This document shows, piece after piece, positions 1 to 64,000 of a stretch of DNA of 64,000 nucleotides; the stretch's first letter is position 1, and every line of letters begins with the position of its first letter. Both the position numbers and the translations under genes were made by a program. Source of the stretch: Halobacteriovorax sp. (lineage in GTDB: Bacteria; Bdellovibrionota; Bacteriovoracia; Bacteriovoracales; Bacteriovoracaceae). Location: the NCBI GenBank assembly GCA_002720865.1, contig PBIO01000011.1:248001-312000 (forward strand), given 5' to 3'. Under the pieces are notes generated by a model that was not told where the DNA came from, ran no database searches, and saw nothing but the letters and a program-made list of their open reading frames with translations.

Positions 1-291
1 TAAGACCTTATTCCCAGCCTTATTAACCGACTTCCAGCCTTCATAAAAGCAGCCACCAGGAAGACAAGTCACATCAAAAGTATCACCCTTTGAATCTATT
101 GAAGACCAGCCTATATTTTCACAGTCTCCGGACTTGCAGTTATTATTTAAAAAATAAAACCCACCCATTTCTTGCATAAACCAACCGTCAGTAAAGCAAT
201 CATCACCCTTACAGCTGATTGAGTATTTTTTTGAAGCGGCAAATGAATTAACAGAAATAAGAAAAAAGAAAAGAATGCTTAAGACTTTCAT
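1..291 (-). CDS. Secreted protein with Cys/Gly-Trp repeats (3' end cut by window edge)
   Basis: An open frame of 97 codons runs on the minus strand from an ATG at 291 off the left edge, so the C-terminus is missing. The first 19 or so residues (MKVLSILFFFLISVNSFAA) form a clear signal peptide, so the product is exported. The mature part repeats a pattern of two cysteines followed by Gly-Trp: CKGDDCFTDGW, CKSGDCENIGW and CLPGGCFYEGW, spaced about 28-30 residues apart. The paired cysteines suggest small disulfide-stapled repeats. I do not recognise the family. An inverted repeat lies just upstream of the start, and an AGGA possible ribosome site sits in its loop. Confidence 0.75.
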   Translation of the reverse strand, partial: MKVLSILFFFLISVNSFAASKKYSISCKGDDCFTDGWFMQEMGGFYFLNNNCKSGDCENIGWSSIDSKGDTFDVTCLPGGCFYEGWKSVNKAGNKVL

Positions 292-294
292 TGA

Positions 295-318
295 GGGGGT
301 CCTGATTAAAGTACCCCC
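295..318. other. G/C hairpin between two minus-strand genes
   Basis: GGGGGT at 295-300 is complementary to ACCCCC at 313-318 with a 12-base loop. It lies between the stop of the cytochrome-like gene (333) and the start of the left-edge secreted gene (291). The AGGA likely serving as ribosome site for the left-edge gene lies in the loop and the 3' arm on the transcript. No T run follows, so a simple terminator is unlikely. A role in translation or RNA processing is inference. Confidence 0.35.
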
Positions 319-332
319 ATATTGTAGGAAAC

Positions 333-1478
333 TTAATTTCCAAATTCAATGGTCCACCACTGTTGAATAAGATTACAAGGTGAGCCATTAACGCTACCGC
401 AAATATTTCCACCAGGGTGTCCAAGTCCATTAAAACTTCCAGCAGGCATCCTAACAAATTGATTATTAGTAGCTGTTCCACCTGCAGCGGGAGTTGGCTC
501 AAGTAAGTTATTAAAATGAATATCGTAGTTCACCGCGTGGCAAGAAGAGCACTGCGTCTCAAGAATTGGTCTTAAATTCGCTTGATAGAAATTAAAGCCT
601 GCACTTGAGGTCGTATAGGCCGCAAAAGTGATAGGAGTTTGATTGATAAGATAGTCTTGATTGTTTGAAGACGCATAAGCATAAAGTTGATGAGTTGTAC
701 CATCTCTATAACTTAGTGGAACATAAAACTGAAAGGCATGGTTTCCAGCATAGCCTCCATTAAATCCAGGATTCGCAGCGATTGTTGAACCTATAAAAGT
801 TCCAGCTCCTCCCTGCTGACCATCAAGATAAAATTTTACAGTGACGAGCTCTCCAACATTAGATGGGTTTGCGGCCCATCCAGTAATCTTTCCTAGTGAT
901 GTTATATCTAAAATATCACCGGTAGGGTCAGTATTCGTATTATTGTTATTATTATTGCTTCCAGGGTTTTCTAATTCATACCACTGAATAACCACATCAC
1001 AAATTGGATCGGCCACACCAGATGGACATCTGTTCCCTCCCGTATGCGCCGTTATTCCTTGAATTTTATTCATCAGGTTATTTTGAACTCCTGAAGTTCC
1101 TACCATCATCATTTGTCTCATATTTTGGTACTCATAAATTGTAATAGGAGCTTGAACGGGTGGATTGTTTTGTGGGAGATCATGACAAAACATACAGTTG
1201 TTTTCAAAAGTTGTTTTAACTGTTTGTTCAAAAAAGTCCTCGGCAGCCGTCGTATTGCCGCCAGTATTATTATTATTGTTATTATTGTTGTTGTTAGTAT
1301 TGTTACCGGTATTATTGGTTCCACTATTTCCGCTCACCTGCTCATCTTCTGAGCTCGCAGATTTTCTAGCCGTCTTCTTTGGGGACTGAACTACACAATG
1401 GGTGTAAGAAAAAAGGATTGTTAAAACAAGTGTCACCGACCCAATGACTTGAAGCCATTTTCTATTTTCACTATTCAT
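333..1478 (-). CDS. Membrane-anchored protein with two CxxCH modules
   Basis: 381 residues. One hydrophobic segment (about 11-27) precedes Cys28; this is not a good lipobox, so an uncleaved anchor is as likely as a lipoprotein. A Ser/Asn-rich linker with a long Asn run follows (about 40-75). Two haem-type motifs, CMFCH (95-99) and CSSCH (310-314), each begin a similar module of about 80 residues that ends in a Cys pair and an I-Q-W motif (151-166 and 360-375), so the protein looks internally duplicated. Between them lies a beta-rich segment (about 190-290) with a GWAANP start and a FYLDG motif. c-type cytochrome function is inferred from CxxCH only; axial ligands cannot be assigned. A GGGAGA ribosome site precedes the ATG. 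Confidence 0.8.
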   Translation of the reverse strand: MNSENRKWLQVIGSVTLVLTILFSYTHCVVQSPKKTARKSASSEDEQVSGNSGTNNTGNNTNNNNNNNNNNTGGNTTAAEDFFEQTVKTTFENNCMFCHDLPQNNPPVQAPITIYEYQNMRQMMMVGTSGVQNNLMNKIQGITAHTGGNRCPSGVADPICDVVIQWYELENPGSNNNNNNTNTDPTGDILDITSLGKITGWAANPSNVGELVTVKFYLDGQQGGAGTFIGSTIAANPGFNGGYAGNHAFQFYVPLSYRDGTTHQLYAYASSNNQDYLINQTPITFAAYTTSSAGFNFYQANLRPILETQCSSCHAVNYDIHFNNLLEPTPAAGGTATNNQFVRMPAGSFNGLGHPGGNICGSVNGSPCNLIQQWWTIEFGN

Positions 1479-1564
1479 AGGTTCTCCCGTGCCGCTACCG
1501 ACTACCTTTGAAGTTGCTCTAACCTTTCGGAATAATGAATGTTCTAAGTTAATGACTCAGGTAT

Positions 1565-1756
1565 TTACTTGGGCTTACAAGTCTTTGAAATATCGTCTTT
1601 CTTGGAATTCTCTATGGCCTTTTCTTCGGCCACAGCTGCTTTTCTAAAGGCATCTATGGACGATTCTGTGTCGACGCTTAAAATGCCTTTTGCTACGGGA
1701 ATCATTTTATTCCCGTTAGCAAAGTAGGCTGAATTTATTTGGATAGCATTTTTCAT
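1565..1756 (-). CDS. Small protein downstream of korB
   Basis: A 63-codon frame begins 6 bases after the korB stop, so it probably belongs to the korAB transcript. The product is soluble, with no signal peptide or membrane helix, and the central part (EKAIENSKKDD) is charged. I recognise no domain. Tight coupling to korB supports a real gene, but length and lack of homology recognition leave doubt. There is no obvious ribosome site other than translation re-initiation from korB. Confidence 0.5.
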   Translation of the reverse strand: MKNAIQINSAYFANGNKMIPVAKGILSVDTESSIDAFRKAAVAEEKAIENSKKDDISKTCKPK

Positions 1757-1762
1757 AGGGTT

Positions 1763-2764
1763 TTATTCAACAACCCAGGTGTCACCAGAATTAAGAAGGG
1801 CCGTCATATCCCCCTCTCCTTTCTTAGCTTTAACATCAGCAAGCTGATCATTAAGCTGCTGATCATAAACCACATCAGGAACCCTTCTTAGAACCCCAAG
1901 AGGAACCGGAAGCTCTCCGCGCATTTCAGCTAGGATTTGAGCCACAATAGGATTAGTTTCATCATGAACAAGAAGTTCAGATTCATCTACATCACTTAGG
2001 GCCACAACAGTTGGCTTATTATCGACAAGCTTAATCCCTTTATCTTTTTCTTTTCCAAAGATAAGCGGCTTTCCATTCTCAATTCGAACAGTATGCTCAT
2101 CTCGAGTAGCTCTATTAGTTTGAAGATCGTGAACCTTATCATTGAAGATCACACAGTTTTGGAAAACTTCAATAAAAGAAGTTCCCTCATGCTTTGAAGC
2201 TTCAACAAAAGTATCAATCATATGCTTTGGATCAGTATCAATAGTTCTAGCGAAGAAAGTTGATCCTGCTCCAAGGGCAAGAGAAGCGGGATTAAAAGCC
2301 CTATCTAATGATCCGTAAGGACTAGATTTAGTATTTAGTCCTGGTCTTGAAGTTGGTGAATACTGTCCCTTAGTAAGACCGTAGATCTCATTATTAAATA
2401 GGATAATATTAATATTTACGTTTCTTCTGATAACGTGAATAAGGTGGTTACCACCAATTGAAAGACCGTCGCCGTCACCAGTGATTTGCCATACTTCAAG
2501 CTCAGGATTCGTCGCCTTAATTGCCGTAGCAAAAGCTGGCGCTCTTCCGTGAATCGTATGCATACCATAGGTATTCATATAGTAAGGAAAACGCGAAGAG
2601 CAACCAATCCCTGAAACAAAGACCATGTCTTCTTTTTTCTTACCAATTTTAGTCATGGCCATTTGTACTGAAGATAAAATGGCATAGTCACCGCACCCAG
2701 GGCACCAACGTACTTCCTGGTCACTAATAAAATCTTTTTTCTTATAAGTTGGATTGTCAGTCAT
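1763..2764 (-). CDS. korB: 2-oxoacid:ferredoxin oxidoreductase, beta (TPP) subunit
   Basis: 333 residues, the usual length for KorB/PorB-type beta subunits. This subunit binds thiamine diphosphate and, with KorA, oxidatively decarboxylates a 2-oxoacid (probably 2-oxoglutarate) to the acyl-CoA with electrons passing to ferredoxin. Visible marks are WCPGCGDYAI (20-29, cysteines of the iron-sulfur site), GDGDGLSIGGNH (96-107, TPP/Mg binding) and NNEIYGLTKGQYSPTS (124-139), which is typical of the 2-oxoglutarate branch. It lies 9 bases downstream of korA. Substrate assignment is by resemblance only; pyruvate or branched-chain oxoacids are not excluded. Confidence 0.92.
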   Translation of the reverse strand: MTDNPTYKKKDFISDQEVRWCPGCGDYAILSSVQMAMTKIGKKKEDMVFVSGIGCSSRFPYYMNTYGMHTIHGRAPAFATAIKATNPELEVWQITGDGDGLSIGGNHLIHVIRRNVNINIILFNNEIYGLTKGQYSPTSRPGLNTKSSPYGSLDRAFNPASLALGAGSTFFARTIDTDPKHMIDTFVEASKHEGTSFIEVFQNCVIFNDKVHDLQTNRATRDEHTVRIENGKPLIFGKEKDKGIKLVDNKPTVVALSDVDESELLVHDETNPIVAQILAEMRGELPVPLGVLRRVPDVVYDQQLNDQLADVKAKKGEGDMTALLNSGDTWVVE

Positions 2765-2773
2765 AATTACCTC

Positions 2774-4609
2774 TTAAAGTGTTTCTAGTTCGCGGTTAAG
2801 CATGTCTACTAGTTCTGAAATCTTGAATGGTAACCCTTGAATCTTAGAGTAACCAAGCGCTCCAACTTCATACTTTGCGTTTAATATTCCTCTCATTTGA
2901 CCATTATTAAGTTCTGCAACAATAACCTTCTTAAAGCTTTTTAAGACTTTTTCCATATTGGCTGGCATTGGGTTGATATACTTAATATGACAAAGTGAAA
3001 CTTTTTTACCTTGATCTTGAAGAGTCTTCACGGCCATTCTTGTAGCTCCATAAGTTCCTCCCCAACTAACAAGTAAGATATCTCCAGACTCTTCTCCTTC
3101 CACTCCTTGCGCAGGAATCAAAGAAGCTGCCTTATCTACCTTTTCTTGTCTTAATTTTACCATATGCTCGTGGTTATCAGGATCATAAGAAACATTTCCT
3201 GTACCATCAGCTTTTTCAAGACCACCAACTCTATGCTCATAACCTGGCTGCCCAGGAATGGCCCAAGGTCTAGCTAGATTTTCATCTCTGCTATAGGCAA
3301 GGAACTCCTCACCTTCTGGCTTAGCACCTTTAAGCTGCTTATGTTTAATTGGTCCAAATTCTTTTGTTAGATCAGGAATCTTCCATGGCTCAGCACCGTT
3401 AGCGATATAACCATCAGTCATAAGCATAGCTGGAGTCATCGTTTCAAGAGAAAGTCTTGAAGCTTCATAAGCCATTTCAAAACAGTCCCCTGGTTTTGAG
3501 GCGGCCACAACGATCATTGGTGATTCACCGTTTCTACCAAACATACAAAGATTTAAATCTGATTGTTCTGTTTTAGTTGGAAGACCTGTCGAAGGACCAC
3601 CACGTTGAATATTTACACATACCATTGGAAGTTCGTAAATCATGGCAAGACCAAGAGCCTCGCCCTTAAGAGCAATACCAGGACCTGATGAAGTCGTAAT
3701 CGCTAAGGCACCTGCGTAAGCAGCGCCAATGGCTGAACAACAAGCTGCAATCTCATCTTCCGCCTGAAAAGTCTTAACTCCCATATTTTTATGCTTTGAA
3801 AGTTCATGAAGAACGTCTGAAGCAGGAGTAATAGGGTAAGAACCTAGGAAAAGTTCAAGACCTGCTGAATGAGCGGCCTGAATAAATCCCCAAGCAGTTG
3901 CCGTGTTTCCGTTGATCTGTCTGTATTTACCAGGAGTGATTCTAGCCGCCGGAACTTTATAAGCCGTTCCAATTGCTTCAATTGTATCAGCAAAGTTCCA
4001 ACCCGCTTTTAGAGCTTTAACGTTGGCATCAACAAGCTCAGGCTTTTTGCCAAACTTTTCTTCTACCCACTTAATCGTGGCATCGAGCTCACGTCCGTAC
4101 ATAAAGTAAGTCATACCTAGAGCGTAAAAGTTTTTACATCTAGCTTTAGACTTATTATCTAATTCTGATTCAGTAAGAGCTTCAAGAGTCTGACTCGTAA
4201 TCTGAGCCTCAATCACTTTAAAACCTTCCATCTCTGGAGTTCCAAGAGGAGTTCCTTCGTAACCAGCTTTTTCGATATTCTTTGCATCAAATGAATCGAT
4301 ATTTAAAATAATTGTTCCGCCCTTCTTAACCGAACGAAGGTTAGCTTTTAAAGCTGCCGGGTTCATGGCCACTAAAACATCTGGCTCATCACCGGGAGTG
4401 TTAATTTCACTGGCTCCAATATGAACTTGGAAACCAGAAACACCAGCAACGGTTCCAATAGGAGCACGAATTTCAGCTGGAAAATCAGGGAAAGTGGCAA
4501 TGTCATTACCCATAAGGGCTGACGTGTTTGAAAATTGAGTACCAGTCAACTGCATACCATCCCCGGAATCGCCGGAGAAACGGATGACTACACTGTCGAG
4601 TTCTTGCAT
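2774..4609 (-). CDS. korA: 2-oxoacid:ferredoxin oxidoreductase, fused gamma-alpha subunit
   Basis: 611 residues. The N-terminal 190 or so residues are the gamma domain, opening with VVIRFSGDSGDGMQLTG; from about 215 comes the pyrimidine-binding alpha domain with GSYPITPASD, the TSSGPG motif and the IQRGGPSTGLPTKTEQ segment typical of KorA. The C-terminal part carries the transketolase-C-like fold. Together with KorB it forms a two-subunit KGOR/OFOR. No ferredoxin-like delta subunit is adjacent, as is usual in the two-subunit type. The start follows AAGGAC at suitable spacing. It is the first gene of the operon, with a promoter at 4635-4663. Confidence 0.93.
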   Translation of the reverse strand: MQELDSVVIRFSGDSGDGMQLTGTQFSNTSALMGNDIATFPDFPAEIRAPIGTVAGVSGFQVHIGASEINTPGDEPDVLVAMNPAALKANLRSVKKGGTIILNIDSFDAKNIEKAGYEGTPLGTPEMEGFKVIEAQITSQTLEALTESELDNKSKARCKNFYALGMTYFMYGRELDATIKWVEEKFGKKPELVDANVKALKAGWNFADTIEAIGTAYKVPAARITPGKYRQINGNTATAWGFIQAAHSAGLELFLGSYPITPASDVLHELSKHKNMGVKTFQAEDEIAACCSAIGAAYAGALAITTSSGPGIALKGEALGLAMIYELPMVCVNIQRGGPSTGLPTKTEQSDLNLCMFGRNGESPMIVVAASKPGDCFEMAYEASRLSLETMTPAMLMTDGYIANGAEPWKIPDLTKEFGPIKHKQLKGAKPEGEEFLAYSRDENLARPWAIPGQPGYEHRVGGLEKADGTGNVSYDPDNHEHMVKLRQEKVDKAASLIPAQGVEGEESGDILLVSWGGTYGATRMAVKTLQDQGKKVSLCHIKYINPMPANMEKVLKSFKKVIVAELNNGQMRGILNAKYEVGALGYSKIQGLPFKISELVDMLNRELETL

Positions 4610-4634
4610 TAGGAAAGTCCTTTAAAAAAACACT

Positions 4635-4663
4635 ATTAAAAAATTTCGAGTTTACCTTAACAA
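4635..4663 (-). promoter_or_regulatory. Probable sigma-70-type promoter of korAB
   Basis: On the minus strand TTGTTA (-35, plus-strand 4658-4663) is followed after exactly 17 bases by TTTAAT (-10, 4635-4640). The -10 lies about 25 bases upstream of the korA ATG, giving a short leader. Match to consensus is 4/6 and 5/6. No transcript data are available. Confidence 0.45.
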
Positions 4664-4850
4664 TTATCGCCGGTTTTGACTTCTTAAAAAGGTGGAAAAA
4701 CTTGCTTTTAAAGCTCTGTGACGGGAGTTGTTTACTTTTTGACTCACGCACCAAGTAATATCATCAGGAATTTTTATTTGATCCTTTAGTTAGGTCTAAG
4801 GACACGGCGCGATGTTTGTTCGCTTCCGCTCTAGGTTAAGCTTAAACCTA

Positions 4851-5978
4851 ATGAGAATCGCCTTTAATGCCTCACTTTTATACGATGCCCAACTTAGGGG
4901 ATGGAACCGCTATACAGTGTCTTTACTGCGGGAACTTAAGACCCAAGGTATCAACTTGTTCCTATACAGTAGAAAAGCAGTTCACCCTGAGATCAAAAAG
5001 CTCCTCGGACCTGAGAATATCACATACCGAGAAGCTCCTCATGTAAATTACTTTATCTGGGAACAAAGAACCTTAGTAAAATGGTGCCAAGAAGACCGGA
5101 TTGACCTACTTCACTCGCCTTTTAATTACGGCCTTCCCTCTTCTTCCCCTTGCCCAAAAGTCTTAACTCTTCATGATGTTATTGAAGAGAAGTATTATAG
5201 ACCTTTTCAGAGCCTAATTTCTAAAATTAAACCTTCCTCAATTAAATACCGCTATCTTCAAAGCTCTGCCCCTAAAAATGCGGATCATATCATTACTGTA
5301 AGTTTTCATGCCAAGAATGATATTAAAGAGTTCTATAAAGTTCCTGAAGAAAAAATAGATGTTACTTATGAGTCACACCCTCAAGAGTTTGAAAAAAAAC
5401 TTAGCCCTGAAGAAAAGGTTCAGATCCTATCTAAATACAAAGTGAACTACCCCTTTATTTTTTATATTGGGGGCTTTGATCAAAGAAAGAATATCCCCTT
5501 CTTGTTAGAAGCTTTTGCTAAGGCCAGCTTACCTGAACACCGCCTGGTCTTAGGAGGCTCAGGAGACTCAACTGAACTTCAAAGAAAAGCTTCCGACCTT
5601 GGGATAAATGCTTTTGTTCATTTCACTGGATATATTGACGATCTAGATCTTCCAGCTTTTTATCAAAGTGCCGACGCTTTTGCCTACCCATCCCTATATG
5701 AAGGTTTTGGATTACAAGTTTGTGAGTCCATGGCAAGTGCCTGCCCAACTTTAGTTAGTGACCGAGGCTCCCTACCTGAAGTCTTAGGCGAAGGAGGTCT
5801 TTATTTTGATTTAGACGATCCCAGGGCCCTTGCCGAGATGATGTCTAAGATTTCACAAAATCCTGACCTAAAGGCAGAACTGTCTGAACAGGCCCTAAAA
5901 CGCTCTAAAGCCTTTAGCTGGGCAAATACAGCTTTGCAAACTATCGAAATCTATAAAAGAATTTTAAATAAGAACTAA
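4851..5978 (+). CDS. Glycosyltransferase, GT4 type (GT-B fold)
   Basis: 375 residues from the ATG at 4851 ([12 protein letters not shown]); an upstream in-frame ATG at 4812 would add 13 basic residues unlike the family start, so I prefer 4851, although neither start has a strong ribosome site. The C-terminal half has the GT4 signature: [20 protein letters not shown], then [21 protein letters not shown] and the [17 protein letters not shown] nucleotide-sugar site with its Glu. It probably transfers a sugar from a nucleotide donor to a cell-surface glycan or lipid. Donor and acceptor cannot be told. It stands alone, divergent from korAB. Confidence 0.88.
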
Positions 5979-6015
5979 CTTTGTAACAAAGCGCTTAGAA
6001 GTTAAACTAACCTAT

Positions 6016-6519
6016 ATGAAAAATATAATCTTAGTTATGACATTCCTAATACCGACCCTCACTTGGAGCTACGAAGTGAAATTCAATAAAGAAGAAGCTC
6101 TTAAAAAGCTCACAGATCTTCAAATCAAAGTTACTCAAAAAGATGGGACGGAGCCTCCCTTTAGTAATAAATATAACGACAATAAAAAGGAAGGTATCTA
6201 CGTCGATATCGTTTCTGGCGAGCCACTTTTTGCCTCTGTTCATAAATATGACTCTGGCTCTGGTTGGCCTGCATTTTATCAGCCTATTGATAAGGCCAAT
6301 ATTGTGGAAAAAACTGATCGAAAACTTTTTATGACGAGAACCGAGGTTCGCTCCAAACATGCGGACAGCCACCTCGGCCATGTTTTTACCGATGGGCCAA
6401 AACCCACGGGACTGCGTTACTGCATCAATTCTGCGGCCCTTAGATTTATTCCAAAAGAAGATATGGAAAAAGAAGGTTACGGAGAATTTTTAAAGGTCCT
6501 CAAAAATCCTCACAATTAA
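6016..6519 (+). CDS. msrB: Exported methionine-(R)-sulfoxide reductase
   Basis: 167 residues. A signal peptide (1-18, ending TWS) places it in the periplasm, where it would reduce Met-R-O in oxidised proteins. Family marks are [13 protein letters not shown] (80-92), [17 protein letters not shown] (108-124) and [13 protein letters not shown] (134-146), where Cys136 is the catalytic residue. The two CxxC zinc pairs of many MsrB proteins are absent (the equivalent spots read VDIVSG and VRSKHAD), so this is the zinc-free type. No second cysteine is visible for recycling, so an external reductant or sulfenic-acid route is likely. Ribosome site weak. Confidence 0.92.
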
Positions 6520-6534
6520 CGCTACGAATCAGCA

Positions 6535-6561
6535 TTGACAAGCTTAAGGAGCTCATTTAAT
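6535..6561 (+). promoter_or_regulatory. Probable promoter of tRNA-Val
   Basis: A perfect -35 TTGACA (6535-6540) is followed after 15 bases by TTTAAT (6556-6561, 5/6 match). The tRNA begins 20 bases further on. The spacer is short; an inverted repeat GGAGCT/AGCTCC overlaps the -10 region (6548-6569). Confidence 0.5.
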
Positions 6562-6580
6562 TTAGCTCCACACTGATAGT

Positions 6581-6656
6581 GGGCGTTTAGCTCAGCTGGG
6601 AGAGCGCTACCCTTACAAGGTAGATGTCGGCGGTTCGATCCCGTCAACGCCCACCA
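6581..6656 (+). tRNA. tRNA-Val (anticodon TAC)
   Basis: The acceptor stem GGGCGTT (6581-6587) pairs with AACGCCC (6646-6652), and CCA is encoded. The D-arm has TAGCTCAGCTGGGAGAGC, the anticodon stem CTACC/GGTAG holds the loop CTTACAA with anticodon TAC, and the T-loop reads GGTTCGATCC. Length and all four arms are standard. It is a single tRNA gene between msrB and a convergent lipoprotein gene; no attachment-site duplication or integrase is visible nearby. Confidence 0.97.
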
Positions 6657-6682
6657 TTTATTCCACTAAATCCCTTACAATT

Positions 6683-7900
6683 TTAATAATTCTTACAAAA
6701 CTTTTGATTTGAATCCGGGGCGATATCCTCATGGGTCTCTAGGGAAAATACCGTATTAAGAGAATTTAGCTCCTGTGCCATATCTGCTGGAAGCATTAGC
6801 TCAATAGCATTTCTAGCTTCGAGCAAAATATTAGTCTGTAAGATTCTATTTTTTTGAAACCAAAAAATAGAAGAGTCCGATTCGTTGTCTTTTCTGAATT
6901 TACCATAAGTACAGGTTTCATAATGTTCAGTAAAAAGCATAAAGTAATTTTCCATCATCATGGCTAAATGCTCTCTATTGGTTATATAAGAATAAAAAAT
7001 GATACCTATGTTCGGTACAAAGTCTGAAATAAAATCTTCAATTGTAAAATCGTGGCTATTAGGATTCTCAAGCTCACCATAAATTAAAAAGATAGCGTAC
7101 TCCCAAGCTTTTTTTGTTTCTGGATAAACGATTTTTCTACTTACCATCTCTTTATTTTCGTATCGGGAGGATCTAAGTTCGTAATAACTTTTAGTCTTAT
7201 CGAGAGTATCAAACTCATCGATTGGATAAACATCATTTGCATGAGTTAGTTCATGAAAGAGGAGTCTTGTTAGTACTGGCTTTATAACTGCAATACTCCT
7301 CTCTTTCACATAATAGCTGGAATAAATAGTCTTATTATCTTTAACAAAATCCCAATCCGTAAAAACTTTCTTACGTTCGTCTCGAGAATATCTTCCGTCT
7401 TTTTTAAACTTAAGCTTTTTGAACTCGACTTGAGTCTTCCATAGATAAGATGCATTTAAGTAAATCATCCCCGTGGGTGTATAATAAAACGAACTGCTTA
7501 TTTCATCAGTTATAACAATTCCAGAAACTGAAGCAAAAAGGGCAAATAAAAACTTGTTATCTATATTATTTAGGTATTCTTCAAAATTTTTGGCCAAAAA
7601 ATCATGGCTAACAATTGTATTTTCTAAAACAAACTTAGTATTGATCTCCCGTCCCTTCGTACCAAGAAGTGGCACTTTTTCTGGTGTACAATCTTTTCCA
7701 AGTTTCTGAAGAGCACAGTTTCTAATGGAGCTGTAGTAAAGTGATCCTGGCTTTGCCGATACAAGCTTTTTATTACTATCGAAAAAACCTAAGTTTTTTT
7801 CAATCTCATTTTGGTGGGGTTCACCGGCAACGGGTGAAGTTTTTCTGTTTCCACAAGAAACAAGCAGAGCAATTAGAGATAGTAGAGTTAAGTATTTCAT
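6683..7900 (-). CDS. Lipoprotein with HExxH metallopeptidase motif
   Basis: 405 residues. The N-terminus has a signal peptide ending in the lipobox LVSC (Cys16), so it should be lipid-anchored, probably facing the periplasm or outside. FHELTHANDVYP (215-226) holds a zinc-binding HExxH motif (216-220). A third ligand is not certain; candidates are acidic residues further on (DFISDFVP region). No known peptidase family is recognised by eye. The gene is alone on its strand, convergent with the tRNA, and may be transcribed from the gap at 7901-7980. Function as a protease is inferred from the motif only. Confidence 0.8.
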   Translation of the reverse strand: MKYLTLLSLIALLVSCGNRKTSPVAGEPHQNEIEKNLGFFDSNKKLVSAKPGSLYYSSIRNCALQKLGKDCTPEKVPLLGTKGREINTKFVLENTIVSHDFLAKNFEEYLNNIDNKFLFALFASVSGIVITDEISSSFYYTPTGMIYLNASYLWKTQVEFKKLKFKKDGRYSRDERKKVFTDWDFVKDNKTIYSSYYVKERSIAVIKPVLTRLLFHELTHANDVYPIDEFDTLDKTKSYYELRSSRYENKEMVSRKIVYPETKKAWEYAIFLIYGELENPNSHDFTIEDFISDFVPNIGIIFYSYITNREHLAMMMENYFMLFTEHYETCTYGKFRKDNESDSSIFWFQKNRILQTNILLEARNAIELMLPADMAQELNSLNTVFSLETHEDIAPDSNQKFCKNY

Positions 7901-7980
7901 AGCTCAGGGACGCTATCACCACACCGCGTCAAAAACAATGGAATTGAAATAATTATATTCAGAAAAATCGGTAACTTAGC

Positions 7981-10521
7981 TTACTCTCTAGGAAAATCCT
8001 TAATCCAATAAAGCCAGCTGTACCTTGAGTGAGGCCTCTTATATTCAGTCAGCATATTATCGTCGGTGATGAGAAGAAGGTCCTTACGTTCTCTTAAAAT
8101 AGGACCTATATCGGAGAAATCTTTAGAGGCGACTTTATCTATCTTCTTTTCAAATTCAAGGTCACTTACTCCTGCCCTCTTATAAACAAAATCTTCTCTT
8201 AAAACTCTAATCCTTTCATCTTTATCTAAGCTTGCAATTGAATCTGTACCCATAAAAAGATTGGCATAAGGAGTAATTCTTTTAAAGACCTGGGCTCCTG
8301 TGTAAAGACCATCTGGTGAATTTGTTGCATTAAAAAATACTATTCCATTTTCATTAAGTTTTGATTTTGAAAGCTCTAAGAATTCTTTAGATAAAAGATT
8401 GCTCACCATGCTTCGGTAGTGATGGGGAGTATTCATAATAATAACATCAAATTTTTTATTCTCGTTCAACTTTAACCAGCGTCTTGCGTCGTTAAAATGA
8501 ATTTTAACCCTAGGGTCGCTAATTAATTTCTCATGGCCGGGGTACATGGATGAAAGCTTGAAATAACCAGGATTAATATCCACTATGTCTAGACTCTCTA
8601 GGTGCTTATAATCTTGAATTATCCTCCCCCAGGCCCCAACACTCATTCCTATTAGAAGAATTTTTCTAGGTTTTGGGTGTAAGAGGGCAAAGATATAGGG
8701 TCTATCTAGGGGAAAGTCGTAAAAAAGTCCCTCGGACCATTTTCCATCAAAACCGCCTCCCCCTGAAGTAATATGAAAACCATTCTCATCAATATGAGTT
8801 GTAATGATTCCATGCCTATTTTGAATTACTTTATCAAACTTTGTAGCGGCCATGGGAGCTGATTTTTTAAATAGTTTAAATAAAATTTTATCTGCAAAAA
8901 CAAAGTAAGTTCCGCCCACGATAAGAAGAGAAATGACACTAGCAATAATTTTTTCTTTCTCAGGTTTATACATAATTAGACTTAAGAAAACGGACCCAAG
9001 GGCAAAAAGAAAAAATGCTTTTTCAAGGGAAAGGCTGTCTAAAATAAAATATCCCGTAACAAGTGGACCAAGAGTACAACCTAAAATATTTGCCAAATAC
9101 AATTTTGAGAGCTGACTTCCAACATGCCCTCCCTTTTTTGAAAGCAAATCATGGCAAAGGGCAATCAATACCCCTCCCTGTAAAAAGGCGACCACCATAA
9201 TAAGCCCATAAGAAACAAGAAGACCACCGTTCGCTGTCAATGAGAGTACAAAGCTAACAAGGACTAAGGAAAAGGCATAAACTACAGCAGAGGCCAGTAG
9301 CATATAACTAATTTTCTTCATGGGAAAAGTTTCTTCCTCACAAAGTTTTTTTGCATATGCCGAACTAAGGGCAATGCCTACTAAGAAAAAACCTAGAACA
9401 TGGCCAAAAACTTGAGGCATTCCCGCTACCGAAAAGCCAATGGCCCTAACCCACAAAATCTCCTGACTTAAAGAGATAAAGCCTACTAAAAAAGCGAGTA
9501 AATAATAGATAAAACTAGATCCAGAAGCTTCTTGATAGGAGTCCTCTTCTTGAATTTCAATGGAAGAAGAATGAGTTAGCCGTATATAAACAAAAGTAAA
9601 AAGTCCGACTCCCAAATTAAAAAGAGCTGCTATTTTAGTGGAAGATTCAATTCCCATAAAAACAAATAAAAGATCCACACATAAAAAGGAAGCAAGAGCG
9701 GCTCCGGCCGTATTGAAGAAATACAGTGTCCCAAAGGAAACCCCCGTATTCTTTTTATAATAATTTAAATAAGTCACTAATATGGGAAGCGTTGCCCCCA
9801 TAAAAATCGTAGGAATTAAGAGAAGTAAAAAAAGTAAGGTCATTCCACTTGAAAAAGAAACTGACCAAAAAATTGGATTAAAGGCTTTAAAAATATAAGA
9901 GCTAAAAAAGCCAAAAGCTCCAATTAAAAACTCACAGAGAAAAAAGGCCTCTGGAAGTTTGCCTGGGTATTTTTTTGAAATAACTCCCCCCAGTAATCCC
10001 CCAAGTCCAAGACCCAGCATAAAAATACTTACGATGATTACGACTGACTCGGTATTCACTCCAATCATTTGAAAAAGAATTCTTTGCCAAGAAACCTGAT
10101 AGATTAAACTTGCAATACCAGAAAAGAAAAAAAGAAAAATAAAGAACCTATTGGCATAAGACTCCTTATTATCCTTTTCACCGTAGGGAAAAAAGAGAAC
10201 TCCCAAGATAAAGATAAAATAAATACAGGAGGCTAGAATTACCACCGGTAACGAAAACCTAAACTCAAAAGGAAGGACTAATATAAAGCTAAGCGGCGCT
10301 ATAAGTGATCTCGTTTTAAAAATAGCTAATAGCTCTGGAGTTAAAACCCACTTCTTTACAACAAAGGTCACTGAGGTCCCAAAGCCCAGTAAAACAAAAC
10401 TGCTTATAATAAACTTGGGGAGAAAAGCACTGCCAGACGTAAAGTAAGCAAAGAGAGCTGCACAAAAAATACAGAGAATAATTCTAAGGTAAGTCATGGG
10501 TTTAATTATAGGCCAATTCAA
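7981..10521 (-). CDS. Integral membrane protein fused to a spermidine-synthase-like domain
   Basis: 846 residues. Roughly the first 545 form many hydrophobic helices resembling a transporter-type membrane half; about residues 570-780 form a Rossmann domain like spermidine synthase (ILLIGMSVGAWGRII, then SLDIVDINPGY, then HFNDARRWL and FDVIIMNTPHHYR). This two-part arrangement is known in a family of membrane-bound spermidine-synthase-like proteins. The usual nucleotide loop GGGDGG is changed to GMSVGAWG and the catalytic D-S-T-D block is replaced by MNTPHHY, so aminopropyl transfer is doubtful. The substrate is unknown. No partner gene is in the same operon. Confidence 0.82.
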   Translation of the reverse strand: MNWPIIKPMTYLRIILCIFCAALFAYFTSGSAFLPKFIISSFVLLGFGTSVTFVVKKWVLTPELLAIFKTRSLIAPLSFILVLPFEFRFSLPVVILASCIYFIFILGVLFFPYGEKDNKESYANRFFIFLFFFSGIASLIYQVSWQRILFQMIGVNTESVVIIVSIFMLGLGLGGLLGGVISKKYPGKLPEAFFLCEFLIGAFGFFSSYIFKAFNPIFWSVSFSSGMTLLFLLLLIPTIFMGATLPILVTYLNYYKKNTGVSFGTLYFFNTAGAALASFLCVDLLFVFMGIESSTKIAALFNLGVGLFTFVYIRLTHSSSIEIQEEDSYQEASGSSFIYYLLAFLVGFISLSQEILWVRAIGFSVAGMPQVFGHVLGFFLVGIALSSAYAKKLCEEETFPMKKISYMLLASAVVYAFSLVLVSFVLSLTANGGLLVSYGLIMVVAFLQGGVLIALCHDLLSKKGGHVGSQLSKLYLANILGCTLGPLVTGYFILDSLSLEKAFFLFALGSVFLSLIMYKPEKEKIIASVISLLIVGGTYFVFADKILFKLFKKSAPMAATKFDKVIQNRHGIITTHIDENGFHITSGGGGFDGKWSEGLFYDFPLDRPYIFALLHPKPRKILLIGMSVGAWGRIIQDYKHLESLDIVDINPGYFKLSSMYPGHEKLISDPRVKIHFNDARRWLKLNENKKFDVIIMNTPHHYRSMVSNLLSKEFLELSKSKLNENGIVFFNATNSPDGLYTGAQVFKRITPYANLFMGTDSIASLDKDERIRVLREDFVYKRAGVSDLEFEKKIDKVASKDFSDIGPILRERKDLLLITDDNMLTEYKRPHSRYSWLYWIKDFPRE

Positions 10522-10606
10522 TTCTATATGCGAGGCACAACAAAGAATTCGTCATCTTCCACTTTCCCTCTTTTCATAGTGTATTCCTAGGTCATAGGAT
10601 TTCCCT

Positions 10607-11182
10607 ATGAAAAAACTAACTGCACTACTCTCTCTTTTGTTCTCTTTATCCCTTATGGCCGAAACAACTCTTATTCCAGTTGGCCAATATGAGTATGCTC
10701 GTTCAGAGGTCTCTTTTGTAAAAGACGTTCGAGTTTTAAATACCTTAAATCAAGAAGGAAGAGATCAACTCACTATTTTAAAGAAAGATAAATACAGCTG
10801 CCAACGATTTCCGAGAAGCTGGTTTAAGTGCATCAAATTTATTAATGACCGGGCCATAGTAGATATTCCTCTGGCAGAAATTCTCAAGTTAACACCAAGC
10901 TTTGATGAAGTTTATGAGATGGAGTTAATTTCTGAGTCAGATTACTTAAGTATTTATCAAGTGAATCAGCTTGTTGAAACCCCTTTATCTAAAGCTAACC
11001 AGTATCGACTCTATATAATGGAAGATGGTATTAAGCATTTAGATATTGAACTTGATTCAAAAGATTACCGCTTCAACTACAAAAAAACTGACGTTCTAAG
11101 CATGCAGTTAACCAAGAGAAAAAGCCTTGGTAAGAATAACTGGATGGAATATGGCATCCTCTCCTTTTATAGAAAACTGTAG
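10607..11182 (+). CDS. Exported protein of unknown function
   Basis: 191 residues with a signal peptide (MKKLTALLSLLFSLSLMA, cleavage probably after residue 18). The mature part is mixed charged and aromatic without a motif I know; two cysteines (CQRFPRSWFKC) could form a disulfide. The ATG is preceded by AGGA at 6 bases. It is divergent from the membrane/spermidine-synthase gene and followed by another exported unknown on the same strand after about 120 bases. Confidence 0.75.
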   Translation: MKKLTALLSLLFSLSLMAETTLIPVGQYEYARSEVSFVKDVRVLNTLNQEGRDQLTILKKDKYSCQRFPRSWFKCIKFINDRAIVDIPLAEILKLTPSFDEVYEMELISESDYLSIYQVNQLVETPLSKANQYRLYIMEDGIKHLDIELDSKDYRFNYKKTDVLSMQLTKRKSLGKNNWMEYGILSFYRKL

Positions 11183-11303
11183 TTTCAGATACTTAGGACT
11201 GTTTATTTTTCTAACACCCCTTGAAATCCTTTCAGGCCATGCCTTCTAGGTCCCAAATTTAGATAAGATCAATTAATTGAACTTATTAACCCAAGGCCTA
11301 TAA

Positions 11304-12773
11304 ATGAAGATCAAAAATCTAATCGCTCTTTTATTGATTACGACAAATGTTTCTGCAGCAGAATTTCTAACCGGAACTTTAATCGACAATCACGATGGTA
11401 GCTTTGACATTAGTACCTCAAATGGAAAGTTTGAAATTCAAACTTCTGACGAGATCAAAAAGTCTCTCCCCTCACTAGCAAATCCTACTTATGTAAAACA
11501 ATCTGATGGGAACCCCTATTCATATGAATTCAAAGGTGAGATTAAAGGAAATACGTTCGAGCTTTCTCAAACCCCAACAAATATCCCTGGAGCTGACTCA
11601 CTTACAGGTGTCCTAACTTATAATGAAGGAACTGGGAAATACCATATTGGAGAACAAGAGGTTTCTTTTGGTTACACAAAAGTTTTAAACCACTACTCTT
11701 TTGATGAAGTATCAAGACAGTCCTATGTAGGAAAAAAGATTATAGCAGACGGCAGAATTGAAAACGGTGTTTTTATTATGCAGGCCCTAACGCCAACTGG
11801 ACTATTTAGTGCTGCACCTGCCGCGAGCTCTCCCTACGACAAAGAAATTGCAAAGAACCCATACAAATTTATCAAAAAACGTGTCTATAAAAACGATATC
11901 TCTAAATCGAATAACTCATTCAGAACAACTGTTTACAATAAAAAAGGTTATGAAGTTAAACCTGGAGAATCTGTATTTCTTGTTACTCTTTCAGGAAGAC
12001 AAGGTGATTCCTTTGGTTCAGTAAACGGTCACTTTGTTGCCGGTGTCGGTGAAGTTAAAAAGGATCTTACTCTTCGAGCTGAAGTATCAAATGCCTATGT
12101 AACAAATGGAAAGGATATCCTTTCTGGAAATACCTCACTAACAAATTATTTCTCTAATCTTGTTCAGGGACAAAATAATTACCGCCCCACATACACATTT
12201 TTAGTATATGGAATTGATGCAGAAAAGCTTAAGAAGTTTAGAGACTTTATGGAGCCTTCTCATATCCTTTTTAGAACTCAAGAACTCGATATCACTCTAG
12301 ATTTTAACTGCACTACGGAAACGGCGAAAGGCCTTGTCCTAGCAGGTATTAAAGGTAATCATGTTAGAACGTGGTGGAATCGAACCATGGATTTAAATCA
12401 TCTTGCCATCCCTCTTAGACTTGCCAGTGTTTTTGGTGAAGCTGGAGAGGCTCTTGGAAAAACCGCTTCAAATGACAAAGAAGACTTTCAACCAAGACCA
12501 GCTTTTCATAGCTATATCGACTCTCTAAAGAATAAGAGTGTTATTAAAAAGCTTGGAATTAAAAGAATGGATTATGTTTTCTATTCACAAATTCCATCAA
12601 AAAGACCAGTTGGCGGAGCTCCTTCAAACTTTACTTTTAATGTTGGTGTAAAGCATGACTCACTTTTTTATAAAAAGCTTTATGACAAATATGAGAATCC
12701 GGATACGATGCAGGATCCAGTAAGCCACGAAAAATTTCTAGAATTACTAACTGAACTAGATCACGTTCAATAA
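11304..12773 (+). CDS. Exported protein of unknown function
   Basis: 489 residues beginning with a signal peptide (MKIKNLIALLLITTNVSA, about 18 residues). The N-terminal part has two similar stretches (GTLIDNHDGSFDIST and GVLTYNEGTGKYHIG, about 100 residues apart) that suggest repeated beta modules. The C-terminal half is mixed, with a possible shared fold I cannot name. AAGG lies 7 bases before the ATG. A symmetric terminator follows directly. Periplasmic or surface location is inferred. Confidence 0.78.
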   Translation: MKIKNLIALLLITTNVSAAEFLTGTLIDNHDGSFDISTSNGKFEIQTSDEIKKSLPSLANPTYVKQSDGNPYSYEFKGEIKGNTFELSQTPTNIPGADSLTGVLTYNEGTGKYHIGEQEVSFGYTKVLNHYSFDEVSRQSYVGKKIIADGRIENGVFIMQALTPTGLFSAAPAASSPYDKEIAKNPYKFIKKRVYKNDISKSNNSFRTTVYNKKGYEVKPGESVFLVTLSGRQGDSFGSVNGHFVAGVGEVKKDLTLRAEVSNAYVTNGKDILSGNTSLTNYFSNLVQGQNNYRPTYTFLVYGIDAEKLKKFRDFMEPSHILFRTQELDITLDFNCTTETAKGLVLAGIKGNHVRTWWNRTMDLNHLAIPLRLASVFGEAGEALGKTASNDKEDFQPRPAFHSYIDSLKNKSVIKKLGIKRMDYVFYSQIPSKRPVGGAPSNFTFNVGVKHDSLFYKKLYDKYENPDTMQDPVSHEKFLELLTELDHVQ

Positions 12774-12780
12774 AAATACT

Positions 12781-12799
12781 GGGAGCCTAAAGGGCTCCC
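12781..12799. terminator. Bidirectional terminator between convergent genes
   Basis: GGGAGCC (12781-12787) pairs with GGCTCCC (12793-12799) across a short loop. T-rich sequence follows on the plus strand and A-rich sequence precedes it, so it can serve both the exported unknown and the AI-2E-family gene that converge here. Confidence 0.75.
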
Positions 12800-12802
12800 T
12801 TC

Positions 12803-13786
12803 TTATATATTCCCGCCCATCAATTTACTAATATGTTTCGTGTACTCAAACTCGTCACATATAATTTTAATCGAGGCGGTTAGCGGAACTGCTAAAAACA
12901 TACCTGAAACTCCCCAGATCATTCCCCAAAGAATCAAGGCCAATAAAATCGTAATTGGATGAAGACCTAAGTCATCCCCCATTAGCTTGGGCTCAAGAAC
13001 ATTTCCAACGAGAAATTGAATGACAAGAAGTCCGGGAAGAAGAACAAAGACCTGCCAGCTAATACCAAATTGAAGAAGGGCCACGGGCACCGTAATTAAA
13101 ACCGCAAAAAGTGACCCAACATTAGGAATAAAATTAAGCATAAAGGTAAGAATGGCAAACATAAGAGCTAAGTCGAGTCTTACTACGCTCATCAACCCAA
13201 AAGAAAGACCGGCCGTTAAAATAGAAATAAAGATTTTATTGGTAGTGTACTTTGAGATCCCTTTACTAATTTTCTTGAGTACTCCCTCTTCCTCTCCCTG
13301 CTTAGTACCAATAAGTAAGAACAGTAGAAAAATTCCAACGAGGAGAGAATCTCCAACAATATGTGTAAGTGAGCCTCCCATTTTCTTAATAAAACCTAAG
13401 ATGGGAAATTTTGAAATATACCCGAGAATTTGATTGCGATCGAGAGGAACACCCTTCGCTGTTAGAAAATCAACAGTGGTTTGACCGAAGATCAAAAACT
13501 TTTGCTTATAAAGGTCCGCTCCTGAAATAAAACCCTTTAGGCTCATCATGGTCCCCATAACCAGCAAAGTGATCACTACAACTACGATAGTAATACTAAG
13601 AATCGTTGAAACAGAATTCGGCAGTTTAAACTTTTTTCCAATCCAGTCCACCAGCGGCAAAACCGAATAATAGATAAACAATGAAAAGATAAAGGGAACA
13701 AAGACTGCGCTAGCAAACTTTAAGACAACGGCAACGGCGATGATCGCCAGGGTAAACAAAGACCCAGTACTAATTCGATTTTCCAT
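12803..13786 (-). CDS. AI-2E family permease (PerM/YdiK type)
   Basis: 327 residues with seven to eight hydrophobic segments. The family pattern is visible: paired N-terminal helices (SLFTLAIIAVAVVLKF, FVPFIFSLFIYYSVLP), a hydrophilic central part, and the C-terminal FIPNVGSLFAVL ... LEPKLMGDDLGLHP block that marks this family. Members move small molecules or ions across the inner membrane; some have been linked to AI-2 efflux, others to Na+/H+ exchange, so substrate is open. The start ATG has no good ribosome site. It follows lon after the lon terminator and may be a separate unit. Confidence 0.88.
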   Translation of the reverse strand: MENRISTGSLFTLAIIAVAVVLKFASAVFVPFIFSLFIYYSVLPLVDWIGKKFKLPNSVSTILSITIVVVVITLLVMGTMMSLKGFISGADLYKQKFLIFGQTTVDFLTAKGVPLDRNQILGYISKFPILGFIKKMGGSLTHIVGDSLLVGIFLLFLLIGTKQGEEEGVLKKISKGISKYTTNKIFISILTAGLSFGLMSVVRLDLALMFAILTFMLNFIPNVGSLFAVLITVPVALLQFGISWQVFVLLPGLLVIQFLVGNVLEPKLMGDDLGLHPITILLALILWGMIWGVSGMFLAVPLTASIKIICDEFEYTKHISKLMGGNI

Positions 13787-13801
13787 AGGTCTATTTTGGA
13801 C

Positions 13802-13827
13802 AAAAAAAGACCCTCTGTAAAAGAGGG
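13802..13827 (-). terminator. Terminator of lon
   Basis: On the minus strand AGAGGG-like and complementary CCCTCT arms (plus 13811-13816 and 13822-13827) form a 6-bp stem with a 5-base loop, followed by seven T on the minus strand (plus A run 13802-13808). It lies 32 bases after the lon stop. Confidence 0.75.
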
Positions 13828-13858
13828 CCCTTGATTGCGCGATTTTTGTAGCTAATGG

Positions 13859-16276
13859 CTAGTTGGCCACTCCCATTTCTCCTGGATTTTCGTCTTTAAG
13901 GACTTTAAGACCAACAACTTTCATGAACTTTTCTGGTTCAGTAAGCTCTAAGGCCAGCTTAAGGACGTCATCAACGTGAGCAACTGGGTGGATAGTAAGT
14001 CCTGCCTGAATTTCCTCTGGAATTTCAGTAAGGTCTTTCGCATTTCCTTGTGGAATTACGATGGTGTCTACACCTGCTTGCTTTGCGGCGAGCATCTTTT
14101 CTTTTAATCCACCGATTGGAAGAACTCTTCCCCTAAGAGTCACTTCACCTGTCATGGCCACTGTTTGGAATACTGGAATCCCAGTAATTGCCGACACTAG
14201 GGCCGTAGTCATTGTAATACCGGCCGACGGTCCATCTTTTGGCGTCGCCCCTTCCGGTACGTGAACGTGGATATCATTCTTGGAGTACCACTCTGCATCG
14301 ATTCCGAGCTGAGGGCTAATTGATCTTACATATGTGAGTGCAGCTCTCGCTGACTCCTGCATCACATCACCTAATTTACCAGTTGTTTGGATTTTCCCAG
14401 TTCCTGGAACAGTGATCACTTCAATATTTAGGATTTCTCCTCCTACTGAAGTCCAAGCAAGTCCGTTAACAAGTCCAACTTGTGGAGCATCCTCGATCTC
14501 TTTCCCATCTCTTTTCTTAGGTCCAAGATACTTTGCTAACTGCTTAGGTGTTACATTAAATTTTTTACCTGGCTCGTGCTCTTTTTCAACAACCTCTGTA
14601 GCAATTTTTCTACAAACAGTGTTGATAAGTCTTTCAAACTCACGAACTCCAGCTTCTCTAGTGTATCCACGAACAACATCAGTCATAGCCGCGTCGTTCA
14701 TGGTTACTTTGTACTGCTCAAGACCGTTATTTTTAATAGCTTTCTTAAGAAGATACTTTTTACCAATCTGCATTTTCTCAGATGGCGTATAACCAGAGAC
14801 ATTGATGATTTCCATTCTGTCACGAAGTGGACCAGGAATTCTTCCAAGGTCGTTTGCTGTCATAACAAACATAACTTTAGAAAGGTCGTACTCAACTTCA
14901 ATATAGTGATCACCAAAGTTTTTATTTTGCTCAGGATCAAGAACTTCAAGCATGGCCGAAGCTGGATCCCCTCTCATATCAGAGCTCATCTTATCAATCT
15001 CATCGAGAAGGATAAGTGGGTTTGATGTTCCCGCTTTCTTAAGAGCGTTAACAATCTTACCTGGCATAGCACCAACATAAGTTCTTCTATGTCCACGAAT
15101 CTCTGATTCGTCTCTTACACCACCAAGAGAAATTCTTTGAAATTCTCTTCCTAGTGAATCCGCAAGGGATTTAGCAATCGAAGTTTTACCAACGCCTGGA
15201 GGACCTGCCAGACAAAGGATTGTTCCTTTACCTTCTTCAGTTAGAAGTGAGCGAACCGCAAGGTACTCTACAATTCTATCTTTTACGTCCTTCATTCCGT
15301 AGTGTCCGTTATCTAGAACTTCACGGGCATGTTTAACTGAATTATTGTCTTCAGTATATTCTCCCCAAGGAAGATTTAGCATCCAGTCGATATAGTTTCT
15401 AACAACTGCTGCTTCAGCCGACATTGGAGACATTGACTTAAGCTTCTTGATCTCTTTTGCCGTCTTAAGTTTCGCTTCTTCAGGCATATTCTTAGCTTCA
15501 AGCTTTTCTTCCATCTCTTGGATGTCAGTTTTGCCATCGTCTTTTTGACCAAGTTCTTTTTGAATCGCGTTCATTTGCTCATTAAGGTAGTACTCTTTTT
15601 GGGACTTCTCCATCTGAGTTTTAACACGTGATCTTATTCTTCTTTCAACATTGATGATTTCAATTTCACCCTGCATCTTTTCAAGGAGTAGATGAAGCCT
15701 CTTCTCAACTTCTACTGCTTCTAGAATTTCTTGTTTTTCAGGGATCTTCATCGTTAAGTGTGCAACGATAATATCAGCAAGACGTGAAGGGTCTGTAATA
15801 GAAGAAATACTCATCAGAAGCTCTGGTGGAATTCTCTTATTAAGTTTCACATACTGCTCAAAGATACTCTTGATGCTTCTCATTGTAGCTTCAAGATTCA
15901 CTTGATCATTTACGCTTGTATTACACTTTGTAACATCGGCCCAATAACCATCATTAGATGAATGGAACTCATTAATGTCAGCTCGGTATTTACCCTCGAT
16001 AAGAACCTTTACCGTATTATCTGGTAAACGTAGCATCTGGATAATGTTTACAACTGTTCCAACGTCATAGACGTCTTCACGGTCAGGATTCAATACGCTG
16101 GCATCCTTCTGAGTCACTAGAAAGAGTTCATTATTATTCTTTGCAGCTTCTTCAAGCGCAGCAATTGATTTTTCACGACCTACGAATAGGGGAACAACCA
16201 TATGAGGAAAAATAATGACGTCTCTAAGCGGAAGAAGAGGGTATCGCTTTGATGTTTCAGACTTGGACTCCGGCAT
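13859..16276 (-). CDS. lon: ATP-dependent protease Lon
   Basis: 805 residues, standard for bacterial LonA. It unfolds and degrades damaged and regulatory proteins in the cytoplasm as a hexamer. Order: N-terminal substrate domain opening with YPLLPLRDVIIFPHMVVPLF, coiled-coil region, AAA+ domain with Walker A GPPGVGKTS (about 355-363) and DEIDKM, then the protease domain with catalytic Ser684 in PKDGPSAG and Lys727 in GGLKEK. The ATG follows a strong AGGAGGT. It is separated from clpXP by a gene on the other strand. Confidence 0.97.
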   Translation of the reverse strand: MPESKSETSKRYPLLPLRDVIIFPHMVVPLFVGREKSIAALEEAAKNNNELFLVTQKDASVLNPDREDVYDVGTVVNIIQMLRLPDNTVKVLIEGKYRADINEFHSSNDGYWADVTKCNTSVNDQVNLEATMRSIKSIFEQYVKLNKRIPPELLMSISSITDPSRLADIIVAHLTMKIPEKQEILEAVEVEKRLHLLLEKMQGEIEIINVERRIRSRVKTQMEKSQKEYYLNEQMNAIQKELGQKDDGKTDIQEMEEKLEAKNMPEEAKLKTAKEIKKLKSMSPMSAEAAVVRNYIDWMLNLPWGEYTEDNNSVKHAREVLDNGHYGMKDVKDRIVEYLAVRSLLTEEGKGTILCLAGPPGVGKTSIAKSLADSLGREFQRISLGGVRDESEIRGHRRTYVGAMPGKIVNALKKAGTSNPLILLDEIDKMSSDMRGDPASAMLEVLDPEQNKNFGDHYIEVEYDLSKVMFVMTANDLGRIPGPLRDRMEIINVSGYTPSEKMQIGKKYLLKKAIKNNGLEQYKVTMNDAAMTDVVRGYTREAGVREFERLINTVCRKIATEVVEKEHEPGKKFNVTPKQLAKYLGPKKRDGKEIEDAPQVGLVNGLAWTSVGGEILNIEVITVPGTGKIQTTGKLGDVMQESARAALTYVRSISPQLGIDAEWYSKNDIHVHVPEGATPKDGPSAGITMTTALVSAITGIPVFQTVAMTGEVTLRGRVLPIGGLKEKMLAAKQAGVDTIVIPQGNAKDLTEIPEEIQAGLTIHPVAHVDDVLKLALELTEPEKFMKVVGLKVLKDENPGEMGVAN

Positions 16277-16621
16277 AGCACCTCCTGTACTATTTGAGTT
16301 TTTCTTCCGTAACCGTCGACATCTTGTCCACTCGGAAGAACCGTATACTCTATTTTAACCCTAACTTTGGAAAATTAGTGAGTCTTTTTTTACGGCGAAA
16401 ATTTCCCGACTAAGTGAGACAACATTAAATCACAGGTATTTACCCCCTCCGAATACCCCTATTTATGGGCACTTCGAGCGTTATTTTTTATTACTTCCTG
16501 ATGACAGTTTTTTTTAGTTGAAAAAAAAATTGAAATTCATATCTATAAAAAGCGCCCTGAAGGGTTCTACTCAGTTACTAAAGTACTGATTTAAGTTAGC
16601 CTTTTTAAATACCGACGAGAA
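16277..16621. other. Divergent gap between lon and the HEWAH peptidase gene
   Basis: 345 bases with no gene that I can support. It is AT-rich, with T and A tracts at about 16503-16530, and must hold the lon promoter (left part) and the promoter of the right-hand gene. I could not settle on a convincing -35/-10 pair. A short dyad GCGCCCTGAAGGG lies at 16551-16563. Confidence 0.5.
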
Positions 16622-17584
16622 ATGGTGAGAAACTATAAGAGTGCAGCTTCTATTCTAACTATTATGCTTACAGGCAGTGCCTGTGAGACCACTGGTGAAA
16701 AGTTTCAACAGAAGTTTCAAGGAACAATCGCCTCTGTTACGACTCCAAGTACTGAAAAAGAGATGAGAAGGCTGACTAAAGATGGAAAGACCTTCCCTAA
16801 CCCTCAAGAATTAACAAGGGTTATAAGTAAACCTGGAGACCTTCCAGGAGGAGAGCCTTGCCCGCCAGCGGCTCGTAAAAGCTCTTCGAATAAATCTGTA
16901 GCAAAGGGAAAGTCGCCCTTTAGAAAGAATGTTACTAATAGTGGAACTTACGGGATGTATTCTTATTCCCTTAAAAGACATAAAGGTCCAAGACGTGGCT
17001 GCTTACCTGTTGAAAATGTTTCTAAACAGGATGCTATAAAGGCACTTGCCTCTCAGAACTTAACTTATAGGGCCGGAAGTGGTCACGGCAAGGTAAAAGA
17101 CTCTGAGGTTAGAGCTCTTGGGGCAGCAATTTTATCAGTTCAGTATTTAAATGGTGGTCCCCTAGCAATGGGTAAGCCGGCTAAGAATCAACCGAATCCC
17201 CTTCCTATTGAGTTTAGAGATCAAAAAGGAAGTCAGCAAAAATGGGAAAAGATTGAGATCGGAAGATCTGGTCATATGCACTATGGAACCAGCGTTGCTC
17301 AGCATGTACATGAGTGGGCCCATTTAATTGGAAATAATGGTGGCTATGAAAAATTTAGAAAAGAAGTAGGTGTTCCACCTTACTGTAATGTTTCAGGCTA
17401 CTCTGCTAACAACCCGAAGAATTCCAGAAGAAAAGAGTTTAATGAGCATTTTGCGGAGGTCTTAACCGCTTTTGTTACTGAACCAGCTTCACTTAAAAAT
17501 CATTCGAATAAGGCCTGTAAAAAAGCTTTTGAATTCTTTCGAAAGTTCTTTAAGAAAGGCGACCGTTATAAAGAGTGTATGTAA
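16622..17584 (+). CDS. Exported (probable lipoprotein) zinc metallopeptidase
   Basis: 320 residues. The N-terminus has a hydrophobic segment ending LTGSAC, a lipobox with Cys21. HVHEWAHLIGNN contains the HExxH zinc motif (230-234), and about 40 residues on NEHFAEVLTAF supplies a plausible third ligand (Glu275 or Glu279), a gluzincin-like layout. The region before it is basic and Ser-rich with several Cys. I do not recognise the exact family. It sits on the opposite strand between clpX and lon, with convergence on clpX. Cleavage of cell-wall or prey proteins is conjecture. Confidence 0.82.
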   Translation: MVRNYKSAASILTIMLTGSACETTGEKFQQKFQGTIASVTTPSTEKEMRRLTKDGKTFPNPQELTRVISKPGDLPGGEPCPPAARKSSSNKSVAKGKSPFRKNVTNSGTYGMYSYSLKRHKGPRRGCLPVENVSKQDAIKALASQNLTYRAGSGHGKVKDSEVRALGAAILSVQYLNGGPLAMGKPAKNQPNPLPIEFRDQKGSQQKWEKIEIGRSGHMHYGTSVAQHVHEWAHLIGNNGGYEKFRKEVGVPPYCNVSGYSANNPKNSRRKEFNEHFAEVLTAFVTEPASLKNHSNKACKKAFEFFRKFFKKGDRYKECM

Positions 17585-17641
17585 GACTCTTTAGTTCCTT
17601 TATCATTTCAATTTATTTAGGTTATTGAGGTAGGAAATAAG

Positions 17642-17667
17642 TTGAGCCTAACTTTCGCTAGGCTCAA
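17642..17667. terminator. Probable terminator between clpX and the peptidase gene
   Basis: TTGAGCCTA (17642-17650) is fully complementary to TAGGCTCAA (17659-17667) with an 8-base loop. It lies 12 bases after the clpX stop and about 58 bases after the convergent peptidase stop. The T tail on either side is modest, so termination is likely but not certain. Confidence 0.6.
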
Positions 17668-17679
17668 AGATCTGGCTTC

Positions 17680-18993
17680 TTACGAAGCCGTTTCGATATC
17701 TTTTTTAGCTTTTAGAGTTGATGAGGGCTTATCTGGGAACTTCTTCTCCCCTTCAATAAGCTTAGGGTTCTCTTTTCCTAAAATTGAATCATGGGTAACA
17801 AGAACTTTGGCAATCTTGTCGTTGCTTGGAATATCGTACATCACATCGAGCATAGTCTGCTCTAGGATGGCACGCAGTCCCCTGGCCCCAGTCTTCTTAG
17901 CTAATGCAATACGAGCCACTTCTTTTAGGGCCTCAGGCTCGAACTCAAGTTCGATACCGTCAAACTCAAAGAGCTTTTCGTACTGCTTAGTAATAGCGTT
18001 CTTAGGTTCAGTAAGAATTGAAACTAAGGCATCTTCATCTAGCTCTTCTAAAAGAGCATTGACAGGAAGACGTCCAATAAATTCTGGAATTAGACCAAAT
18101 TTTGATAAATCTTCTGATTCAATCCCACCTAGTTTTTCAACTACCGACTGTTCAACATCTTTATTAGTTTCTCCAACGGCAAAGCCCATAGGTCTTTTAG
18201 TCATCCTTTTTTCGATGATTTTATCAAGCCCAACAAAAGCACCTGCTACAATGAAGAGGATATTTTTTGTATTTACTTGTAAAAATTCCTGCTGAGGATG
18301 CTTGCGCCCACCTTTTGGTGGTACTGCCGCAACAGTTCCCTCTACTAATTTTAGTAGGGCCTGCTGTACACCTTCACCAGAAACATCTCTTGTAATTGAT
18401 GGGTTCTCTGATTTTCTAGCAATCTTATCGATCTCATCAATATAGATAATTCCTCTTTCTGCTCTTTCAATATCGTAATCACAGTTTTGAAGAAGGTTTA
18501 GAATAATATTCTCAACATCCTCACCAACATATCCAGCTTCAGTTAATGAAGTGGCATCAGCGATGGCGAAAGGAACATTAAGGTATTTAGCAAGAGACTG
18601 AGCGATTAATGTCTTACCAGAACCTGTTGGCCCAGCAAGAAGAATATTTGATTTTGCTAATTCAACTCCATCATCTTTTCTAGAATTTCCACTGTGGGCA
18701 ATTCTCTTATAATGATTATGAACAGCAACTGAAATAATCTTTTTAGCTCTACTTTGCCCGATCACATAAGAATCAAGATGCTCTTTAATCTCATGTGGCT
18801 TAGGTACATTATCAAGAGCCGCTTTAGACGTTGTCTTAAGAGAATCCTCATAAATGATGTCATTACAAAGTTCGATACATTCGTCACAAATATAACATCC
18901 GGGACCAGCTATCAGTTTCTTTACTTCCTTCTGTGACTTTCCACAGAAATTACAGTGAAGGGTACTTCCGTAGCTTCCTTTTTCTTTTGTCAT
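17680..18993 (-). CDS. clpX: ClpX, AAA+ unfoldase of ClpXP
   Basis: 437 residues, standard. The N-terminal zinc-binding domain has CNFC (14-17) and CDEC (36-39). The AAA+ module shows Walker [13 protein letters not shown] (about 120-131), the pore loop GYVGEDVE, Walker [11 protein letters not shown] and the IGF-type ClpP-docking region (here [12 protein letters not shown]). It recognises and unfolds tagged substrates and feeds them to ClpP. It lies 22 bases downstream of clpP on the same strand, so both are probably cotranscribed. Confidence 0.97.
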
Positions 18994-19015
18994 AGTCTTC
19001 CCTTATTTTTAAATC

Positions 19016-19630
19016 TTAAGCTTTCGCTTTCTTTTCAATTTTATTATCAATTAATCCAAGTTCAATGGCCTCAGTTGGAGAGAGGTAATTATCTCTATCC
19101 GTCTCAGCAACAATCTTGTCCATCGTCATATCGATAGCAGAATGCTTGATATAGATTCCATTAAGCTGATCTTTTAGATCTTGAATCTCATTGGCCTGAA
19201 TTTGAATATCAGAACATTGTCCTCTGGCACCGCCTAATGGCTGATGGATCATAATTCGACTATGAGGAAGAGCATACCTATGCCCTGCTTCACCTGCCGT
19301 TAATAATAAAGATCCCATTGATGCTGCCATACCTAAACAATAAGTATGAACTGGGCAAGAAATGTACTGCATAATATCGTAGATCCCAAGACCTGCGTAA
19401 ACAGACCCACCTGGGCTATTAATATAAAAATGAATTGGTGCTTCAGGGTCAGATTGCTCCAGAAAAAGCATTTGTGCCACTAGTAAGTTAGCAACAGTGT
19501 CATTTACCTGGGTACCAAGGAATACAATCCTGTCTAATAAAAGACGTGAATAAATATCGTATTGTCTCTCCCCTCTGGCCGTTTGCTCAATAACAATTGG
19601 GTTAGGGATGTGCATTTTAGTATCGGTCAT
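19016..19630 (-). CDS. clpP: ClpP protease subunit
   Basis: 204 residues, full family length. Catalytic Ser104 is in GMAASMGS, His129 in MIHQPLGG, and the Asp lies in the [12 protein letters not shown] segment (about 178-180). The tetradecameric chamber works with ClpX, encoded next, and probably with ClpA encoded near 50 kb. GGAG stands 7 bases before the ATG. No trigger-factor gene precedes it in this window, unlike the common tig-clpP-clpX order. Confidence 0.97.
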
Positions 19631-19840
19631 TAAACTTCTCCGTTCTCGAACTATTTTAAATAGGATTTACTATTTTCTTTTCGGGTACTTAGACCCAAAT
19701 CTTTAGTAACAAATCATACGGATTCTAGGAATTTTAAACAAGGTCCTAAGGGCCGTAATCCTGCGTAAAAAGGCCATATGAGTCATTCCTGACAATTTAG
19801 GACAATTGAAGCGATGTCTAAAATGATGACGTGCCGGGGG

Positions 19841-19869
19841 TTGAAATTGTCCCTGATAAGCCTTATCTT
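19841..19869 (+). promoter_or_regulatory. Probable promoter of the peroxiredoxin gene
   Basis: TTGAAA (19841-19846) and TATCTT (19864-19869) are spaced by 17 bases, about 53 bases upstream of the ATG. The GACAATT/AATTGTC dyad (19801-19807 and 19845-19851) and a nearby GACAATT direct repeat flank the -35 and could bind a regulator; this is inference. Confidence 0.45.
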
Positions 19870-19921
19870 TTCCCGAACTGAAATAAGACAAATTAAGCCT
19901 GTTTTAACAGAGGAGAATACT

Positions 19922-20527
19922 ATGTCAGAAAAAACGTACCCAACGAGACTTGTAGGTAACCCAGCACCTGATTTTAAAGCTGATGCCCTAGTTCAAGGTG
20001 ATTTTAAAAACCTTTCTCTTGCCGATTATAAAGGTAAGTGGAAACTACTTTTCTTTTACCCACTAGATTTTACTTTTGTATGTCCTACAGAGATTACAGC
20101 TTTCAACGATGCATCTGAAAAATTTGCAGCTCTTAACTGCCAAGTAATCGGTTGTTCAGTTGATTCAAAATTTTCTCATTTAGCGTGGAGCAAGCAACCA
20201 AGAAACCAAGGTGGACTTGGAGAGCTTCAGATCCCTCTACTTGCTGACATGACAAAAGAAATTGCTAAGGACTACGGAGTTCTTCTTGAAGGTGGCGGTG
20301 TTGCTCTTCGTGGAACTTTCCTAATCGACGACAATGATATTATTCAACATTCTTCAATCAACCAACTAGGTGTTGGTCGTAATGTTGATGAGTACCTAAG
20401 ACTTGTAGAAGCATTCCAGTACACAGCTAAGCACGGAGAAGTTTGTCCTGCAGGTTGGACTAATGGTGCCGACACAATGAAGCCAGATCCAACTGGTTCT
20501 CAAGAGTACTTTGGTAAAATTAAGTAA
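19922..20527 (+). CDS. Typical 2-Cys peroxiredoxin (AhpC/Prx1 type)
   Basis: 201 residues from the ATG at 19922, chosen because it follows GAGGAG at good spacing and starts the conserved fold; an upstream in-frame start adds 36 unlike residues. It reduces hydrogen peroxide and organic peroxides in the cytoplasm. Peroxidatic Cys54 is in DFTFVCPTE, with Thr51 before it; resolving Cys175 is in GEVCPAGW. The [12 protein letters not shown] segment and the C-terminal tail ending in a YFGKIK helix match the Prx1/AhpC group that is sensitive to over-oxidation. No AhpF-type reductase is next to it, so thioredoxin is the likely reductant. Confidence 0.95.
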
Positions 20528-20561
20528 TTTTACTCAAAACTAAATTGAGTTAATATATAAG

Positions 20562-20583
20562 GGGCGCTTTATGCGCCCTTTAT
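20562..20583 (+). terminator. Terminator of the peroxiredoxin gene
   Basis: GGGCGC (20562-20567) pairs with GCGCCC (20573-20578), loop TTTAT, followed by TTTATT. It ends 15 bases before the GTG start of the DedA gene. Confidence 0.8.
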
Positions 20584-20597
20584 TATTGGAGTTACGA

Positions 20598-21206
20598 GTG
20601 GAAGCAGCCCTAGAATACATAAACGCAAATGCAGCTAATGCACCCTATATTATCTTTGGATTATTACTTTTGGCTGGATTTAATGTTCCTGTGTCTGAAG
20701 ACATTATGCTATTCACCTCTGCTCTCCTCGCGGCCAAGAATCCAGAGCTTCTTTACCCTCTCTTTATTGCCGTATTTGCTGGTGCGTATTTAAGCGACGT
20801 AATTTGTTATGCTTTTATGGGACGCTTTTTAGGTGAGAAAATTTTTAAGATTAAATTTTTTAAATCCATGGCCCCGCCGGAAAAAATCGCAAAAGTAACT
20901 GAGTTTTATGAGAAGTACGGAATCATAACTTTGATACTAGGTAGGTTTATTCCATTTGGTGTTAGAAACGCCCTATTCCTAACCGCAGGACTTGGAAAAA
21001 TGAATGCACTTAAGTTCTGCATTTCTGACTTCATCGCTTGTACTATTTCTTGCTTGAGCTTCTTCTCTTTATACTACTACTTTGGAGAATCAGTAATTGA
21101 GTACGTAAAGAAGTTTAATTTGATAATTTTTGCTGTTGCTATTGTTGGCGGGATAATCTTTTTTATCAGAAATAGAAAAAAGAAAATTGCTGCAAATAAT
21201 CTCTAA
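20598..21206 (+). CDS. DedA-family membrane protein
   Basis: About 202 residues from the GTG at 20598, which has GGAG 6-7 bases before it. An ATG at 20571 is in frame but lies inside the terminator hairpin of the preceding gene, so I reject it. The protein has four to five hydrophobic segments and the family motifs NVPVSEDIMLF near the start and GRFIPFGVRNALFLTAG in the middle (the F/YxRxxxPxxR-type loop). DedA/VTT proteins act in the inner membrane as lipid scramblases or in proton-dependent envelope homeostasis. A specific substrate cannot be told. Confidence 0.9.
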   Translation: MEAALEYINANAANAPYIIFGLLLLAGFNVPVSEDIMLFTSALLAAKNPELLYPLFIAVFAGAYLSDVICYAFMGRFLGEKIFKIKFFKSMAPPEKIAKVTEFYEKYGIITLILGRFIPFGVRNALFLTAGLGKMNALKFCISDFIACTISCLSFFSLYYYFGESVIEYVKKFNLIIFAVAIVGGIIFFIRNRKKKIAANNL

Positions 21207-21308
21207 GGTATCAATATTCCTCATTTAAATAATTTTTGTGAAATTTACGATATTTCTGTATATTGTAGCTAAATCTCATTAAAACTAGGACTATCTAGAG
21301 GAGTGAAT

Positions 21309-21644
21309 ATGAAGTCGATTATTCTAATCATTGCATTTTTAATAAGCACTAACACATTTGCAGCCAATGTTTCAGATACCTTTAAACGAACTAACCTTGA
21401 AATGCTTGCTCTTATGTTGACCGTTATCGAACCTGATGAAGCAATTCAAGGGATTAATAGCGTTGCCTTCAAAGCAATCAAACCAAGCACGATAAATGTT
21501 TCTATTTCTCATCACGCGGAATTCAAGGATTCTGAGATTGAGGAACTTAAAAGCGAATATAAAGAAGAAGTTGCTGACATGGCCAGAATTATGGGTCTCT
21601 CAGGATACAAGACACAGGTTAATTTCAAGTTTTCTAAAAATTAA
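21309..21644 (+). CDS. Small exported protein
   Basis: 111 residues from the ATG at 21309, chosen over a GTG two codons upstream because GAGGAG lies 6 bases before it. A signal peptide (MKSIILIIAFLISTNTFAA) leads to a short mature region with charged residues and no motif that I recognise. It has no cysteine in the mature part. It forms its own unit with a strong terminator directly after. Confidence 0.72.
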   Translation: MKSIILIIAFLISTNTFAANVSDTFKRTNLEMLALMLTVIEPDEAIQGINSVAFKAIKPSTINVSISHHAEFKDSEIEELKSEYKEEVADMARIMGLSGYKTQVNFKFSKN

Positions 21645-21652
21645 TGGTAGCT

Positions 21653-21688
21653 AAGGATAAGTGAACCTCACTTATCCTTAATTTTTTT
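21653..21688. terminator. Perfect 12-bp stem terminator shared by convergent genes
   Basis: AAGGATAAGTGA (21653-21664) is exactly complementary to TCACTTATCCTT (21668-21679) around a 3-base loop, followed by a long T run on the plus strand. The right arm is also the last four codons, with stop, of the convergent minus-strand gene, so the hairpin is partly coding. Confidence 0.8.
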
Positions 21689-22354
21689 TAGCTTCCAGGA
21701 AATTGTATAATCTGGAGGACAGGCACCAAACTTAAAGTCATTTTCAAAATCATTTAAGTATTCAAACTTACTCTTATCATTTTTTTCCTCTTCCTCTTCA
21801 TCAAAATCATGAGCCTCAGATGAATTTAAAAATAAAAAATAAGATCCTTCCAACTGCCCTATTTCCAAGCGAACTTTTTCTGGTTTGTTGATTTCAAAAA
21901 TAGCTCCTTCCCTTATAAAAAACTCTTGGTCATAGGAAAAATCAGTTTCAAAGATATTTTTACTTAAATGACAATTATTGGGTTCTAAATGAAAAATTTT
22001 CTTATCTTCAAGCCAGAGATTTCCATGCTGATGAAACTTAACATCATACAAATATTCAACCTGACAGCTCTTGGTATCGATGCTCAGTTTTAAAACAGAT
22101 GGTCCAACTTCAATTTGGCGTGACTGCAAATCATCAAAGTCAAGGAATGAAATTGCATAGAACGGAGTATTCACCGATTGATAGTAGCTATATACATCGT
22201 CCCCCATAACTTCATGTTTTCCATTTTTTAGGCAGCCAGTCTCTACGATTTCGTAGCGACCTTCAGGAAGAGTGGTTGTATTTCTTCGACTCGCAACAAC
22301 AACAGTTATCACGCTTAAAATTATAAAAATAAAAAAAACAACCGGTTTTGCCAA
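21668..22354 (-). CDS. Membrane-anchored protein of unknown function
   Basis: 228 residues starting at a TTG with AGGA upstream and only 3 bases after the stop of the previous minus-strand gene, so the two are likely translated together. One N-terminal hydrophobic segment (about 4-21) anchors it. The rest is acidic and beta-rich with several Cys. An acidic run (DEEEEEKND) is near the C-terminus. I recognise no family. Confidence 0.65.
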   Translation of the reverse strand: MAKPVVFFIFIILSVITVVVASRRNTTTLPEGRYEIVETGCLKNGKHEVMGDDVYSYYQSVNTPFYAISFLDFDDLQSRQIEVGPSVLKLSIDTKSCQVEYLYDVKFHQHGNLWLEDKKIFHLEPNNCHLSKNIFETDFSYDQEFFIREGAIFEINKPEKVRLEIGQLEGSYFLFLNSSEAHDFDEEEEEKNDKSKFEYLNDFENDFKFGACPPDYTISWKLKKIKDK

Positions 22355-22357
22355 AAG

Positions 22358-23179
22358 CTATTCCTTTGAAAGAAGCTCTATGATTCTTTCATATTTTTTT
22401 ACATTTCTTCTATAGAAGTACTCACCATCAAAATACAGTTTATTCTTTTTAGACTCGAGTTCAGCTTTCCCCTTAAGCGCAAACTTAAGAGCATCCATTT
22501 CCTTGAAAAAACCAGTGCTAATTTTCCTCTTATGGTCTACCTTATTATTTAATAAGAAACTAACTGCCTCGAGATCCCCAAAATAACTCGATATCATAAC
22601 CGGAGTAACATCATATTTTTGATCTGGAAGGTCTATCTCAACGTCTAAGTTTAATAATATTTTATAGAGAGACTTGGAGCTAAAAAGGTATCGGAATTCC
22701 AATTCTTTATTTTCAAAAAATGTAAAGAGATTACCGGCGGCATAATGGGTTAGCAAAAATCCATTTTCATCAAACTCTTTTAGGGTAGCAATTGGTCTAA
22801 TTAACTTTTTAAGAATCCTTTGAACAATATAAGTTTCTCTATCCACGCTAATTTTTATGACTGAGTTAATGGCCTCTTTAGAGAAGAGATAAGAAAAACG
22901 TTTTTTTGTACTTAGAAAGTCTATAAAGTCTTCAATTTTGTCTATTTTAACATATTTATAAGAGTTAACTACCGCATACAGTGCCTTCTTATCTACTTTC
23001 TCAGGAAGGCCCAATTCAACTAATTTCTTAGCTAAAGAGAATTGCCCAGTCTCTATAAGATTAAACAAGTAGTTTTCTGCTTCTAATTGCAGTCGAGGAG
23101 TATTAACCAGTCCGGCTCCCAAAAATGAACCTAGGCAAAAAAATAAAATAATCTTTTTCAGGAGAATGAAATTAAACAA
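22358..23179 (-). CDS. Exported ankyrin-like protein
   Basis: 273 residues from a TTG start with a weak AAGG site. The N-terminal segment (LKKIILFFCLGSFLGAGLV) is a signal peptide or anchor. The segment DVTPVMISSYFGDLEAVSFLLNN (about 200-222) matches the core of an ankyrin repeat; the rest may hold further, degenerate repeats with spacing near 33 residues (for example YAAGNLF). It probably makes protein contacts in the envelope. It is the upstream partner of the TTG-started membrane gene and divergent from the cytochrome/DUF1553 gene. Confidence 0.65.
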   Translation of the reverse strand: MFNFILLKKIILFFCLGSFLGAGLVNTPRLQLEAENYLFNLIETGQFSLAKKLVELGLPEKVDKKALYAVVNSYKYVKIDKIEDFIDFLSTKKRFSYLFSKEAINSVIKISVDRETYIVQRILKKLIRPIATLKEFDENGFLLTHYAAGNLFTFFENKELEFRYLFSSKSLYKILLNLDVEIDLPDQKYDVTPVMISSYFGDLEAVSFLLNNKVDHKRKISTGFFKEMDALKFALKGKAELESKKNKLYFDGEYFYRRNVKKYERIIELLSKE

Positions 23180-23343
23180 CTACTAAGCCTTCTTTTAATT
23201 AATGCTGTACTAGATAATTTTATAGGGAAAAGATAGTTCCATAAAGAACTATAACCTCCATGCGCAGCATTATAAAATTACCAAATAAGGCGCTGATTCA
23301 CTTGCTCTTCCCTTCTCCTTGAAAGATAATTTTTTTGACCTAA

Positions 23344-25926
23344 ATGACAAATTTTTTAAAGCTTTTACATCCTCTTTTTGTTCACTTTCCAATCGCCATA
23401 AGCGTGATTTTAGCAGTCATTATTTTAAATAAAAGACTAAGAGAAAAGTTTTTCTTTGAACTACAAGTTATTAACTTTCTTTTTATATTAGTAACTGCCA
23501 TAAGTGGCTACTTCTACCTAGGAACAATTGACTACTCCGCCCCTCAATTGCTCGAACATAAACTTACATCCTACTACCTTCTTCCGATTATTCTTGTTTT
23601 TACCGTTCTTCTCTACTTCAAAGAAGAATTTAGAAAGAATCCAATTATTGTCATACTTGGCACCTGGATTCAATTTCTAATAATTGGATATATTTCCTTC
23701 TTAGGAGCAACTTCTCATTACGGAAATTTTTTCACAAACAAAAAACTGAAACTCCCGTCAAAGAAGTTTCACCATAGTAATGCTTCGATAAAACACCTCG
23801 AAGAGAAAGTTATGCCCATCTTAAGACATCGATGCCTTAAATGCCATAACAGCAAAACCCCCTCGAAAGAACTACGCATGGATAATTCGATCCAATTTCT
23901 TATAGACCTTCAACGAAAAAACTTAATCTCAAACTGTAATAAAAATGAAAGTGAGTTTTATAAAAGATTAACTAGACATGATGACTCTAAAAAGATGATG
24001 CCATTAAATAGAGGACCACTTTCGGAACACGAAATCAAGATAATTGGAGATTGGTTAGACCAAACCTGTGAACTCCCAAAAGATCTCTATAAGTCCCTAG
24101 ATCATTGGAGCTTTAAAAAAGTTATAAAACCAAAGATTGAAAAAAGATCAAAGTCTCTTAATCCGATTGACTACTTTTTAAAAACTCAAAATATAGAATC
24201 GGCCTCGGAGGACTTAATCAAGAGAAGAATCTACTCAAGCCTTACTGGACTAGTCTATGTCGAGAAGAAAAAGAAAAAGGAAAAGGTTGAGCAAGTTATA
24301 AAAAATGCACTAGACTCGCAGCATTTTGGTGAGAGGATCGCAAGCTATTGGTTAAGACTGCATCGATACGCGGATACCATAGGCGGAGATCAAGATTCTT
24401 ACCGCTTAGGCTCATTTCAGTATCGAGATTATATTATTAAGGCTTTCAATAAAGATACCGGTTTAAACAATATAATCTTTAACCAACTAGCTGCCGACCA
24501 GGTTCATCAAAGAGAGGAAGAAAGCCTACATGCCACAGGCTTTCACCTCGTAGGAGAAATTGACCCGGAAGAAGCAGGGAAAGACTTAGTACCGACTAAG
24601 CTAACCTACTCTGACGATGTCCTTGGAACCACTTTTGCTATTAATTTAGGGCTAGATACCCGCTGTGCCAGATGCCACGATCACCGATCTAACCCAATTA
24701 CTCAAAAACAGTATTATCAACTATCAATTCCATTTCTATCGGTGAAAGACGACTATTTCTCATTACAAAGGTTTGAGGAGGATGAAAAAGAACTTTCTCT
24801 TCTTGAGTCACAATATAAAGAGAAAGATTTAAAAAAATATATTCTTGAAACTCAAAAATTCTTTTCAAAGAGAAGAAGTATTTCACTGAAAAATGAAAAG
24901 GATATATCTGAAACGTTCATCAGAGTTAGAGGCGAACCTTTTCGGCATGGAGAAAGTGTTAAATTTGCATTACCGGATTTTTATAAAGGTGATAAAACAA
25001 ATTTAGATTTCTGGAAGGAATACCTTCAAAAAAACAAAGGGCTAATTTCTACGAATAATAGCCACAGGGCGGTTCTAGGTGAATGGATCATTAATGAGCA
25101 ATTTGGAGTTGGACTACATACTGCCCGAAATTTAGTTAATCATTTTTGGGCGCTTTTCTTTGGTAGGTATTTAATAGAGAACCCTGGAGATCAGAACTTT
25201 AACTCTAAAGAGCCTAAAAATAGTAAGCTTCTAAATTATTTGGCTCATTACTTAATTGAGAATAATTGGTCAGCCAAAAAGTTAAGCAAACTTATAGTAA
25301 GTAGTAATGCCTTTCAAGCAAAGTCTACCGGATATAATAAATTAGAATTCAATACCTATAAATTTTTCAAAGCCGTACCAAAGTTTCCTGGAGAAATAAG
25401 AGATCAAATTTTACAGCTTTCGGGGCAGTTAGTTTACCAATCTTTTGGTCCCGGAATTCAAGGAAAGATCTCAGAAGAATTAATGCAACAAATTAGTAAT
25501 GATTTTTGGAAAGAAGTTTATTCAAAAAAAGAAGAGTTCAAAAAATCTATCTACTTATTTAAAAAACGTTCTCTAATCAATCCTCAGCTCTACTTTATTG
25601 AAGATAGAATTAGTGCTCTTCCAAGGCTAGGGTCAGATAAACCTCGAATCAATGACGAAATCAGTTTCTTTATCAATTCAGACCTTGTTAAAAATGCCGC
25701 CCATTCTGTTTCTAAGAAATTAATTCTTGAAAAAAGAGAATACGAGGAACAGTATTTCCATCAAGCTTTCTTGAAAATACTAGGAAGAAAGCCAAATGAG
25801 GAAGAAGTCGACAGTATTCAAGCATATATAAAAAACATAAAAATTAATAAAAAATCTATTGAAAGAGTACTTTCAAGTTTTTGTCAGTCTATGTTTAGTT
25901 TAAATGAGTTTAGATATATTCATTAA
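23344..25926 (+). CDS. Planctomycete-type cytochrome/DUF1549/DUF1553 protein with membrane N-terminus
   Basis: 860 residues. Residues 1-125 contain four hydrophobic segments opening with HPLFVHFPIAISV, like the DUF2231 membrane domain. CLKCH (164-168) marks a PSCyt1-type cytochrome domain. Then come a DUF1549-type region with RLHRYADTIGGDQD (about 339-352) and RCARCHDHRSNPIT (440-453, a second CxxCH), and a C-terminal DUF1553 region with NHFWALFFGRYL and FQAKS. This architecture is common in Planctomycetes and Verrucomicrobia; its function is not well known. It would sit in the inner membrane with the haem parts outside. It starts without a good ribosome site and is followed 8 bases later by the DUF1501 gene. 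Confidence 0.87.
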   Translation: MTNFLKLLHPLFVHFPIAISVILAVIILNKRLREKFFFELQVINFLFILVTAISGYFYLGTIDYSAPQLLEHKLTSYYLLPIILVFTVLLYFKEEFRKNPIIVILGTWIQFLIIGYISFLGATSHYGNFFTNKKLKLPSKKFHHSNASIKHLEEKVMPILRHRCLKCHNSKTPSKELRMDNSIQFLIDLQRKNLISNCNKNESEFYKRLTRHDDSKKMMPLNRGPLSEHEIKIIGDWLDQTCELPKDLYKSLDHWSFKKVIKPKIEKRSKSLNPIDYFLKTQNIESASEDLIKRRIYSSLTGLVYVEKKKKKEKVEQVIKNALDSQHFGERIASYWLRLHRYADTIGGDQDSYRLGSFQYRDYIIKAFNKDTGLNNIIFNQLAADQVHQREEESLHATGFHLVGEIDPEEAGKDLVPTKLTYSDDVLGTTFAINLGLDTRCARCHDHRSNPITQKQYYQLSIPFLSVKDDYFSLQRFEEDEKELSLLESQYKEKDLKKYILETQKFFSKRRSISLKNEKDISETFIRVRGEPFRHGESVKFALPDFYKGDKTNLDFWKEYLQKNKGLISTNNSHRAVLGEWIINEQFGVGLHTARNLVNHFWALFFGRYLIENPGDQNFNSKEPKNSKLLNYLAHYLIENNWSAKKLSKLIVSSNAFQAKSTGYNKLEFNTYKFFKAVPKFPGEIRDQILQLSGQLVYQSFGPGIQGKISEELMQQISNDFWKEVYSKKEEFKKSIYLFKKRSLINPQLYFIEDRISALPRLGSDKPRINDEISFFINSDLVKNAAHSVSKKLILEKREYEEQYFHQAFLKILGRKPNEEEVDSIQAYIKNIKINKKSIERVLSSFCQSMFSLNEFRYIH

Positions 25927-25934
25927 AGGGTAAA

Positions 25935-27284
25935 ATGATTAATAGAAGAGATTTTATTAGATACAGCTCTATTGGCATGACTGCTAGTCTAAGCGGATGT
26001 CTCCCGGGAATTGATGGCTTATTTACTAAAAACAAAAATTTGAAGAATATAGTCTTTTTAACGATGAATGGTGGCTTATCCCAAATGGAATCATTTGATT
26101 ATAAGCCAGAACTGATTAAAAGCGATGGTAAGAGTATCTATTTACCAGAAAGTGAAAATCCCTATAGCTCAATTATCAAGCCTAGAACTAGCTTTAAACA
26201 ATATGGTGACTCTGGTGCTTGGATTAGCTCAGCTTTCCCTGAACTATCAACGATTGCCGATAAGCTAACTTTCATAAAATCCTGTAAGACCTTTTCTTTG
26301 TCTCACTTTCCTGCTTCAAGGTATCTTTTCACGGGCTCAGCAGTTCCTGATCAGCCATCAATTCTCTCTTGGCTAGGCCATCTCTTAAGCCCTAAGCCTA
26401 AAGATTTACCTGCCTCTATTTCAATGTATGATAGTAATAGGCCATTCCCTCCATTTAGCGATGGAATGATGAAGAATATTTTTTTACCAGATTCAGCAAA
26501 GGGTTATCTTTTAAAGCATAGTGTAATTGAAATGTTAAAATCGTCTGAAATTACCGACCCTTATGAGCTAAAGTCAATTCGCTTAATCAATCAGCTAAAT
26601 AAAAAAGGCCCTTTAAGGAGTCATAATGAAAGCATTGAAAGAGCAGCTGCTTTTGATCGATATAGTTCTTTTAAGAACTCAATACAAAGCACAGTAGATT
26701 TTGAAAAAGAGCCTGAATATATTAAAAAGCAATATGGCTTAAATGACCCTAGTTCATCCTCCATGGCCAAAAGGTTAATCACAGCGAGAAATCTCCTAGA
26801 GTCAGGAGTTAAGGTTATAAATATTAACTCAGGTGGATTTGGAATGTTTGGATGGGATGCCCATCACTCATTTGATAGTTTTTTTGATATTGCTAAAGAG
26901 GTAGATAGGCCCATCACCGGATTTATCAACGACCTAGAACAAAGAGGCTTGCTTGATTCAACATTAGTAGTTTTTTGGACTGAATTCGGAAGATTGCCCT
27001 CCGTCGAATCTTTGGATCCCAGTGATAATAAAAAAGGAAGAGACCATAACCCCAATGCCTTCACTATTTGGCTTGCTGGAGGTGGTATTAGTCCTGGAAA
27101 ATCAATAGGAACCACTGATGAGCTCGCCTATAAGGCCGTGGAGGATGTTTATTCTATTCATGATATTCACCACACAATTTTTAAGCTCGTGGGTATTGAT
27201 TTAAATGATCTGAACTACTGGCATGAGGGAAAATTAAAAACCTACTTCAAACAAAGAACGAGAATGATAAAAGGGCTGATTTAA
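25935..27284 (+). CDS. DUF1501 family exported protein (Tat signal)
   Basis: 449 residues. NRRDFIRYSS gives a twin-arginine signal (Arg4-Arg5), followed by SLSGC (Cys22), a lipobox, so it may be a Tat-exported lipoprotein. The body has the DUF1501 sulfatase/alkaline-phosphatase-like layout: MNGGLSQMESFDYKP near the start, SLSHFPASRYLFTG in the middle and WTEFGRLPSVES with GRDHNPNAFTIW toward the end. It pairs with the preceding cytochrome gene, as these two families usually do. Reaction and substrate are unknown. AGGG precedes the ATG. Confidence 0.87.
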   Translation: MINRRDFIRYSSIGMTASLSGCLPGIDGLFTKNKNLKNIVFLTMNGGLSQMESFDYKPELIKSDGKSIYLPESENPYSSIIKPRTSFKQYGDSGAWISSAFPELSTIADKLTFIKSCKTFSLSHFPASRYLFTGSAVPDQPSILSWLGHLLSPKPKDLPASISMYDSNRPFPPFSDGMMKNIFLPDSAKGYLLKHSVIEMLKSSEITDPYELKSIRLINQLNKKGPLRSHNESIERAAAFDRYSSFKNSIQSTVDFEKEPEYIKKQYGLNDPSSSSMAKRLITARNLLESGVKVININSGGFGMFGWDAHHSFDSFFDIAKEVDRPITGFINDLEQRGLLDSTLVVFWTEFGRLPSVESLDPSDNKKGRDHNPNAFTIWLAGGGISPGKSIGTTDELAYKAVEDVYSIHDIHHTIFKLVGIDLNDLNYWHEGKLKTYFKQRTRMIKGLI

Positions 27285-27363
27285 AAAATCCGTCATATTG
27301 ATAGATTTAGTTAGAAACCTCAATCAAAGATTAAATAAATTCAATCACTTAACAACCATGTAA

Positions 27364-27431
27364 GGACTTCGTGGCAGTGTAAATAGTATAGTGGCAAGGG
27401 GTCGTAGCTTGCCTGTCCACCTCGGCCGTCC
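27364..27431 (+). other. Nested inverted repeats, possible structured leader RNA
   Basis: In the AT-rich gap before the 27444 gene lies a GC-rich island with nested complementary arms: GGAC (27364-27367) with GTCC (27428-27431); GTGGCAG (27371-27377) with CTGTCCAC (27413-27420, one bulged T); and GCAAG (27394-27398) with CTTGC (27408-27412). All pair on the plus strand transcript, 12 bases before the downstream ATG. It does not match a riboswitch or tRNA that I know. Structure is by eye only. Confidence 0.35.
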
Positions 27432-27443
27432 CATAACTAGTTC

Positions 27444-27869
27444 ATGATTAAAATAAGCGACATAACCCCAGACATGGGGAAATTACTGAGACCTTGGGGA
27501 GGGTCAAAAGGGATGAGGGAAAACGAAAATCAGTTGGAGAACGTTGTATCTCTAGAGAACTGGAAAAAAATTAAAGACGCATCACTGGCAAAGTGGGAAC
27601 CACAAAGCCTTGATGAAAAAAGAGCCGAGAAGCAGTTTAAGGATTATTTTAATATTCTAAGTTTCTCAGAGCTTATAAATGAGTCTACAGACATTATTAA
27701 AGAGCTAAATCAAAGTCCACTTAGTACAGAAATTACTATGAAGTCTAAGATTCTTTTAAGTCAATTTAGTAAGAGACTCGGCGATGAATCAAAAGAAGTT
27801 GCTGATACCTTTCAAGACATGCGCAAAAGAATTGAAGATAAAATCGTAGATCTAAATAATAGACTTTAA
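27444..27869 (+). CDS. Soluble helical protein of unknown function
   Basis: 141 residues, or 118 if translation starts at the ATG of residue 24 (27513), which follows GGGAGGG; the first ATG has no ribosome site. No signal peptide or membrane segment is seen. The C-terminal two thirds (about 50-141) look helical and charged, with heptad-like spacing. I recognise no family. It has its own terminator and a possible structured leader. Confidence 0.62.
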   Translation: MIKISDITPDMGKLLRPWGGSKGMRENENQLENVVSLENWKKIKDASLAKWEPQSLDEKRAEKQFKDYFNILSFSELINESTDIIKELNQSPLSTEITMKSKILLSQFSKRLGDESKEVADTFQDMRKRIEDKIVDLNNRL

Positions 27870-27873
27870 TAAA

Positions 27874-27900
27874 AGGAGGCGTAAGCCTCCTCATATTTTT
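27874..27900. terminator. Bidirectional terminator
   Basis: AGGAGGC (27874-27880) pairs with GCCTCCT (27885-27891), loop GTAA. A T run follows on the plus strand and an A run precedes it. It separates the 27444 gene from the convergent small exported coiled-coil gene. Confidence 0.8.
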
Positions 27901-28312
27901 AGAAAATTTTCTTAAATAGTTTCTTTAATTTTTTTGTTTTCTTTTTACGCCTTTCTCTTTTCTTCTGTTTCTTAGTGGCTGCATGTTCTTCGTGACTTAA
28001 GTGTGATTGAACTCTTTTTAAATTTCCTTGTGAAATCTTCAGCTCTTTTTGAAGCTGATTAATTTGCGCTTTTTTTGCAGCAATTTGAGCATTTAACTTA
28101 TTTAAGGCAGCATTTTTCTGTGCTTGAGAATATCCCTTTTGATAACTCGCAAACTCTTTTTCAAAGCTCTTATTGATGGCTCTTAACCTTTTCTTTTGAC
28201 AATACTCTCGATCAAGTTGATCTTTTTGATTCAGGCATCCTTCAAGTGTTTTAGGGGCAGCGAATAGTTGGGTCGCCATAAATAGAGTAATAAGACTTAA
28301 AACAAGCTTCAT
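27899..28312 (-). CDS. Small exported coiled-coil protein with basic tail
   Basis: 137 residues. A signal peptide (MKLVLSLITLFMATQLFA) is followed by two CxnC-type cysteines (C27, C39 region), a long predicted coiled coil (about 65-105, with Lys/Gln/Leu heptads) and a very basic C-terminal tail (KKQKKRERRKKK and on). The basic tail could bind an acidic polymer such as nucleic acid or peptidoglycan components; this is inference. No family is recognised. It is a single gene. Confidence 0.65.
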   Translation of the reverse strand: MKLVLSLITLFMATQLFAAPKTLEGCLNQKDQLDREYCQKKRLRAINKSFEKEFASYQKGYSQAQKNAALNKLNAQIAAKKAQINQLQKELKISQGNLKRVQSHLSHEEHAATKKQKKRERRKKKTKKLKKLFKKIF

Positions 28313-28422
28313 GAATAATCTCCGTTTTTAATAATCCGATATAAAAATTCTACCTAAAAAGGCAAAAAGACGGCAGTGTTTTGATAAAATAAACAGTCAT
28401 GTCTATTTTGTAGACGAATTTC

Positions 28423-28977
28423 CTAAAGGGACTCTAAGCTCTGGTAATCATGGAGGACTTTCTGCCTTAGGAAGGCAATCTTCTCCTCCCCCCCATATCC
28501 TAAGAGTTCGGCTGTCTTTCTTAGGACCTCAAGATCTTTATTTGAAGACTCAAATTGATTCAAAAGAAAGACGATATTCTTTGTAAACCTCGCCACGTAT
28601 TCTCTGATGGACGCCCTTTCTTCTTCACTAGATTTTACAAATTCACAGCCAATTTTCGTAACAAAAAGAGCGTCGATCTCTGACTCTCCTTCAAACTTTC
28701 TAACTAGTCTGGCCTTTACCCTGATGATTTTTCGATCGAGCTCCTCGAGCTTCAAATGCATAAGTTGAGGCTTAGGTGTTGATAGCAAGTCGGGGATTGA
28801 GGGTAGATCTAACACAAGCGGAATGGCTGCAACCTCTGGTATATGAGGTAAGTTTTCAAGAAGAACTCCGCCTTCAGAGATATTTAAAATACGGGCCTTT
28901 AAAACATACTCATCATCCTGAAAGAGGACTTGTGTTTTAAGAGGGGCCCGTAAAAATGCTCTTTGAAAGCGGCTCAT
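28423..28977 (-). CDS. PilZ-domain protein
   Basis: 184 residues from the ATG at 28977, which starts one base after the phoH stop; a TTG 21 bases upstream inside phoH is the alternative, with poor spacing to its GAGG. The N-terminal part shows the PilZ c-di-GMP signature: RAFLRAPL (an RxxxR motif) and NISEGG (the N/DxSxxG motif) about 28 residues later. The C-terminal part is helical. It probably senses c-di-GMP in the cytoplasm. It is coupled to phoH. Confidence 0.8.
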   Translation of the reverse strand: MSRFQRAFLRAPLKTQVLFQDDEYVLKARILNISEGGVLLENLPHIPEVAAIPLVLDLPSIPDLLSTPKPQLMHLKLEELDRKIIRVKARLVRKFEGESEIDALFVTKIGCEFVKSSEEERASIREYVARFTKNIVFLLNQFESSNKDLEVLRKTAELLGYGGEEKIAFLRQKVLHDYQSLESL

Positions 28978-28978
28978 A

Positions 28979-30289
28979 TTATAAGTACTTAGATGCAACC
29001 TCAGATAAGGCTGATCTCTCTCCTACCTTAAGTACTGTATGAGAAACAATATCTTCGCTTTTTAATCGATCTAGGCAGTAGATCAAACCATTATTAACCT
29101 CATCCAAGTAGGGACTATCAATCTGATGGCAATCGCCGGTTAGAATAATTTTGGTTCCTTCTCCAGCTCTTGTGATAATTGTTTTTACTTCATGAGGTGA
29201 TAAGTTTTGAGCCTCATCAACAATTAAGTATTGCCCAGCTATCGAACGACCACGAATATAGGTTAATGGTTCAATATGAAGAAGACCTTCATTTATAAGT
29301 TCATCATAATTATGGGTTCCAGGACCACGGTGAACTCCGAAAAGAAAATCCATATTATCAAAGATTGGCTGCATCCAAGGACCCAGTTTTTCGTTAACAT
29401 CACCAGGTAAGAAACCTAAATCCCTTCCCATAGGCTGAACAGGTCTTGAAACTAAGAGTCTATTAAACTTTTCCCTACCTATGGCCATTTCAAGCCCAGC
29501 CGCAATGGCCAATAAGGTTTTACCAGTTCCGGCCTTCCCTACTAAAGTGACGAGCTTGATTTCTTCATTTAATAAGGCATCAAGAGCAAACTGTTGCTCC
29601 ATATTCTTAGGGTAAATTCCCCAGACACCCTCTCTCATCGGAATTAATGGAACCACTCCTTTTTTTGAGTGATTGTATCTTCCAAGAGCACGTCTCCGGT
29701 CATTCCCTTTCTCACAAACAATTAAATATTCATTTGGATAGATGCCTTCCATCTTGGCATCTTCGATAGGAAGAAAACGTTCTTTCTCAAAGGCCGTGAC
29801 ATCGTCAGCTGAAACTTCGTAAAGCCTTTGACCCGTGTAAATCTCATCAAGCGAGACATCTTTTTTTCCGTAGTCCTCAGCCTTAATTCCAAAGACATCT
29901 GCCTTTAGTCTAAGATTGATATCCTTAGAAACAAGAGTTACCTCTTCACCAGCTTCATGCAAGAAAATAGCGCTAGCTAAAATCTTATTGTCCGGCATCG
30001 ATAAGTCTACGGCGTCGTTAATAGCCTTAGGAGTTTTATCAACAGAGATAATTAAACTACCTCCATTTTCTAATTTTACTCCCTGGGTAAGTGATCCTTG
30101 TCCCCGTAGGTCATCGACCAAGCGAGAAAAATGTCTAGCATTACGACCGTTTTCATTTTGGTCTTTTTTAAATCGATCAACTTCTTCAACCACTATTAAT
30201 GGAATGTAGACTTTATTTTCATCGAATTTAAAAATAGCTAGAGGATCGAACAAAAGAACATTGGTGTCTAAGACGAATGTTTTACTCAA
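28979..30289 (-). CDS. phoH: PIN-domain/PhoH ATPase (YlaK type)
   Basis: 436 residues from a TTG with GGAGG at good spacing. The N-terminal PIN nuclease-like domain opens with TFVLDTNVLLFDP and holds further Asp residues (DNKILASAI, VSKDINLR). The C-terminal PhoH ATPase shows Walker A GKAGTGKTLLA (about 250) and Walker B YLIVDEAQNL, then ILTGDCHQID. Such fusions are thought to act as RNA helicase-nucleases. It is the upstream partner of the PilZ gene. Confidence 0.92.
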   Translation of the reverse strand: MSKTFVLDTNVLLFDPLAIFKFDENKVYIPLIVVEEVDRFKKDQNENGRNARHFSRLVDDLRGQGSLTQGVKLENGGSLIISVDKTPKAINDAVDLSMPDNKILASAIFLHEAGEEVTLVSKDINLRLKADVFGIKAEDYGKKDVSLDEIYTGQRLYEVSADDVTAFEKERFLPIEDAKMEGIYPNEYLIVCEKGNDRRRALGRYNHSKKGVVPLIPMREGVWGIYPKNMEQQFALDALLNEEIKLVTLVGKAGTGKTLLAIAAGLEMAIGREKFNRLLVSRPVQPMGRDLGFLPGDVNEKLGPWMQPIFDNMDFLFGVHRGPGTHNYDELINEGLLHIEPLTYIRGRSIAGQYLIVDEAQNLSPHEVKTIITRAGEGTKIILTGDCHQIDSPYLDEVNNGLIYCLDRLKSEDIVSHTVLKVGERSALSEVASKYL

Positions 30290-30519
30290 ATATGACCTCC
30301 CATCCTTGGGATTGTGGACTTATAGTTGACTACAGAGGTCCGGTGAAAACCATATAGTTTCAAATACTTATTTATTATAAGGAATTACAATTCGCATTGG
30401 AAAGGAACTTATTCAATATGCGGTCAGATTTGCTCTCTACCGCCAAATCCCCTCTATTCGGTAGAATTTACATGAGAGACTATAAAGAAGAAACGCTTCC
30501 CCGAGTAAAAAGGTCAGCT

Positions 30520-31449
30520 ATGAGTAAGACAAACCTGCTTTTAATTCTGATATTTACGTCAATTCTATCGTGCGGAAAAACCAATCAAGAGGAAGTAGAC
30601 GACGCTCTTTTCCATGCAAGACAACTTCTAACTGGTGGACGATGTGCTGAAGCACTAGAGGCTATAGCAAAAATTCCTCCACAACCAAGAAATGCGGATT
30701 ATTTAAAAATTTCAGCTTCTGGCCATGCCTGTATTGGTGGATATAGTACGCCAACATTTTTCCTTACGGATATTAGCAAAGTCTCTGCCTCTCAAACGGC
30801 TTTTCTAGGTTCACTTGCAACTTTTTCAACAAGTAATATGACCTCTAATGCCTCTGAGGATTATCTAAGTCTGAAGACTGCCATTAATATTTTACTTTTA
30901 GGCGGAGGGATCTCTACCTCCTCGTACTCTAATAGAACGGCTGCATTAGGCTCCCTAGATAATAATAACCTCAGTGTCTTTGCTCTCTATATGATTCTCG
31001 TAGAGTTAGGAAAATTTATGAATTATTACGGCAATGCCAATGACACTACTGGTGTTAAAGGTGGAGGCTCAGGTCTTAATGAATGTTATATGGACTACAC
31101 AGATGCTACAGCTCAGGCTGGAATCGCTCTTCAAGGTGGCGACTCTTGCGACGTTTTTAATGAAGGCGGAGCTGAGTTAAATGCAAGCCGAACACGCCAA
31201 TGTGAGGGCATTGTCCTTTTTAACAACTTTATAGACATTATTAACAACGTTACTTTTTCAGGTAGTAACTCTGGAAGTTTAGGTAGCCTTTCAACAAACG
31301 TAACTAGCCCATGCACGCCGGGAGCAACTTTTAATGCAGAGACCTGCAATGTAAAAACGTTTTCTGAATGTGTAGATGACACAACCAATATCAACAACGT
31401 TCAAATCGAAAGATTTTACGGAATCATCTTTGAGAATATGCATATTTAA
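30520..31449 (+). CDS. Lipoprotein of unknown function
   Basis: 309 residues from the ATG at 30520, chosen because AAAAGG lies 7 bases before it and the signal peptide starts there; upstream in-frame starts add 41 unlike residues. The lipobox is ILSC (Cys18 or so). A helical stretch (ALFHARQLLTGGRCAEALEA) looks like a TPR-type helix pair. The C-terminal half has several Cys (for example TSPCTPG, ETCNVKTFSEC). Its stop overlaps the start of the next gene by one base, so the two probably work together. Confidence 0.75.
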   Translation: MSKTNLLLILIFTSILSCGKTNQEEVDDALFHARQLLTGGRCAEALEAIAKIPPQPRNADYLKISASGHACIGGYSTPTFFLTDISKVSASQTAFLGSLATFSTSNMTSNASEDYLSLKTAINILLLGGGISTSSYSNRTAALGSLDNNNLSVFALYMILVELGKFMNYYGNANDTTGVKGGGSGLNECYMDYTDATAQAGIALQGGDSCDVFNEGGAELNASRTRQCEGIVLFNNFIDIINNVTFSGSNSGSLGSLSTNVTSPCTPGATFNAETCNVKTFSECVDDTTNINNVQIERFYGIIFENMHI

Positions 31450-32582
31450 TGAAAAAACTATTAATACTTAGCCTATTCATTTTTACCTCTGATCTTTTCG
31501 CTAAAGAGTTTAAATATTTAGCAAGAAGTCCAAGGGCCCTTCTTATGGGAGATGCCTTTACGGCCGTTGCTAATGATGAGTACACACTCTTTTATAATCC
31601 GGCAGCCATGGGAAGGCATAAGGGTATTCACATCACGATGATCAACCCTAAAGCAGAGCTACCAGATGTTCTCTCAAAAAATGTGAAGAAGCTTCAATTT
31701 TCTTTAGACGGAAAATATAAAGACTGGCCAAAAGAGCCTGCGGCCATAACAAACAGGATTCTTGGAACTCCCCTTCATCTTGGTGCAGCGATTACCCCAA
31801 CGGTAAAGTTTGAAAACTTTGCTTTCACTTGGCTCAATTCTTCAACGACAGACTTAACTCTGCTTAATGCCACTCATCCATCCCTTGATATTAATTATCG
31901 CTATGATCGTGGTTTTTTAATAGGTGCAGGATTTCCTATTATAGGTAAAGGTGGGGATAAGGCTTCAAATCAACTTTCAGCCGGAATTACATTAAAGAAG
32001 ATTGATAGAAGTTCTCTAGATGGAGATTTTGATTTATTTGGAACTGAGCTTTTACAAATTGTTGAGAATTCAGATAGCTATAAAGATATAAGAAGAAGCC
32101 TAGGTTACTCTAAAGGAACTGGCTGGGGTTGGGATGTTGGGCTTGAACAGGTTTTTAGCAAAGGACCCTCAACATGGATTCTAGGTTTATCGATTTTAGA
32201 TATTGGAGATACCAGATTTAATAAAGAAGATGGAATAGATAAGATTCCAGATCAAAAAATGGCCACAAACTTTGGTACTTCCTTTAATCAAGACTTTGGG
32301 TTCTTTGACTATACTCTGGCCGTCGACTTCTCTCCCATATATGAACCACAAACAGATTTTTTAACAAAATTGAAAATGGGATTTAAGGCCTCTATTCCTG
32401 GTTTTGAATTCTTGATGGGAGTAAACGGAGGCTATTGGTCTTATGGTGTTAGTGTAAATGCATTTTTTATGAAACTTACTGTTGGATTTTATGGTGTCGA
32501 AGCGGGCCGAGGATTTAAAGACTTTGAGGCTGAGAGAATTATTTTTACTCTCAACCTCCTAGATATTGGCTTCGATCCTTAA
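31449..32582 (+). CDS. Outer-membrane beta-barrel protein (PorV/TraF-like)
   Basis: 377 residues. Signal peptide (MKKLLILSLFIFTSDLFA), then ARSPRALLMGDAFTAVANDE and TLFYNPAAMG, the start that marks the PorV/UPF0164/TraF-like barrel group. The remainder alternates hydrophobic and polar residues with Gly/aromatic-rich ends, as in a barrel of about 12-14 strands. It overlaps the upstream lipoprotein gene by one base. Role in secretion or adhesion is inferred from family resemblance. Confidence 0.75.
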   Translation: MKKLLILSLFIFTSDLFAKEFKYLARSPRALLMGDAFTAVANDEYTLFYNPAAMGRHKGIHITMINPKAELPDVLSKNVKKLQFSLDGKYKDWPKEPAAITNRILGTPLHLGAAITPTVKFENFAFTWLNSSTTDLTLLNATHPSLDINYRYDRGFLIGAGFPIIGKGGDKASNQLSAGITLKKIDRSSLDGDFDLFGTELLQIVENSDSYKDIRRSLGYSKGTGWGWDVGLEQVFSKGPSTWILGLSILDIGDTRFNKEDGIDKIPDQKMATNFGTSFNQDFGFFDYTLAVDFSPIYEPQTDFLTKLKMGFKASIPGFEFLMGVNGGYWSYGVSVNAFFMKLTVGFYGVEAGRGFKDFEAERIIFTLNLLDIGFDP

Positions 32583-33802
32583 CCTTTTAAAAACTTCATT
32601 AAGATTTCTAGTGCTTCTCTGAACGGCTCTTTTTCCATAACTAAACTCATTCTTGCCGTGTTATTCATACCAAAAGCAACTCCTGGAACTGTCGCTACTC
32701 CAAACTCCTCTAGCAGCGATTCACAAATTTCAGGGGAATAGTCCGCCGTATCAGTGGCAGAACTTTTAAACTTCTCCATTATTGGTGTTTGGCTGAAGTC
32801 TATTAAATAATAGAAGGCAGAAGTTGATTGATACCAGGTATGAGATAACTCGTTCTCTCTAAGAACTTCTCTCAAGGTTTGAGCATTGTCCCTTAGGTGT
32901 TTTTTAATTGGACCGAGATAAGTCTCAATCAAATCAAAGTCAAAATTGACCAAGGCTCTTTGAACTAAACTATTAGCCCCTGATGTTGTTTGCCCTTGAA
33001 GGGTTGTAATTGCTTTAGTTAAAACTTTAGGAGCAATAACCCATCCGAGCCTAAGTCCAGTTGACGCTAGTGTTTTTGATATTCCATCAACGATTATGGT
33101 TCTGGCCAGTAGTTCAGGTTTACTTTGGTAATAAAATGTTGGCTTTGGATCAAAATAAAAAAGCTGAAAATAAATTTCATCACAAATAATATTTACGTGA
33201 GGATTTTCAAGCATTAACTCCGCAAAGTCTCTCATCCATTCATCACTATAGTGAGTTCCTGTAGGATTATTAGGACTATTAATTATAATCGCTTTGGTTC
33301 TAGGAGAAATATTCTTTTTAATCTCGTCTAGGTTTGGTTTGAATACATCAAATGGAGAGCTATAAATAATCTTAGGCTCACCCTTACAAAATTTTATAAT
33401 CTCAGGGTATGTCACCCAAAACGGAGCGAGGACAATAACTTCATCTCCATGGTCAAGTAGTGTTCCCATAATATTTGAGACCGCATGTTTCCCACCATTC
33501 GTTACGACGCAGTCAAATTCAACACCTGAATCACTTAGCGAAACACCTCTTGTTTTTTCCCAATTAGCGATAATTTTTTTTCTAAGCTCTGGGTAACCGG
33601 GAACAGGGCTATATTGATAACTTCTTATAAAGTCTAGCTCATCTCTTATGAGTGAGCTGAACTCTGGCATTGGTCTAAAGGGAAGTTGTCCAGCTGTTAG
33701 GTTATAAATATGTTTTCCGCTTTCAGACATGGCAACGGCCTTAGCATTTAGCTTTAAGGTTATTGATTCTGAAATATCACTAACTCTGGAACTAATCTTC
33801 AT
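32579..33802 (-). CDS. Class I/II aminotransferase (PLP)
   Basis: 407 residues. The PLP lysine is in VDGISKTLASTGLRLGWVI, and the NSPNNPTGTHY and CDEIYFQLFY motifs are typical of the aspartate-aminotransferase fold. It transfers an amino group between an amino acid and a 2-oxoacid; an aspartate-type substrate is likely but not certain. It overlaps coaD by one base (TAATG), so they are cotranscribed. Its stop also overlaps the convergent barrel gene by 4 bases. Confidence 0.9.
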   Translation of the reverse strand: MKISSRVSDISESITLKLNAKAVAMSESGKHIYNLTAGQLPFRPMPEFSSLIRDELDFIRSYQYSPVPGYPELRKKIIANWEKTRGVSLSDSGVEFDCVVTNGGKHAVSNIMGTLLDHGDEVIVLAPFWVTYPEIIKFCKGEPKIIYSSPFDVFKPNLDEIKKNISPRTKAIIINSPNNPTGTHYSDEWMRDFAELMLENPHVNIICDEIYFQLFYFDPKPTFYYQSKPELLARTIIVDGISKTLASTGLRLGWVIAPKVLTKAITTLQGQTTSGANSLVQRALVNFDFDLIETYLGPIKKHLRDNAQTLREVLRENELSHTWYQSTSAFYYLIDFSQTPIMEKFKSSATDTADYSPEICESLLEEFGVATVPGVAFGMNNTARMSLVMEKEPFREALEILMKFLKG

Positions 33803-34296
33803 TACGAATCCTTTTTCTTAGCTTCTAAGTACTTTCCAACCGTCTTCGGAACAAAGCGCATAATATCCCCTTTATGTCCGTAAACTTCTCTGACCATAGT
33901 CGAAGAAATAAAGTAATGTTCACCGGCTGTCATTAAAAAGTAAGTTTCAATTTCCGGATAAAGTTTGGTGTTCATAGCGGCCATTTGGAATTCACTTTCA
34001 AAATCACCAGTAGGCCTTAATCCTCTAATTAAACTTCCAATATTTTTTTGTTTTGCATAATCAACAATCAACCCGTCCCAGTGATCAACGACTACTCGTT
34101 CATCACCTGCAAAAAGCTCAGTTAACATGTTCACTCTTTCGTCTTTTGAAAAAAGTGGGGTCTTTGTTGGTGATACAGCGATGAGGACAATGACTTCGTC
34201 AAAAACGCCCAAAGCTCTTTTAACAATATCTTCGTGCCCATTAGTGAATGGATCAAAAGTCCCTGCATATAGGGCCCTTTTTTTCGTAGCTGGCAT
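33802..34296 (-). CDS. coaD: Phosphopantetheine adenylyltransferase
   Basis: 164 residues, family length. It adenylates 4'-phosphopantetheine in CoA synthesis. AGTFDPFTNGHEDIV (11-25) is the TxGH-type nucleotide motif (here TNGH), RGLRPTGDFESE and the C-terminal ISSTMVREV are also diagnostic. GGAGG precedes the ATG by 4 bases. It lies between rsmD and the aminotransferase on the same strand, a common pairing with rsmD. Confidence 0.96.
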   Translation of the reverse strand: MPATKKRALYAGTFDPFTNGHEDIVKRALGVFDEVIVLIAVSPTKTPLFSKDERVNMLTELFAGDERVVVDHWDGLIVDYAKQKNIGSLIRGLRPTGDFESEFQMAAMNTKLYPEIETYFLMTAGEHYFISSTMVREVYGHKGDIMRFVPKTVGKYLEAKKKDS

Positions 34297-34345
34297 AACG
34301 CCTCCAGTTGTCGATATTCTATCGAAGGCCTAAGGAAAGGGAAAG

Positions 34346-34960
34346 TTATTGATGTGCAGTTATCTTTACGACTGCCAGGAAGCTGTCGCCCTGTGTAATA
34401 AAATCATAGAAGCTAATACCCTGATTTTTTAGGTCTTCAGACGAAATTCCTTTTTTTTCATCAGACTCTATCCAGAGCCAGCCCTTAAACCATTTTTCTT
34501 CAATCAATCGTTTAAAGACTACTTTCTGATAAGTTTCTTTTTGATGATAAGGGGGATCTAGGAACAATAAGCACATGCTCTTCTCCTCCTGGCTTAAACT
34601 TTCATAAGTTTTCTTAAAGCCAATCAACCAATTTTCTAGGGCCTGATTTGAAGAAATAAATGCATCTTCCTCGAGGTATGAAGCGTATGAACTTTGAATT
34701 TTTTCAATATTACTTTTTAAAATTGGATAAACTTTTCTGTGCTTTTCGATAAAGTAAATTTTTTTTGCACCCCGAGACCAAGCCTCAATCCCCATGGCTC
34801 CGGTGCCGGCACAGCCATCTATAAAAATCCAATCATCCCAATCTTGGTACGTATCGAATGCCTTCCTCCTGAGGACAGCAGAGGTCGGTCTTATCAAATT
34901 TCCCTTAGGTGTTTGGAGATTATAGCCCTTCGCAATCCCACCTAGGATTTTGACTGCCAT
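34346..34960 (-). CDS. rsmD: 16S rRNA (guanine-N2)-methyltransferase RsmD
   Basis: 204 residues from the ATG at 34960, which has AGGA at 6 bases; a longer frame would overlap the preceding gene and adds residues unlike the family. RPTSAVLRRKAFDTY near the start, the SAM motif FIDGCAGTGAMGIEAWSRGA and the catalytic LDPPY are all visible. It methylates G966 (E. coli numbering) of 16S rRNA. Confidence 0.94.
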   Translation of the reverse strand: MAVKILGGIAKGYNLQTPKGNLIRPTSAVLRRKAFDTYQDWDDWIFIDGCAGTGAMGIEAWSRGAKKIYFIEKHRKVYPILKSNIEKIQSSYASYLEEDAFISSNQALENWLIGFKKTYESLSQEEKSMCLLFLDPPYHQKETYQKVVFKRLIEEKWFKGWLWIESDEKKGISSEDLKNQGISFYDFITQGDSFLAVVKITAHQ

Positions 34961-34985
34961 GATAGATCCTAAAACAAAGTAATGC

Positions 34986-35417
34986 TTAAGCTGCCTTAGT
35001 ACCTTTAGCTTGGCCACCCATTGGTACAGAGAACTTTACCCCTCCGTCCATTTCAACTGAACATCCATCGACTTCATTAATTGAAAGGTGCATCCCATCG
35101 ACATTTACGACTAGTCCATTTTCTGTGACTTCTAGATGGGCCGTTTGACCGGCAACTTCAAAGTTCATTGAGAAATTCATTTGCCCAGAGGCCGTGAACT
35201 CAACTGGATGCTCTCCAGTAGTTGTGGTCTTCTTTTCGAACTTAACTATATTATCTTCAACAACTTCAGAAGTTGTTTCTATGACTTCTTCTACGGGCGC
35301 TTCAGTCGTTTTTGCAGCTGGAGCATCGTCTTCATACTCTCTTTCAAGATTCTCGATCTCACTCATGATGTCTTGAAGCTCAGCATCATTAAAACCTTGT
35401 TCTTTTTTGTTAGCCAT
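34986..35417 (-). CDS. Acidic protein of unknown function upstream of rsmD
   Basis: 143 residues from the ATG at 35417, preceded by AGGAG; an upstream in-frame start exists but lacks a site. The N-terminus is helical and acidic (LQDIMSEIENLEREYEDD), the middle is an Ala/Thr/Glu-rich linker, and the C-terminal half looks beta-stranded (FEVAGQTAHLEVTENGLVV). No signal peptide. No family recognised. It is likely cotranscribed with rsmD, 25 bases away. Confidence 0.7.
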   Translation of the reverse strand: MANKKEQGFNDAELQDIMSEIENLEREYEDDAPAAKTTEAPVEEVIETTSEVVEDNIVKFEKKTTTTGEHPVEFTASGQMNFSMNFEVAGQTAHLEVTENGLVVNVDGMHLSINEVDGCSVEMDGGVKFSVPMGGQAKGTKAA

Positions 35418-35678
35418 CTTTAGCTCCTGTCCGTAACGCATTGCCCATTTTTGAGCAGTTTCTACATACCTTATCGGAAGGGGCATTCAGGTATTTAGTC
35501 TTTTTTTTGAGAATAAAATTAGCTATTTAACACTTTCTTACAGGTGAACTGTAATTTTATTTTAGGCTAACTTCTTTTGACTCATGGACTGGATTTCGGT
35601 AAAAATTCTCCTCACACAAAACTGACAAATTTAGAGAACAAAGTTGAAATATATTAAAGACTTATCGGGGATTGAGCG

Positions 35679-38540
35679 TTGAGCAGGCAGAACTTTGAAG
35701 CCTCCTCCTGGCTCCAAACAACACATCCACATGGCCTTCAAGAGACCCACAAAAGGGCTCAAGTATTGGCAAAATCTTACAGAGATGAATCCATCTCTGA
35801 AGAATTTAATCCATGTTCTCATTTTATTCCTGGGTGGAAGGGTGGAAGCCTACTTTCAAGACCGGCCATCTTGCTCAACAACTTATTACCGCTTTTAACA
35901 GACGATGCCGCTGAACAATTAAAAACAATTCAAGGTGGGAAGAGCCATTTACTAAATTTATATAACGAATTTTTAGACTGGGCACAGTTTAAAGAACTCC
36001 ATATTAATCTAGATAATGTTTCTGATTTCGTCAGGCACTTCAAAGACGAAAACTCTCCGTATAAAGAAGAGCTAAAAGACTTTAGAAAGCACTATGCCTT
36101 TAGAGCTGTTGTTAAATACTTATTAAAAATTAAATTTCTAACTTCCCTATCTAAAAGTCTTGATTCGCATTTTACAAAAGAAAACCTTCTTAACCCAACA
36201 AGCTTTCTTGTTAAGATTTTCCAAGGCGGGGGCTCAACAGAGCTTCGCTGCGAGTCTCTACAGAGTTCTCCCTATAGCTGGTATCGCCCCTCTAGAGAGT
36301 TCAGCGAGAAATTAATGGAACTCGGGGACGCGTTTCATAAGATCAACATCACTGAGCTTATGAAGGTCCTCACTTTTAGAGAAGGTGACTTTACTCAGAA
36401 CCTTTTAAATTTAGAAGATAAAGAATACTCCCATAGCCTTAGTCATTTAAGCTTTGGGCTCTTTTTAAATAATCTACTCGTGTACTTACCGGAGTGGATA
36501 GAGAATCATAGAGACAAAGAGTGGACCGGATTCAACTTCAAGCATAAGACTGGAACCTTAGATGTTTTAAACACTAAGTTTACCGGCCAAAAACTAACCT
36601 CTCTAAGTCTGGCCCATAGACTGGCTCAGGAACATAACTTAAACCCAGATTGGACTAAGGTTATTTGCCCTGATTTTATTGGGGAGGAATTTCATTCTGG
36701 ACAGTTTGCTAAGATCACTCAAGAGCTACTCTTTCTTAGTTTTCTCATAGAGCTAGCCAAGTCGAGAAAAGAAAATCCGATTCAACTAATCTGCAGAACT
36801 TTTAATGACCGCAACTCAAGACAAAACTTTGAGAATGAAGGTCAAGGGTCATTTCTAGGAAGTATGGAGGCTCAAAACGATATCGTTTACGAAAGAGTCG
36901 TTCTTAATATTCCAGAATTACCTAAGAGAAACCCACACTTTGCACTAGTTAATCAAATTACAAATCAACTTGAGGAAATTGAGCCCGGCGGAATTCTCTT
37001 CGTGATGACGAATCAAAACCTTTTTGTTCCCAGTCAAGGAGAGAGAGTTAAGCAGCTCATGAAAAATGCTAAATTTGAAGTCTCATTCGACTTCAGTCAT
37101 TTAAAATGGCGTGGTGAGATTCCTGGTCATTTATATATCTTTACGAAAAGAGGTAATGCCCTCCCTTCTCAGCCTTTTATGCTGGGAGAAAGCATGGTGA
37201 ACCAAGACCAAAAGGAAAATTGCTTTTCTTTCACTTGGAGTGGTGAGCTTAAGCATTTTAAAATGTTTGACGCTCTTTCTACTGAGTTTTCTCATTTTCT
37301 AAAATCAAAAACTCCTACTTCAACTCCACTATATTTAAGGGAACTAGACGAAGGATTAGTTTTTGAGTTTTATCAAGATGCCCTAATGGATGGGAAGATG
37401 ATGAGCTCTATGTCTAAAGATAAAGAGAAAATTACTCATCCTCATTTCTTTAAGTGTCTTACTAACTCAAGTTTACCCTTTGATCATTTCTTTCATATTC
37501 AAGGAATCAACCCTAACGACAGTGTAAAGAAAGATGAAGTTAATACTATTTCCGAGAACTGGCTCGGTCTCCAATACCAACCGGAGTTAAAATATAAATA
37601 TATTCTTGTGGCAAACTTTAGCAATGCTACAGATATTCAAATCGAAATTATAGATGCAAAAGCATATAGAGCTACACTTGAGAATTATGGAACGGCTTAT
37701 TTTCACTATTTTGGTCTAGTTCCTAAGACAAATCCTTTAAATATTAATCTCTTTAGAGAATATTTTAACCATCCTATGGGACATCAAGTTATTCAACTGT
37801 CCTTATCTGGTGGAACGACAAAATTAAAACCAAAGCTTCGCGCACTTTTAATCCCCACTTTCTTTAAAGAGAATATTGAACCCCCTGCCCATTTAGAAAA
37901 TTGCTTGGCTCCACTTAAACTAAGCAAGAATTCAATTCTTTCAATGCATCCGGCAGAGTTTTCAAAAATGGCTTCTGAAATGGACTCTTGGCTTGAACCA
38001 TTAGCTGAAAAGTTCCCTTGGTATCTCTCAGGTCTTTTATCACATTTCAAATTTAATATTGAAGAAGTTCTAAGGGCCATGAAAGGACAAAGCTTCGCTG
38101 GCAAAACTCTGGATTTTCAAAACCCACTTATTGTAGAGAAACTGATCAATCTTGAAAGTAAGTCCCTATTCCCAAGGAATGAGGATGCCTTTTTAGACTT
38201 TAATATTTCAAGTAACCAAGATATTCATCTCCCCCTATCAGAAGTAAAACTAGGGAATGATGGAGAAAACCATTACTTGGCCCTCCTTTCTGAGGAAGAC
38301 ATCATCGTTAAAATTTACTCTGATAGTGAGCTCCTAAAGTTTGCTGAATTTGTTCTAAGCTCAGCCTGTGGAAGGCCGATTAGCCAGCTTCTAACCCAGA
38401 TTAAGCTTCCTAAAGTAACTGAGTATAAAAAAGTCATTGCTGAGTATAAAGACCTTAGCTCTGAAGTAGATGCCGTTCACTGTAAGGCTCAGATGCTTCT
38501 TTCCGGAATCATTAAAAAGCAGATCCTAAAACAACACTAA
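35679..38540 (+). CDS. Large protein of unknown function with a possible degenerate methyltransferase-like core
   Basis: 953 residues from a TTG. No signal peptide or membrane segment is apparent. Residues about 395-510 resemble the second half of an N6-adenine DNA methyltransferase fold: a VVLNIPELP strand where NPPY would stand, then IEPGGILFVMTNQNLF and PGHLYIFTKRG. The catalytic NPPY and a GxG SAM loop are missing, so activity is doubtful and this likeness is inference. The C-terminal end resembles a substrate-recognition tail only in its coil (YKKVIAEYKDLSSEVDAV). A TTG-started ChaN-like gene follows after 50 bases. Confidence 0.72.
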   Translation: MSRQNFEASSWLQTTHPHGLQETHKRAQVLAKSYRDESISEEFNPCSHFIPGWKGGSLLSRPAILLNNLLPLLTDDAAEQLKTIQGGKSHLLNLYNEFLDWAQFKELHINLDNVSDFVRHFKDENSPYKEELKDFRKHYAFRAVVKYLLKIKFLTSLSKSLDSHFTKENLLNPTSFLVKIFQGGGSTELRCESLQSSPYSWYRPSREFSEKLMELGDAFHKINITELMKVLTFREGDFTQNLLNLEDKEYSHSLSHLSFGLFLNNLLVYLPEWIENHRDKEWTGFNFKHKTGTLDVLNTKFTGQKLTSLSLAHRLAQEHNLNPDWTKVICPDFIGEEFHSGQFAKITQELLFLSFLIELAKSRKENPIQLICRTFNDRNSRQNFENEGQGSFLGSMEAQNDIVYERVVLNIPELPKRNPHFALVNQITNQLEEIEPGGILFVMTNQNLFVPSQGERVKQLMKNAKFEVSFDFSHLKWRGEIPGHLYIFTKRGNALPSQPFMLGESMVNQDQKENCFSFTWSGELKHFKMFDALSTEFSHFLKSKTPTSTPLYLRELDEGLVFEFYQDALMDGKMMSSMSKDKEKITHPHFFKCLTNSSLPFDHFFHIQGINPNDSVKKDEVNTISENWLGLQYQPELKYKYILVANFSNATDIQIEIIDAKAYRATLENYGTAYFHYFGLVPKTNPLNINLFREYFNHPMGHQVIQLSLSGGTTKLKPKLRALLIPTFFKENIEPPAHLENCLAPLKLSKNSILSMHPAEFSKMASEMDSWLEPLAEKFPWYLSGLLSHFKFNIEEVLRAMKGQSFAGKTLDFQNPLIVEKLINLESKSLFPRNEDAFLDFNISSNQDIHLPLSEVKLGNDGENHYLALLSEEDIIVKIYSDSELLKFAEFVLSSACGRPISQLLTQIKLPKVTEYKKVIAEYKDLSSEVDAVHCKAQMLLSGIIKKQILKQH

Positions 38541-38590
38541 TTCCAAAAGTTTGTTAAAATAAAGAAGTAACTAGATCTCCGGAGACTCAA

Positions 38591-40207
38591 TTGTCGAGTG
38601 AAATACTTGGTCTTCAAGAAGGCCTGTATGAATACATGAAAAGAAAGGCTTCGGAATTTGAAGTTGAAGAATCTGAACAACTAAAAAATTTTAAGACCAA
38701 CCAAAAAGAACTAGCCTCAAGAGATTTCAAAGAATCTAATATCGAAGAACTCATAGAGTCTATCAAGTCATCCCAACTAATTTTTCTAGGTGACTTTCAT
38801 ACTTTTGACCAACAAAGTAAAAACCTAGAACGACTACTTAGAACCTTGATGGAAAAAAAAGAGAAGCTTCTCCTTGGTGTTGAATTTGTTAATCAAAATA
38901 AACAGGATGCCATCGATCAGTTTAGTAATCAGACCATAACGGCAATGGAATTCTTAGAGATGGTTAATTATTCGGAGTCTTGGCGTTTTCCTTGGCATGT
39001 TTACAAACCTTTTTTTGAAATGGCACGAAAAGGTGAGGTCGAAATTTTTGCTCTAAATACAGTGGGCTCTCTAGAGGAAAGAGATGCGAATGCGGCCCTA
39101 AAAATTCGACAAATACTTGAAGATAATCCAGATGCTAAACTACTTGTTTTTTTTGGGGAGCTTCATATAACGCCGAACAAACTTCCACAGCGAGTAAAAG
39201 AGCTTTGTCCTGATTCTACTCAAACAATTATTCACCAAAACTTAGACGAAGTTTATTGGAAGTTAAAAGATCATGGAGATCAGGTCGTCAAATTCGCTGA
39301 AGGTGAGTTCTCACTTCAAACATCACCTCCTTGGGTAAAGTATGAGAGTATGGTCTATTGGTTTGAGAACTTATGCGAAGACCCTGACTTTGATTTGAAT
39401 CAGTATCTTATGGGCTCAGGGAATATGTCTCTTAACTCCAATGTTCCAGAGAACTTCTACTTCCTAGCAGAAGAGCTTTCAAGATCCCTTATCTTAACCG
39501 TTGACGAAGAAGAGCTTGAAGATTTTAACTTAACTGATCATAACCAAATTTCACTGGTCCTAGAGAAAATTGAAAAGCTTGAGTCAACAGAGCTTAAAGA
39601 TTTTTATAAAACCTTAATTGCCAGAGGCAAGAGCTTTCATTTGCCAGGAACGAACCTGCTATACTGTTCTAACTACAGTATGAATAGATTGTCGTATTTG
39701 GCAGGAATTCATCTTTTTGAAACAATCCAAAAAAGAGAATCAAATCCTCAGTTGAGTTTTGAAGATAAAAGTCTCTTCTTTTTAAGATTTTGCCAACAAA
39801 ATCTAATTGGCTATTTCTCCTCAAAACTCATCAACCCCTATCGCAAATGCGATATGTATTCAAACTTTAAACAAAGCTTAGAGCTTGTGGACTTGAGCTT
39901 TAAAGAAAGAAAAAATGCTGAACTCTTTATGGAAATCCTCGACTCTAAAGATGACTTAAATAAACTTCAGGAATTATTAAATGAGCAAGACAGTATCACC
40001 CTATTCTATGTAGGAAGATTCCTGGGTAAATTTCTAGGGGAAGTTCTTTATATGAGAATATTCAACGAAAAAAAATTATTAAAAAGATACGAAGAATTAA
40101 AAGAAAGACTTTTTATGAGCCAGGCAAATTTAGAAAACTTCCTGGCTTTTACTAATTTAATTCTACCTGGCGAATCTTATAAAGATCTAAGAAAAAGAAG
40201 CTTCTAA
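38591..40207 (+). CDS. ChaN-like (Tiki/EreA superfamily) protein with unknown C-terminal half
   Basis: 538 residues from a TTG with GGAG at good spacing. The first 230 or so residues match the ChaN/DUF399 fold: LIFLGDFHTFDQQSKN (about 62-77), LLLGVEFVNQNKQDAIDQF, and LLVFFGELHITPNKLP (about 184-199). Such proteins bind haem or have metal-dependent hydrolase-like folds. The remaining 300 residues are helical and unknown. No signal peptide is seen, unlike typical ChaN lipoproteins. The stop is overlapped for 21 bases by the convergent kinase-like gene. Confidence 0.75.
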   Translation: MSSEILGLQEGLYEYMKRKASEFEVEESEQLKNFKTNQKELASRDFKESNIEELIESIKSSQLIFLGDFHTFDQQSKNLERLLRTLMEKKEKLLLGVEFVNQNKQDAIDQFSNQTITAMEFLEMVNYSESWRFPWHVYKPFFEMARKGEVEIFALNTVGSLEERDANAALKIRQILEDNPDAKLLVFFGELHITPNKLPQRVKELCPDSTQTIIHQNLDEVYWKLKDHGDQVVKFAEGEFSLQTSPPWVKYESMVYWFENLCEDPDFDLNQYLMGSGNMSLNSNVPENFYFLAEELSRSLILTVDEEELEDFNLTDHNQISLVLEKIEKLESTELKDFYKTLIARGKSFHLPGTNLLYCSNYSMNRLSYLAGIHLFETIQKRESNPQLSFEDKSLFFLRFCQQNLIGYFSSKLINPYRKCDMYSNFKQSLELVDLSFKERKNAELFMEILDSKDDLNKLQELLNEQDSITLFYVGRFLGKFLGEVLYMRIFNEKKLLKRYEELKERLFMSQANLENFLAFTNLILPGESYKDLRKRSF

Positions 40208-41611
40208 ATCCCTTTTCGTTCCTCTAACTAATGAAGTAAGCCTCTTGCTTTTCTTTTCAGATTTCCCTGGAGATCTAAAAGCCATCTGGATTTTAGAGCC
40301 AACGACCTCGTTAGTGCTTCCCATTAAGTTCTCAAAAGTAAGGTCGGCCCTAAGCTCCTTAGCAAACTCTTTAACTATGATTAGGTCCTTTGATGTTTCT
40401 GGACACTCAGAAGTTAGACCCCTGTTAAAGTCTAGGAATTCTTTTGTGAAACCTGCTCCCGAATCAAAGACTGTTAGAAAAACAGTGCTTCCTAGGGTTT
40501 TGGCATTAACTGAAATATGAGATTCTCCATCTCCATTTTCACAGCTTTTTAAATTCTGATTAAGAACAAGATAAACAATTTGCTGAATTTCTTCTTCATT
40601 TCCAAAAACTCTTAATCCTTTTGGAAGATTTGTATCGAGAGTTACAGCAGAAGTTACAAATCGACTGCTAAGAAGCTCTAAGGTATTCCCTAAGGTCTCG
40701 TTAAGCGAAACGCTTTCTGGTTCCTTCGAAGCGATTGAAGGTGCTCCGGCAGGTAGTCCAGGTTGCTTATCATCCCACATGGCATCGATCTGGGCCTCAA
40801 CTTCTTCTTTTGATTTTCCATAAACTGGAACCGGTTTTCCAGCAAGATCAAGAGGCTCAGTTTCATTAACCACAACTTTCTTTTGTCTAGCGGTACCGTT
40901 AACCAACAAGGCTGTTTTAGGCAGTCCATTATTTTCTAGTGCTTCAGTAATAAGACTTTCCACTTGTTCAGCAAGAGCAGAAGGGTCGTGAAGTAGATCG
41001 CCAGCTTTTTCTTCTATTTCTTCATTTCGCTTTGCTAGAGTTATATTGTTCCAAAGCTCTCCTAGGAAAAAGAAACTCACTAAACCTATTAATAAAAAGA
41101 AAGACCACTTTAAAGAAGAATAGCTGGCTAGAGCCTTTGAACTTAATCCTTCTAATCTGACTAGGAATTCATCTTTTTTAGTTTCAAGTCTTTCAAAGCG
41201 TCTTCCTAAGACCGAGGCCACCACATTCTCAGGGTTCCCCTCAAGTCCTTCAAGCTTTCCATGAAATTCATGGGTCAGTTTATTTACGTCATTTAAAAGT
41301 GTAAGCCCACCGGTTAGAAAGCTCTCTAGATGCGATTCAAAATAAGCAGTAGTATCCGCTAAACAATCTTGAGTTGAAGTTAAAAAAGCTTCTTCCAGAT
41401 ATGGTGCGCTTAAATCTCCAAGCACTCTGGCCGTATAGGTTTGATGAATTCTTTGGTAACAAGTTTGAACGCCTTCACCAAGAACCGTAATTTGACGAAT
41501 TCTATTACTTAAATTTTGAATAAAGAAACCTGCAGCAATTAGCAGGGTCACACAAACCAGGCCAGCTAGACCTTTTTTATTTTGAATAAAGTTCACGGGA
41601 TTCACCTTCAT
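40187..41611 (-). CDS. Membrane histidine-kinase-like protein, no clear phospho-His box
   Basis: 474 residues from the ATG at 41611. Two hydrophobic helices (LAGLVCVTLLIAAGFFI near the start and WSFFLLIGLVSFFFLG around 160-176) enclose a helical periplasmic domain. The C-terminal part is a HATPase_c domain with N-box-like YLVLNQNLKSC and G1-like FDSGAGF. A convincing HisKA H-box is not visible; the only candidate is LLHDPSAL after the second helix. It may be a divergent kinase or an ATP-binding sensor. No response-regulator gene is adjacent. The upstream ATG at 41641 lacks a ribosome site. Confidence 0.75.
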   Translation of the reverse strand: MKVNPVNFIQNKKGLAGLVCVTLLIAAGFFIQNLSNRIRQITVLGEGVQTCYQRIHQTYTARVLGDLSAPYLEEAFLTSTQDCLADTTAYFESHLESFLTGGLTLLNDVNKLTHEFHGKLEGLEGNPENVVASVLGRRFERLETKKDEFLVRLEGLSSKALASYSSLKWSFFLLIGLVSFFFLGELWNNITLAKRNEEIEEKAGDLLHDPSALAEQVESLITEALENNGLPKTALLVNGTARQKKVVVNETEPLDLAGKPVPVYGKSKEEVEAQIDAMWDDKQPGLPAGAPSIASKEPESVSLNETLGNTLELLSSRFVTSAVTLDTNLPKGLRVFGNEEEIQQIVYLVLNQNLKSCENGDGESHISVNAKTLGSTVFLTVFDSGAGFTKEFLDFNRGLTSECPETSKDLIIVKEFAKELRADLTFENLMGSTNEVVGSKIQMAFRSPGKSEKKSKRLTSLVRGTKRDLEASFS

Positions 41612-41752
41612 GGTTAAATTACCTCTATCTTCTACAATCATTGTAAAACAGGGAGCTCAAACCCCATATATTAATCTTTACAAGACGCAACATAATAGTC
41701 AAGAATAGGTAAAAACGCCCTAGTTATCGACGCAGAGGGACATTTACTGATT

Positions 41753-42709
41753 ATGGTTAGTGAATCCGAACAAAGAAAATTAATAGCACCAATCTTTATA
41801 AGTCTCCTTCTCCACCTAGGCTTACTTAAAGCATTGGAATTCTTGCCAAAAGATCTGGTTTCCTATGATTCAAATAAGATAATTAAAAAATCAAAACCTC
41901 TTGAAGTTCGAAGTATCTCAAGAGAAGAGCTAAAAAAGTATCGGACCGTTGGGGTCAAGAATGGAAAAAAAAATTTTTCCATGCCTACTAAAAAGAAAGG
42001 ATTGGGTGATTCTGTCGACACCCCTGGAAAGGCCATAAAAGTTCAAACTGCTAAAAAACCTACTCCAAAACCGGCCAAAGCAAAGATTCAAAAACCACAA
42101 AATAGTAAAAAAGAAATTTCCTTAAATGCCCTTCGAGTAAAACCAAAAGACGAAGTTGGTGTCACTTTAAACTCAGATGTTAAAAAACTTGAAAAAAAGA
42201 AAACGTCTAAACTTGAAATAACAACAAATAAACAAGAGATTTATCAAAGAAGAAAAGAAGTTCAAACCGACGTTCTAAAACAGCTAGCCGCTTCACCGGA
42301 CAATGCAAAAGTATTAAGACAAACAGGTTTTAACATGCAACTTGAACCGCCCGAAGGAGTCTCAGAAGATGAACTCAATTCAATGGAGAAAATCTTCTAC
42401 TCCTTTCAAAAGAGAACTTTTAGAACTTATGTGGGATCATTTTTAAGAAAATATCAACAAACACTTTTAAATAAACCCATTGTTAAGGAAACAATTAAAA
42501 ATGAGAAGCATCGTTTAGCGGGAAGAGTTATTTTTGATAAAGAAGGGAATATTGTAAGTATTAAAATAATTAGATCTTCACATAGCGACGAGATTCATGA
42601 ACTGTTTGAAGAGACTTTAAAGGATATGTACAAACTTCCCAATCCCCCCAAGGACCTTTTGTCTAAAAAGGGTCAATTTACTATTTATTACCAGTTAAGA
42701 ATTAATTAA
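41753..42709 (+). CDS. TonB-like energy transducer
   Basis: 318 residues. One N-terminal membrane segment (IFISLLLHLGLLKALEF, about 13-29), a Lys/Pro-rich spacer (KPTPKPAKAKIQKPQ) and a C-terminal TonB domain with RLAGRVIFDKEGNIVSIKII and FTIYYQLRIN. It would span the periplasm and pass proton-motive energy to an outer-membrane receptor, although no receptor or ExbB/ExbD genes are in the window; a TonB-domain structural protein is also possible. No good ribosome site before the ATG. Its stop overlaps the anti-sigma gene's stop by 4 bases. Confidence 0.8.
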   Translation: MVSESEQRKLIAPIFISLLLHLGLLKALEFLPKDLVSYDSNKIIKKSKPLEVRSISREELKKYRTVGVKNGKKNFSMPTKKKGLGDSVDTPGKAIKVQTAKKPTPKPAKAKIQKPQNSKKEISLNALRVKPKDEVGVTLNSDVKKLEKKKTSKLEITTNKQEIYQRRKEVQTDVLKQLAASPDNAKVLRQTGFNMQLEPPEGVSEDELNSMEKIFYSFQKRTFRTYVGSFLRKYQQTLLNKPIVKETIKNEKHRLAGRVIFDKEGNIVSIKIIRSSHSDEIHELFEETLKDMYKLPNPPKDLLSKKGQFTIYYQLRIN

Positions 42710-43170
42710 GAAATCCAGTTTACGAATAAAGCAAAAAAGATAGCCGCCACATAAGCCATTCCCATTTTTACGCTAAATAAGACTGAGGCCATATCAACGG
42801 CCATGTTCCCAAGTTCTTTAAAAAAACCTAAAGCACCATCTCTTGTTTTTGAAACAGTGGAGAATTCATTTTTAAAGAACATTTCCTTATTATTTTTAAA
42901 TAATGTATCGGGAATGGTTCCCTGAAATTCAGGAATTAAGCTATTTATTCTCGCCGTTACGGCCTGTGATAGCATTACAGTTTTCTGACATTCACGACAT
43001 GTAGAAACATGTTTAACCATATTGTTTGGAACTTCAGATTCTTCAACATCCATTAAGGCGTAAACCGTATTCGTATGAGGACAATTTCTAGCTTCAAGCT
43101 CTCCCAAAACATCACTATAAAGTGGAGCCTGCTCATTAGAATATAGATAAACCGTATCTTGATTTTCCAT
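42706..43170 (-). CDS. Zinc-finger anti-sigma-factor-like membrane protein
   Basis: 154 residues from the ATG at 43170, one base after the sigma-gene stop. HVSTCREC is a HxxxCxxC zinc anti-sigma (ZAS) motif. The C-terminus is a single membrane helix (MAYVAAIFFALFVNWI). A start 33 bases further upstream lies within the sigma gene and is less likely. The layout, sigma factor first, then a ZAS protein with a C-terminal anchor, fits an anti-sigma factor that holds the sigma factor until a signal arrives. No periplasmic sensor domain remains beyond the helix. Confidence 0.82.
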   Translation of the reverse strand: MENQDTVYLYSNEQAPLYSDVLGELEARNCPHTNTVYALMDVEESEVPNNMVKHVSTCRECQKTVMLSQAVTARINSLIPEFQGTIPDTLFKNNKEMFFKNEFSTVSKTRDGALGFFKELGNMAVDMASVLFSVKMGMAYVAAIFFALFVNWIS

Positions 43171-43171
43171 C

Positions 43172-43666
43172 TTAATAAGTCTCCGCGAGATTTGCTGTAC
43201 CACCAGAATTCTTTAGAAGAGATTCTCTAGCTAGATTCAATAAATTAAAATATTCCACTTTAGTAATATCTAAAATTTCAGTGACTTCTTCTTTACTAAA
43301 TCGCAGTTTATGTCTCAAACAAAGAACCGCCCGATGGTCCATCGGAAGGGTCCAAAAAGCATGATGCTCAATTCTATCGCTATAACCTTCTCTTGGAGGC
43401 TGGAACAAATTGTTCTTTCTAGCGATCCTGAAAATAGTAGAAAGGATAAAAGTTCTTGAGAATCTAAAAAAGGATGTGGGATTTGAATTCTGACTTTCTA
43501 ATTGAAGTGAAAGCTCTTCCCTTTCTTCCGCTAACAAAAGATACTGCGCATCCTTTATTAACTTTTCACTCAAATCTTCGTCGGCTGTTAAGGCCATAGC
43601 AAACTGGTAAAAATCAGGTTGCTGTCTATTTAAATAGATCTCTAAATCCTTGAGTCTCATACTCAT
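43172..43666 (-). CDS. ECF-type sigma factor-like protein
   Basis: 164 residues, ECF length. The N-terminal half resembles sigma region 2 only loosely (FAMALTADEDLSEKLIKDAQYLLL); the C-terminal half resembles region 4: LPMDHRAVLCLRHKLRFSKEEVTEIL, then VEYFNLLNLARESLL as the recognition helix-turn-helix. It is followed by the ZAS anti-sigma-like gene. It probably directs RNA polymerase to a small regulon; autoregulation is likely but no promoter is defined. Confidence 0.78.
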   Translation of the reverse strand: MSMRLKDLEIYLNRQQPDFYQFAMALTADEDLSEKLIKDAQYLLLAEEREELSLQLESQNSNPTSFFRFSRTFILSTIFRIARKNNLFQPPREGYSDRIEHHAFWTLPMDHRAVLCLRHKLRFSKEEVTEILDITKVEYFNLLNLARESLLKNSGGTANLAETY

Positions 43667-43799
43667 ATTTTATCCAGCTTCGAGCACTACTGGCAAGAAA
43701 ACCAAGGATTTCGGGTGGTTATAGATGAGCTTTTTAGTTCCCTATAGCTAAAGATTTTTGAGGGAATGGACGATAAGTAGTGAAGAACAGGAGTTTAAA

Positions 43800-44681
43800 A
43801 TGAAAAGGCTTCATTTAGTAACAGTTATTTTTATTGGTTTAGCGCTATCAGTTTCTGGTTGTGCTCCTAAAACAAACAAGGTGAAAACCAGTAATAATAA
43901 CAACACGACTAGTACTTTTAATAATAATCCGATTCCAGGTTATACACCTCCACCGGGTTATCCAAATCCTCCTTCGGCAACACCAGTTGACCCGCATCCG
44001 GATCCTTACTCTTCAAATAATTGTGGAGCAAATTCTGGTCTCAAAGGCGGCGGTATTGGTTATGGATCTGGAAATGAAGCAGGTCACGCTGACGCTGGCC
44101 AAACAATTAACTATTATAAAGTTAATGACCCACCAGTAACGGCCCATGGAAATGGGACAGGAGTAACGGTTTGGTCATCACAAACAGATTTATCTCCAAG
44201 TATTTCTCAATCGGTCTTTTTTACGAACTCAAGATTCAACTTAAGAGTAATCCCAAGAGTAGTAACTCAGGGAGCGACAGATACAAGAACTGGTGCCAAC
44301 TGTCAGTATGTCCCACGTCCTTATCAAAAACTAAAAGTTGGGGTTAGACTTCGAAGAGCTGACCTTTCAACTGGTGACTACTATCAATTTGGAGTTGGAG
44401 ATTTTAATGGTGACGGAGAATCAGATGGAATTCCATTAAATCAGGCTTCAAGGGTTCACGAATTTCAGGTTCCTCAAGGTTCAAGCCAACCACTTGTAGT
44501 TGAAGTTCTCAATATCGAGTGGGATTGGTCTTGTTACGAATATGAAACTCAAAACTATTGTAATGTACCAGGATTTTGTCCTTGGGATAAAGTGTGGATG
44601 TCTGAGTGTGTAAGCGTAGAGCTTCAATTCTCAACAGATGACACGAAAGATATTGTTGGTATCAGAACTTCTGATCCATAG
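43800..44681 (+). CDS. Lipoprotein of unknown function
   Basis: 293 residues from the ATG at 43800, which has AGGAG 6 bases before it; a longer frame is rejected. The lipobox is SVSGC. An Asn/Thr- and Pro-rich linker (TSNNNNTTSTFNNNP, then PPPGYPNPP) precedes a beta-rich region with a Ca-binding-like loop DFNGDGESDGI. Cys pairs near the end (CNVPGFCPWDKVWMSEC) suggest disulfides. A hairpin (GGCCCAG/CTGGGCC) just after the stop may end transcription. Divergent from the sigma gene, so it could be a regulon member; that is inference. Confidence 0.75.
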   Translation: MKRLHLVTVIFIGLALSVSGCAPKTNKVKTSNNNNTTSTFNNNPIPGYTPPPGYPNPPSATPVDPHPDPYSSNNCGANSGLKGGGIGYGSGNEAGHADAGQTINYYKVNDPPVTAHGNGTGVTVWSSQTDLSPSISQSVFFTNSRFNLRVIPRVVTQGATDTRTGANCQYVPRPYQKLKVGVRLRRADLSTGDYYQFGVGDFNGDGESDGIPLNQASRVHEFQVPQGSSQPLVVEVLNIEWDWSCYEYETQNYCNVPGFCPWDKVWMSECVSVELQFSTDDTKDIVGIRTSDP

Positions 44682-44683
44682 AC

Positions 44684-45646
44684 CTACATTAGGCCCAGAA
44701 TCTCCTGGGCCAAGTCCTTCTTCATAGCATCAGAGACTTCTACAAGTAGACCGGGACAAGTTACGTTCACTTCCGAAATATTATTTCCTAAAATATCAAA
44801 AGCTAGCCAATCGGCCCCTTTTTCCGACAATTCATGACATAGATCCAAGCAGTTCTTTTTTTGGACTGAGTTTAATTCTGTAGCGTGATAAGTTGCTCCT
44901 TGGGCGATATTTGCCAAGAAACTACCTTTTGGTGGAACTTTAACAATAGTTCCAATCTCAACATTTTTATAAAAGATACTTCGAATTTCACCCTCAACAA
45001 CAGTTTTATCAAAAGGTTGAACAATAACTGGTCCTTGAAATTCTTTCGCTCTTTTCAAAAAAAGTTCTTTTAGGTCGTTATTTTCCATTTTAAGCTCTAT
45101 TTTTTCCACACCTATGCCTTGATATAGATCAAGTGGTTTTAGAATCACAGAGCTTATGTTTTGGCCTCTAAGATGGTCTATAAATTTTAAGAAGTCATCG
45201 GCACCACTTCCAACAAAAGTTTCAAGGCTCGCTGGCTTTTCTAAAGCTGCTAGTTTTTCGTTATAAAGTAAGATTCCTTCAGGATTATTAACAACTTGAA
45301 CGCCACAAGCTTGCTTTAAAGACTTTAACATCCATAAAAATCTAAGATAGCGAGTGTCAAATGGAGGATCTAACCTCATATGAAGAATATCTTCTTTTCC
45401 CAATTCAAGATAAATTTTTTCTTCTAATTTAAAACTTTCTAAGTAAAAACTGTTACTTATCAGCTTTGAACTAAATGAATAACTGTTTAATCCAGACTTT
45501 CCCTTGTTAATAAAGTGGAAATCTTTTTCAAAAACCAAAAAAACTTCAAAACCCGCTTGTTTTAAACTATGGGCAAAAAACAATGTTGAGTCTTTTTTAA
45601 CGGTTAATTTTTCAAGCGGATCAATAAACAGAATATGTCTTTTCAT
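44684..45646 (-). CDS. gshB: Glutathione synthetase-like ATP-grasp protein
   Basis: 320 residues, GshB length. HILFIDPLEKLTVKKDSTLFF starts like GshB; MRLDPPFDTRYLRFLW and VVNNPEGILLYNEKL are family-specific, and the ATP-grasp core has ILKPLDLYQGIGVEKI and GEIRSIFYKN, then ISEVNVTCPGLLVEV. It ligates glycine to gamma-glutamylcysteine. No gshA is nearby. Its ATG overlaps the stop of the aminopeptidase-like gene by 4 bases (ATGA). Confidence 0.88.
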   Translation of the reverse strand: MKRHILFIDPLEKLTVKKDSTLFFAHSLKQAGFEVFLVFEKDFHFINKGKSGLNSYSFSSKLISNSFYLESFKLEEKIYLELGKEDILHMRLDPPFDTRYLRFLWMLKSLKQACGVQVVNNPEGILLYNEKLAALEKPASLETFVGSGADDFLKFIDHLRGQNISSVILKPLDLYQGIGVEKIELKMENNDLKELFLKRAKEFQGPVIVQPFDKTVVEGEIRSIFYKNVEIGTIVKVPPKGSFLANIAQGATYHATELNSVQKKNCLDLCHELSEKGADWLAFDILGNNISEVNVTCPGLLVEVSDAMKKDLAQEILGLM

Positions 45647-46692
45647 TTAATAAACCAGGTTTCAAAGCTTTCTTTACTTGTCGAATTTCTATACGCTTCA
45701 TACTCACCTTCTATATATCCAAAAAACTCCTTAAGTGAAAGCCCCTTTGAGCTTCGAAGCTGATGAATCTTATCCATACTCTTCTCATAAGTTAGGAATG
45801 CTGCCAGTGAAGCATTATTCCACTCTCTATTTAGAGCAAAGCAGCGCTTCTCCTCAATTCCGAGCTTAGAGCACTTCTTCTTTATCGAAGGATTGAAACT
45901 ATTTTCCATAAAATCCTTTAAGACCTTCTCACCCTCTTTTCTAGATTTTGGCGGAGCCATTTTATATTTTTCTTGAAGCGCTTTAGCCTGAATGACAATT
46001 TCTTGACTAAGCTCAGAGTTCTTCTGTCTTTTTTCTTTTCGAGTCTTTATCTGCTCTTCCGTCATCTTGAAATAATCAAGGACCATTTCTTGACCAAAGT
46101 AATTTGCCAAGTTCTCATTTAAGTCAACTTCATCTTTAGCAAAGAAAATCGTATGAAATAATTCGTGAAATACAAGTTCAGCTAAACCTATGTCATCATA
46201 ATGAAAGAATGAGGATAAGATTTTGTCCTCAAAATTTCCAAGAGTTGAGTATGCATAGACAGGCCTTATATAAGTAACCATTCCATCTTCTTCCTGATCT
46301 CTGGCATATTCCTTGGCTGATTCTTTTTTAAAAAACCCGAGGTATGGAAAACATCCAACAAATAGAAAGCATTCTTTTTGTGCCTCAATTTTATGGAAAG
46401 GGGATGAGATAACCAGGTAGGTTACGGCATCTCCTTCAAGCATTGTTGTTTCAGAATAAATATCAGTACTTTTTCTATCGAAATATTCGTAAAAGTATTT
46501 TTTATATTTTTCTATCTCTCTAATTTTTTCTTTATGCTCTTCTTTAACATTCGGATCCTTTAAAACGTCTTCGTTATCTTCTCCATTCATCAGAAGTGAG
46601 AACTGCCCTACTCCCTGCTCAAAGACATAACCAACTTTGGCACAAGAAGTTAAAAGCAATAAAGATAAAATTATTAATCTTAAAGAAACCAA
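45643..46692 (-). CDS. Aminopeptidase-like lipoprotein (Aminopep family)
   Basis: 349 residues from a TTG that overlaps the barrel gene's end by 13 bases. LLTSC (Cys17) is a lipobox. ELVFHELFHTIFFAKDEVDLN followed by ENLANYFGQEMV matches the predicted aminopeptidase family with an HExxH and a downstream NExxA motif. The signal places it in the envelope. It lies between a barrel gene and gshB in what looks like a three-gene operon. Peptide release for glutathione-related or amino-acid recycling is only a guess. Confidence 0.82.
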   Translation of the reverse strand: MVSLRLIILSLLLLTSCAKVGYVFEQGVGQFSLLMNGEDNEDVLKDPNVKEEHKEKIREIEKYKKYFYEYFDRKSTDIYSETTMLEGDAVTYLVISSPFHKIEAQKECFLFVGCFPYLGFFKKESAKEYARDQEEDGMVTYIRPVYAYSTLGNFEDKILSSFFHYDDIGLAELVFHELFHTIFFAKDEVDLNENLANYFGQEMVLDYFKMTEEQIKTRKEKRQKNSELSQEIVIQAKALQEKYKMAPPKSRKEGEKVLKDFMENSFNPSIKKKCSKLGIEEKRCFALNREWNNASLAAFLTYEKSMDKIHQLRSSKGLSLKEFFGYIEGEYEAYRNSTSKESFETWFIK

Positions 46693-47297
46693 GACAACCC
46701 AACCGTATACTTTAAGTCATCGGCAGCCTGGTCAAACTCAAATGCAGGGAAGATAGTCCTTACAGAACTTTTGATGGCGAAACGTTTGGTTAGAAAGAAT
46801 TGAAGTGAAAAAGAAGCCATGACAGAATCATATCTGTTCTTTGACTCTCCATCTTGAATAGACCCCGCTGCACCATTGCTACTGTCAGCAAAATTAATAA
46901 AGGTTTTATCCTCTACTATTTGCCTGGCATATCCAATACTAATAGCTGGTCTTAATCTGGCTTTCCTAGGTGCGAGAGATTGCTTTATTCCAACGCCATA
47001 CATCTTCGAATCAACAACGGTTCGAACCCCGGTGATAGAAATCGTACTATTTTCAATGGCGATATTATTTACTTCACTGATAATTTGTTCTGATTGAGAA
47101 AAGCTAAACTCCAAAGCGGTTAAGGTAAAGAAGTATACGGCAGCTGAAGCGGAGTAAGTTGTCTCCGTTTTTTTATTCTCTTTACTGGTTCCATATAAAC
47201 TTTTCGAGTAACCATAATCTACACCCATTTCCATGAGTGCAAAGGAGCTCGTACTAAAGAACAAAGTCATGACAATTAAAATTAGCTTTTTGGACAT
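46680..47297 (-). CDS. Outer-membrane beta-barrel protein
   Basis: 205 residues. Signal peptide MSKKLILIVMTLFFSTSSFA. The mature part opens MEMGVDYGYSKSLYG and alternates strands with aromatic girdles, ending in VGLSWFL, as in small OmpW/OmpX-like barrels of eight strands. No specific family is recognised. A strong GGAGGG site precedes the ATG. First gene of the operon with the aminopeptidase-like lipoprotein and gshB. Confidence 0.78.
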   Translation of the reverse strand: MSKKLILIVMTLFFSTSSFALMEMGVDYGYSKSLYGTSKENKKTETTYSASAAVYFFTLTALEFSFSQSEQIISEVNNIAIENSTISITGVRTVVDSKMYGVGIKQSLAPRKARLRPAISIGYARQIVEDKTFINFADSSNGAAGSIQDGESKNRYDSVMASFSLQFFLTKRFAIKSSVRTIFPAFEFDQAADDLKYTVGLSWFL

Positions 47298-47372
47298 AGT
47301 TCGCCCTCCTCTCCTAATTTTATCAAGTTTTAGAGGGCTTATTTTCGTCTAGGCAGTTTTGACCAGACTTAA

Positions 47373-48833
47373 CTATTTAGAAGTTGGATATCTCCGACCA
47401 TGAGCCTCAAGTAAGTCACCTTGGCATGATAGGGCCGTGGCAGATGTGACCTTCACATCAACCCAGTTCCACTGCAGATCTTGCTCATCATTTGATGGTA
47501 AAAAGTGAACAATTCGGTTGCAATTGGTGCGACCTCGCCATTTTTTTACTCCACCCATATTTCCATGACCTTCCACAAGAATTCTATATTCATTACCAAC
47601 GAGTTTTTCTCGAATCTTAGCTTGAATTCCAAGCTGATACTTTTGAATTTCTCTTAAGCGTTCACCTCGGATATCATCAGTAAGCGAATCTTCCATTTTA
47701 GACGCTCTCGTATTATTTCTCATCGAGTAAGCATATGAGTAAATAAAGTCGTATTGAGCTTTATCTAAGAGGTCTAAGGTCATTCTATGTTCTTCATCGG
47801 TCTCATTAACAAAACCAGCGATAATATCCGTTGATAAAACAATATTGGGATTCGATTTTCTAAGCTTCTCCAAGAGTCCTAGGTAATGTTCAATAGAGTA
47901 CTCTCTATGCATTCTCTTTAGAACTTCATCTGATCCCGACTGAACTGGTAGATGTAAATGATTAGACAGTTTTTTAGATGTTCCGTGAACTGCAATAAGC
48001 TCGTCGCTTACATCATAGGGATGAGATGTCGTGTATCGAATTAACTGAAGGCCATTAATTTCCTCAAGCCCCATGATTAATTCTGATAAAGTTTCACCAT
48101 TGTCATGCCCATAGCTGTTAACATTTTGTCCAAGTAGCGTGACCTCTTGAATACCTTGATACTCAACGAGCTTACGTACGTCCTCAATGACTTCTGCTTT
48201 TTTTCTACTTCGTTCCTTTCCACGGGTGTAGGGAACAATGCAGTAGGTACAATATTTATTACATCCCTTGATGATATTTACAAAGGCTTGAGGTGATCCA
48301 TGTGTGATCTTAGTTTCAATACTAAAGTTCTCACTTCGGTCCCAAGAATTGATAGTAAACTTATTGTCTCCAGAGTAGGTCCTAAAAACCATATCGTTAA
48401 TTTGATCGATAACATCTGTACCAAAAGCAAAATCTAAATGTTTATATTTCTTAACTAGTTCTTTTCCCTCAGTCTGTGCAACACAGCCTCCGATTCCAAC
48501 AACTAAATCCTTCTTCTTTTTCTTAGCATGTTTCATTTCACCAAGCTGTGAATAGAATTTATTGTTAGAGAGGTCTCTAATGGCACAGGTATTAAAAAGA
48601 ACCATATCGGCATCATCAACTTTTTCTGTTCTGGTAAAGTTTAGATCTGAAAGGTGCGAAAGAATTCTTTCGGAATCATGGTAATTCATTTGGCAGCCAA
48701 AGGTTTTCATCCAAACTTTTCTGGGTGGAAATTCAAGGTCACCCATTCTGACTGATTTTTGTCCGGTATTCGGATTAATTGAGATTTGTTCTTTTGGAAC
48801 TACTGGGTTTCTAACCCCAAGGCCTGTAGACAT
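47373..48833 (-). CDS. miaB: tRNA-2-methylthio-N6-isopentenyladenosine synthase
   Basis: 486 residues. It adds the methylthio group at A37 of tRNAs. N-terminal cluster cysteines are in FGCQMNYHDSE, FNTCAIRD and GIGGCVAQ; the radical-SAM cluster is GCNKYCTYCIVPYTRG. The C-terminal TRAM domain is present (EYRILVEGH on). The GGGAG site is 6 bases before the ATG. The N-terminal 40 residues before the MiaB fold are longer than usual. Confidence 0.96.
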   Translation of the reverse strand: MSTGLGVRNPVVPKEQISINPNTGQKSVRMGDLEFPPRKVWMKTFGCQMNYHDSERILSHLSDLNFTRTEKVDDADMVLFNTCAIRDLSNNKFYSQLGEMKHAKKKKKDLVVGIGGCVAQTEGKELVKKYKHLDFAFGTDVIDQINDMVFRTYSGDNKFTINSWDRSENFSIETKITHGSPQAFVNIIKGCNKYCTYCIVPYTRGKERSRKKAEVIEDVRKLVEYQGIQEVTLLGQNVNSYGHDNGETLSELIMGLEEINGLQLIRYTTSHPYDVSDELIAVHGTSKKLSNHLHLPVQSGSDEVLKRMHREYSIEHYLGLLEKLRKSNPNIVLSTDIIAGFVNETDEEHRMTLDLLDKAQYDFIYSYAYSMRNNTRASKMEDSLTDDIRGERLREIQKYQLGIQAKIREKLVGNEYRILVEGHGNMGGVKKWRGRTNCNRIVHFLPSNDEQDLQWNWVDVKVTSATALSCQGDLLEAHGRRYPTSK

Positions 48834-49073
48834 AATTGACTCCCATCGTTTCAGCTTTTAAATCTGGCGATGTATTGATTAAAGGTGTCATAACCTACCA
48901 ATATGATTAGGTACTGTAAATAAGGCTCTGAGCTGATTTTTTCAGTGGGCCTGCTAGATAACCTATGTGATTTCAAATTTGGGAATCTTCCAAATCTTCG
49001 AAAATGCGAAGGGCCATAAGAAAAACTAGGCTAAGTCATTGATTTGTTGGAGGAAATTGGCGCTCTCTGGACA
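48834..49073. other. Gap upstream of miaB
   Basis: About 240 bases without a gene I can support. It must carry the miaB promoter. Two small inverted repeats stand next to each other: ATTTGG/CCAAAT (48977-48995) and CTTCG/CGAAG (about 48998-49013). A small RNA cannot be excluded. Confidence 0.4.
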
Positions 49074-49098
49074 TAAAAAAAGGCTCCCGAAGGAGCCT
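49074..49098 (-). terminator. Terminator of the H1-like gene
   Basis: On the minus strand a stem of AGGCTCC/GGAGCCT arms (49081-49098, CGAA loop) is followed by a run of T (plus A run 49074-49080). It lies 34 bases after the stop of the Lys/Ala-rich gene. Confidence 0.85.
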
Positions 49099-49132
49099 CT
49101 TTGGAGAAAAATTTTTAAGACTTAAAAAAAGA

Positions 49133-49495
49133 CTACTTCTTTCTCTTAGGAGCAGCTTTTTTCTTAGCTGGCTTCTTCTTAGCGGCCTTCTTCTTAGTCG
49201 CTTTTTTCTTAGTAGCTTTTTTCTTTGCTTTCTTCTTTGTTTTCTTCTTAGCTACTTTTTTCTTTGCCTTTTTCTTAGTGGCTTTTTTCTTAGTAGCTTT
49301 CTTCTTAGTAGCTTTTTTCTTTGCTTTCTTCTTAGCTACTTTCTTCTTAGCCTTTTTCTTAGTGGCTTTCTTCTTCGCTACTTTTTTCTTTGCTTTCTTC
49401 TTAGTAGCTTTCTTCTTTGCTTTCTTAGCTACTTTTTTCTTAGTAGCTTTCTTTTTTGTGGCTTTCTTTTTAGTAGCCTTCTTCTTGGTTGCCAT
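49133..49495 (-). CDS. Histone-H1-like Lys/Ala-rich protein
   Basis: 120 residues from the ATG at 49495, chosen because AGGAGG is 6 bases upstream; earlier in-frame starts exist but lie in or before the site. Nearly the whole protein repeats Lys-Lys-Ala and Lys-Lys-Lys-Ala/Val/Thr units (for example KKATKKKATKKKAKKK), ending in KKAAPKRKK. Such proteins bind DNA without sequence specificity and condense the nucleoid, like H1-type proteins of chlamydiae and other bacteria. There is no globular domain. Repeat number can vary by slippage. Confidence 0.85.
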   Translation of the reverse strand: MATKKKATKKKATKKKATKKKVAKKAKKKATKKKAKKKVAKKKATKKKAKKKVAKKKAKKKATKKKATKKKATKKKAKKKVAKKKTKKKAKKKATKKKATKKKAAKKKPAKKKAAPKRKK

Positions 49496-49841
49496 TGACA
49501 TCCTCCTGGTTTTCAATACTTAATTTTAGGATAAACACAAATTCTACTTAACGCAAATAAAAAAAGGGCGTTTTTCGAGTTGGTTTTTATCAAATTTTTC
49601 TCCTTCAACCTTTTTTAAAAAAATTTAGAGTTAAATTTTATCACCAAATCTTCCGAATACCCTTCTACATAGAGTGTTCAGCGTTTTTAGCTTATCATTC
49701 CCAAGTCTCAAAACACTTAAAAACAGCATAAAATTCGCGTCTTATTTTTCCGTTCATCGGTTTTTTTTAAGGAAAAAATTACTTTTTTAAGTAAAAAAAA
49801 GGATTAAAAGCAAAAAATGTTGGCAGTTTTTTGAATTAAAT
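49496..49841. other. AT-rich gap between clpA and the H1-like gene
   Basis: 346 bases, very AT-rich, with no gene supported. At 49779-49794 TTACTT pairs with AAGTAA, followed on the minus strand by a T run, a weak candidate for the clpA terminator. A possible minus-strand promoter for the H1-like gene, TTGCGT-17-TATCCT, lies roughly at 49525-49560, but the match is poor. Confidence 0.4.
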
Positions 49842-52214
49842 CTAGTTTTCGAAGACGAATTTTAATTCTTTTTCATCTTCTTTGCCCTCATCTAGACCAA
49901 CAATTACTCTCCCTCCGCCAACTAATTCTCCAAAAAGAACTTCATTTGACAGTGGTCTTTTAATTTTATTGTCGATTAATCGAGCAATGGGCCTTGCACC
50001 CATTTTTGGATCATAACCATTTTTTGCAATCCAAGCTTTTGCCTCATCTGTAATGACAAGCTCAACGTTCTTTGATGCAAGCTTAGTTTCAAGTTCAATA
50101 ATAAACTTATCTGCAACTTTGATAATTAAATCTTCGCTTAAGGAATTAAATTGAACAATCCCATCTAGCCTATTTCTAAACTCAGGAGAAAAGAAATTCT
50201 TTAATGCTTTATCTCTTTTAGACTCTCGAGAGCCCGTCGTAGAGGCGAGTCCAATACTTCCTGCTTCATAGTCTTTCGCGCCAGCGTTGGTTGTCATAAT
50301 AATAATTGTGTTTTTAAAATCTGTCGTTCTTCCATGTGAATCAGTTAAAGAGCCGTGATCCATTACTTGCAGTAGTACATTATAAATATCTGGATGTGCT
50401 TTTTCGATTTCATCTAAAAGTAAAACGCAGTGAGGATTCTTTTTAACTGAGTCTGTTAAAAGTCCGCCGCGATCATGACCAACATATCCTGGAGGCGCTC
50501 CAATTAATTTTGCAACCGAATGCTTCTCCATATATTCAGACATATCAAAACGTTCTAGATGACAACCTAGTTCACGGGACAATTGACGAGCAAGTTCAGT
50601 TTTCCCAACTCCAGTAGGTCCAGCAAACAAAAAGGATCCCGTTGGCTTACCTTCATTTCCAAGACCCGACCTTGAAAGCAAAATGGCGTCTGAAACTTGT
50701 TCAACAGCTTTATCCTGCCCAAAAATCAACAACTTAAGGTTATCTTTTAAATTTTTAAGCTTATCTTTTTCTTCAGCTGCAACCGAAAGGCGTGGGATTT
50801 TTGCAATTTTTGCCACAATCTCTTCAATATCTTTCTTGGTAATATTTGCCCTTCTCTTATTGGCAGGCATTAGCTGAATAGAGGCACCAGCTTCATCGAT
50901 TATATCAATCGATTTATCTGGGTTCTTTCTATCTGTGATGTATCTTTCACTTAGATTTACCGCCAATTTCAGGACTGGGTTTGAGTATTTAACTTTGTGA
51001 TGCTCTTCAAACTTAGTTTTTAGGCCCTGAAGGATCTTATAAGTGTCCTCCCAGCTTGGTTCTTCAATATCGATTTTTTGAAAGCGTCTATTAAAGGCAG
51101 GATCTTTTTCCACAAATTTTCGAAATTCATCATGTGTTGTAGAGCCCATTACCCTAATACGCCCTGAACTGAGCCAAGGCTTCAAAAGGTTAGAAGCATC
51201 TAAACTTCCTCCGGCCGTAGCTCCGGCTCCCATAACGGTATGAAACTCATCTATAAAGAGAATATTTTCTTTTCCCGATTCTTTTTCTTCCGCTAATTCT
51301 TTTAATACATTCTTTAGCCTTTCTTCAAAGTCACCTCTAAACTTAGCCCCCGCTAATAAAGAGGCCATATCAAGGCTGTAAATAGTCGTATCAAGTAAAA
51401 CTTCCGGAACTTGTTCTTTCACAACGGCAAAGGCCAAACCTTCCGCTAGTGCCGTCTTACCTACTCCTGCTTCTCCAACAAGTAATGGATTGTTTTTTCT
51501 ACGACGACAAAGTATCTCAACCACTCTTTTTATTTCTTCTTCTCTACCAATAAGAGGATCAATTTTGTTATTCTCTGCTAGCTCATTCAAGTTAAGAGCA
51601 TATTTATCAAGAGCCTTGTTCCTTTTTGGTCTAGCTGCTGACCCTTCCTGGTTTTCATCTTCATCAGAATCATGTTCTACAATTTCAGTAGGCTCAACTT
51701 GAGTAACGGCCTTATCGAGACCATGAGAAATAATCCTCACCACATCAAATCTTTGAATACCTGCTTTTTGAAGCAGGTATAATGCGAATGATTCTTCTTC
51801 TTGGAACATGGCCACGAGTAAGTTGATACCACGGATATGTTTTTTTCCTGAAGACTGCACATGAATGGCAGCTCTTTGAATAACCCTTTGAAGGGTTAAA
51901 GAAATTTCAGGTTGGTAAGAGATACCGGAATCTGCCGCAAGTTTTCTTAGCTCGTCATCGACAAATTGCTTTTTGCTTAAGATTTCAATTTGCTCTTGAG
52001 AAAGAACAGAAAAGTTATCTGAGTTATTTAAAAATTCTCTTAGTTCATCTTTGATTGCTTCTGGGTCACCCCCGCAGCTATGAATAATTTCTACGACTTG
52101 TTCATCGTCCATCATAGCAAAGAGAATTGACTCGAGAGTCAGATATTCATGGCGTCTTTCATTTGCCATTTTTATAGCTGAGTTAATAATGAGTTCAAGC
52201 TTTTTTGACATCAT
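49842..52214 (-). CDS. clpA: ClpA, AAA+ unfoldase of ClpAP
   Basis: 790 residues. N-domain repeats (1-150), then AAA+ 1 with Walker A GEAGVGKTALAEGLA and AAA+ 2 with GPTGVGKTELARQLS and HPDIYNVLLQVMD. It feeds N-end-rule substrates to ClpP under ClpS control. It lies 9 bases downstream of clpS. AGGA precedes the ATG; a second ATG follows immediately. Confidence 0.96.
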   Translation of the reverse strand: MMSKKLELIINSAIKMANERRHEYLTLESILFAMMDDEQVVEIIHSCGGDPEAIKDELREFLNNSDNFSVLSQEQIEILSKKQFVDDELRKLAADSGISYQPEISLTLQRVIQRAAIHVQSSGKKHIRGINLLVAMFQEEESFALYLLQKAGIQRFDVVRIISHGLDKAVTQVEPTEIVEHDSDEDENQEGSAARPKRNKALDKYALNLNELAENNKIDPLIGREEEIKRVVEILCRRRKNNPLLVGEAGVGKTALAEGLAFAVVKEQVPEVLLDTTIYSLDMASLLAGAKFRGDFEERLKNVLKELAEEKESGKENILFIDEFHTVMGAGATAGGSLDASNLLKPWLSSGRIRVMGSTTHDEFRKFVEKDPAFNRRFQKIDIEEPSWEDTYKILQGLKTKFEEHHKVKYSNPVLKLAVNLSERYITDRKNPDKSIDIIDEAGASIQLMPANKRRANITKKDIEEIVAKIAKIPRLSVAAEEKDKLKNLKDNLKLLIFGQDKAVEQVSDAILLSRSGLGNEGKPTGSFLFAGPTGVGKTELARQLSRELGCHLERFDMSEYMEKHSVAKLIGAPPGYVGHDRGGLLTDSVKKNPHCVLLLDEIEKAHPDIYNVLLQVMDHGSLTDSHGRTTDFKNTIIIMTTNAGAKDYEAGSIGLASTTGSRESKRDKALKNFFSPEFRNRLDGIVQFNSLSEDLIIKVADKFIIELETKLASKNVELVITDEAKAWIAKNGYDPKMGARPIARLIDNKIKRPLSNEVLFGELVGGGRVIVGLDEGKEDEKELKFVFEN

Positions 52215-52223
52215 CTCTAATTC

Positions 52224-52583
52224 CTATTCCGGTTCCACAGTACAAAGTAGTGGATGATCTTCTTCTTTTGCTAAATCAGAAACTTTTTGCGCCTTAGTCT
52301 CTGCAATTTCGTAAGTATAAACACCGCAAACACCTTGACCTTCTTTATGCACTTTAAGCATGATGGCCGTAGCATCTTCAGTCGATTTTCCAAATACGGC
52401 CTGAAGTACGTAAATGACAAACTCCATGGTCGTATAGTCATCGTTGTGAAGAAGAACTTTATAGAGGGATGGTTTTTTAACTTTCTTTTTTACGACAGTC
52501 GCAACACCACTATCCCCATCGATATCCTCTTCATTACTAAAGATGGGATTGATCTGAATGTAGTCAAGGTCTGTAATTTCCAT
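52224..52583 (-). CDS. clpS: ClpS adaptor
   Basis: 119 residues. [20 protein letters not shown] is the N-degron-binding core; the segment from [21 protein letters not shown] completes it. The first 30 residues are an acidic tail (NEEDIDGD). It delivers N-end-rule proteins to ClpA, encoded 9 bases on, and the two form an operon. Ribosome site AGG is close to the ATG. Confidence 0.95.
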
Positions 52584-52690
52584 AACCTATTATCTCAATT
52601 GAACAACCCTCAAGCAAGATGGACACATGTTCACTTGCCAGCCTTGATTTGTGCAATTACCGTGTAAATCACTAAAATAAGGGAGTAAAT

Positions 52691-53200
52691 ATGTCGTTTT
52701 GGGATCTTTTTAAATCGTGTAATCAAAAAGGTGAGTCACTTTCCGGTCTCCACGAAAAAGTTGAAAGTTTACTTCCTAGCTCTGCCGAGGATGAACAGAT
52801 TCTTGTGGCCTGCGTAGCCGGTCTTTTTGCTAGAGTCATCTACATCGACTTTGAGGTTCATCAGAATGAGGTCTTAAAAATGAAAGATGCCCTAGAGCAT
52901 TGGACTAAGCTATCCGAGGTCGATATTAACGCCATTGTGGAGCTTTCCTTAAAAGAGATAAAGGACCTAGCAGGTCTAGAGAACCATAAATACGCCAAAC
53001 CCCTTTGTGATATTCTTCCAAAAGATCAAAGATACGGTCTTTTAGAATCTCTTTTTCAAATCGCTGCTAGTGATGGAAATGTTGATGAAAAAGAATCTGA
53101 AGAGATTCGAGTCATTGCCACAGGGCTTTTACTTGAGCATAAGCACTTTATCTCTGCCCGCGCTTCAGTTATGGAGTACTTAGGGGCTCTTCGCGCCTAG
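52691..53200 (+). CDS. TerB-like protein
   Basis: 169 residues, all helical, soluble. It shows the TerB helical repeat: FARVIYIDFEVHQNEV (about 50-65) and FQIAASDGNVDEKESEEI (about 124-141) with the acidic DGNVDEKE motif of each repeat. GGGAG precedes the ATG. Members are linked to tellurite or stress responses and to Ca binding; the function here is unknown. Divergent from clpS. Confidence 0.75.
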   Translation: MSFWDLFKSCNQKGESLSGLHEKVESLLPSSAEDEQILVACVAGLFARVIYIDFEVHQNEVLKMKDALEHWTKLSEVDINAIVELSLKEIKDLAGLENHKYAKPLCDILPKDQRYGLLESLFQIAASDGNVDEKESEEIRVIATGLLLEHKHFISARASVMEYLGALRA

Positions 53201-53309
53201 GCTTGTAAGTTGCTGGAATTACAGAATTCGACTCGAATATCTCCCTAAAAATAAACCCCCTTTAGTTAGATACTAAAGCTAGAAAACGAATCATAAATTG
53301 GGGGTTCCA

Positions 53310-53795
53310 ATGAGAAATTCAAACTTAATCCTTCTGGCAGTTATTTTTCTTCCATTTTTTGTTGGCTGTGACTCCGATGAAATAGCAGCTCTTCAAAGCC
53401 GGCTAGATGTTGCCGAATCTAGAATTGCTAGTGGTGGGAGAGATGGGGACTCATGTGATGTTATGGAAGTTGAAGATGAAGGCGCATTAGTTACTTGCGG
53501 GGAAAAAAGCGTCATGATTTATAACGGTTCCGATGGAATGGATGGTGCCGACGGTATTGATGGGATCGACGGCAGAGACGGTACTTCTTCGGTTGTTGAA
53601 GTTATAGATCCATGCGGTGATCAAGGACGCTTCGATGAAGTTCTTCTAAGACTTGAAGATGGATCAATTTTAGCTCACTTCTCTTCCGGAAATAGACAAT
53701 TTCTAACCTTTATCGGACCAGGAAATTACCGAACGACTGACGGACTGGCCTGTAACTTCACTATAGATGAAGACCTAAATATAAGCTGGGAATAA
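53310..53795 (+). CDS. Lipoprotein with a short collagen-like Gly-X-Asp segment
   Basis: 161 residues from the ATG at 53310, which starts the signal peptide; a TTG four codons upstream is a weaker choice. The lipobox is FVGC (about Cys20). A short heptad-like helix (EIAALQSRLDVAESRI) may trimerise. From about residue 85 lies a Gly-x-Asp run (GSDGMDGADGIDGIDGRDG), a collagen-like triplet segment with Asp in place of Pro. Further Cys pairs flank it. It may form a trimeric surface lipoprotein. Confidence 0.75.
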   Translation: MRNSNLILLAVIFLPFFVGCDSDEIAALQSRLDVAESRIASGGRDGDSCDVMEVEDEGALVTCGEKSVMIYNGSDGMDGADGIDGIDGRDGTSSVVEVIDPCGDQGRFDEVLLRLEDGSILAHFSSGNRQFLTFIGPGNYRTTDGLACNFTIDEDLNISWE

Positions 53796-53825
53796 AAAAA
53801 GGAGAACCGAAGTTCTCCTAATATA
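53794..53825. terminator. Bidirectional terminator
   Basis: GGAGAAC (53801-53807) pairs with GTTCTCC (53812-53818), loop CGAA, with A and T runs on either side. It serves the collagen-like lipoprotein gene and the convergent peptidase gene. Confidence 0.85.
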
Positions 53826-53846
53826 TTTTAAAATTTTTAGATCGAA

Positions 53847-54743
53847 TTACTTTCTATTGTAACGAGAAGACTTTGGATTGTACCAACACTTAGGACGTGA
53901 TCCTTGAATCTGACCACCAGCTCTTGTACAAGTTCCAACACTTGGGTCTACATAACTTACGTCTACATATGCTCCTACTTTACAAAGAGAAGCTCTAAAG
54001 TATGTATCAAGTCTACACTGAGGCATTGGGTGTCCATGATATGTTGAAGTTACTTCTGTTGTTACAGGGTCAGAAAAATCAACAGCATTAGGTAGCTTTC
54101 TTAAATGTCTAAATAGTGAAGCGAGTGATTTTCCGGCCATGGCAGCTCTATAACAAATAGCCTTATCTTCAGCGTCTCTATAAGTTGCTGAACACTTACT
54201 TCTAACAGATCTATCAATTTTGATCTTCTTAGCAGCAGCAATATTATTTTCGTTGGCCCAAACCTTTCTAAGACATTTCATCGTTCCCCAGTAATCAGCT
54301 TGTCCCTCGTTTGAGGCCCAAACAACCTTACCGTTTCTAAACTTTTTTGGAGCTCCACCTAGGTGATGACCTAACTCATGACAAACAACTAAAGTAAAAC
54401 CGTCTTCAGTAATGGCGTGATGACGAGCTAACCCACCAAACATGCTAACCATCCATGTATCATTGATTTGTCTTGCGTAAGCATTAACTGTTCCGTCCAT
54501 CCACTTTCTTTCTACAACAAGCTTTCCACCGTGGTCAGAAACGATATCTTCGTAAACGCTTACAACTTTATCGATAGAAGAATTGAACTGTTCCTTAGTA
54601 ATTCCTCCAGCTGCCTTATCATCAACACTAATATAAAGATCATTTTCTTCTACAATTCCAGTCTCACCGTGAAGGTCGCAGGCTAATGTATTAGTAGAAA
54701 AAGTTAGTGCAGCAATCATTGCTAGAGTTTTGATAAATGACAT
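53847..54743 (-). CDS. Secreted zinc metallopeptidase
   Basis: 298 residues. Signal peptide (MSFIKTLAMIAALTFSTNTLA). FTLVVCHELGHHLGGAP has the zinc motif HELGHH with the extended HExxHxxG; NEGQADYWGT about 20 residues on supplies acidic residues that may complete the site. Several Cys in the C-terminal half (CKVGAYV, CWYNPK) suggest disulfides. AAGGAAA precedes the ATG. Not recognised as a named peptidase family. Confidence 0.85.
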   Translation of the reverse strand: MSFIKTLAMIAALTFSTNTLACDLHGETGIVEENDLYISVDDKAAGGITKEQFNSSIDKVVSVYEDIVSDHGGKLVVERKWMDGTVNAYARQINDTWMVSMFGGLARHHAITEDGFTLVVCHELGHHLGGAPKKFRNGKVVWASNEGQADYWGTMKCLRKVWANENNIAAAKKIKIDRSVRSKCSATYRDAEDKAICYRAAMAGKSLASLFRHLRKLPNAVDFSDPVTTEVTSTYHGHPMPQCRLDTYFRASLCKVGAYVDVSYVDPSVGTCTRAGGQIQGSRPKCWYNPKSSRYNRK

Positions 54744-54828
54744 GTAAGTTTCCTTCTGTTTTTGAGTAGGAACACAATAGGAGGGAGTACCCGACCTTAC
54801 AAGTCATGTAAGTTTATGTTGGAGTTTG

Positions 54829-54899
54829 GTGCCTGTTACCTTTTGGGACTAACTGCGTTACGCAAAGTGACGCAACTAGTCCCAAAAGGTAACAGGCAC
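54829..54899. repeat. Long palindromic repeat, copy 1 (REP-like)
   Basis: A 71-base inverted repeat: the arm GTGCCTGTTACC followed by TTTTGGGACT pairs with AGTCCCAAAA followed by GGTAACAGGCAC; an imperfect inner stem (AACTGCGT/ACGCAACT) completes it. It ends 8 bases from the hpf stop. A second copy lies at 58583-58655. The two copies differ in an arm base (T/A) with the matching change on the other arm, so pairing is preserved. REP/RAYT-type elements look like this; no transposase gene is in the window. Confidence 0.88.
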
Positions 54900-54907
54900 T
54901 TATAGGT

Positions 54908-55282
54908 CTAACCTACGTCATCGAAATCGTCTTCATCGTGATCCTGCCATGCGTCTTCAGGGTCGAGATGCACAGGGTCATGGTGTTTACGATGGATTCT
55001 ATTCTTAACCTTTTCTTTCTTTTTAACCAATTGCTTCTCAAGACGCTCCATAATTTTATCAATACTTTTATAGAGGCTGTCTTCCCCCGCCTTAGCGTGA
55101 AACTCTTGGCCTAGCCCAAAAAGGGAAACTTCAGCATGATGAACCTGATCTGTTGTAAAGCAATGCCATTTAATATGGGTATTGCCGTCCAGGTACTTAT
55201 TCAGTTTTTCAGACTTCTCCCTAATTCTTTCATCAAGAGCAGGAGTATGTTCTAGATGCTGAAATTCAATAGTAATTTTCAT
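54908..55282 (-). CDS. hpf: Ribosome hibernation-promoting factor, short form
   Basis: 124 residues from the ATG at 55282, preceded by GGAG at 8 bases; the longer frame adds 11 residues. MKITIEFQHLEHTPALDERI is the family start, followed by the HPF/YfiA fold (WHCFTTDQVHHAEVSLFG and so on). The C-terminal dimer domain of long HPF is absent; the tail is His/Asp-rich. It is the last gene of the lptCA-lptB-rpoN-hpf series, a common order in proteobacteria. Confidence 0.92.
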   Translation of the reverse strand: MKITIEFQHLEHTPALDERIREKSEKLNKYLDGNTHIKWHCFTTDQVHHAEVSLFGLGQEFHAKAGEDSLYKSIDKIMERLEKQLVKKKEKVKNRIHRKHHDPVHLDPEDAWQDHDEDDFDDVG

Positions 55283-55354
55283 AAACTGGTCTCCAAAATT
55301 GTTAAGCAATTCCATTGCCTCTATATATGATAGTCCTTTTTCGGTTTGCCTGTT

Positions 55355-56821
55355 TTAGCCTTTAATCTTTCGTTTAGAAGAAGACAGTATTCCCAGCATT
55401 TCTCTATACTTGGCGACCGTACGACGGGCAACTTTTACATCATCCCGACTAAGAAGCTCTGCAATCTTTTGATCAGATAAAGGCTTCTTAGTGTTTTCGT
55501 TGTCTACTAAAGACTTGATCTTTAGCTTGAGAACTTCACTAGAAATATCGACTCCACCATCTTTACCGCCTACCCCTGAGTTAAAGAAATACTTCAGCTC
55601 AAAAAGTCCGATTGGCGTGTGCATATATTTATTTGTGGTCACACGCGAAACAGTTGATTCGTGCATACCAATTTCATTAGCAATATTTTTAAGAACCATC
55701 GGTTTTAAAAACTCTGGTCCTTTCTTAAAAAATTCTTGTTGCTGACTAACAATCGCTTCAGCGACTTTGTGAATTGTTCGCTGACGATTTTGAATTGATT
55801 TAATTAGCCAACGAGCCTTATTAAGCTTATCAGTTACGAAGTCAGTCGCTTCTGTGTTCATGCTTGGGTCTTTTAGCATTTGCTGATAAAGCTGCGAGAT
55901 ACGAAGTCTTGGAACTCCTTCATCATTAACTTTAACAACGAACACTCCACCTACTTCTACAACGTAGATATCTGGCACAACATAATGAGTATCAGCGGGA
56001 GAAATAAGACGCCCCGGCTTTGGGTGAAAGTTTTGTAAGAGCTGACAGGTTTGTTTAACCGTTTCTGAGGTTACACCTGTTGTTTTAGCAATTTTTTCAA
56101 AATCATTACAACGAATATCTTCTAAGTGATCTCTAATAATTTTTTCTAAAAGCGGCGAACGCTCCTCTGCAATCTTGGCTTGTGCAAGTAAACAGTCCAC
56201 AAGATTTTCTGACCCACATCCAACGGGGTCTAATCTTTGGATCATTTCAAGAAGTGAGAAGGCATGTTCCCTATCAAGATCAGTTTCTGCGATTAATTCT
56301 TCAAATGGATGAGCGAGATATCCATCATCATTAATCGAGTAAACAATTTCCATAGCAAACTTCATCTCTTCTTCGTTCAGGTCTTCCATACGAAGTTGCC
56401 ATTCAAGATGCTCCACAAGTGTGGCTCCACGGCTTACAATATTTTCGTAATTTGGAAGTTCATCTAAGTCAGCCTTAGCCATAGAGGGAGGTGAACTTGA
56501 GTTACTTTCATATGTATCTACATAAGTTTGCCAATCAAAATCATCCCCTTCCTTTTTCATAAGAGGATCTTCTTTAATCGAATCTGGTGATGATTCCTGG
56601 TTCTGCCCTTCAAGAGTTTCGACTTTGTAGTCGGCCTCGTTTTTAGCATCCGAACCGTCGACTCCGAGTTCTTCCAACATAGGATTCTCGACCATTTCCT
56701 CAGAAATTAAGTTGGTCATCTCCATGTGGGTCAGAGTGAGAAGCTTGATGGCCTGCTGAAGCTGAGGCGTCATCATAAGACTCTGCGTCTGCTTCATGTG
56801 TTGACCTAATTTAACCGCCAT
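55355..56821 (-). CDS. rpoN: RNA polymerase sigma-54 factor
   Basis: 488 residues. Region I opens GQHMKQTQSLMMTPQLQQAIKLL; the acidic region II is followed by the core-binding part, and the RpoN box ARRTVAKYRE lies at 465-474. It needs enhancer-binding activators and directs transcription from -24/-12 promoters. It lies 19 bases after lptB and about 72 bases before hpf. Confidence 0.97.
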   Translation of the reverse strand: MAVKLGQHMKQTQSLMMTPQLQQAIKLLTLTHMEMTNLISEEMVENPMLEELGVDGSDAKNEADYKVETLEGQNQESSPDSIKEDPLMKKEGDDFDWQTYVDTYESNSSSPPSMAKADLDELPNYENIVSRGATLVEHLEWQLRMEDLNEEEMKFAMEIVYSINDDGYLAHPFEELIAETDLDREHAFSLLEMIQRLDPVGCGSENLVDCLLAQAKIAEERSPLLEKIIRDHLEDIRCNDFEKIAKTTGVTSETVKQTCQLLQNFHPKPGRLISPADTHYVVPDIYVVEVGGVFVVKVNDEGVPRLRISQLYQQMLKDPSMNTEATDFVTDKLNKARWLIKSIQNRQRTIHKVAEAIVSQQQEFFKKGPEFLKPMVLKNIANEIGMHESTVSRVTTNKYMHTPIGLFELKYFFNSGVGGKDGGVDISSEVLKLKIKSLVDNENTKKPLSDQKIAELLSRDDVKVARRTVAKYREMLGILSSSKRKIKG

Positions 56822-56840
56822 AATTTACTCGCTTGGCGAA

Positions 56841-57572
56841 TTACATCCTGAATTCTTCTCCTAAGTAGAACTTCCTTGCTCTATCGTTATTAATAATTTC
56901 TTCCGGTGTTCCGCTTACAAGCAATTCACCGCTATTCATAATATAAGCTCGATCAACAATTCCAAGAGTCTCTCTCACATTGTGATCGGTAATAAGGACG
57001 CCGATGTTTCTTGATTTAAGTCCTGTAATAATGGACTGAATATCACTAACAGCTAATGGATCAACCCCAGCGAAGGGCTCATCAAGTAAGACAAACTTTG
57101 GTTCAAGGGCTAGAGCTCTAGCAATCTCAACTCTTCTCCTCTCTCCACCTGAAAGAGCATTCCCCTTACTTTGTCTAATATGATCCAGACCGAAGTCCTT
57201 AATCAGTGAGTTCAATAAGGTCTTCTTTTTTGTCTTAGGAAGATTCCTATTTTCAAGCACTGAAAAAATATTTTCTTCTACTGAAAGGTCTCTAAAAACG
57301 CTGGCCTCTTGTGGTAAGTAACCAACTCCCTTAAGAGCTCTTTCATGAATCGGAAGAGGAGTTAAATCTTCACCCGACAAATTAATCATACCTTCGTCGG
57401 CCTTAACCAGACCGACCATCATATAAAAAGATGTGGTTTTTCCAGCTCCATTAGGACCAAGTAAACCTACCACTTCACCTTGATGAACTTTTAGGCCCAC
57501 ATCACTTACGACAGTCCTGCTGCCATAAGTTTTCTTTAAATTTTTAGCTTCTAAATAACTTGTTGCTTCCAT
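56841..57572 (-). CDS. lptB: LPS export ABC transporter ATPase
   Basis: 243 residues, family length. Walker A GPNGAGKTT, signature LSGGERRRVEIARAL, Walker B VLLDEPFAGVDP and the LptB-type D-loop. It powers LPS extraction from the inner membrane with LptFG, whose genes are not in the window. It lies 4 bases after the lptC/A-like gene. Confidence 0.96.
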   Translation of the reverse strand: MEATSYLEAKNLKKTYGSRTVVSDVGLKVHQGEVVGLLGPNGAGKTTSFYMMVGLVKADEGMINLSGEDLTPLPIHERALKGVGYLPQEASVFRDLSVEENIFSVLENRNLPKTKKKTLLNSLIKDFGLDHIRQSKGNALSGGERRRVEIARALALEPKFVLLDEPFAGVDPLAVSDIQSIITGLKSRNIGVLITDHNVRETLGIVDRAYIMNSGELLVSGTPEEIINNDRARKFYLGEEFRM

Positions 57573-57576
57573 AGCC

Positions 57577-58566
57577 TCACTTCAAATCAAATTTGGTATT
57601 GGCATCATCTACCTCTACCACTTCGTTATTTTCTCTAAGAACAATCTTATTGCCCTTAATCACATCCTTATGTTGGTAAACCTTTGGTGCCCCAGTTAGT
57701 ACAATTTTTCCTTCACTTACGATCCCCTCCAACTTTTCGGAGAAGGCACGCCTTGTGAAAGAGGAACTTCCATCACTTGGAACAACGGTTTCCACTATCT
57801 TCACATCGTCATAAAGGACGAAATACTTGAGTCTTTTATTATAGTTTTCGAGAAATATTTCTCCCTTCAAAGCATCAGCCGCAAATGACTGTTTTTTAAG
57901 GCTTACATCGTCAATTAGGTCTATTTGGTGCTTCTTCATGTCTAAGTCTAACTTATTGGAATTAAAATAAACGCTCTGCTCATAGGCCCTCTTCCTAAGG
58001 ATCTTACCCCTAACCTTTCCAAGATATTGAGACTTTTCGGATTTTGGATAACTTATAGCGCTTTCAGAGAAGATTTCAATTTCATCTCCAGTTTTTTTGG
58101 ATTTTGAGAAGGTATGCACATTTCCAGTAGATACGAGTTTGTCTGAAACAATATTATAATCAAGCTTATCGGAGCTATACCTTGAAAGGTCGACTTCCAT
58201 TGTGACCTCGCCTTCAAGCATAAGCTCTTCCTTCCCTTCCTTTAAGAGTCCGGTCTTTCCCTTATAGTTAATTGGTTCTCCAGTGCCAGTATAGGCAATA
58301 CCCTTTGGAGTTAAAAAGACTGTTCTTCCCGTATTGCTATCAAGGGCAAGTTGAGAGGCTAATAGAGTTAAAGACTTCTTATCGTTTTTAACTAAAAAGT
58401 ATTCGGCCTCTTTAAAAAAGCTTTCTTCATTTTGTTTGGTAGGTACTGCAGAAGACTTTAAATTTCTAAACTCTCCCCCGTCCCATTTACCTATTAAAGA
58501 TAAGGCAATGATACCGAAGCAAAGACCCACAAAAACAAAAATAGTTAACCACTGAACTCGTTTCAC
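57577..58566 (-). CDS. LptC-LptA-like fused LPS transport protein
   Basis: 329 residues from a GTG. An N-terminal membrane helix (about 8-24) is as in LptC. The rest has two stretches of the OstA/LptA-type beta-jellyroll: the middle part (about 110-190) is LptC-like and the last 100 residues read GAPKVYQHKDVIKGNKIVL as in LptA. Its length, about 150 residues above LptC alone, and its place upstream of lptB, where lptC and lptA would both stand, support a fused protein. A single long LptC is the alternative. Confidence 0.75.
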   Translation of the reverse strand: MKRVQWLTIFVFVGLCFGIIALSLIGKWDGGEFRNLKSSAVPTKQNEESFFKEAEYFLVKNDKKSLTLLASQLALDSNTGRTVFLTPKGIAYTGTGEPINYKGKTGLLKEGKEELMLEGEVTMEVDLSRYSSDKLDYNIVSDKLVSTGNVHTFSKSKKTGDEIEIFSESAISYPKSEKSQYLGKVRGKILRKRAYEQSVYFNSNKLDLDMKKHQIDLIDDVSLKKQSFAADALKGEIFLENYNKRLKYFVLYDDVKIVETVVPSDGSSSFTRRAFSEKLEGIVSEGKIVLTGAPKVYQHKDVIKGNKIVLRENNEVVEVDDANTKFDLK

Positions 58567-58582
58567 TAGATCATTCTAACAT

Positions 58583-58655
58583 AGTGCCAGTTACCTTTTG
58601 GGACTTTGGGCGTTAATAAAAATAACGCCTTAGGTCCCAAAAGGTAACTGGCACT
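58583..58655. repeat. Long palindromic repeat, copy 2 (REP-like)
   Basis: A 73-base inverted repeat with arm AGTGCCAGTTACC followed by TTTTGGGAC and its complement GTCCCAAAA followed by GGTAACTGGCACT; inner arms GGCGTTA/TAACGCC. It lies in the divergent gap between the lptC/A-like gene (start 58566) and mutS (58712), so it must overlap or adjoin both promoters. It is closely related to copy 1 near hpf. Confidence 0.88.
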
Positions 58656-58711
58656 TATGATTGTTTTAGGATATTCTTGAGCCACCAAGTCAAATAAACA
58701 GGAAGACAACT

Positions 58712-61363
58712 TTGGCCGTGACCACACTAACGGAGCTTCTATCTGCTGATGTGAAGCTAACTCCAATGATGGAGCAATATACCTCGCTTAAGAAAAACCA
58801 TATGGAAGATATTGTTTTCTTTCGAATGGGAGACTTCTACGAAGTATTCTTTGAGGACGCTGAGAAGTGTTCAAAAATCCTAAATATTGCCATGACTCAT
58901 AGAGGCAAGGTCGGAGGAATCCCGATTCCCATGGCCGGAATTCCTCATCATGCTGCTTCTGCTTATATCGACAGAATTACTGAGGCCGGTCTAAAAGTTG
59001 CCGTTTGCGAACAAGTCCAAGACCCAAAAGATGCGGTTGGAATTGTTAAAAGAGCCATTGTTCAGGTTGTTAGTCCTGGGATGCCTTACGATATTGAAAG
59101 AACCGGAGCTGCCGAGCACCGCTATATGGCCGTGGCTCATTTTGAAAATGGAGTTTATTTTCTCACTGCCTTAGATTTTACAACTGGCGAGTTTTTCGGC
59201 CAAAAATTTCAAACGACAGAAGACTTTCTAGAAGGCCTGAGGCTTGTGCACCCAAGTGAGTTCATTACATATATGGGCCAATGGGAAGAGACACCTGAAG
59301 TGGAAAAACTACTTGAAGCTATGGGAACTCTCAAGACTCGTCTAAGTGATGATTACTTCAATCCAAAAGTTAGCAATATCTATACGGAAAAATTAATTCC
59401 AGGTCATAAAAGAGATAAGATTTTAAAACTAAATCATGAAGTTTTAGCTCCAATTGGTGCCCTCGCCTATTATGTTTGCTCAACTCAACAGCTAGACGAC
59501 TTTTTTCATATCCGTCCTTTTCAGCTTAGGAATGACGAGAATAAATTAAGAGTTACTCTACCTACTTTAGTCGGTTTAGAAATTCTTCCAAAAAGTAGAG
59601 AAACTTATAAGGATTCTGTTTTAGGTTTTTTTGATAAAACAAAAACAGCTATCGGTTCAAGATCCCTTAAGAAGCAATTTGTTTCTCCCTCACGTTCTAA
59701 AGAAGTTATTCTTCAAAGACAGAACTTAATCAAGTTCCTACTAGAGGATACTGAGAAGCTAGAGGCTATTCGAGAAGAGCTCTCAGAAGTTAGGGACCTA
59801 GAGAGAATACTGGCTAAAACCGGAACGAATCGAGCTACGGCCGGTGACCTCCTGAATATAGCCTCTTCTTACCGTGCCTATGAAAAGCTATCCACTCTCA
59901 TTGGAAAAAATAAATTCAATGTTTGGAAAGAGCTTTCTAAAAAAGAGCAAGAGTCTTTAGAGAAAATCAGCTCTACGATTGATAAAACAATTAATGATGA
60001 GATTGGCGCTGCTCTTGAAAAAGGAAACCTTATTAAAAAAGGTGCGAGTAAAAAAAGAGATCGTCTCGCCAAGCTCTCAAAGAATGCTCACGAAGAAATG
60101 GTAGAGATGGAAGAGCGCTACCGCGAAGAAACGGGAATCCCAAAATTAAAAATTAAGCATAATAATGTTGCCGGTTATTTTATTGAGGTCAGTAAGACCC
60201 ATTCTAACAAAGTTCCTAAAAGCTTTAATCGAAGACAAACTCTTGTTAATAGCGAACGCTATACAACTCCAGAGCTCGATGCCTTTGAAAAAGAAATGCT
60301 TTCAGCAAAAGAAAAACTAGAGCGACTTGAACGAGAAATCTTCAAGGCCCTTGTTTCTGATATTAATGAGAACTCTGGTCTAATTCAAAAGCTAGCTGAT
60401 CTTCTTTCCTTGATGGACGTCTTTCAAAGCTTTACCTGGATGGCACTCCAGGAGAATTTATCTTGCCCGGTAATTCATGAAGATAAAAAAATAGTTAATT
60501 TAAACAGCGCTTGGCATCCACTTATAAAATCAGTTCTCTCAGAGAAGTTTGTACCTCATAATTTGTTATTGAATGAAGATTGCTTTTTTGGGCTAATCAC
60601 TGGTCCAAATATGGCCGGTAAAACGACGGTGATGAGAGAAGTTGCTATTGTTCAGCTTCTAGCGCAGCTTGGAAGCTTTGTTCCGGCAAAATCAGCAGAG
60701 CTCGGTCTATGTGACCATCTTTTTTCAAGACTTGGGGCCAGTGACGATATTCTAAAAGGTCAATCAACCTTTATGGTAGAAATGGCCGAAACAGCGGAAA
60801 TCATCAGACATGCTACGGACCGTTCATTAATTATTTTGGATGAGGTTGGCAGAGGAACTTCAACCTATGATGGTCTTTCAATTGCTTGGTCTCTTTGCGA
60901 ACATTTCTTAGCTGAAACAAAAGCTATTACCTTATTTGCAACTCATTACCATGAACTAATCGACTTAGCTGACAAAGAAGAGTTTGCTAAAAACTTAACT
61001 GTTGAAACCTTAAATAATAATGGTGAAGTTCAATTCCTTTATAACCTCGTGGAAAGAGCTGCTAGCCAAAGTTTTGGTATTTACGTTGCGAAGATGGCGG
61101 GGCTACCAAAGAAGGTTCTACTCAGATCTCAAGAGCTTTTAATGCAACTTGAAAATGAAGATCGTTCGGAAATTGATATCGAAGTAAAGAAAAAGGGATG
61201 TCAGCTTGATATGTTCCCCATGGAAGAGAAAATTGTTATTCCTGAGCATTTAAAGAAGATTGATAGTGAACTTCAGGATATCGATATAATGAATATGACA
61301 CCAATAGAGGCCATGAAAAAGCTCCATGACCTTCAACAAACGTCGATTGATTCGTTACATTAG
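58712..61363 (+). CDS. mutS: DNA mismatch repair protein MutS
   Basis: 883 residues from a TTG with AGGA at good spacing. The mismatch-binding FYE (42-44) is in RMGDFYEVF; connector, lever and clamp domains follow; Walker A GPNMAGKTTVMREVA is at about 630 and DEVGRGTSTYDG at about 709. It recognises mispairs and recruits MutL. Its stop overlaps the convergent small secreted gene by 4 bases. Confidence 0.97.
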   Translation: MAVTTLTELLSADVKLTPMMEQYTSLKKNHMEDIVFFRMGDFYEVFFEDAEKCSKILNIAMTHRGKVGGIPIPMAGIPHHAASAYIDRITEAGLKVAVCEQVQDPKDAVGIVKRAIVQVVSPGMPYDIERTGAAEHRYMAVAHFENGVYFLTALDFTTGEFFGQKFQTTEDFLEGLRLVHPSEFITYMGQWEETPEVEKLLEAMGTLKTRLSDDYFNPKVSNIYTEKLIPGHKRDKILKLNHEVLAPIGALAYYVCSTQQLDDFFHIRPFQLRNDENKLRVTLPTLVGLEILPKSRETYKDSVLGFFDKTKTAIGSRSLKKQFVSPSRSKEVILQRQNLIKFLLEDTEKLEAIREELSEVRDLERILAKTGTNRATAGDLLNIASSYRAYEKLSTLIGKNKFNVWKELSKKEQESLEKISSTIDKTINDEIGAALEKGNLIKKGASKKRDRLAKLSKNAHEEMVEMEERYREETGIPKLKIKHNNVAGYFIEVSKTHSNKVPKSFNRRQTLVNSERYTTPELDAFEKEMLSAKEKLERLEREIFKALVSDINENSGLIQKLADLLSLMDVFQSFTWMALQENLSCPVIHEDKKIVNLNSAWHPLIKSVLSEKFVPHNLLLNEDCFFGLITGPNMAGKTTVMREVAIVQLLAQLGSFVPAKSAELGLCDHLFSRLGASDDILKGQSTFMVEMAETAEIIRHATDRSLIILDEVGRGTSTYDGLSIAWSLCEHFLAETKAITLFATHYHELIDLADKEEFAKNLTVETLNNNGEVQFLYNLVERAASQSFGIYVAKMAGLPKKVLLRSQELLMQLENEDRSEIDIEVKKKGCQLDMFPMEEKIVIPEHLKKIDSELQDIDIMNMTPIEAMKKLHDLQQTSIDSLH

Positions 61364-61878
61364 TTTCCGCATTTAGCGTCAACGAATTCTAGCATTGTAA
61401 TATCTTTTGCTCTTTGAACGGTTTCAGAAAGAGCTCCAATTCCAATTCTAAGGGACTGGAAAAGCCTTCCAAGACCAGTCTTTCCTTCTGAATCTCTTTT
61501 AACTTCCTCAATTACTTGCTGCATCTTCTTGGAGTACGTTATTTCTGTTTGATTACCCATCAAAATGGCACCAAGCTTTACGTTCTCCCTAAGGTCTGTA
61601 TAAAGTTCTTTATATGCTTTTACACATTTACCTACTGATGGGTTTTCAAACGCCAAGCAGGTCGTTCTAATTCCACTTAGAATGGTAGAGTTTGCACTAA
61701 CGGCAGTAGACATTTCAAATCTATTATAACTGCCGTCATTAAATCTTCTGATATATTCTTCAAGGTTTATATAACCCGTTCTATAAGCATCAATACAGTC
61801 TTGATTAGAAATTAAAGGATCACCAGCAAAGGATTGCGATGAAAAGACGATTAGAAATAAAAGAAATAGCTTCTTCAT
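61360..61878 (-). CDS. Small exported Cys-containing protein
   Basis: 172 residues from the ATG at 61878, preceded by GGAG; a longer frame is rejected. Signal peptide MKKLFLLFLIVFSSQSFA. The mature helical part has six Cys, among them CLAF, CVKAYKEL and the C-terminal CGN. No family is recognised. It stands alone between convergent mutS and the terminator of the thioredoxin-like gene. Confidence 0.72.
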   Translation of the reverse strand: MKKLFLLFLIVFSSQSFAGDPLISNQDCIDAYRTGYINLEEYIRRFNDGSYNRFEMSTAVSANSTILSGIRTTCLAFENPSVGKCVKAYKELYTDLRENVKLGAILMGNQTEITYSKKMQQVIEEVKRDSEGKTGLGRLFQSLRIGIGALSETVQRAKDITMLEFVDAKCGN

Positions 61879-61914
61879 TAGGACTCCATTAATAGTTTTC
61901 TTTATTATGAAGTC

Positions 61915-61941
61915 CAAAAAAAAAAGGGGATTTAATCCCCT
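61915..61941 (-). terminator. Terminator of the thioredoxin-like gene
   Basis: On the minus strand AAGGGGA and TCCCCTT (plus 61923-61941) form a stem with a short AT loop followed by a long T run (plus A run 61917-61924). Confidence 0.8.
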
Positions 61942-61978
61942 TATTCAGCTAAAAATTACATGTTCATTTTTTAGACAA

Positions 61979-63427
61979 TCAAATGAGCTTTAATGATTTA
62001 AAGCTCTTATGACAGGACTTTCCGTCTTTAAGCTTTGAGCATTCTTCAAGGAGAATCGCCTTAATTCTAAGATTAAAGGTCTTATCTTTTAGCTTAGCAA
62101 GTGATTTTTGTAGTCTCTCGAGACGCTTTTTATTTCTACCACTAAAAGCATCTGGCTGTTTAAGAAGTTCGCTAATGATGGCCTTAAAATCTTTGGCAAA
62201 ATTTTTCTTCTTATTATTATCAATCATTGTTCTAAGGTAAGAAGTTCCCCACTGAAACCTAGTGCTACCTCCCTTTGAAGCTTCCCAAGCCTTTCTACTC
62301 CAAGCAAGCTGGGCCTCAGGATTACCAAGTTCTTTTTCTATAGAAGCAAGATAGCTCATAAAGTAATAAGGAGCGATTGATTTTGATAGCTCTTTTTCAG
62401 CGTAAGATTTTGCTTCTTTTAAAAGTTTTGATTTTTTTAAGATCCAAATGACCGTGCTCATGGCGTCCTGCCTAGTATAGCCGTCCTTTGCTTCCCTATC
62501 TGTTTCTTCAACTTTTAGAAGTAGTTTCTTTTGAAATTCAGGGAGAAGTTTTTCATCTTCTAAAGCAATATTCATTTCATAGGACAAGGAAAATAATCGC
62601 TCTTCTACAGATAATTTTTTGTCGGTCGAAAGCTCCTCTAATAGTTTTCTTAATTTTTTATGATGCCTAATTCGACTTTGAATATCATCAAATAAATAGT
62701 CAATATACTTACCTCCGCTATAAGCGAGAGTTCCAGTAAATCCTCTGGCCAATACTTTTTGATTAATTAGTTTGACGAACTCTTTTCCTAGAGGCGTTTT
62801 TAGTCTTTTAGTTTTTTTATCTTTTGTGAGTTGTTCGAGGTATTTTAATAGCAGTGCAGTCCTTTCAAACTTAAAGCGAAGAGGAATTTTGTTATAAAGT
62901 TTTTCATAGAGTCCTAGCTTATCTTTTATGTCTCTATTTTGCGCCCAAGAATAAAAAGCCAGTTGTGACCACTCTTCTGCAGAGGGATGTTTTTTCTTTA
63001 GTAATTCCTCTATAGAGATTTTTCTTTTCTTACTTGATCGAAGTAGCTCAGTATATATCCTTGCATCAATGGTTGTTGGAAAACGCATTAACTCTCTTCC
63101 TGCAGGAGTCATCACCATCATTGTAGGATAACCACTTGCCTTAAGTTTCTCTCCCCAAATTTGTGCCCTATCCGTATCCCCATCGAGATACACAGCAATA
63201 AAGTTTTTTACTTCTTTTTGAAAAGAGGGATTCGTAAAAACTTTCTTTTTAATATGATTGCAGGGAGGACACCAAATAGCCCCCCAGTATAAAAAGAGGG
63301 GCTTATTTTGCTCTTTCGCTAATTTAAAAGCGCTTTCAACGCTACCTTTATGCCAGTCCACTCCCTTTGGAATGCCTGCGTAAGCAAGAGAACTTAAGAA
63401 TATGACTAGTGAGATAAGTATTTTCAT
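61979..63427 (-). CDS. Exported thioredoxin-fold protein with helical C-terminal half
   Basis: 482 residues. Signal peptide (MKILISLVIFLSSLAYA) and then a thioredoxin-7-like domain with LFLYWGAIWCPPC (CPPC at 53-56) and the SGYPTMMVMTP cis-Pro strand. It probably acts on disulfides in the periplasm. The remaining 330 residues are helical, resembling TPR-like repeats (for example LAWSRKAWEASKGG), and may dock partners. Ribosome site weak. It is a single unit with its own terminator. Confidence 0.85.
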   Translation of the reverse strand: MKILISLVIFLSSLAYAGIPKGVDWHKGSVESAFKLAKEQNKPLFLYWGAIWCPPCNHIKKKVFTNPSFQKEVKNFIAVYLDGDTDRAQIWGEKLKASGYPTMMVMTPAGRELMRFPTTIDARIYTELLRSSKKRKISIEELLKKKHPSAEEWSQLAFYSWAQNRDIKDKLGLYEKLYNKIPLRFKFERTALLLKYLEQLTKDKKTKRLKTPLGKEFVKLINQKVLARGFTGTLAYSGGKYIDYLFDDIQSRIRHHKKLRKLLEELSTDKKLSVEERLFSLSYEMNIALEDEKLLPEFQKKLLLKVEETDREAKDGYTRQDAMSTVIWILKKSKLLKEAKSYAEKELSKSIAPYYFMSYLASIEKELGNPEAQLAWSRKAWEASKGGSTRFQWGTSYLRTMIDNNKKKNFAKDFKAIISELLKQPDAFSGRNKKRLERLQKSLAKLKDKTFNLRIKAILLEECSKLKDGKSCHKSFKSLKLI

Positions 63428-63560
63428 GGAGACAACTTATCAGCTCTGGGGGTTTTTCGGCAATCCATAACAATCGCTTATAACACGCATCACAATTACC
63501 AATTATCCAAGCAAGGCTCTCCAAGGTAGTTTCTGCGGGTTCTAAACAATGGAGGAACTT

Positions 63561-64000
63561 ATGAAAAATATATTAACAACCGCATTTTTTACCCTTTTTA
63601 GCGCTTCGGTCATGGCCGATGCCCCAAAGGCCGATATTGCTATCCTTTTAGACACTTCCGGAAGCATGCAGGGCCTAATCAACCAAGTCCGAGATGGTCT
63701 TTGGCAAACCTTAAACAATCTCGGAGAAATCAAAAGAGACGGAAAGACCGCCGAGTTAAGACTCGCCCTATACGAATACGGGTCAGGCTCGGTTTCGGCT
63801 GAGGCAAATTTTCTTCAAATTCTTTGCCCTCTAACAACGGATCATACAAAGATTGCTGAAAAACTTTTTGCCACAAAGGCCACTGGTTCTCAGGAGTTCT
63901 CAGGAGCTGTAATTTCTCAGGCAACAACAGATCTCGCTTGGGCCACAGATCATTTAGATTTTAAAAGTATTGTGATTGCTGGAAATGAGACAATCAATCA
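63561..64000 (+). CDS. Exported VWA-domain protein (3' end cut by window edge)
   Basis: An open frame of 146 complete codons runs off the right edge from the ATG at 63561, preceded by GGAGG at 5 bases. Signal peptide MKNILTTAFFTLFSASVMA, then ADIAILLDTSGSM with the MIDAS DxSxS motif near residue 31, and TGSQEFSGAVI with the further MIDAS Thr/Ser. It is a secreted von Willebrand factor A protein that may bind metal and partners. The end of the gene is outside the window. It is divergent from the thioredoxin-like gene. Confidence 0.85.
   Translation, partial: MKNILTTAFFTLFSASVMADAPKADIAILLDTSGSMQGLINQVRDGLWQTLNNLGEIKRDGKTAELRLALYEYGSGSVSAEANFLQILCPLTTDHTKIAEKLFATKATGSQEFSGAVISQATTDLAWATDHLDFKSIVIAGNETIN

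Follow-up and report, generated by a model that had tools for sequence, protein, structure and literature searches.

The window (the whole 64,000-nucleotide stretch analyzed here) carries two adjoining genes encoding a membrane-anchored PSCyt1–PSCyt2–PSD1 protein and a DUF1501 protein, for which a redox-coupled role in the periplasm is the favored model, held at a probability of roughly 0.55. The pair is real, was correctly described in the initial annotation, and belongs to a known but uncharacterized family, of which it is a divergent yet recognizable member. It resides on an accessory segment at a variable genomic site, and its PSD1 gene is the only one in the genome.

Coding Capacity of the Gene Pair

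Both open reading frames are uninterrupted and lie exactly at 23344–25926 and 25935–27284 in the ORF list of the window, in agreement with the earlier placement of the pair at 23344–27284 and the length of 860 residues given for its first product (Table 1). The two genes are on the same strand with a gap of 8 bp, and an AGGG stretch resembling a ribosome site directly follows the TAA stop codon of the first. Promoter and terminator scans yielded scores no better than chance, and no family among the NCBIfam profiles came close to its cut-off for the pair.

Table 1. Positions of the gene pair, its domains, and the accessory segment in the window.
Feature	Position	Strand	Basis
Accessory segment, missing from the same-genus genome G037	21183..27281		blastn against L057
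113-aa ORF in the accessory segment, signal-like N-terminus	21303..21644	+	ORF list; PADLOC search, no match
228-aa ORF in the accessory segment, no Pfam family	21668..22354	-	ORF list, Pfam
273-aa ORF in the accessory segment, weak ankyrin matches	22358..23179	-	Pfam, below cut-offs
860-aa protein, membrane-anchored (predicted), PSCyt1–PSCyt2 (DUF1549)–PSD1 (DUF1553), DUF2231-like N-terminus	23344..25926	+	ORF, Pfam, two CxxCH
DUF2231-like membrane domain, residues 1–150	23344..23793	+	Pfam 21.6 bits (below cut-off), phmmer, alignment
PSCyt1 heme-c domain (putative), residues 164–219, C164-L-K-C-H168 and Met219	23833..24000	+	Pfam 19.3 bits (below cut-off), alignment
PSCyt2/DUF1549 domain, residues 285–466, C441-A-R-C-H445	24196..24741	+	Pfam 143.8 bits
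PSD1/DUF1553 domain, residues 575–828	25066..25827	+	Pfam 115.4 bits
Coupling junction: TAA stop codon, AGGG resembling a ribosome site, DUF1501 ATG	25924..25937	+	Sequence
DUF1501 protein, 449 aa, Tat-type RR start, lipobox-like Cys22, predicted alkaline-phosphatase superfamily fold	25935..27284	+	Pfam, model

Domains and Heme Motifs of the 860-Residue Protein

The E-values obtained for PSCyt2/DUF1549 (PF07583; 9e-42, 143.8 bits against a Pfam cut-off of 29.8), PSD1/DUF1553 (PF07587; 3.5e-33, 115.4 bits against 28.5), and DUF1501 in the partner (PF07394; 2.9e-91, 307 bits against 27) exclude chance matches. The CARCHDH block assigned earlier to the DUF1549 type is found literally in the sequence; it contains one of the two CxxCH motifs of the protein, CARCH at residue 441, in which C441, C444, and H445 are invariant in an alignment of 37 sequences. 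The other, CLKCH at residue 164, is the CxxCH that had been ascribed to PSCyt1, and it opens a match to that profile (PF07635, residues 164–218) of 19.3 bits, under the Pfam cut-off of 22. The putative heme ligands Cys164, Cys167, His168, and Met219 are conserved in an alignment of 14 sequences. Over the PSCyt1 part, the family profile picks up two known c-type cytochromes, FoxE (6e-8) and, through its heme domain, hydrazine synthase alpha (6e-5), which counts in favor of a predicted c-type heme domain in the 860-residue protein.

The N-terminus is recognizable as the DUF2231-like membrane domain proposed in the initial annotation, though its match to PF09990 scores 21.6 bits, under the cut-off of 26.4. 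A phmmer search with this region matches DUF2231–PSCyt1 proteins of Bacteroidota, the best at 1e-8. Four helices are predicted within the N-terminal 130 residues (2–28, 40–60, 66–92, and 100–130) by a low-confidence model, the AlphaFold pLDDT of the membrane domain being poor, mostly 48–70. In the alignment of 14 sequences, His9, His14, and His72 of the domain are invariant, and of the two TM4 histidines of DUF2231 relatives, one is not kept in the 860-residue protein. Loops 29–39 and 92–100, as read from the sequence, are rich in Lys and Arg, which by positive-inside reasoning would place both ends of the membrane domain on the periplasmic face, together with the three invariant histidines, all predicted to sit at helix ends. 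Searches with the whole-length model in Foldseek and VIA gave no meaningful fold match, and none for PSD1 or PSCyt2.

Conserved Site of the DUF1501 Partner

The DUF1501 protein begins with MINRRDFIRYSSIGMTASLSGC. The RR pair at its start is invariant among 34 homologs, and a lipobox, LSGC, with the lipobox-like Cys22 can be read from the sequence by eye, so that the Tat signal and lipobox predicted for this partner are both borne out at the level of motifs. The residues of the twin-arginine start and of the WDxH-, EFGR-, and GRDH-type blocks are all present (R4, R5, W307, D308, H310, E350, F351, G352, R353, and H371).

A model of the protein (pLDDT 82.4) places it in the fold of the alkaline-phosphatase superfamily, which includes NPP, PafA, sulfatases, and LtaS (Z ~19). 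The match is to nucleotide pyrophosphatase/phosphodiesterase (NPP; VIA Z 19.3, rmsd 3.3, 246 aligned), with PafA and sulfatases ranking closely after it; the Pfam Sulfatase profile scores 21.8 bits, under its cut-off of 25. The DHG motif of the superfamily carries Asp-His metal ligands. In profile alignments to LtaS and sulfatases, with weak E-values (0.003–0.09) and a result consistent over five chains, the invariant EFGR block falls on this motif. Glu350–Phe351, invariant in 34 sequences, is thereby assigned to the position of Asp-His by profile alignment and superfamily knowledge, as opposed to residue-level structural superposition. In contrast to the canonical Asp-His metal pair of the superfamily, Glu-Phe thus appears to take the place of these ligands throughout DUF1501, which argues against a sulfatase label. 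The replacement is a trait of the whole DUF1501 family and is not peculiar to the present protein.

Apparently lacking the standard Asp-His ligands, DUF1501 may not carry out hydrolysis, and it is a real possibility, if not the one we would choose, that it serves the cytochrome without catalysis, as a binding partner or chaperone. The Glu-Phe pair is consistent with such a role, as is the variation among N, S, A, Y, and H at position 45, which lies in the ligand region of the first strand. Against it stands the invariance of His124, Asp308, His310, Glu350, Arg353, and His371 in 34 sequences, the present protein included, and this points to an active or metal site that is conserved, though of a different kind.

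Comparison with Known Systems

The PSCyt1–PSCyt2–PSD1 plus DUF1501 systems of Planctomycetota, Verrucomicrobiota, Bacteroidota, and Acidobacteriota resemble the window pair in domain order, CxxCH motifs, tight linkage, and RR-type start. The window pair differs in being at most about a third identical to them, in its single copy, in the fusion of an N-terminal membrane domain, and in its surroundings, where no sulfatase, glycoside hydrolase, or carbohydrate-binding module was found.

A three-gene set of Bacteroidota (for example, L094, L113, and L069) comprises PSD1, DUF1501, and DUF2231–PSCyt1, the last mostly as its own gene nearby. It contains the same three parts as the window pair, including the HPLxxHxP membrane motif, and L094 provides the best outside match of the 860-residue protein's N-terminus. 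Because DUF2231–PSCyt1 is mostly separate in Bacteroidota, the window can be described as joining the parts of the three-gene set in two genes, with the membrane domain attached to the PSD1 protein. This fusion is not unique to the window protein: a Runella contig encodes the same arrangement (L066, 1019–3451; 811 aa), with HPLVVHFP followed by two CxxCH motifs and an adjoining DUF1501 gene. The Runella protein is only ~21% identical overall and its very long branch attaches at another place in the tree, so the membrane fusion may have arisen twice. In the pair of a second genus of the host's taxonomic family (genome G056, contig C175, locus L052), the PSD1 frame is interrupted by one stop and runs off the end of the contig, so that the region of the N-terminal membrane domain is not visible.

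An Accessory Segment at a Variable Site

Comparison by blastn with locus L057 of the same-genus genome G037 aligned window positions 14001–21182 with 10524–17697 and window positions 27282–27869 with 17707–18294. Only ~10 bp separate the flanking matches in G037, which is without the pair and the three small ORFs and whose neighbor genes are 97% identical at the protein level. The genome G038, also of the same genus, likewise has no copy of the pair; there an unrelated 378-aa gene occupies the same site, which has a VTT-protein gene on one side and a conserved 141-aa gene on the other. An empty site in one genome and another gene in the other identify a variable site and an accessory segment of 6.1 kb, an assignment well supported by the 97% identity of the genes flanking the empty site. 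At the segment ends, no mobile-element gene, integrase, transposase, tRNA, or direct or terminal repeat was seen. The neighbors were also considered as a defense island, an idea that was dropped with PADLOC scores at chance level only.

Distribution and Origin

Scanning of related genomes confirmed that the pair is unusual for its host group. PSD1 occurs in 5 of the 369 genomes of the phylum (two of the five as contig-edge fragments) and in only two genomes of the taxonomic family; the PSD1 of genome G276 is of a different, shorter type with no adjoining DUF1501. DUF1501-like matches are present in 110 of the 369 phylum genomes and are mostly weak, those above 300 bits being confined to the present genome (twice) and G056. 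On these counts, the phylum does not carry the pair as a vertically inherited trait: it is not widespread there, and the two same-genus genomes are without it. Its description as characteristic of Planctomycetes and Verrucomicrobia was apt as regards abundance, with 78–118 PSD1-type matches per genome in three Planctomycetota/Verrucomicrobiota genomes (78–135 once a MAG titled Proteobacteria joins those three), but too narrow, since the kind is also found in Bacteroidota (five PSD1-type matches in one genome), Acidobacteriota, and some gammaproteobacterial plasmids. With one PSD1 match, the present genome has nothing like the planctomycete complement of tens of PSD1/DUF1501 pairs per genome.

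For both proteins, the best-scoring relative comes from the G056 pair, about a third identical. Among those scored, the remaining relatives (Planctomycetota, Verrucomicrobiota, Bacteroidota, and Acidobacteriota) do not exceed ~36% identity, with the phyla mixed. A nearer relative could be missed in these searches, which scored the top two first-look candidates of each genome in ~1,030 genomes of three phyla and took the best 80 of at least 585 relatives from a collection of 84,980 species. A search for close relatives by protein patterns in the 84,980 genomes returned none.

In the trees, neither protein nests in Planctomycetota. The sequences from the window and G056 are probably sisters, with SH-aLRT values of 99 in the PSD1 tree and 98 in the DUF1501 tree that carry a long-branch warning. 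They have in common a FALPDxx[KR]G motif that is absent from the 148 other rows of 150, and a 3-residue insert that is also present in three others. The GC3 of the pair (0.308 and 0.322) equals that of the host (0.310 ± 0.032 for the long ORFs of the window), a composition check gave no foreign-DNA signal, and there is hence no sign of recent import. The G056 DUF1501 and PSD1 genes match the GC of their own contig, and for one gene beside the pair in G056, the taxonomic family contains a homolog of 47% identity.

The sister relationship, the exclusive motif, and the native composition in both genomes, together with the family homolog of the G056 neighbor, could all reflect vertical inheritance from an ancestor of the taxonomic family, followed by loss in nearly all lineages. 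We consider this unlikely, because the presence of PSD1 in only two family genomes would demand very many losses. The joining of the two sequences may itself be a product of long-branch attraction: dropping either from the analysis shifts the other to a different place in the tree, and for DUF1501 the alternative of window plus Saccharobesus is not rejected (AU 0.62). For the three same-genus genomes compared, the presence or absence of the segment fits loss in G037 as well as gain here, and it is rarity in the phylum that tips the balance toward gain.

A recent transfer out of Planctomycetota or Verrucomicrobiota would fit the abundance of the family in those phyla and the accessory nature of the locus. 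It is nonetheless distinctly improbable, given that no relative exceeds ~36% identity either among the two candidates scored per genome in the ~1,030 genomes of three phyla or among the best 80 of at least 585 loci from the 84,980-species collection, that the composition is that of the host, and that in neither tree does the pair fall inside a single phylum. Contamination of the assembly by another organism in the bin can be dismissed almost entirely, despite a genome contamination estimate of 4.36%, as the pair lies inside a 464-kb contig of the 4.9-Mb assembly, has host-like GC3, and is flanked on both sides by sequence collinear with a same-genus genome.

The earlier suggestion that the pair may be acquired therefore stands with respect to its rarity, its accessory segment, and the empty site, whereas an origin in Planctomycetota finds no support. 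Horizontal transfer, old or repeated, is likely, and we conclude that the pair entered the taxonomic family, or moved between its members, by acquisition or exchange, and not recently.

A Model for the Module

In the redox-coupled model favored here, the 860-residue protein would be anchored in the inner membrane by its four N-terminal helices, with the heme-c domains in the periplasm, and the DUF1501 partner would be exported by the Tat pathway in the folded state and then retained as a lipoprotein. Together, the two proteins would oxidize a small periplasmic substrate, perhaps sugar- or ester-like, that DUF1501 binds or cleaves, and the electrons would reach the quinone pool or an oxidase chain by way of the cytochrome and its histidine-bearing membrane domain. 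The module would have arrived, or stayed while relatives lost it, within the 6.1-kb segment at the variable site. The host genome encodes a cytochrome-c assembly protein and TatC and, as far as these two show, could support maturation of c-type cytochromes and use of the Tat pathway. Confidence in any specific substrate is much lower than in the model as a whole. To our knowledge, no activity has been demonstrated for any PSD1, DUF1549, or DUF1501 protein. Also weighing against the model are the scores of PSCyt1 and DUF2231 under their Pfam cut-offs, the loss of one TM4 histidine, the apparent lack of Asp-His ligands in DUF1501, the surroundings of the pair with no sulfatase, glycoside hydrolase, or binding module, and the missing fold match for PSD1 and PSCyt2.

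The initial annotation had left the function of the pair as not established, which is also the position of the literature: nothing is known about the functions of PSCyt genes, as stated for freshwater Verrucomicrobia (PMC5615132). In those organisms, PSCyt genes adjoin sulfatases and occur with carbohydrate-binding modules, and PSCyt proteins have been suggested to act in carbohydrate conversion on mono- or oligomers imported into the cell (PMC5615132). A limited literature search retrieved no report of DUF1501 or planctomycete cytochromes in Bdellovibrio.

A more specific proposal, which we regard as a long shot, is that of a separate, family-restricted lineage: a four-helix domain rich in histidines, which may bind heme b, would couple a periplasmic heme-c oxidase directly to quinones, in conjunction with a DUF1501 site of alkaline-phosphatase fold rebuilt around Glu in place of Asp-His. 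If true, this membrane-fused lineage with its Glu-based site would amount to a new class of redox-coupled enzymes in the periplasm.

More generally, PSCyt, PSD1, and DUF1501 genes number from dozens to more than 100 per genome in Planctomycetota and Verrucomicrobiota, where their function is not known and redundancy hinders genetics. The genome studied here has exactly one PSD1 gene, so a single knockout could test its function, and the membrane fusion, like the DUF1501 site that is conserved yet non-canonical, offers concrete, testable hints at mechanism. The value of the window pair is thus that of a single-copy test case for a known, uncharacterized family.

DUF1501 Family and Genes at the Variable Site

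Judged from the DUF1501 family alignment (A2), an invariant Glu-Phe appears to replace, family-wide, the Asp-His metal ligand pair of the superfamily.

At the variable site of the same-genus genome G038, which lacks the PSD1–DUF1501 pair, the resident gene is homologous (29%, 9e-35) to the gene that adjoins the PSD1–DUF1501 pair in G056, a genome from another genus of the family; this coincidence may reflect either chance or shared cargo. A second small segment of the window, containing a 137-aa ORF, is absent from G037, the other same-genus genome.

The genome of L097, a contig titled Proteobacteria bacterium WB4_2_1501, has 135 PSD1-type matches, an abundance resembling that of Planctomycetota and Verrucomicrobiota, and the title "Proteobacteria" is probably a wrong label.

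Features at the compared loci
Feature	Locus	Coordinates	Remark
Gene at G038 variable site	L058	6428-7564	
Gene adjoining G056 PSD1/DUF1501 pair	L052	2303-3505	homologue of L058 gene
Second small segment	window	27870-28423	
DUF1501 gene	G000:C33, L056	17946-19238 (locus)	phage contig, same assembly as window
Tail-protein matches	L159		near viral-contig pair
DNA ligase	L154		near viral-contig pair
Nucleotide-sugar epimerase	L148		near viral-contig pair

Possible Association with Phages

The assembly containing the window also includes a 23.7-kb phage contig (G000:C33), which bears its own DUF1501 gene, separate from the window's copy, together with genes for a UvsX-like recombinase, a DnaB-like helicase, a DNA polymerase, and Hsp20. 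No PSD1 matches were found in this assembly beyond the window. One IMG/VR contig, equal to G000:C33 in length, bears an identical copy of this DUF1501 gene, and copies 76-81% identical occur on four further viral contigs; on one of these four, L203, the DUF1501 copy adjoins replication genes, as on G000:C33.

Complete PSD1–DUF1501 pairs are carried by IMG/VR contigs of up to 190 kb classed as viral (L144-L171), and these pairs form separate clades in both the PSD1 and the DUF1501 tree. Phages may be carriers of the PSD1–DUF1501 module.
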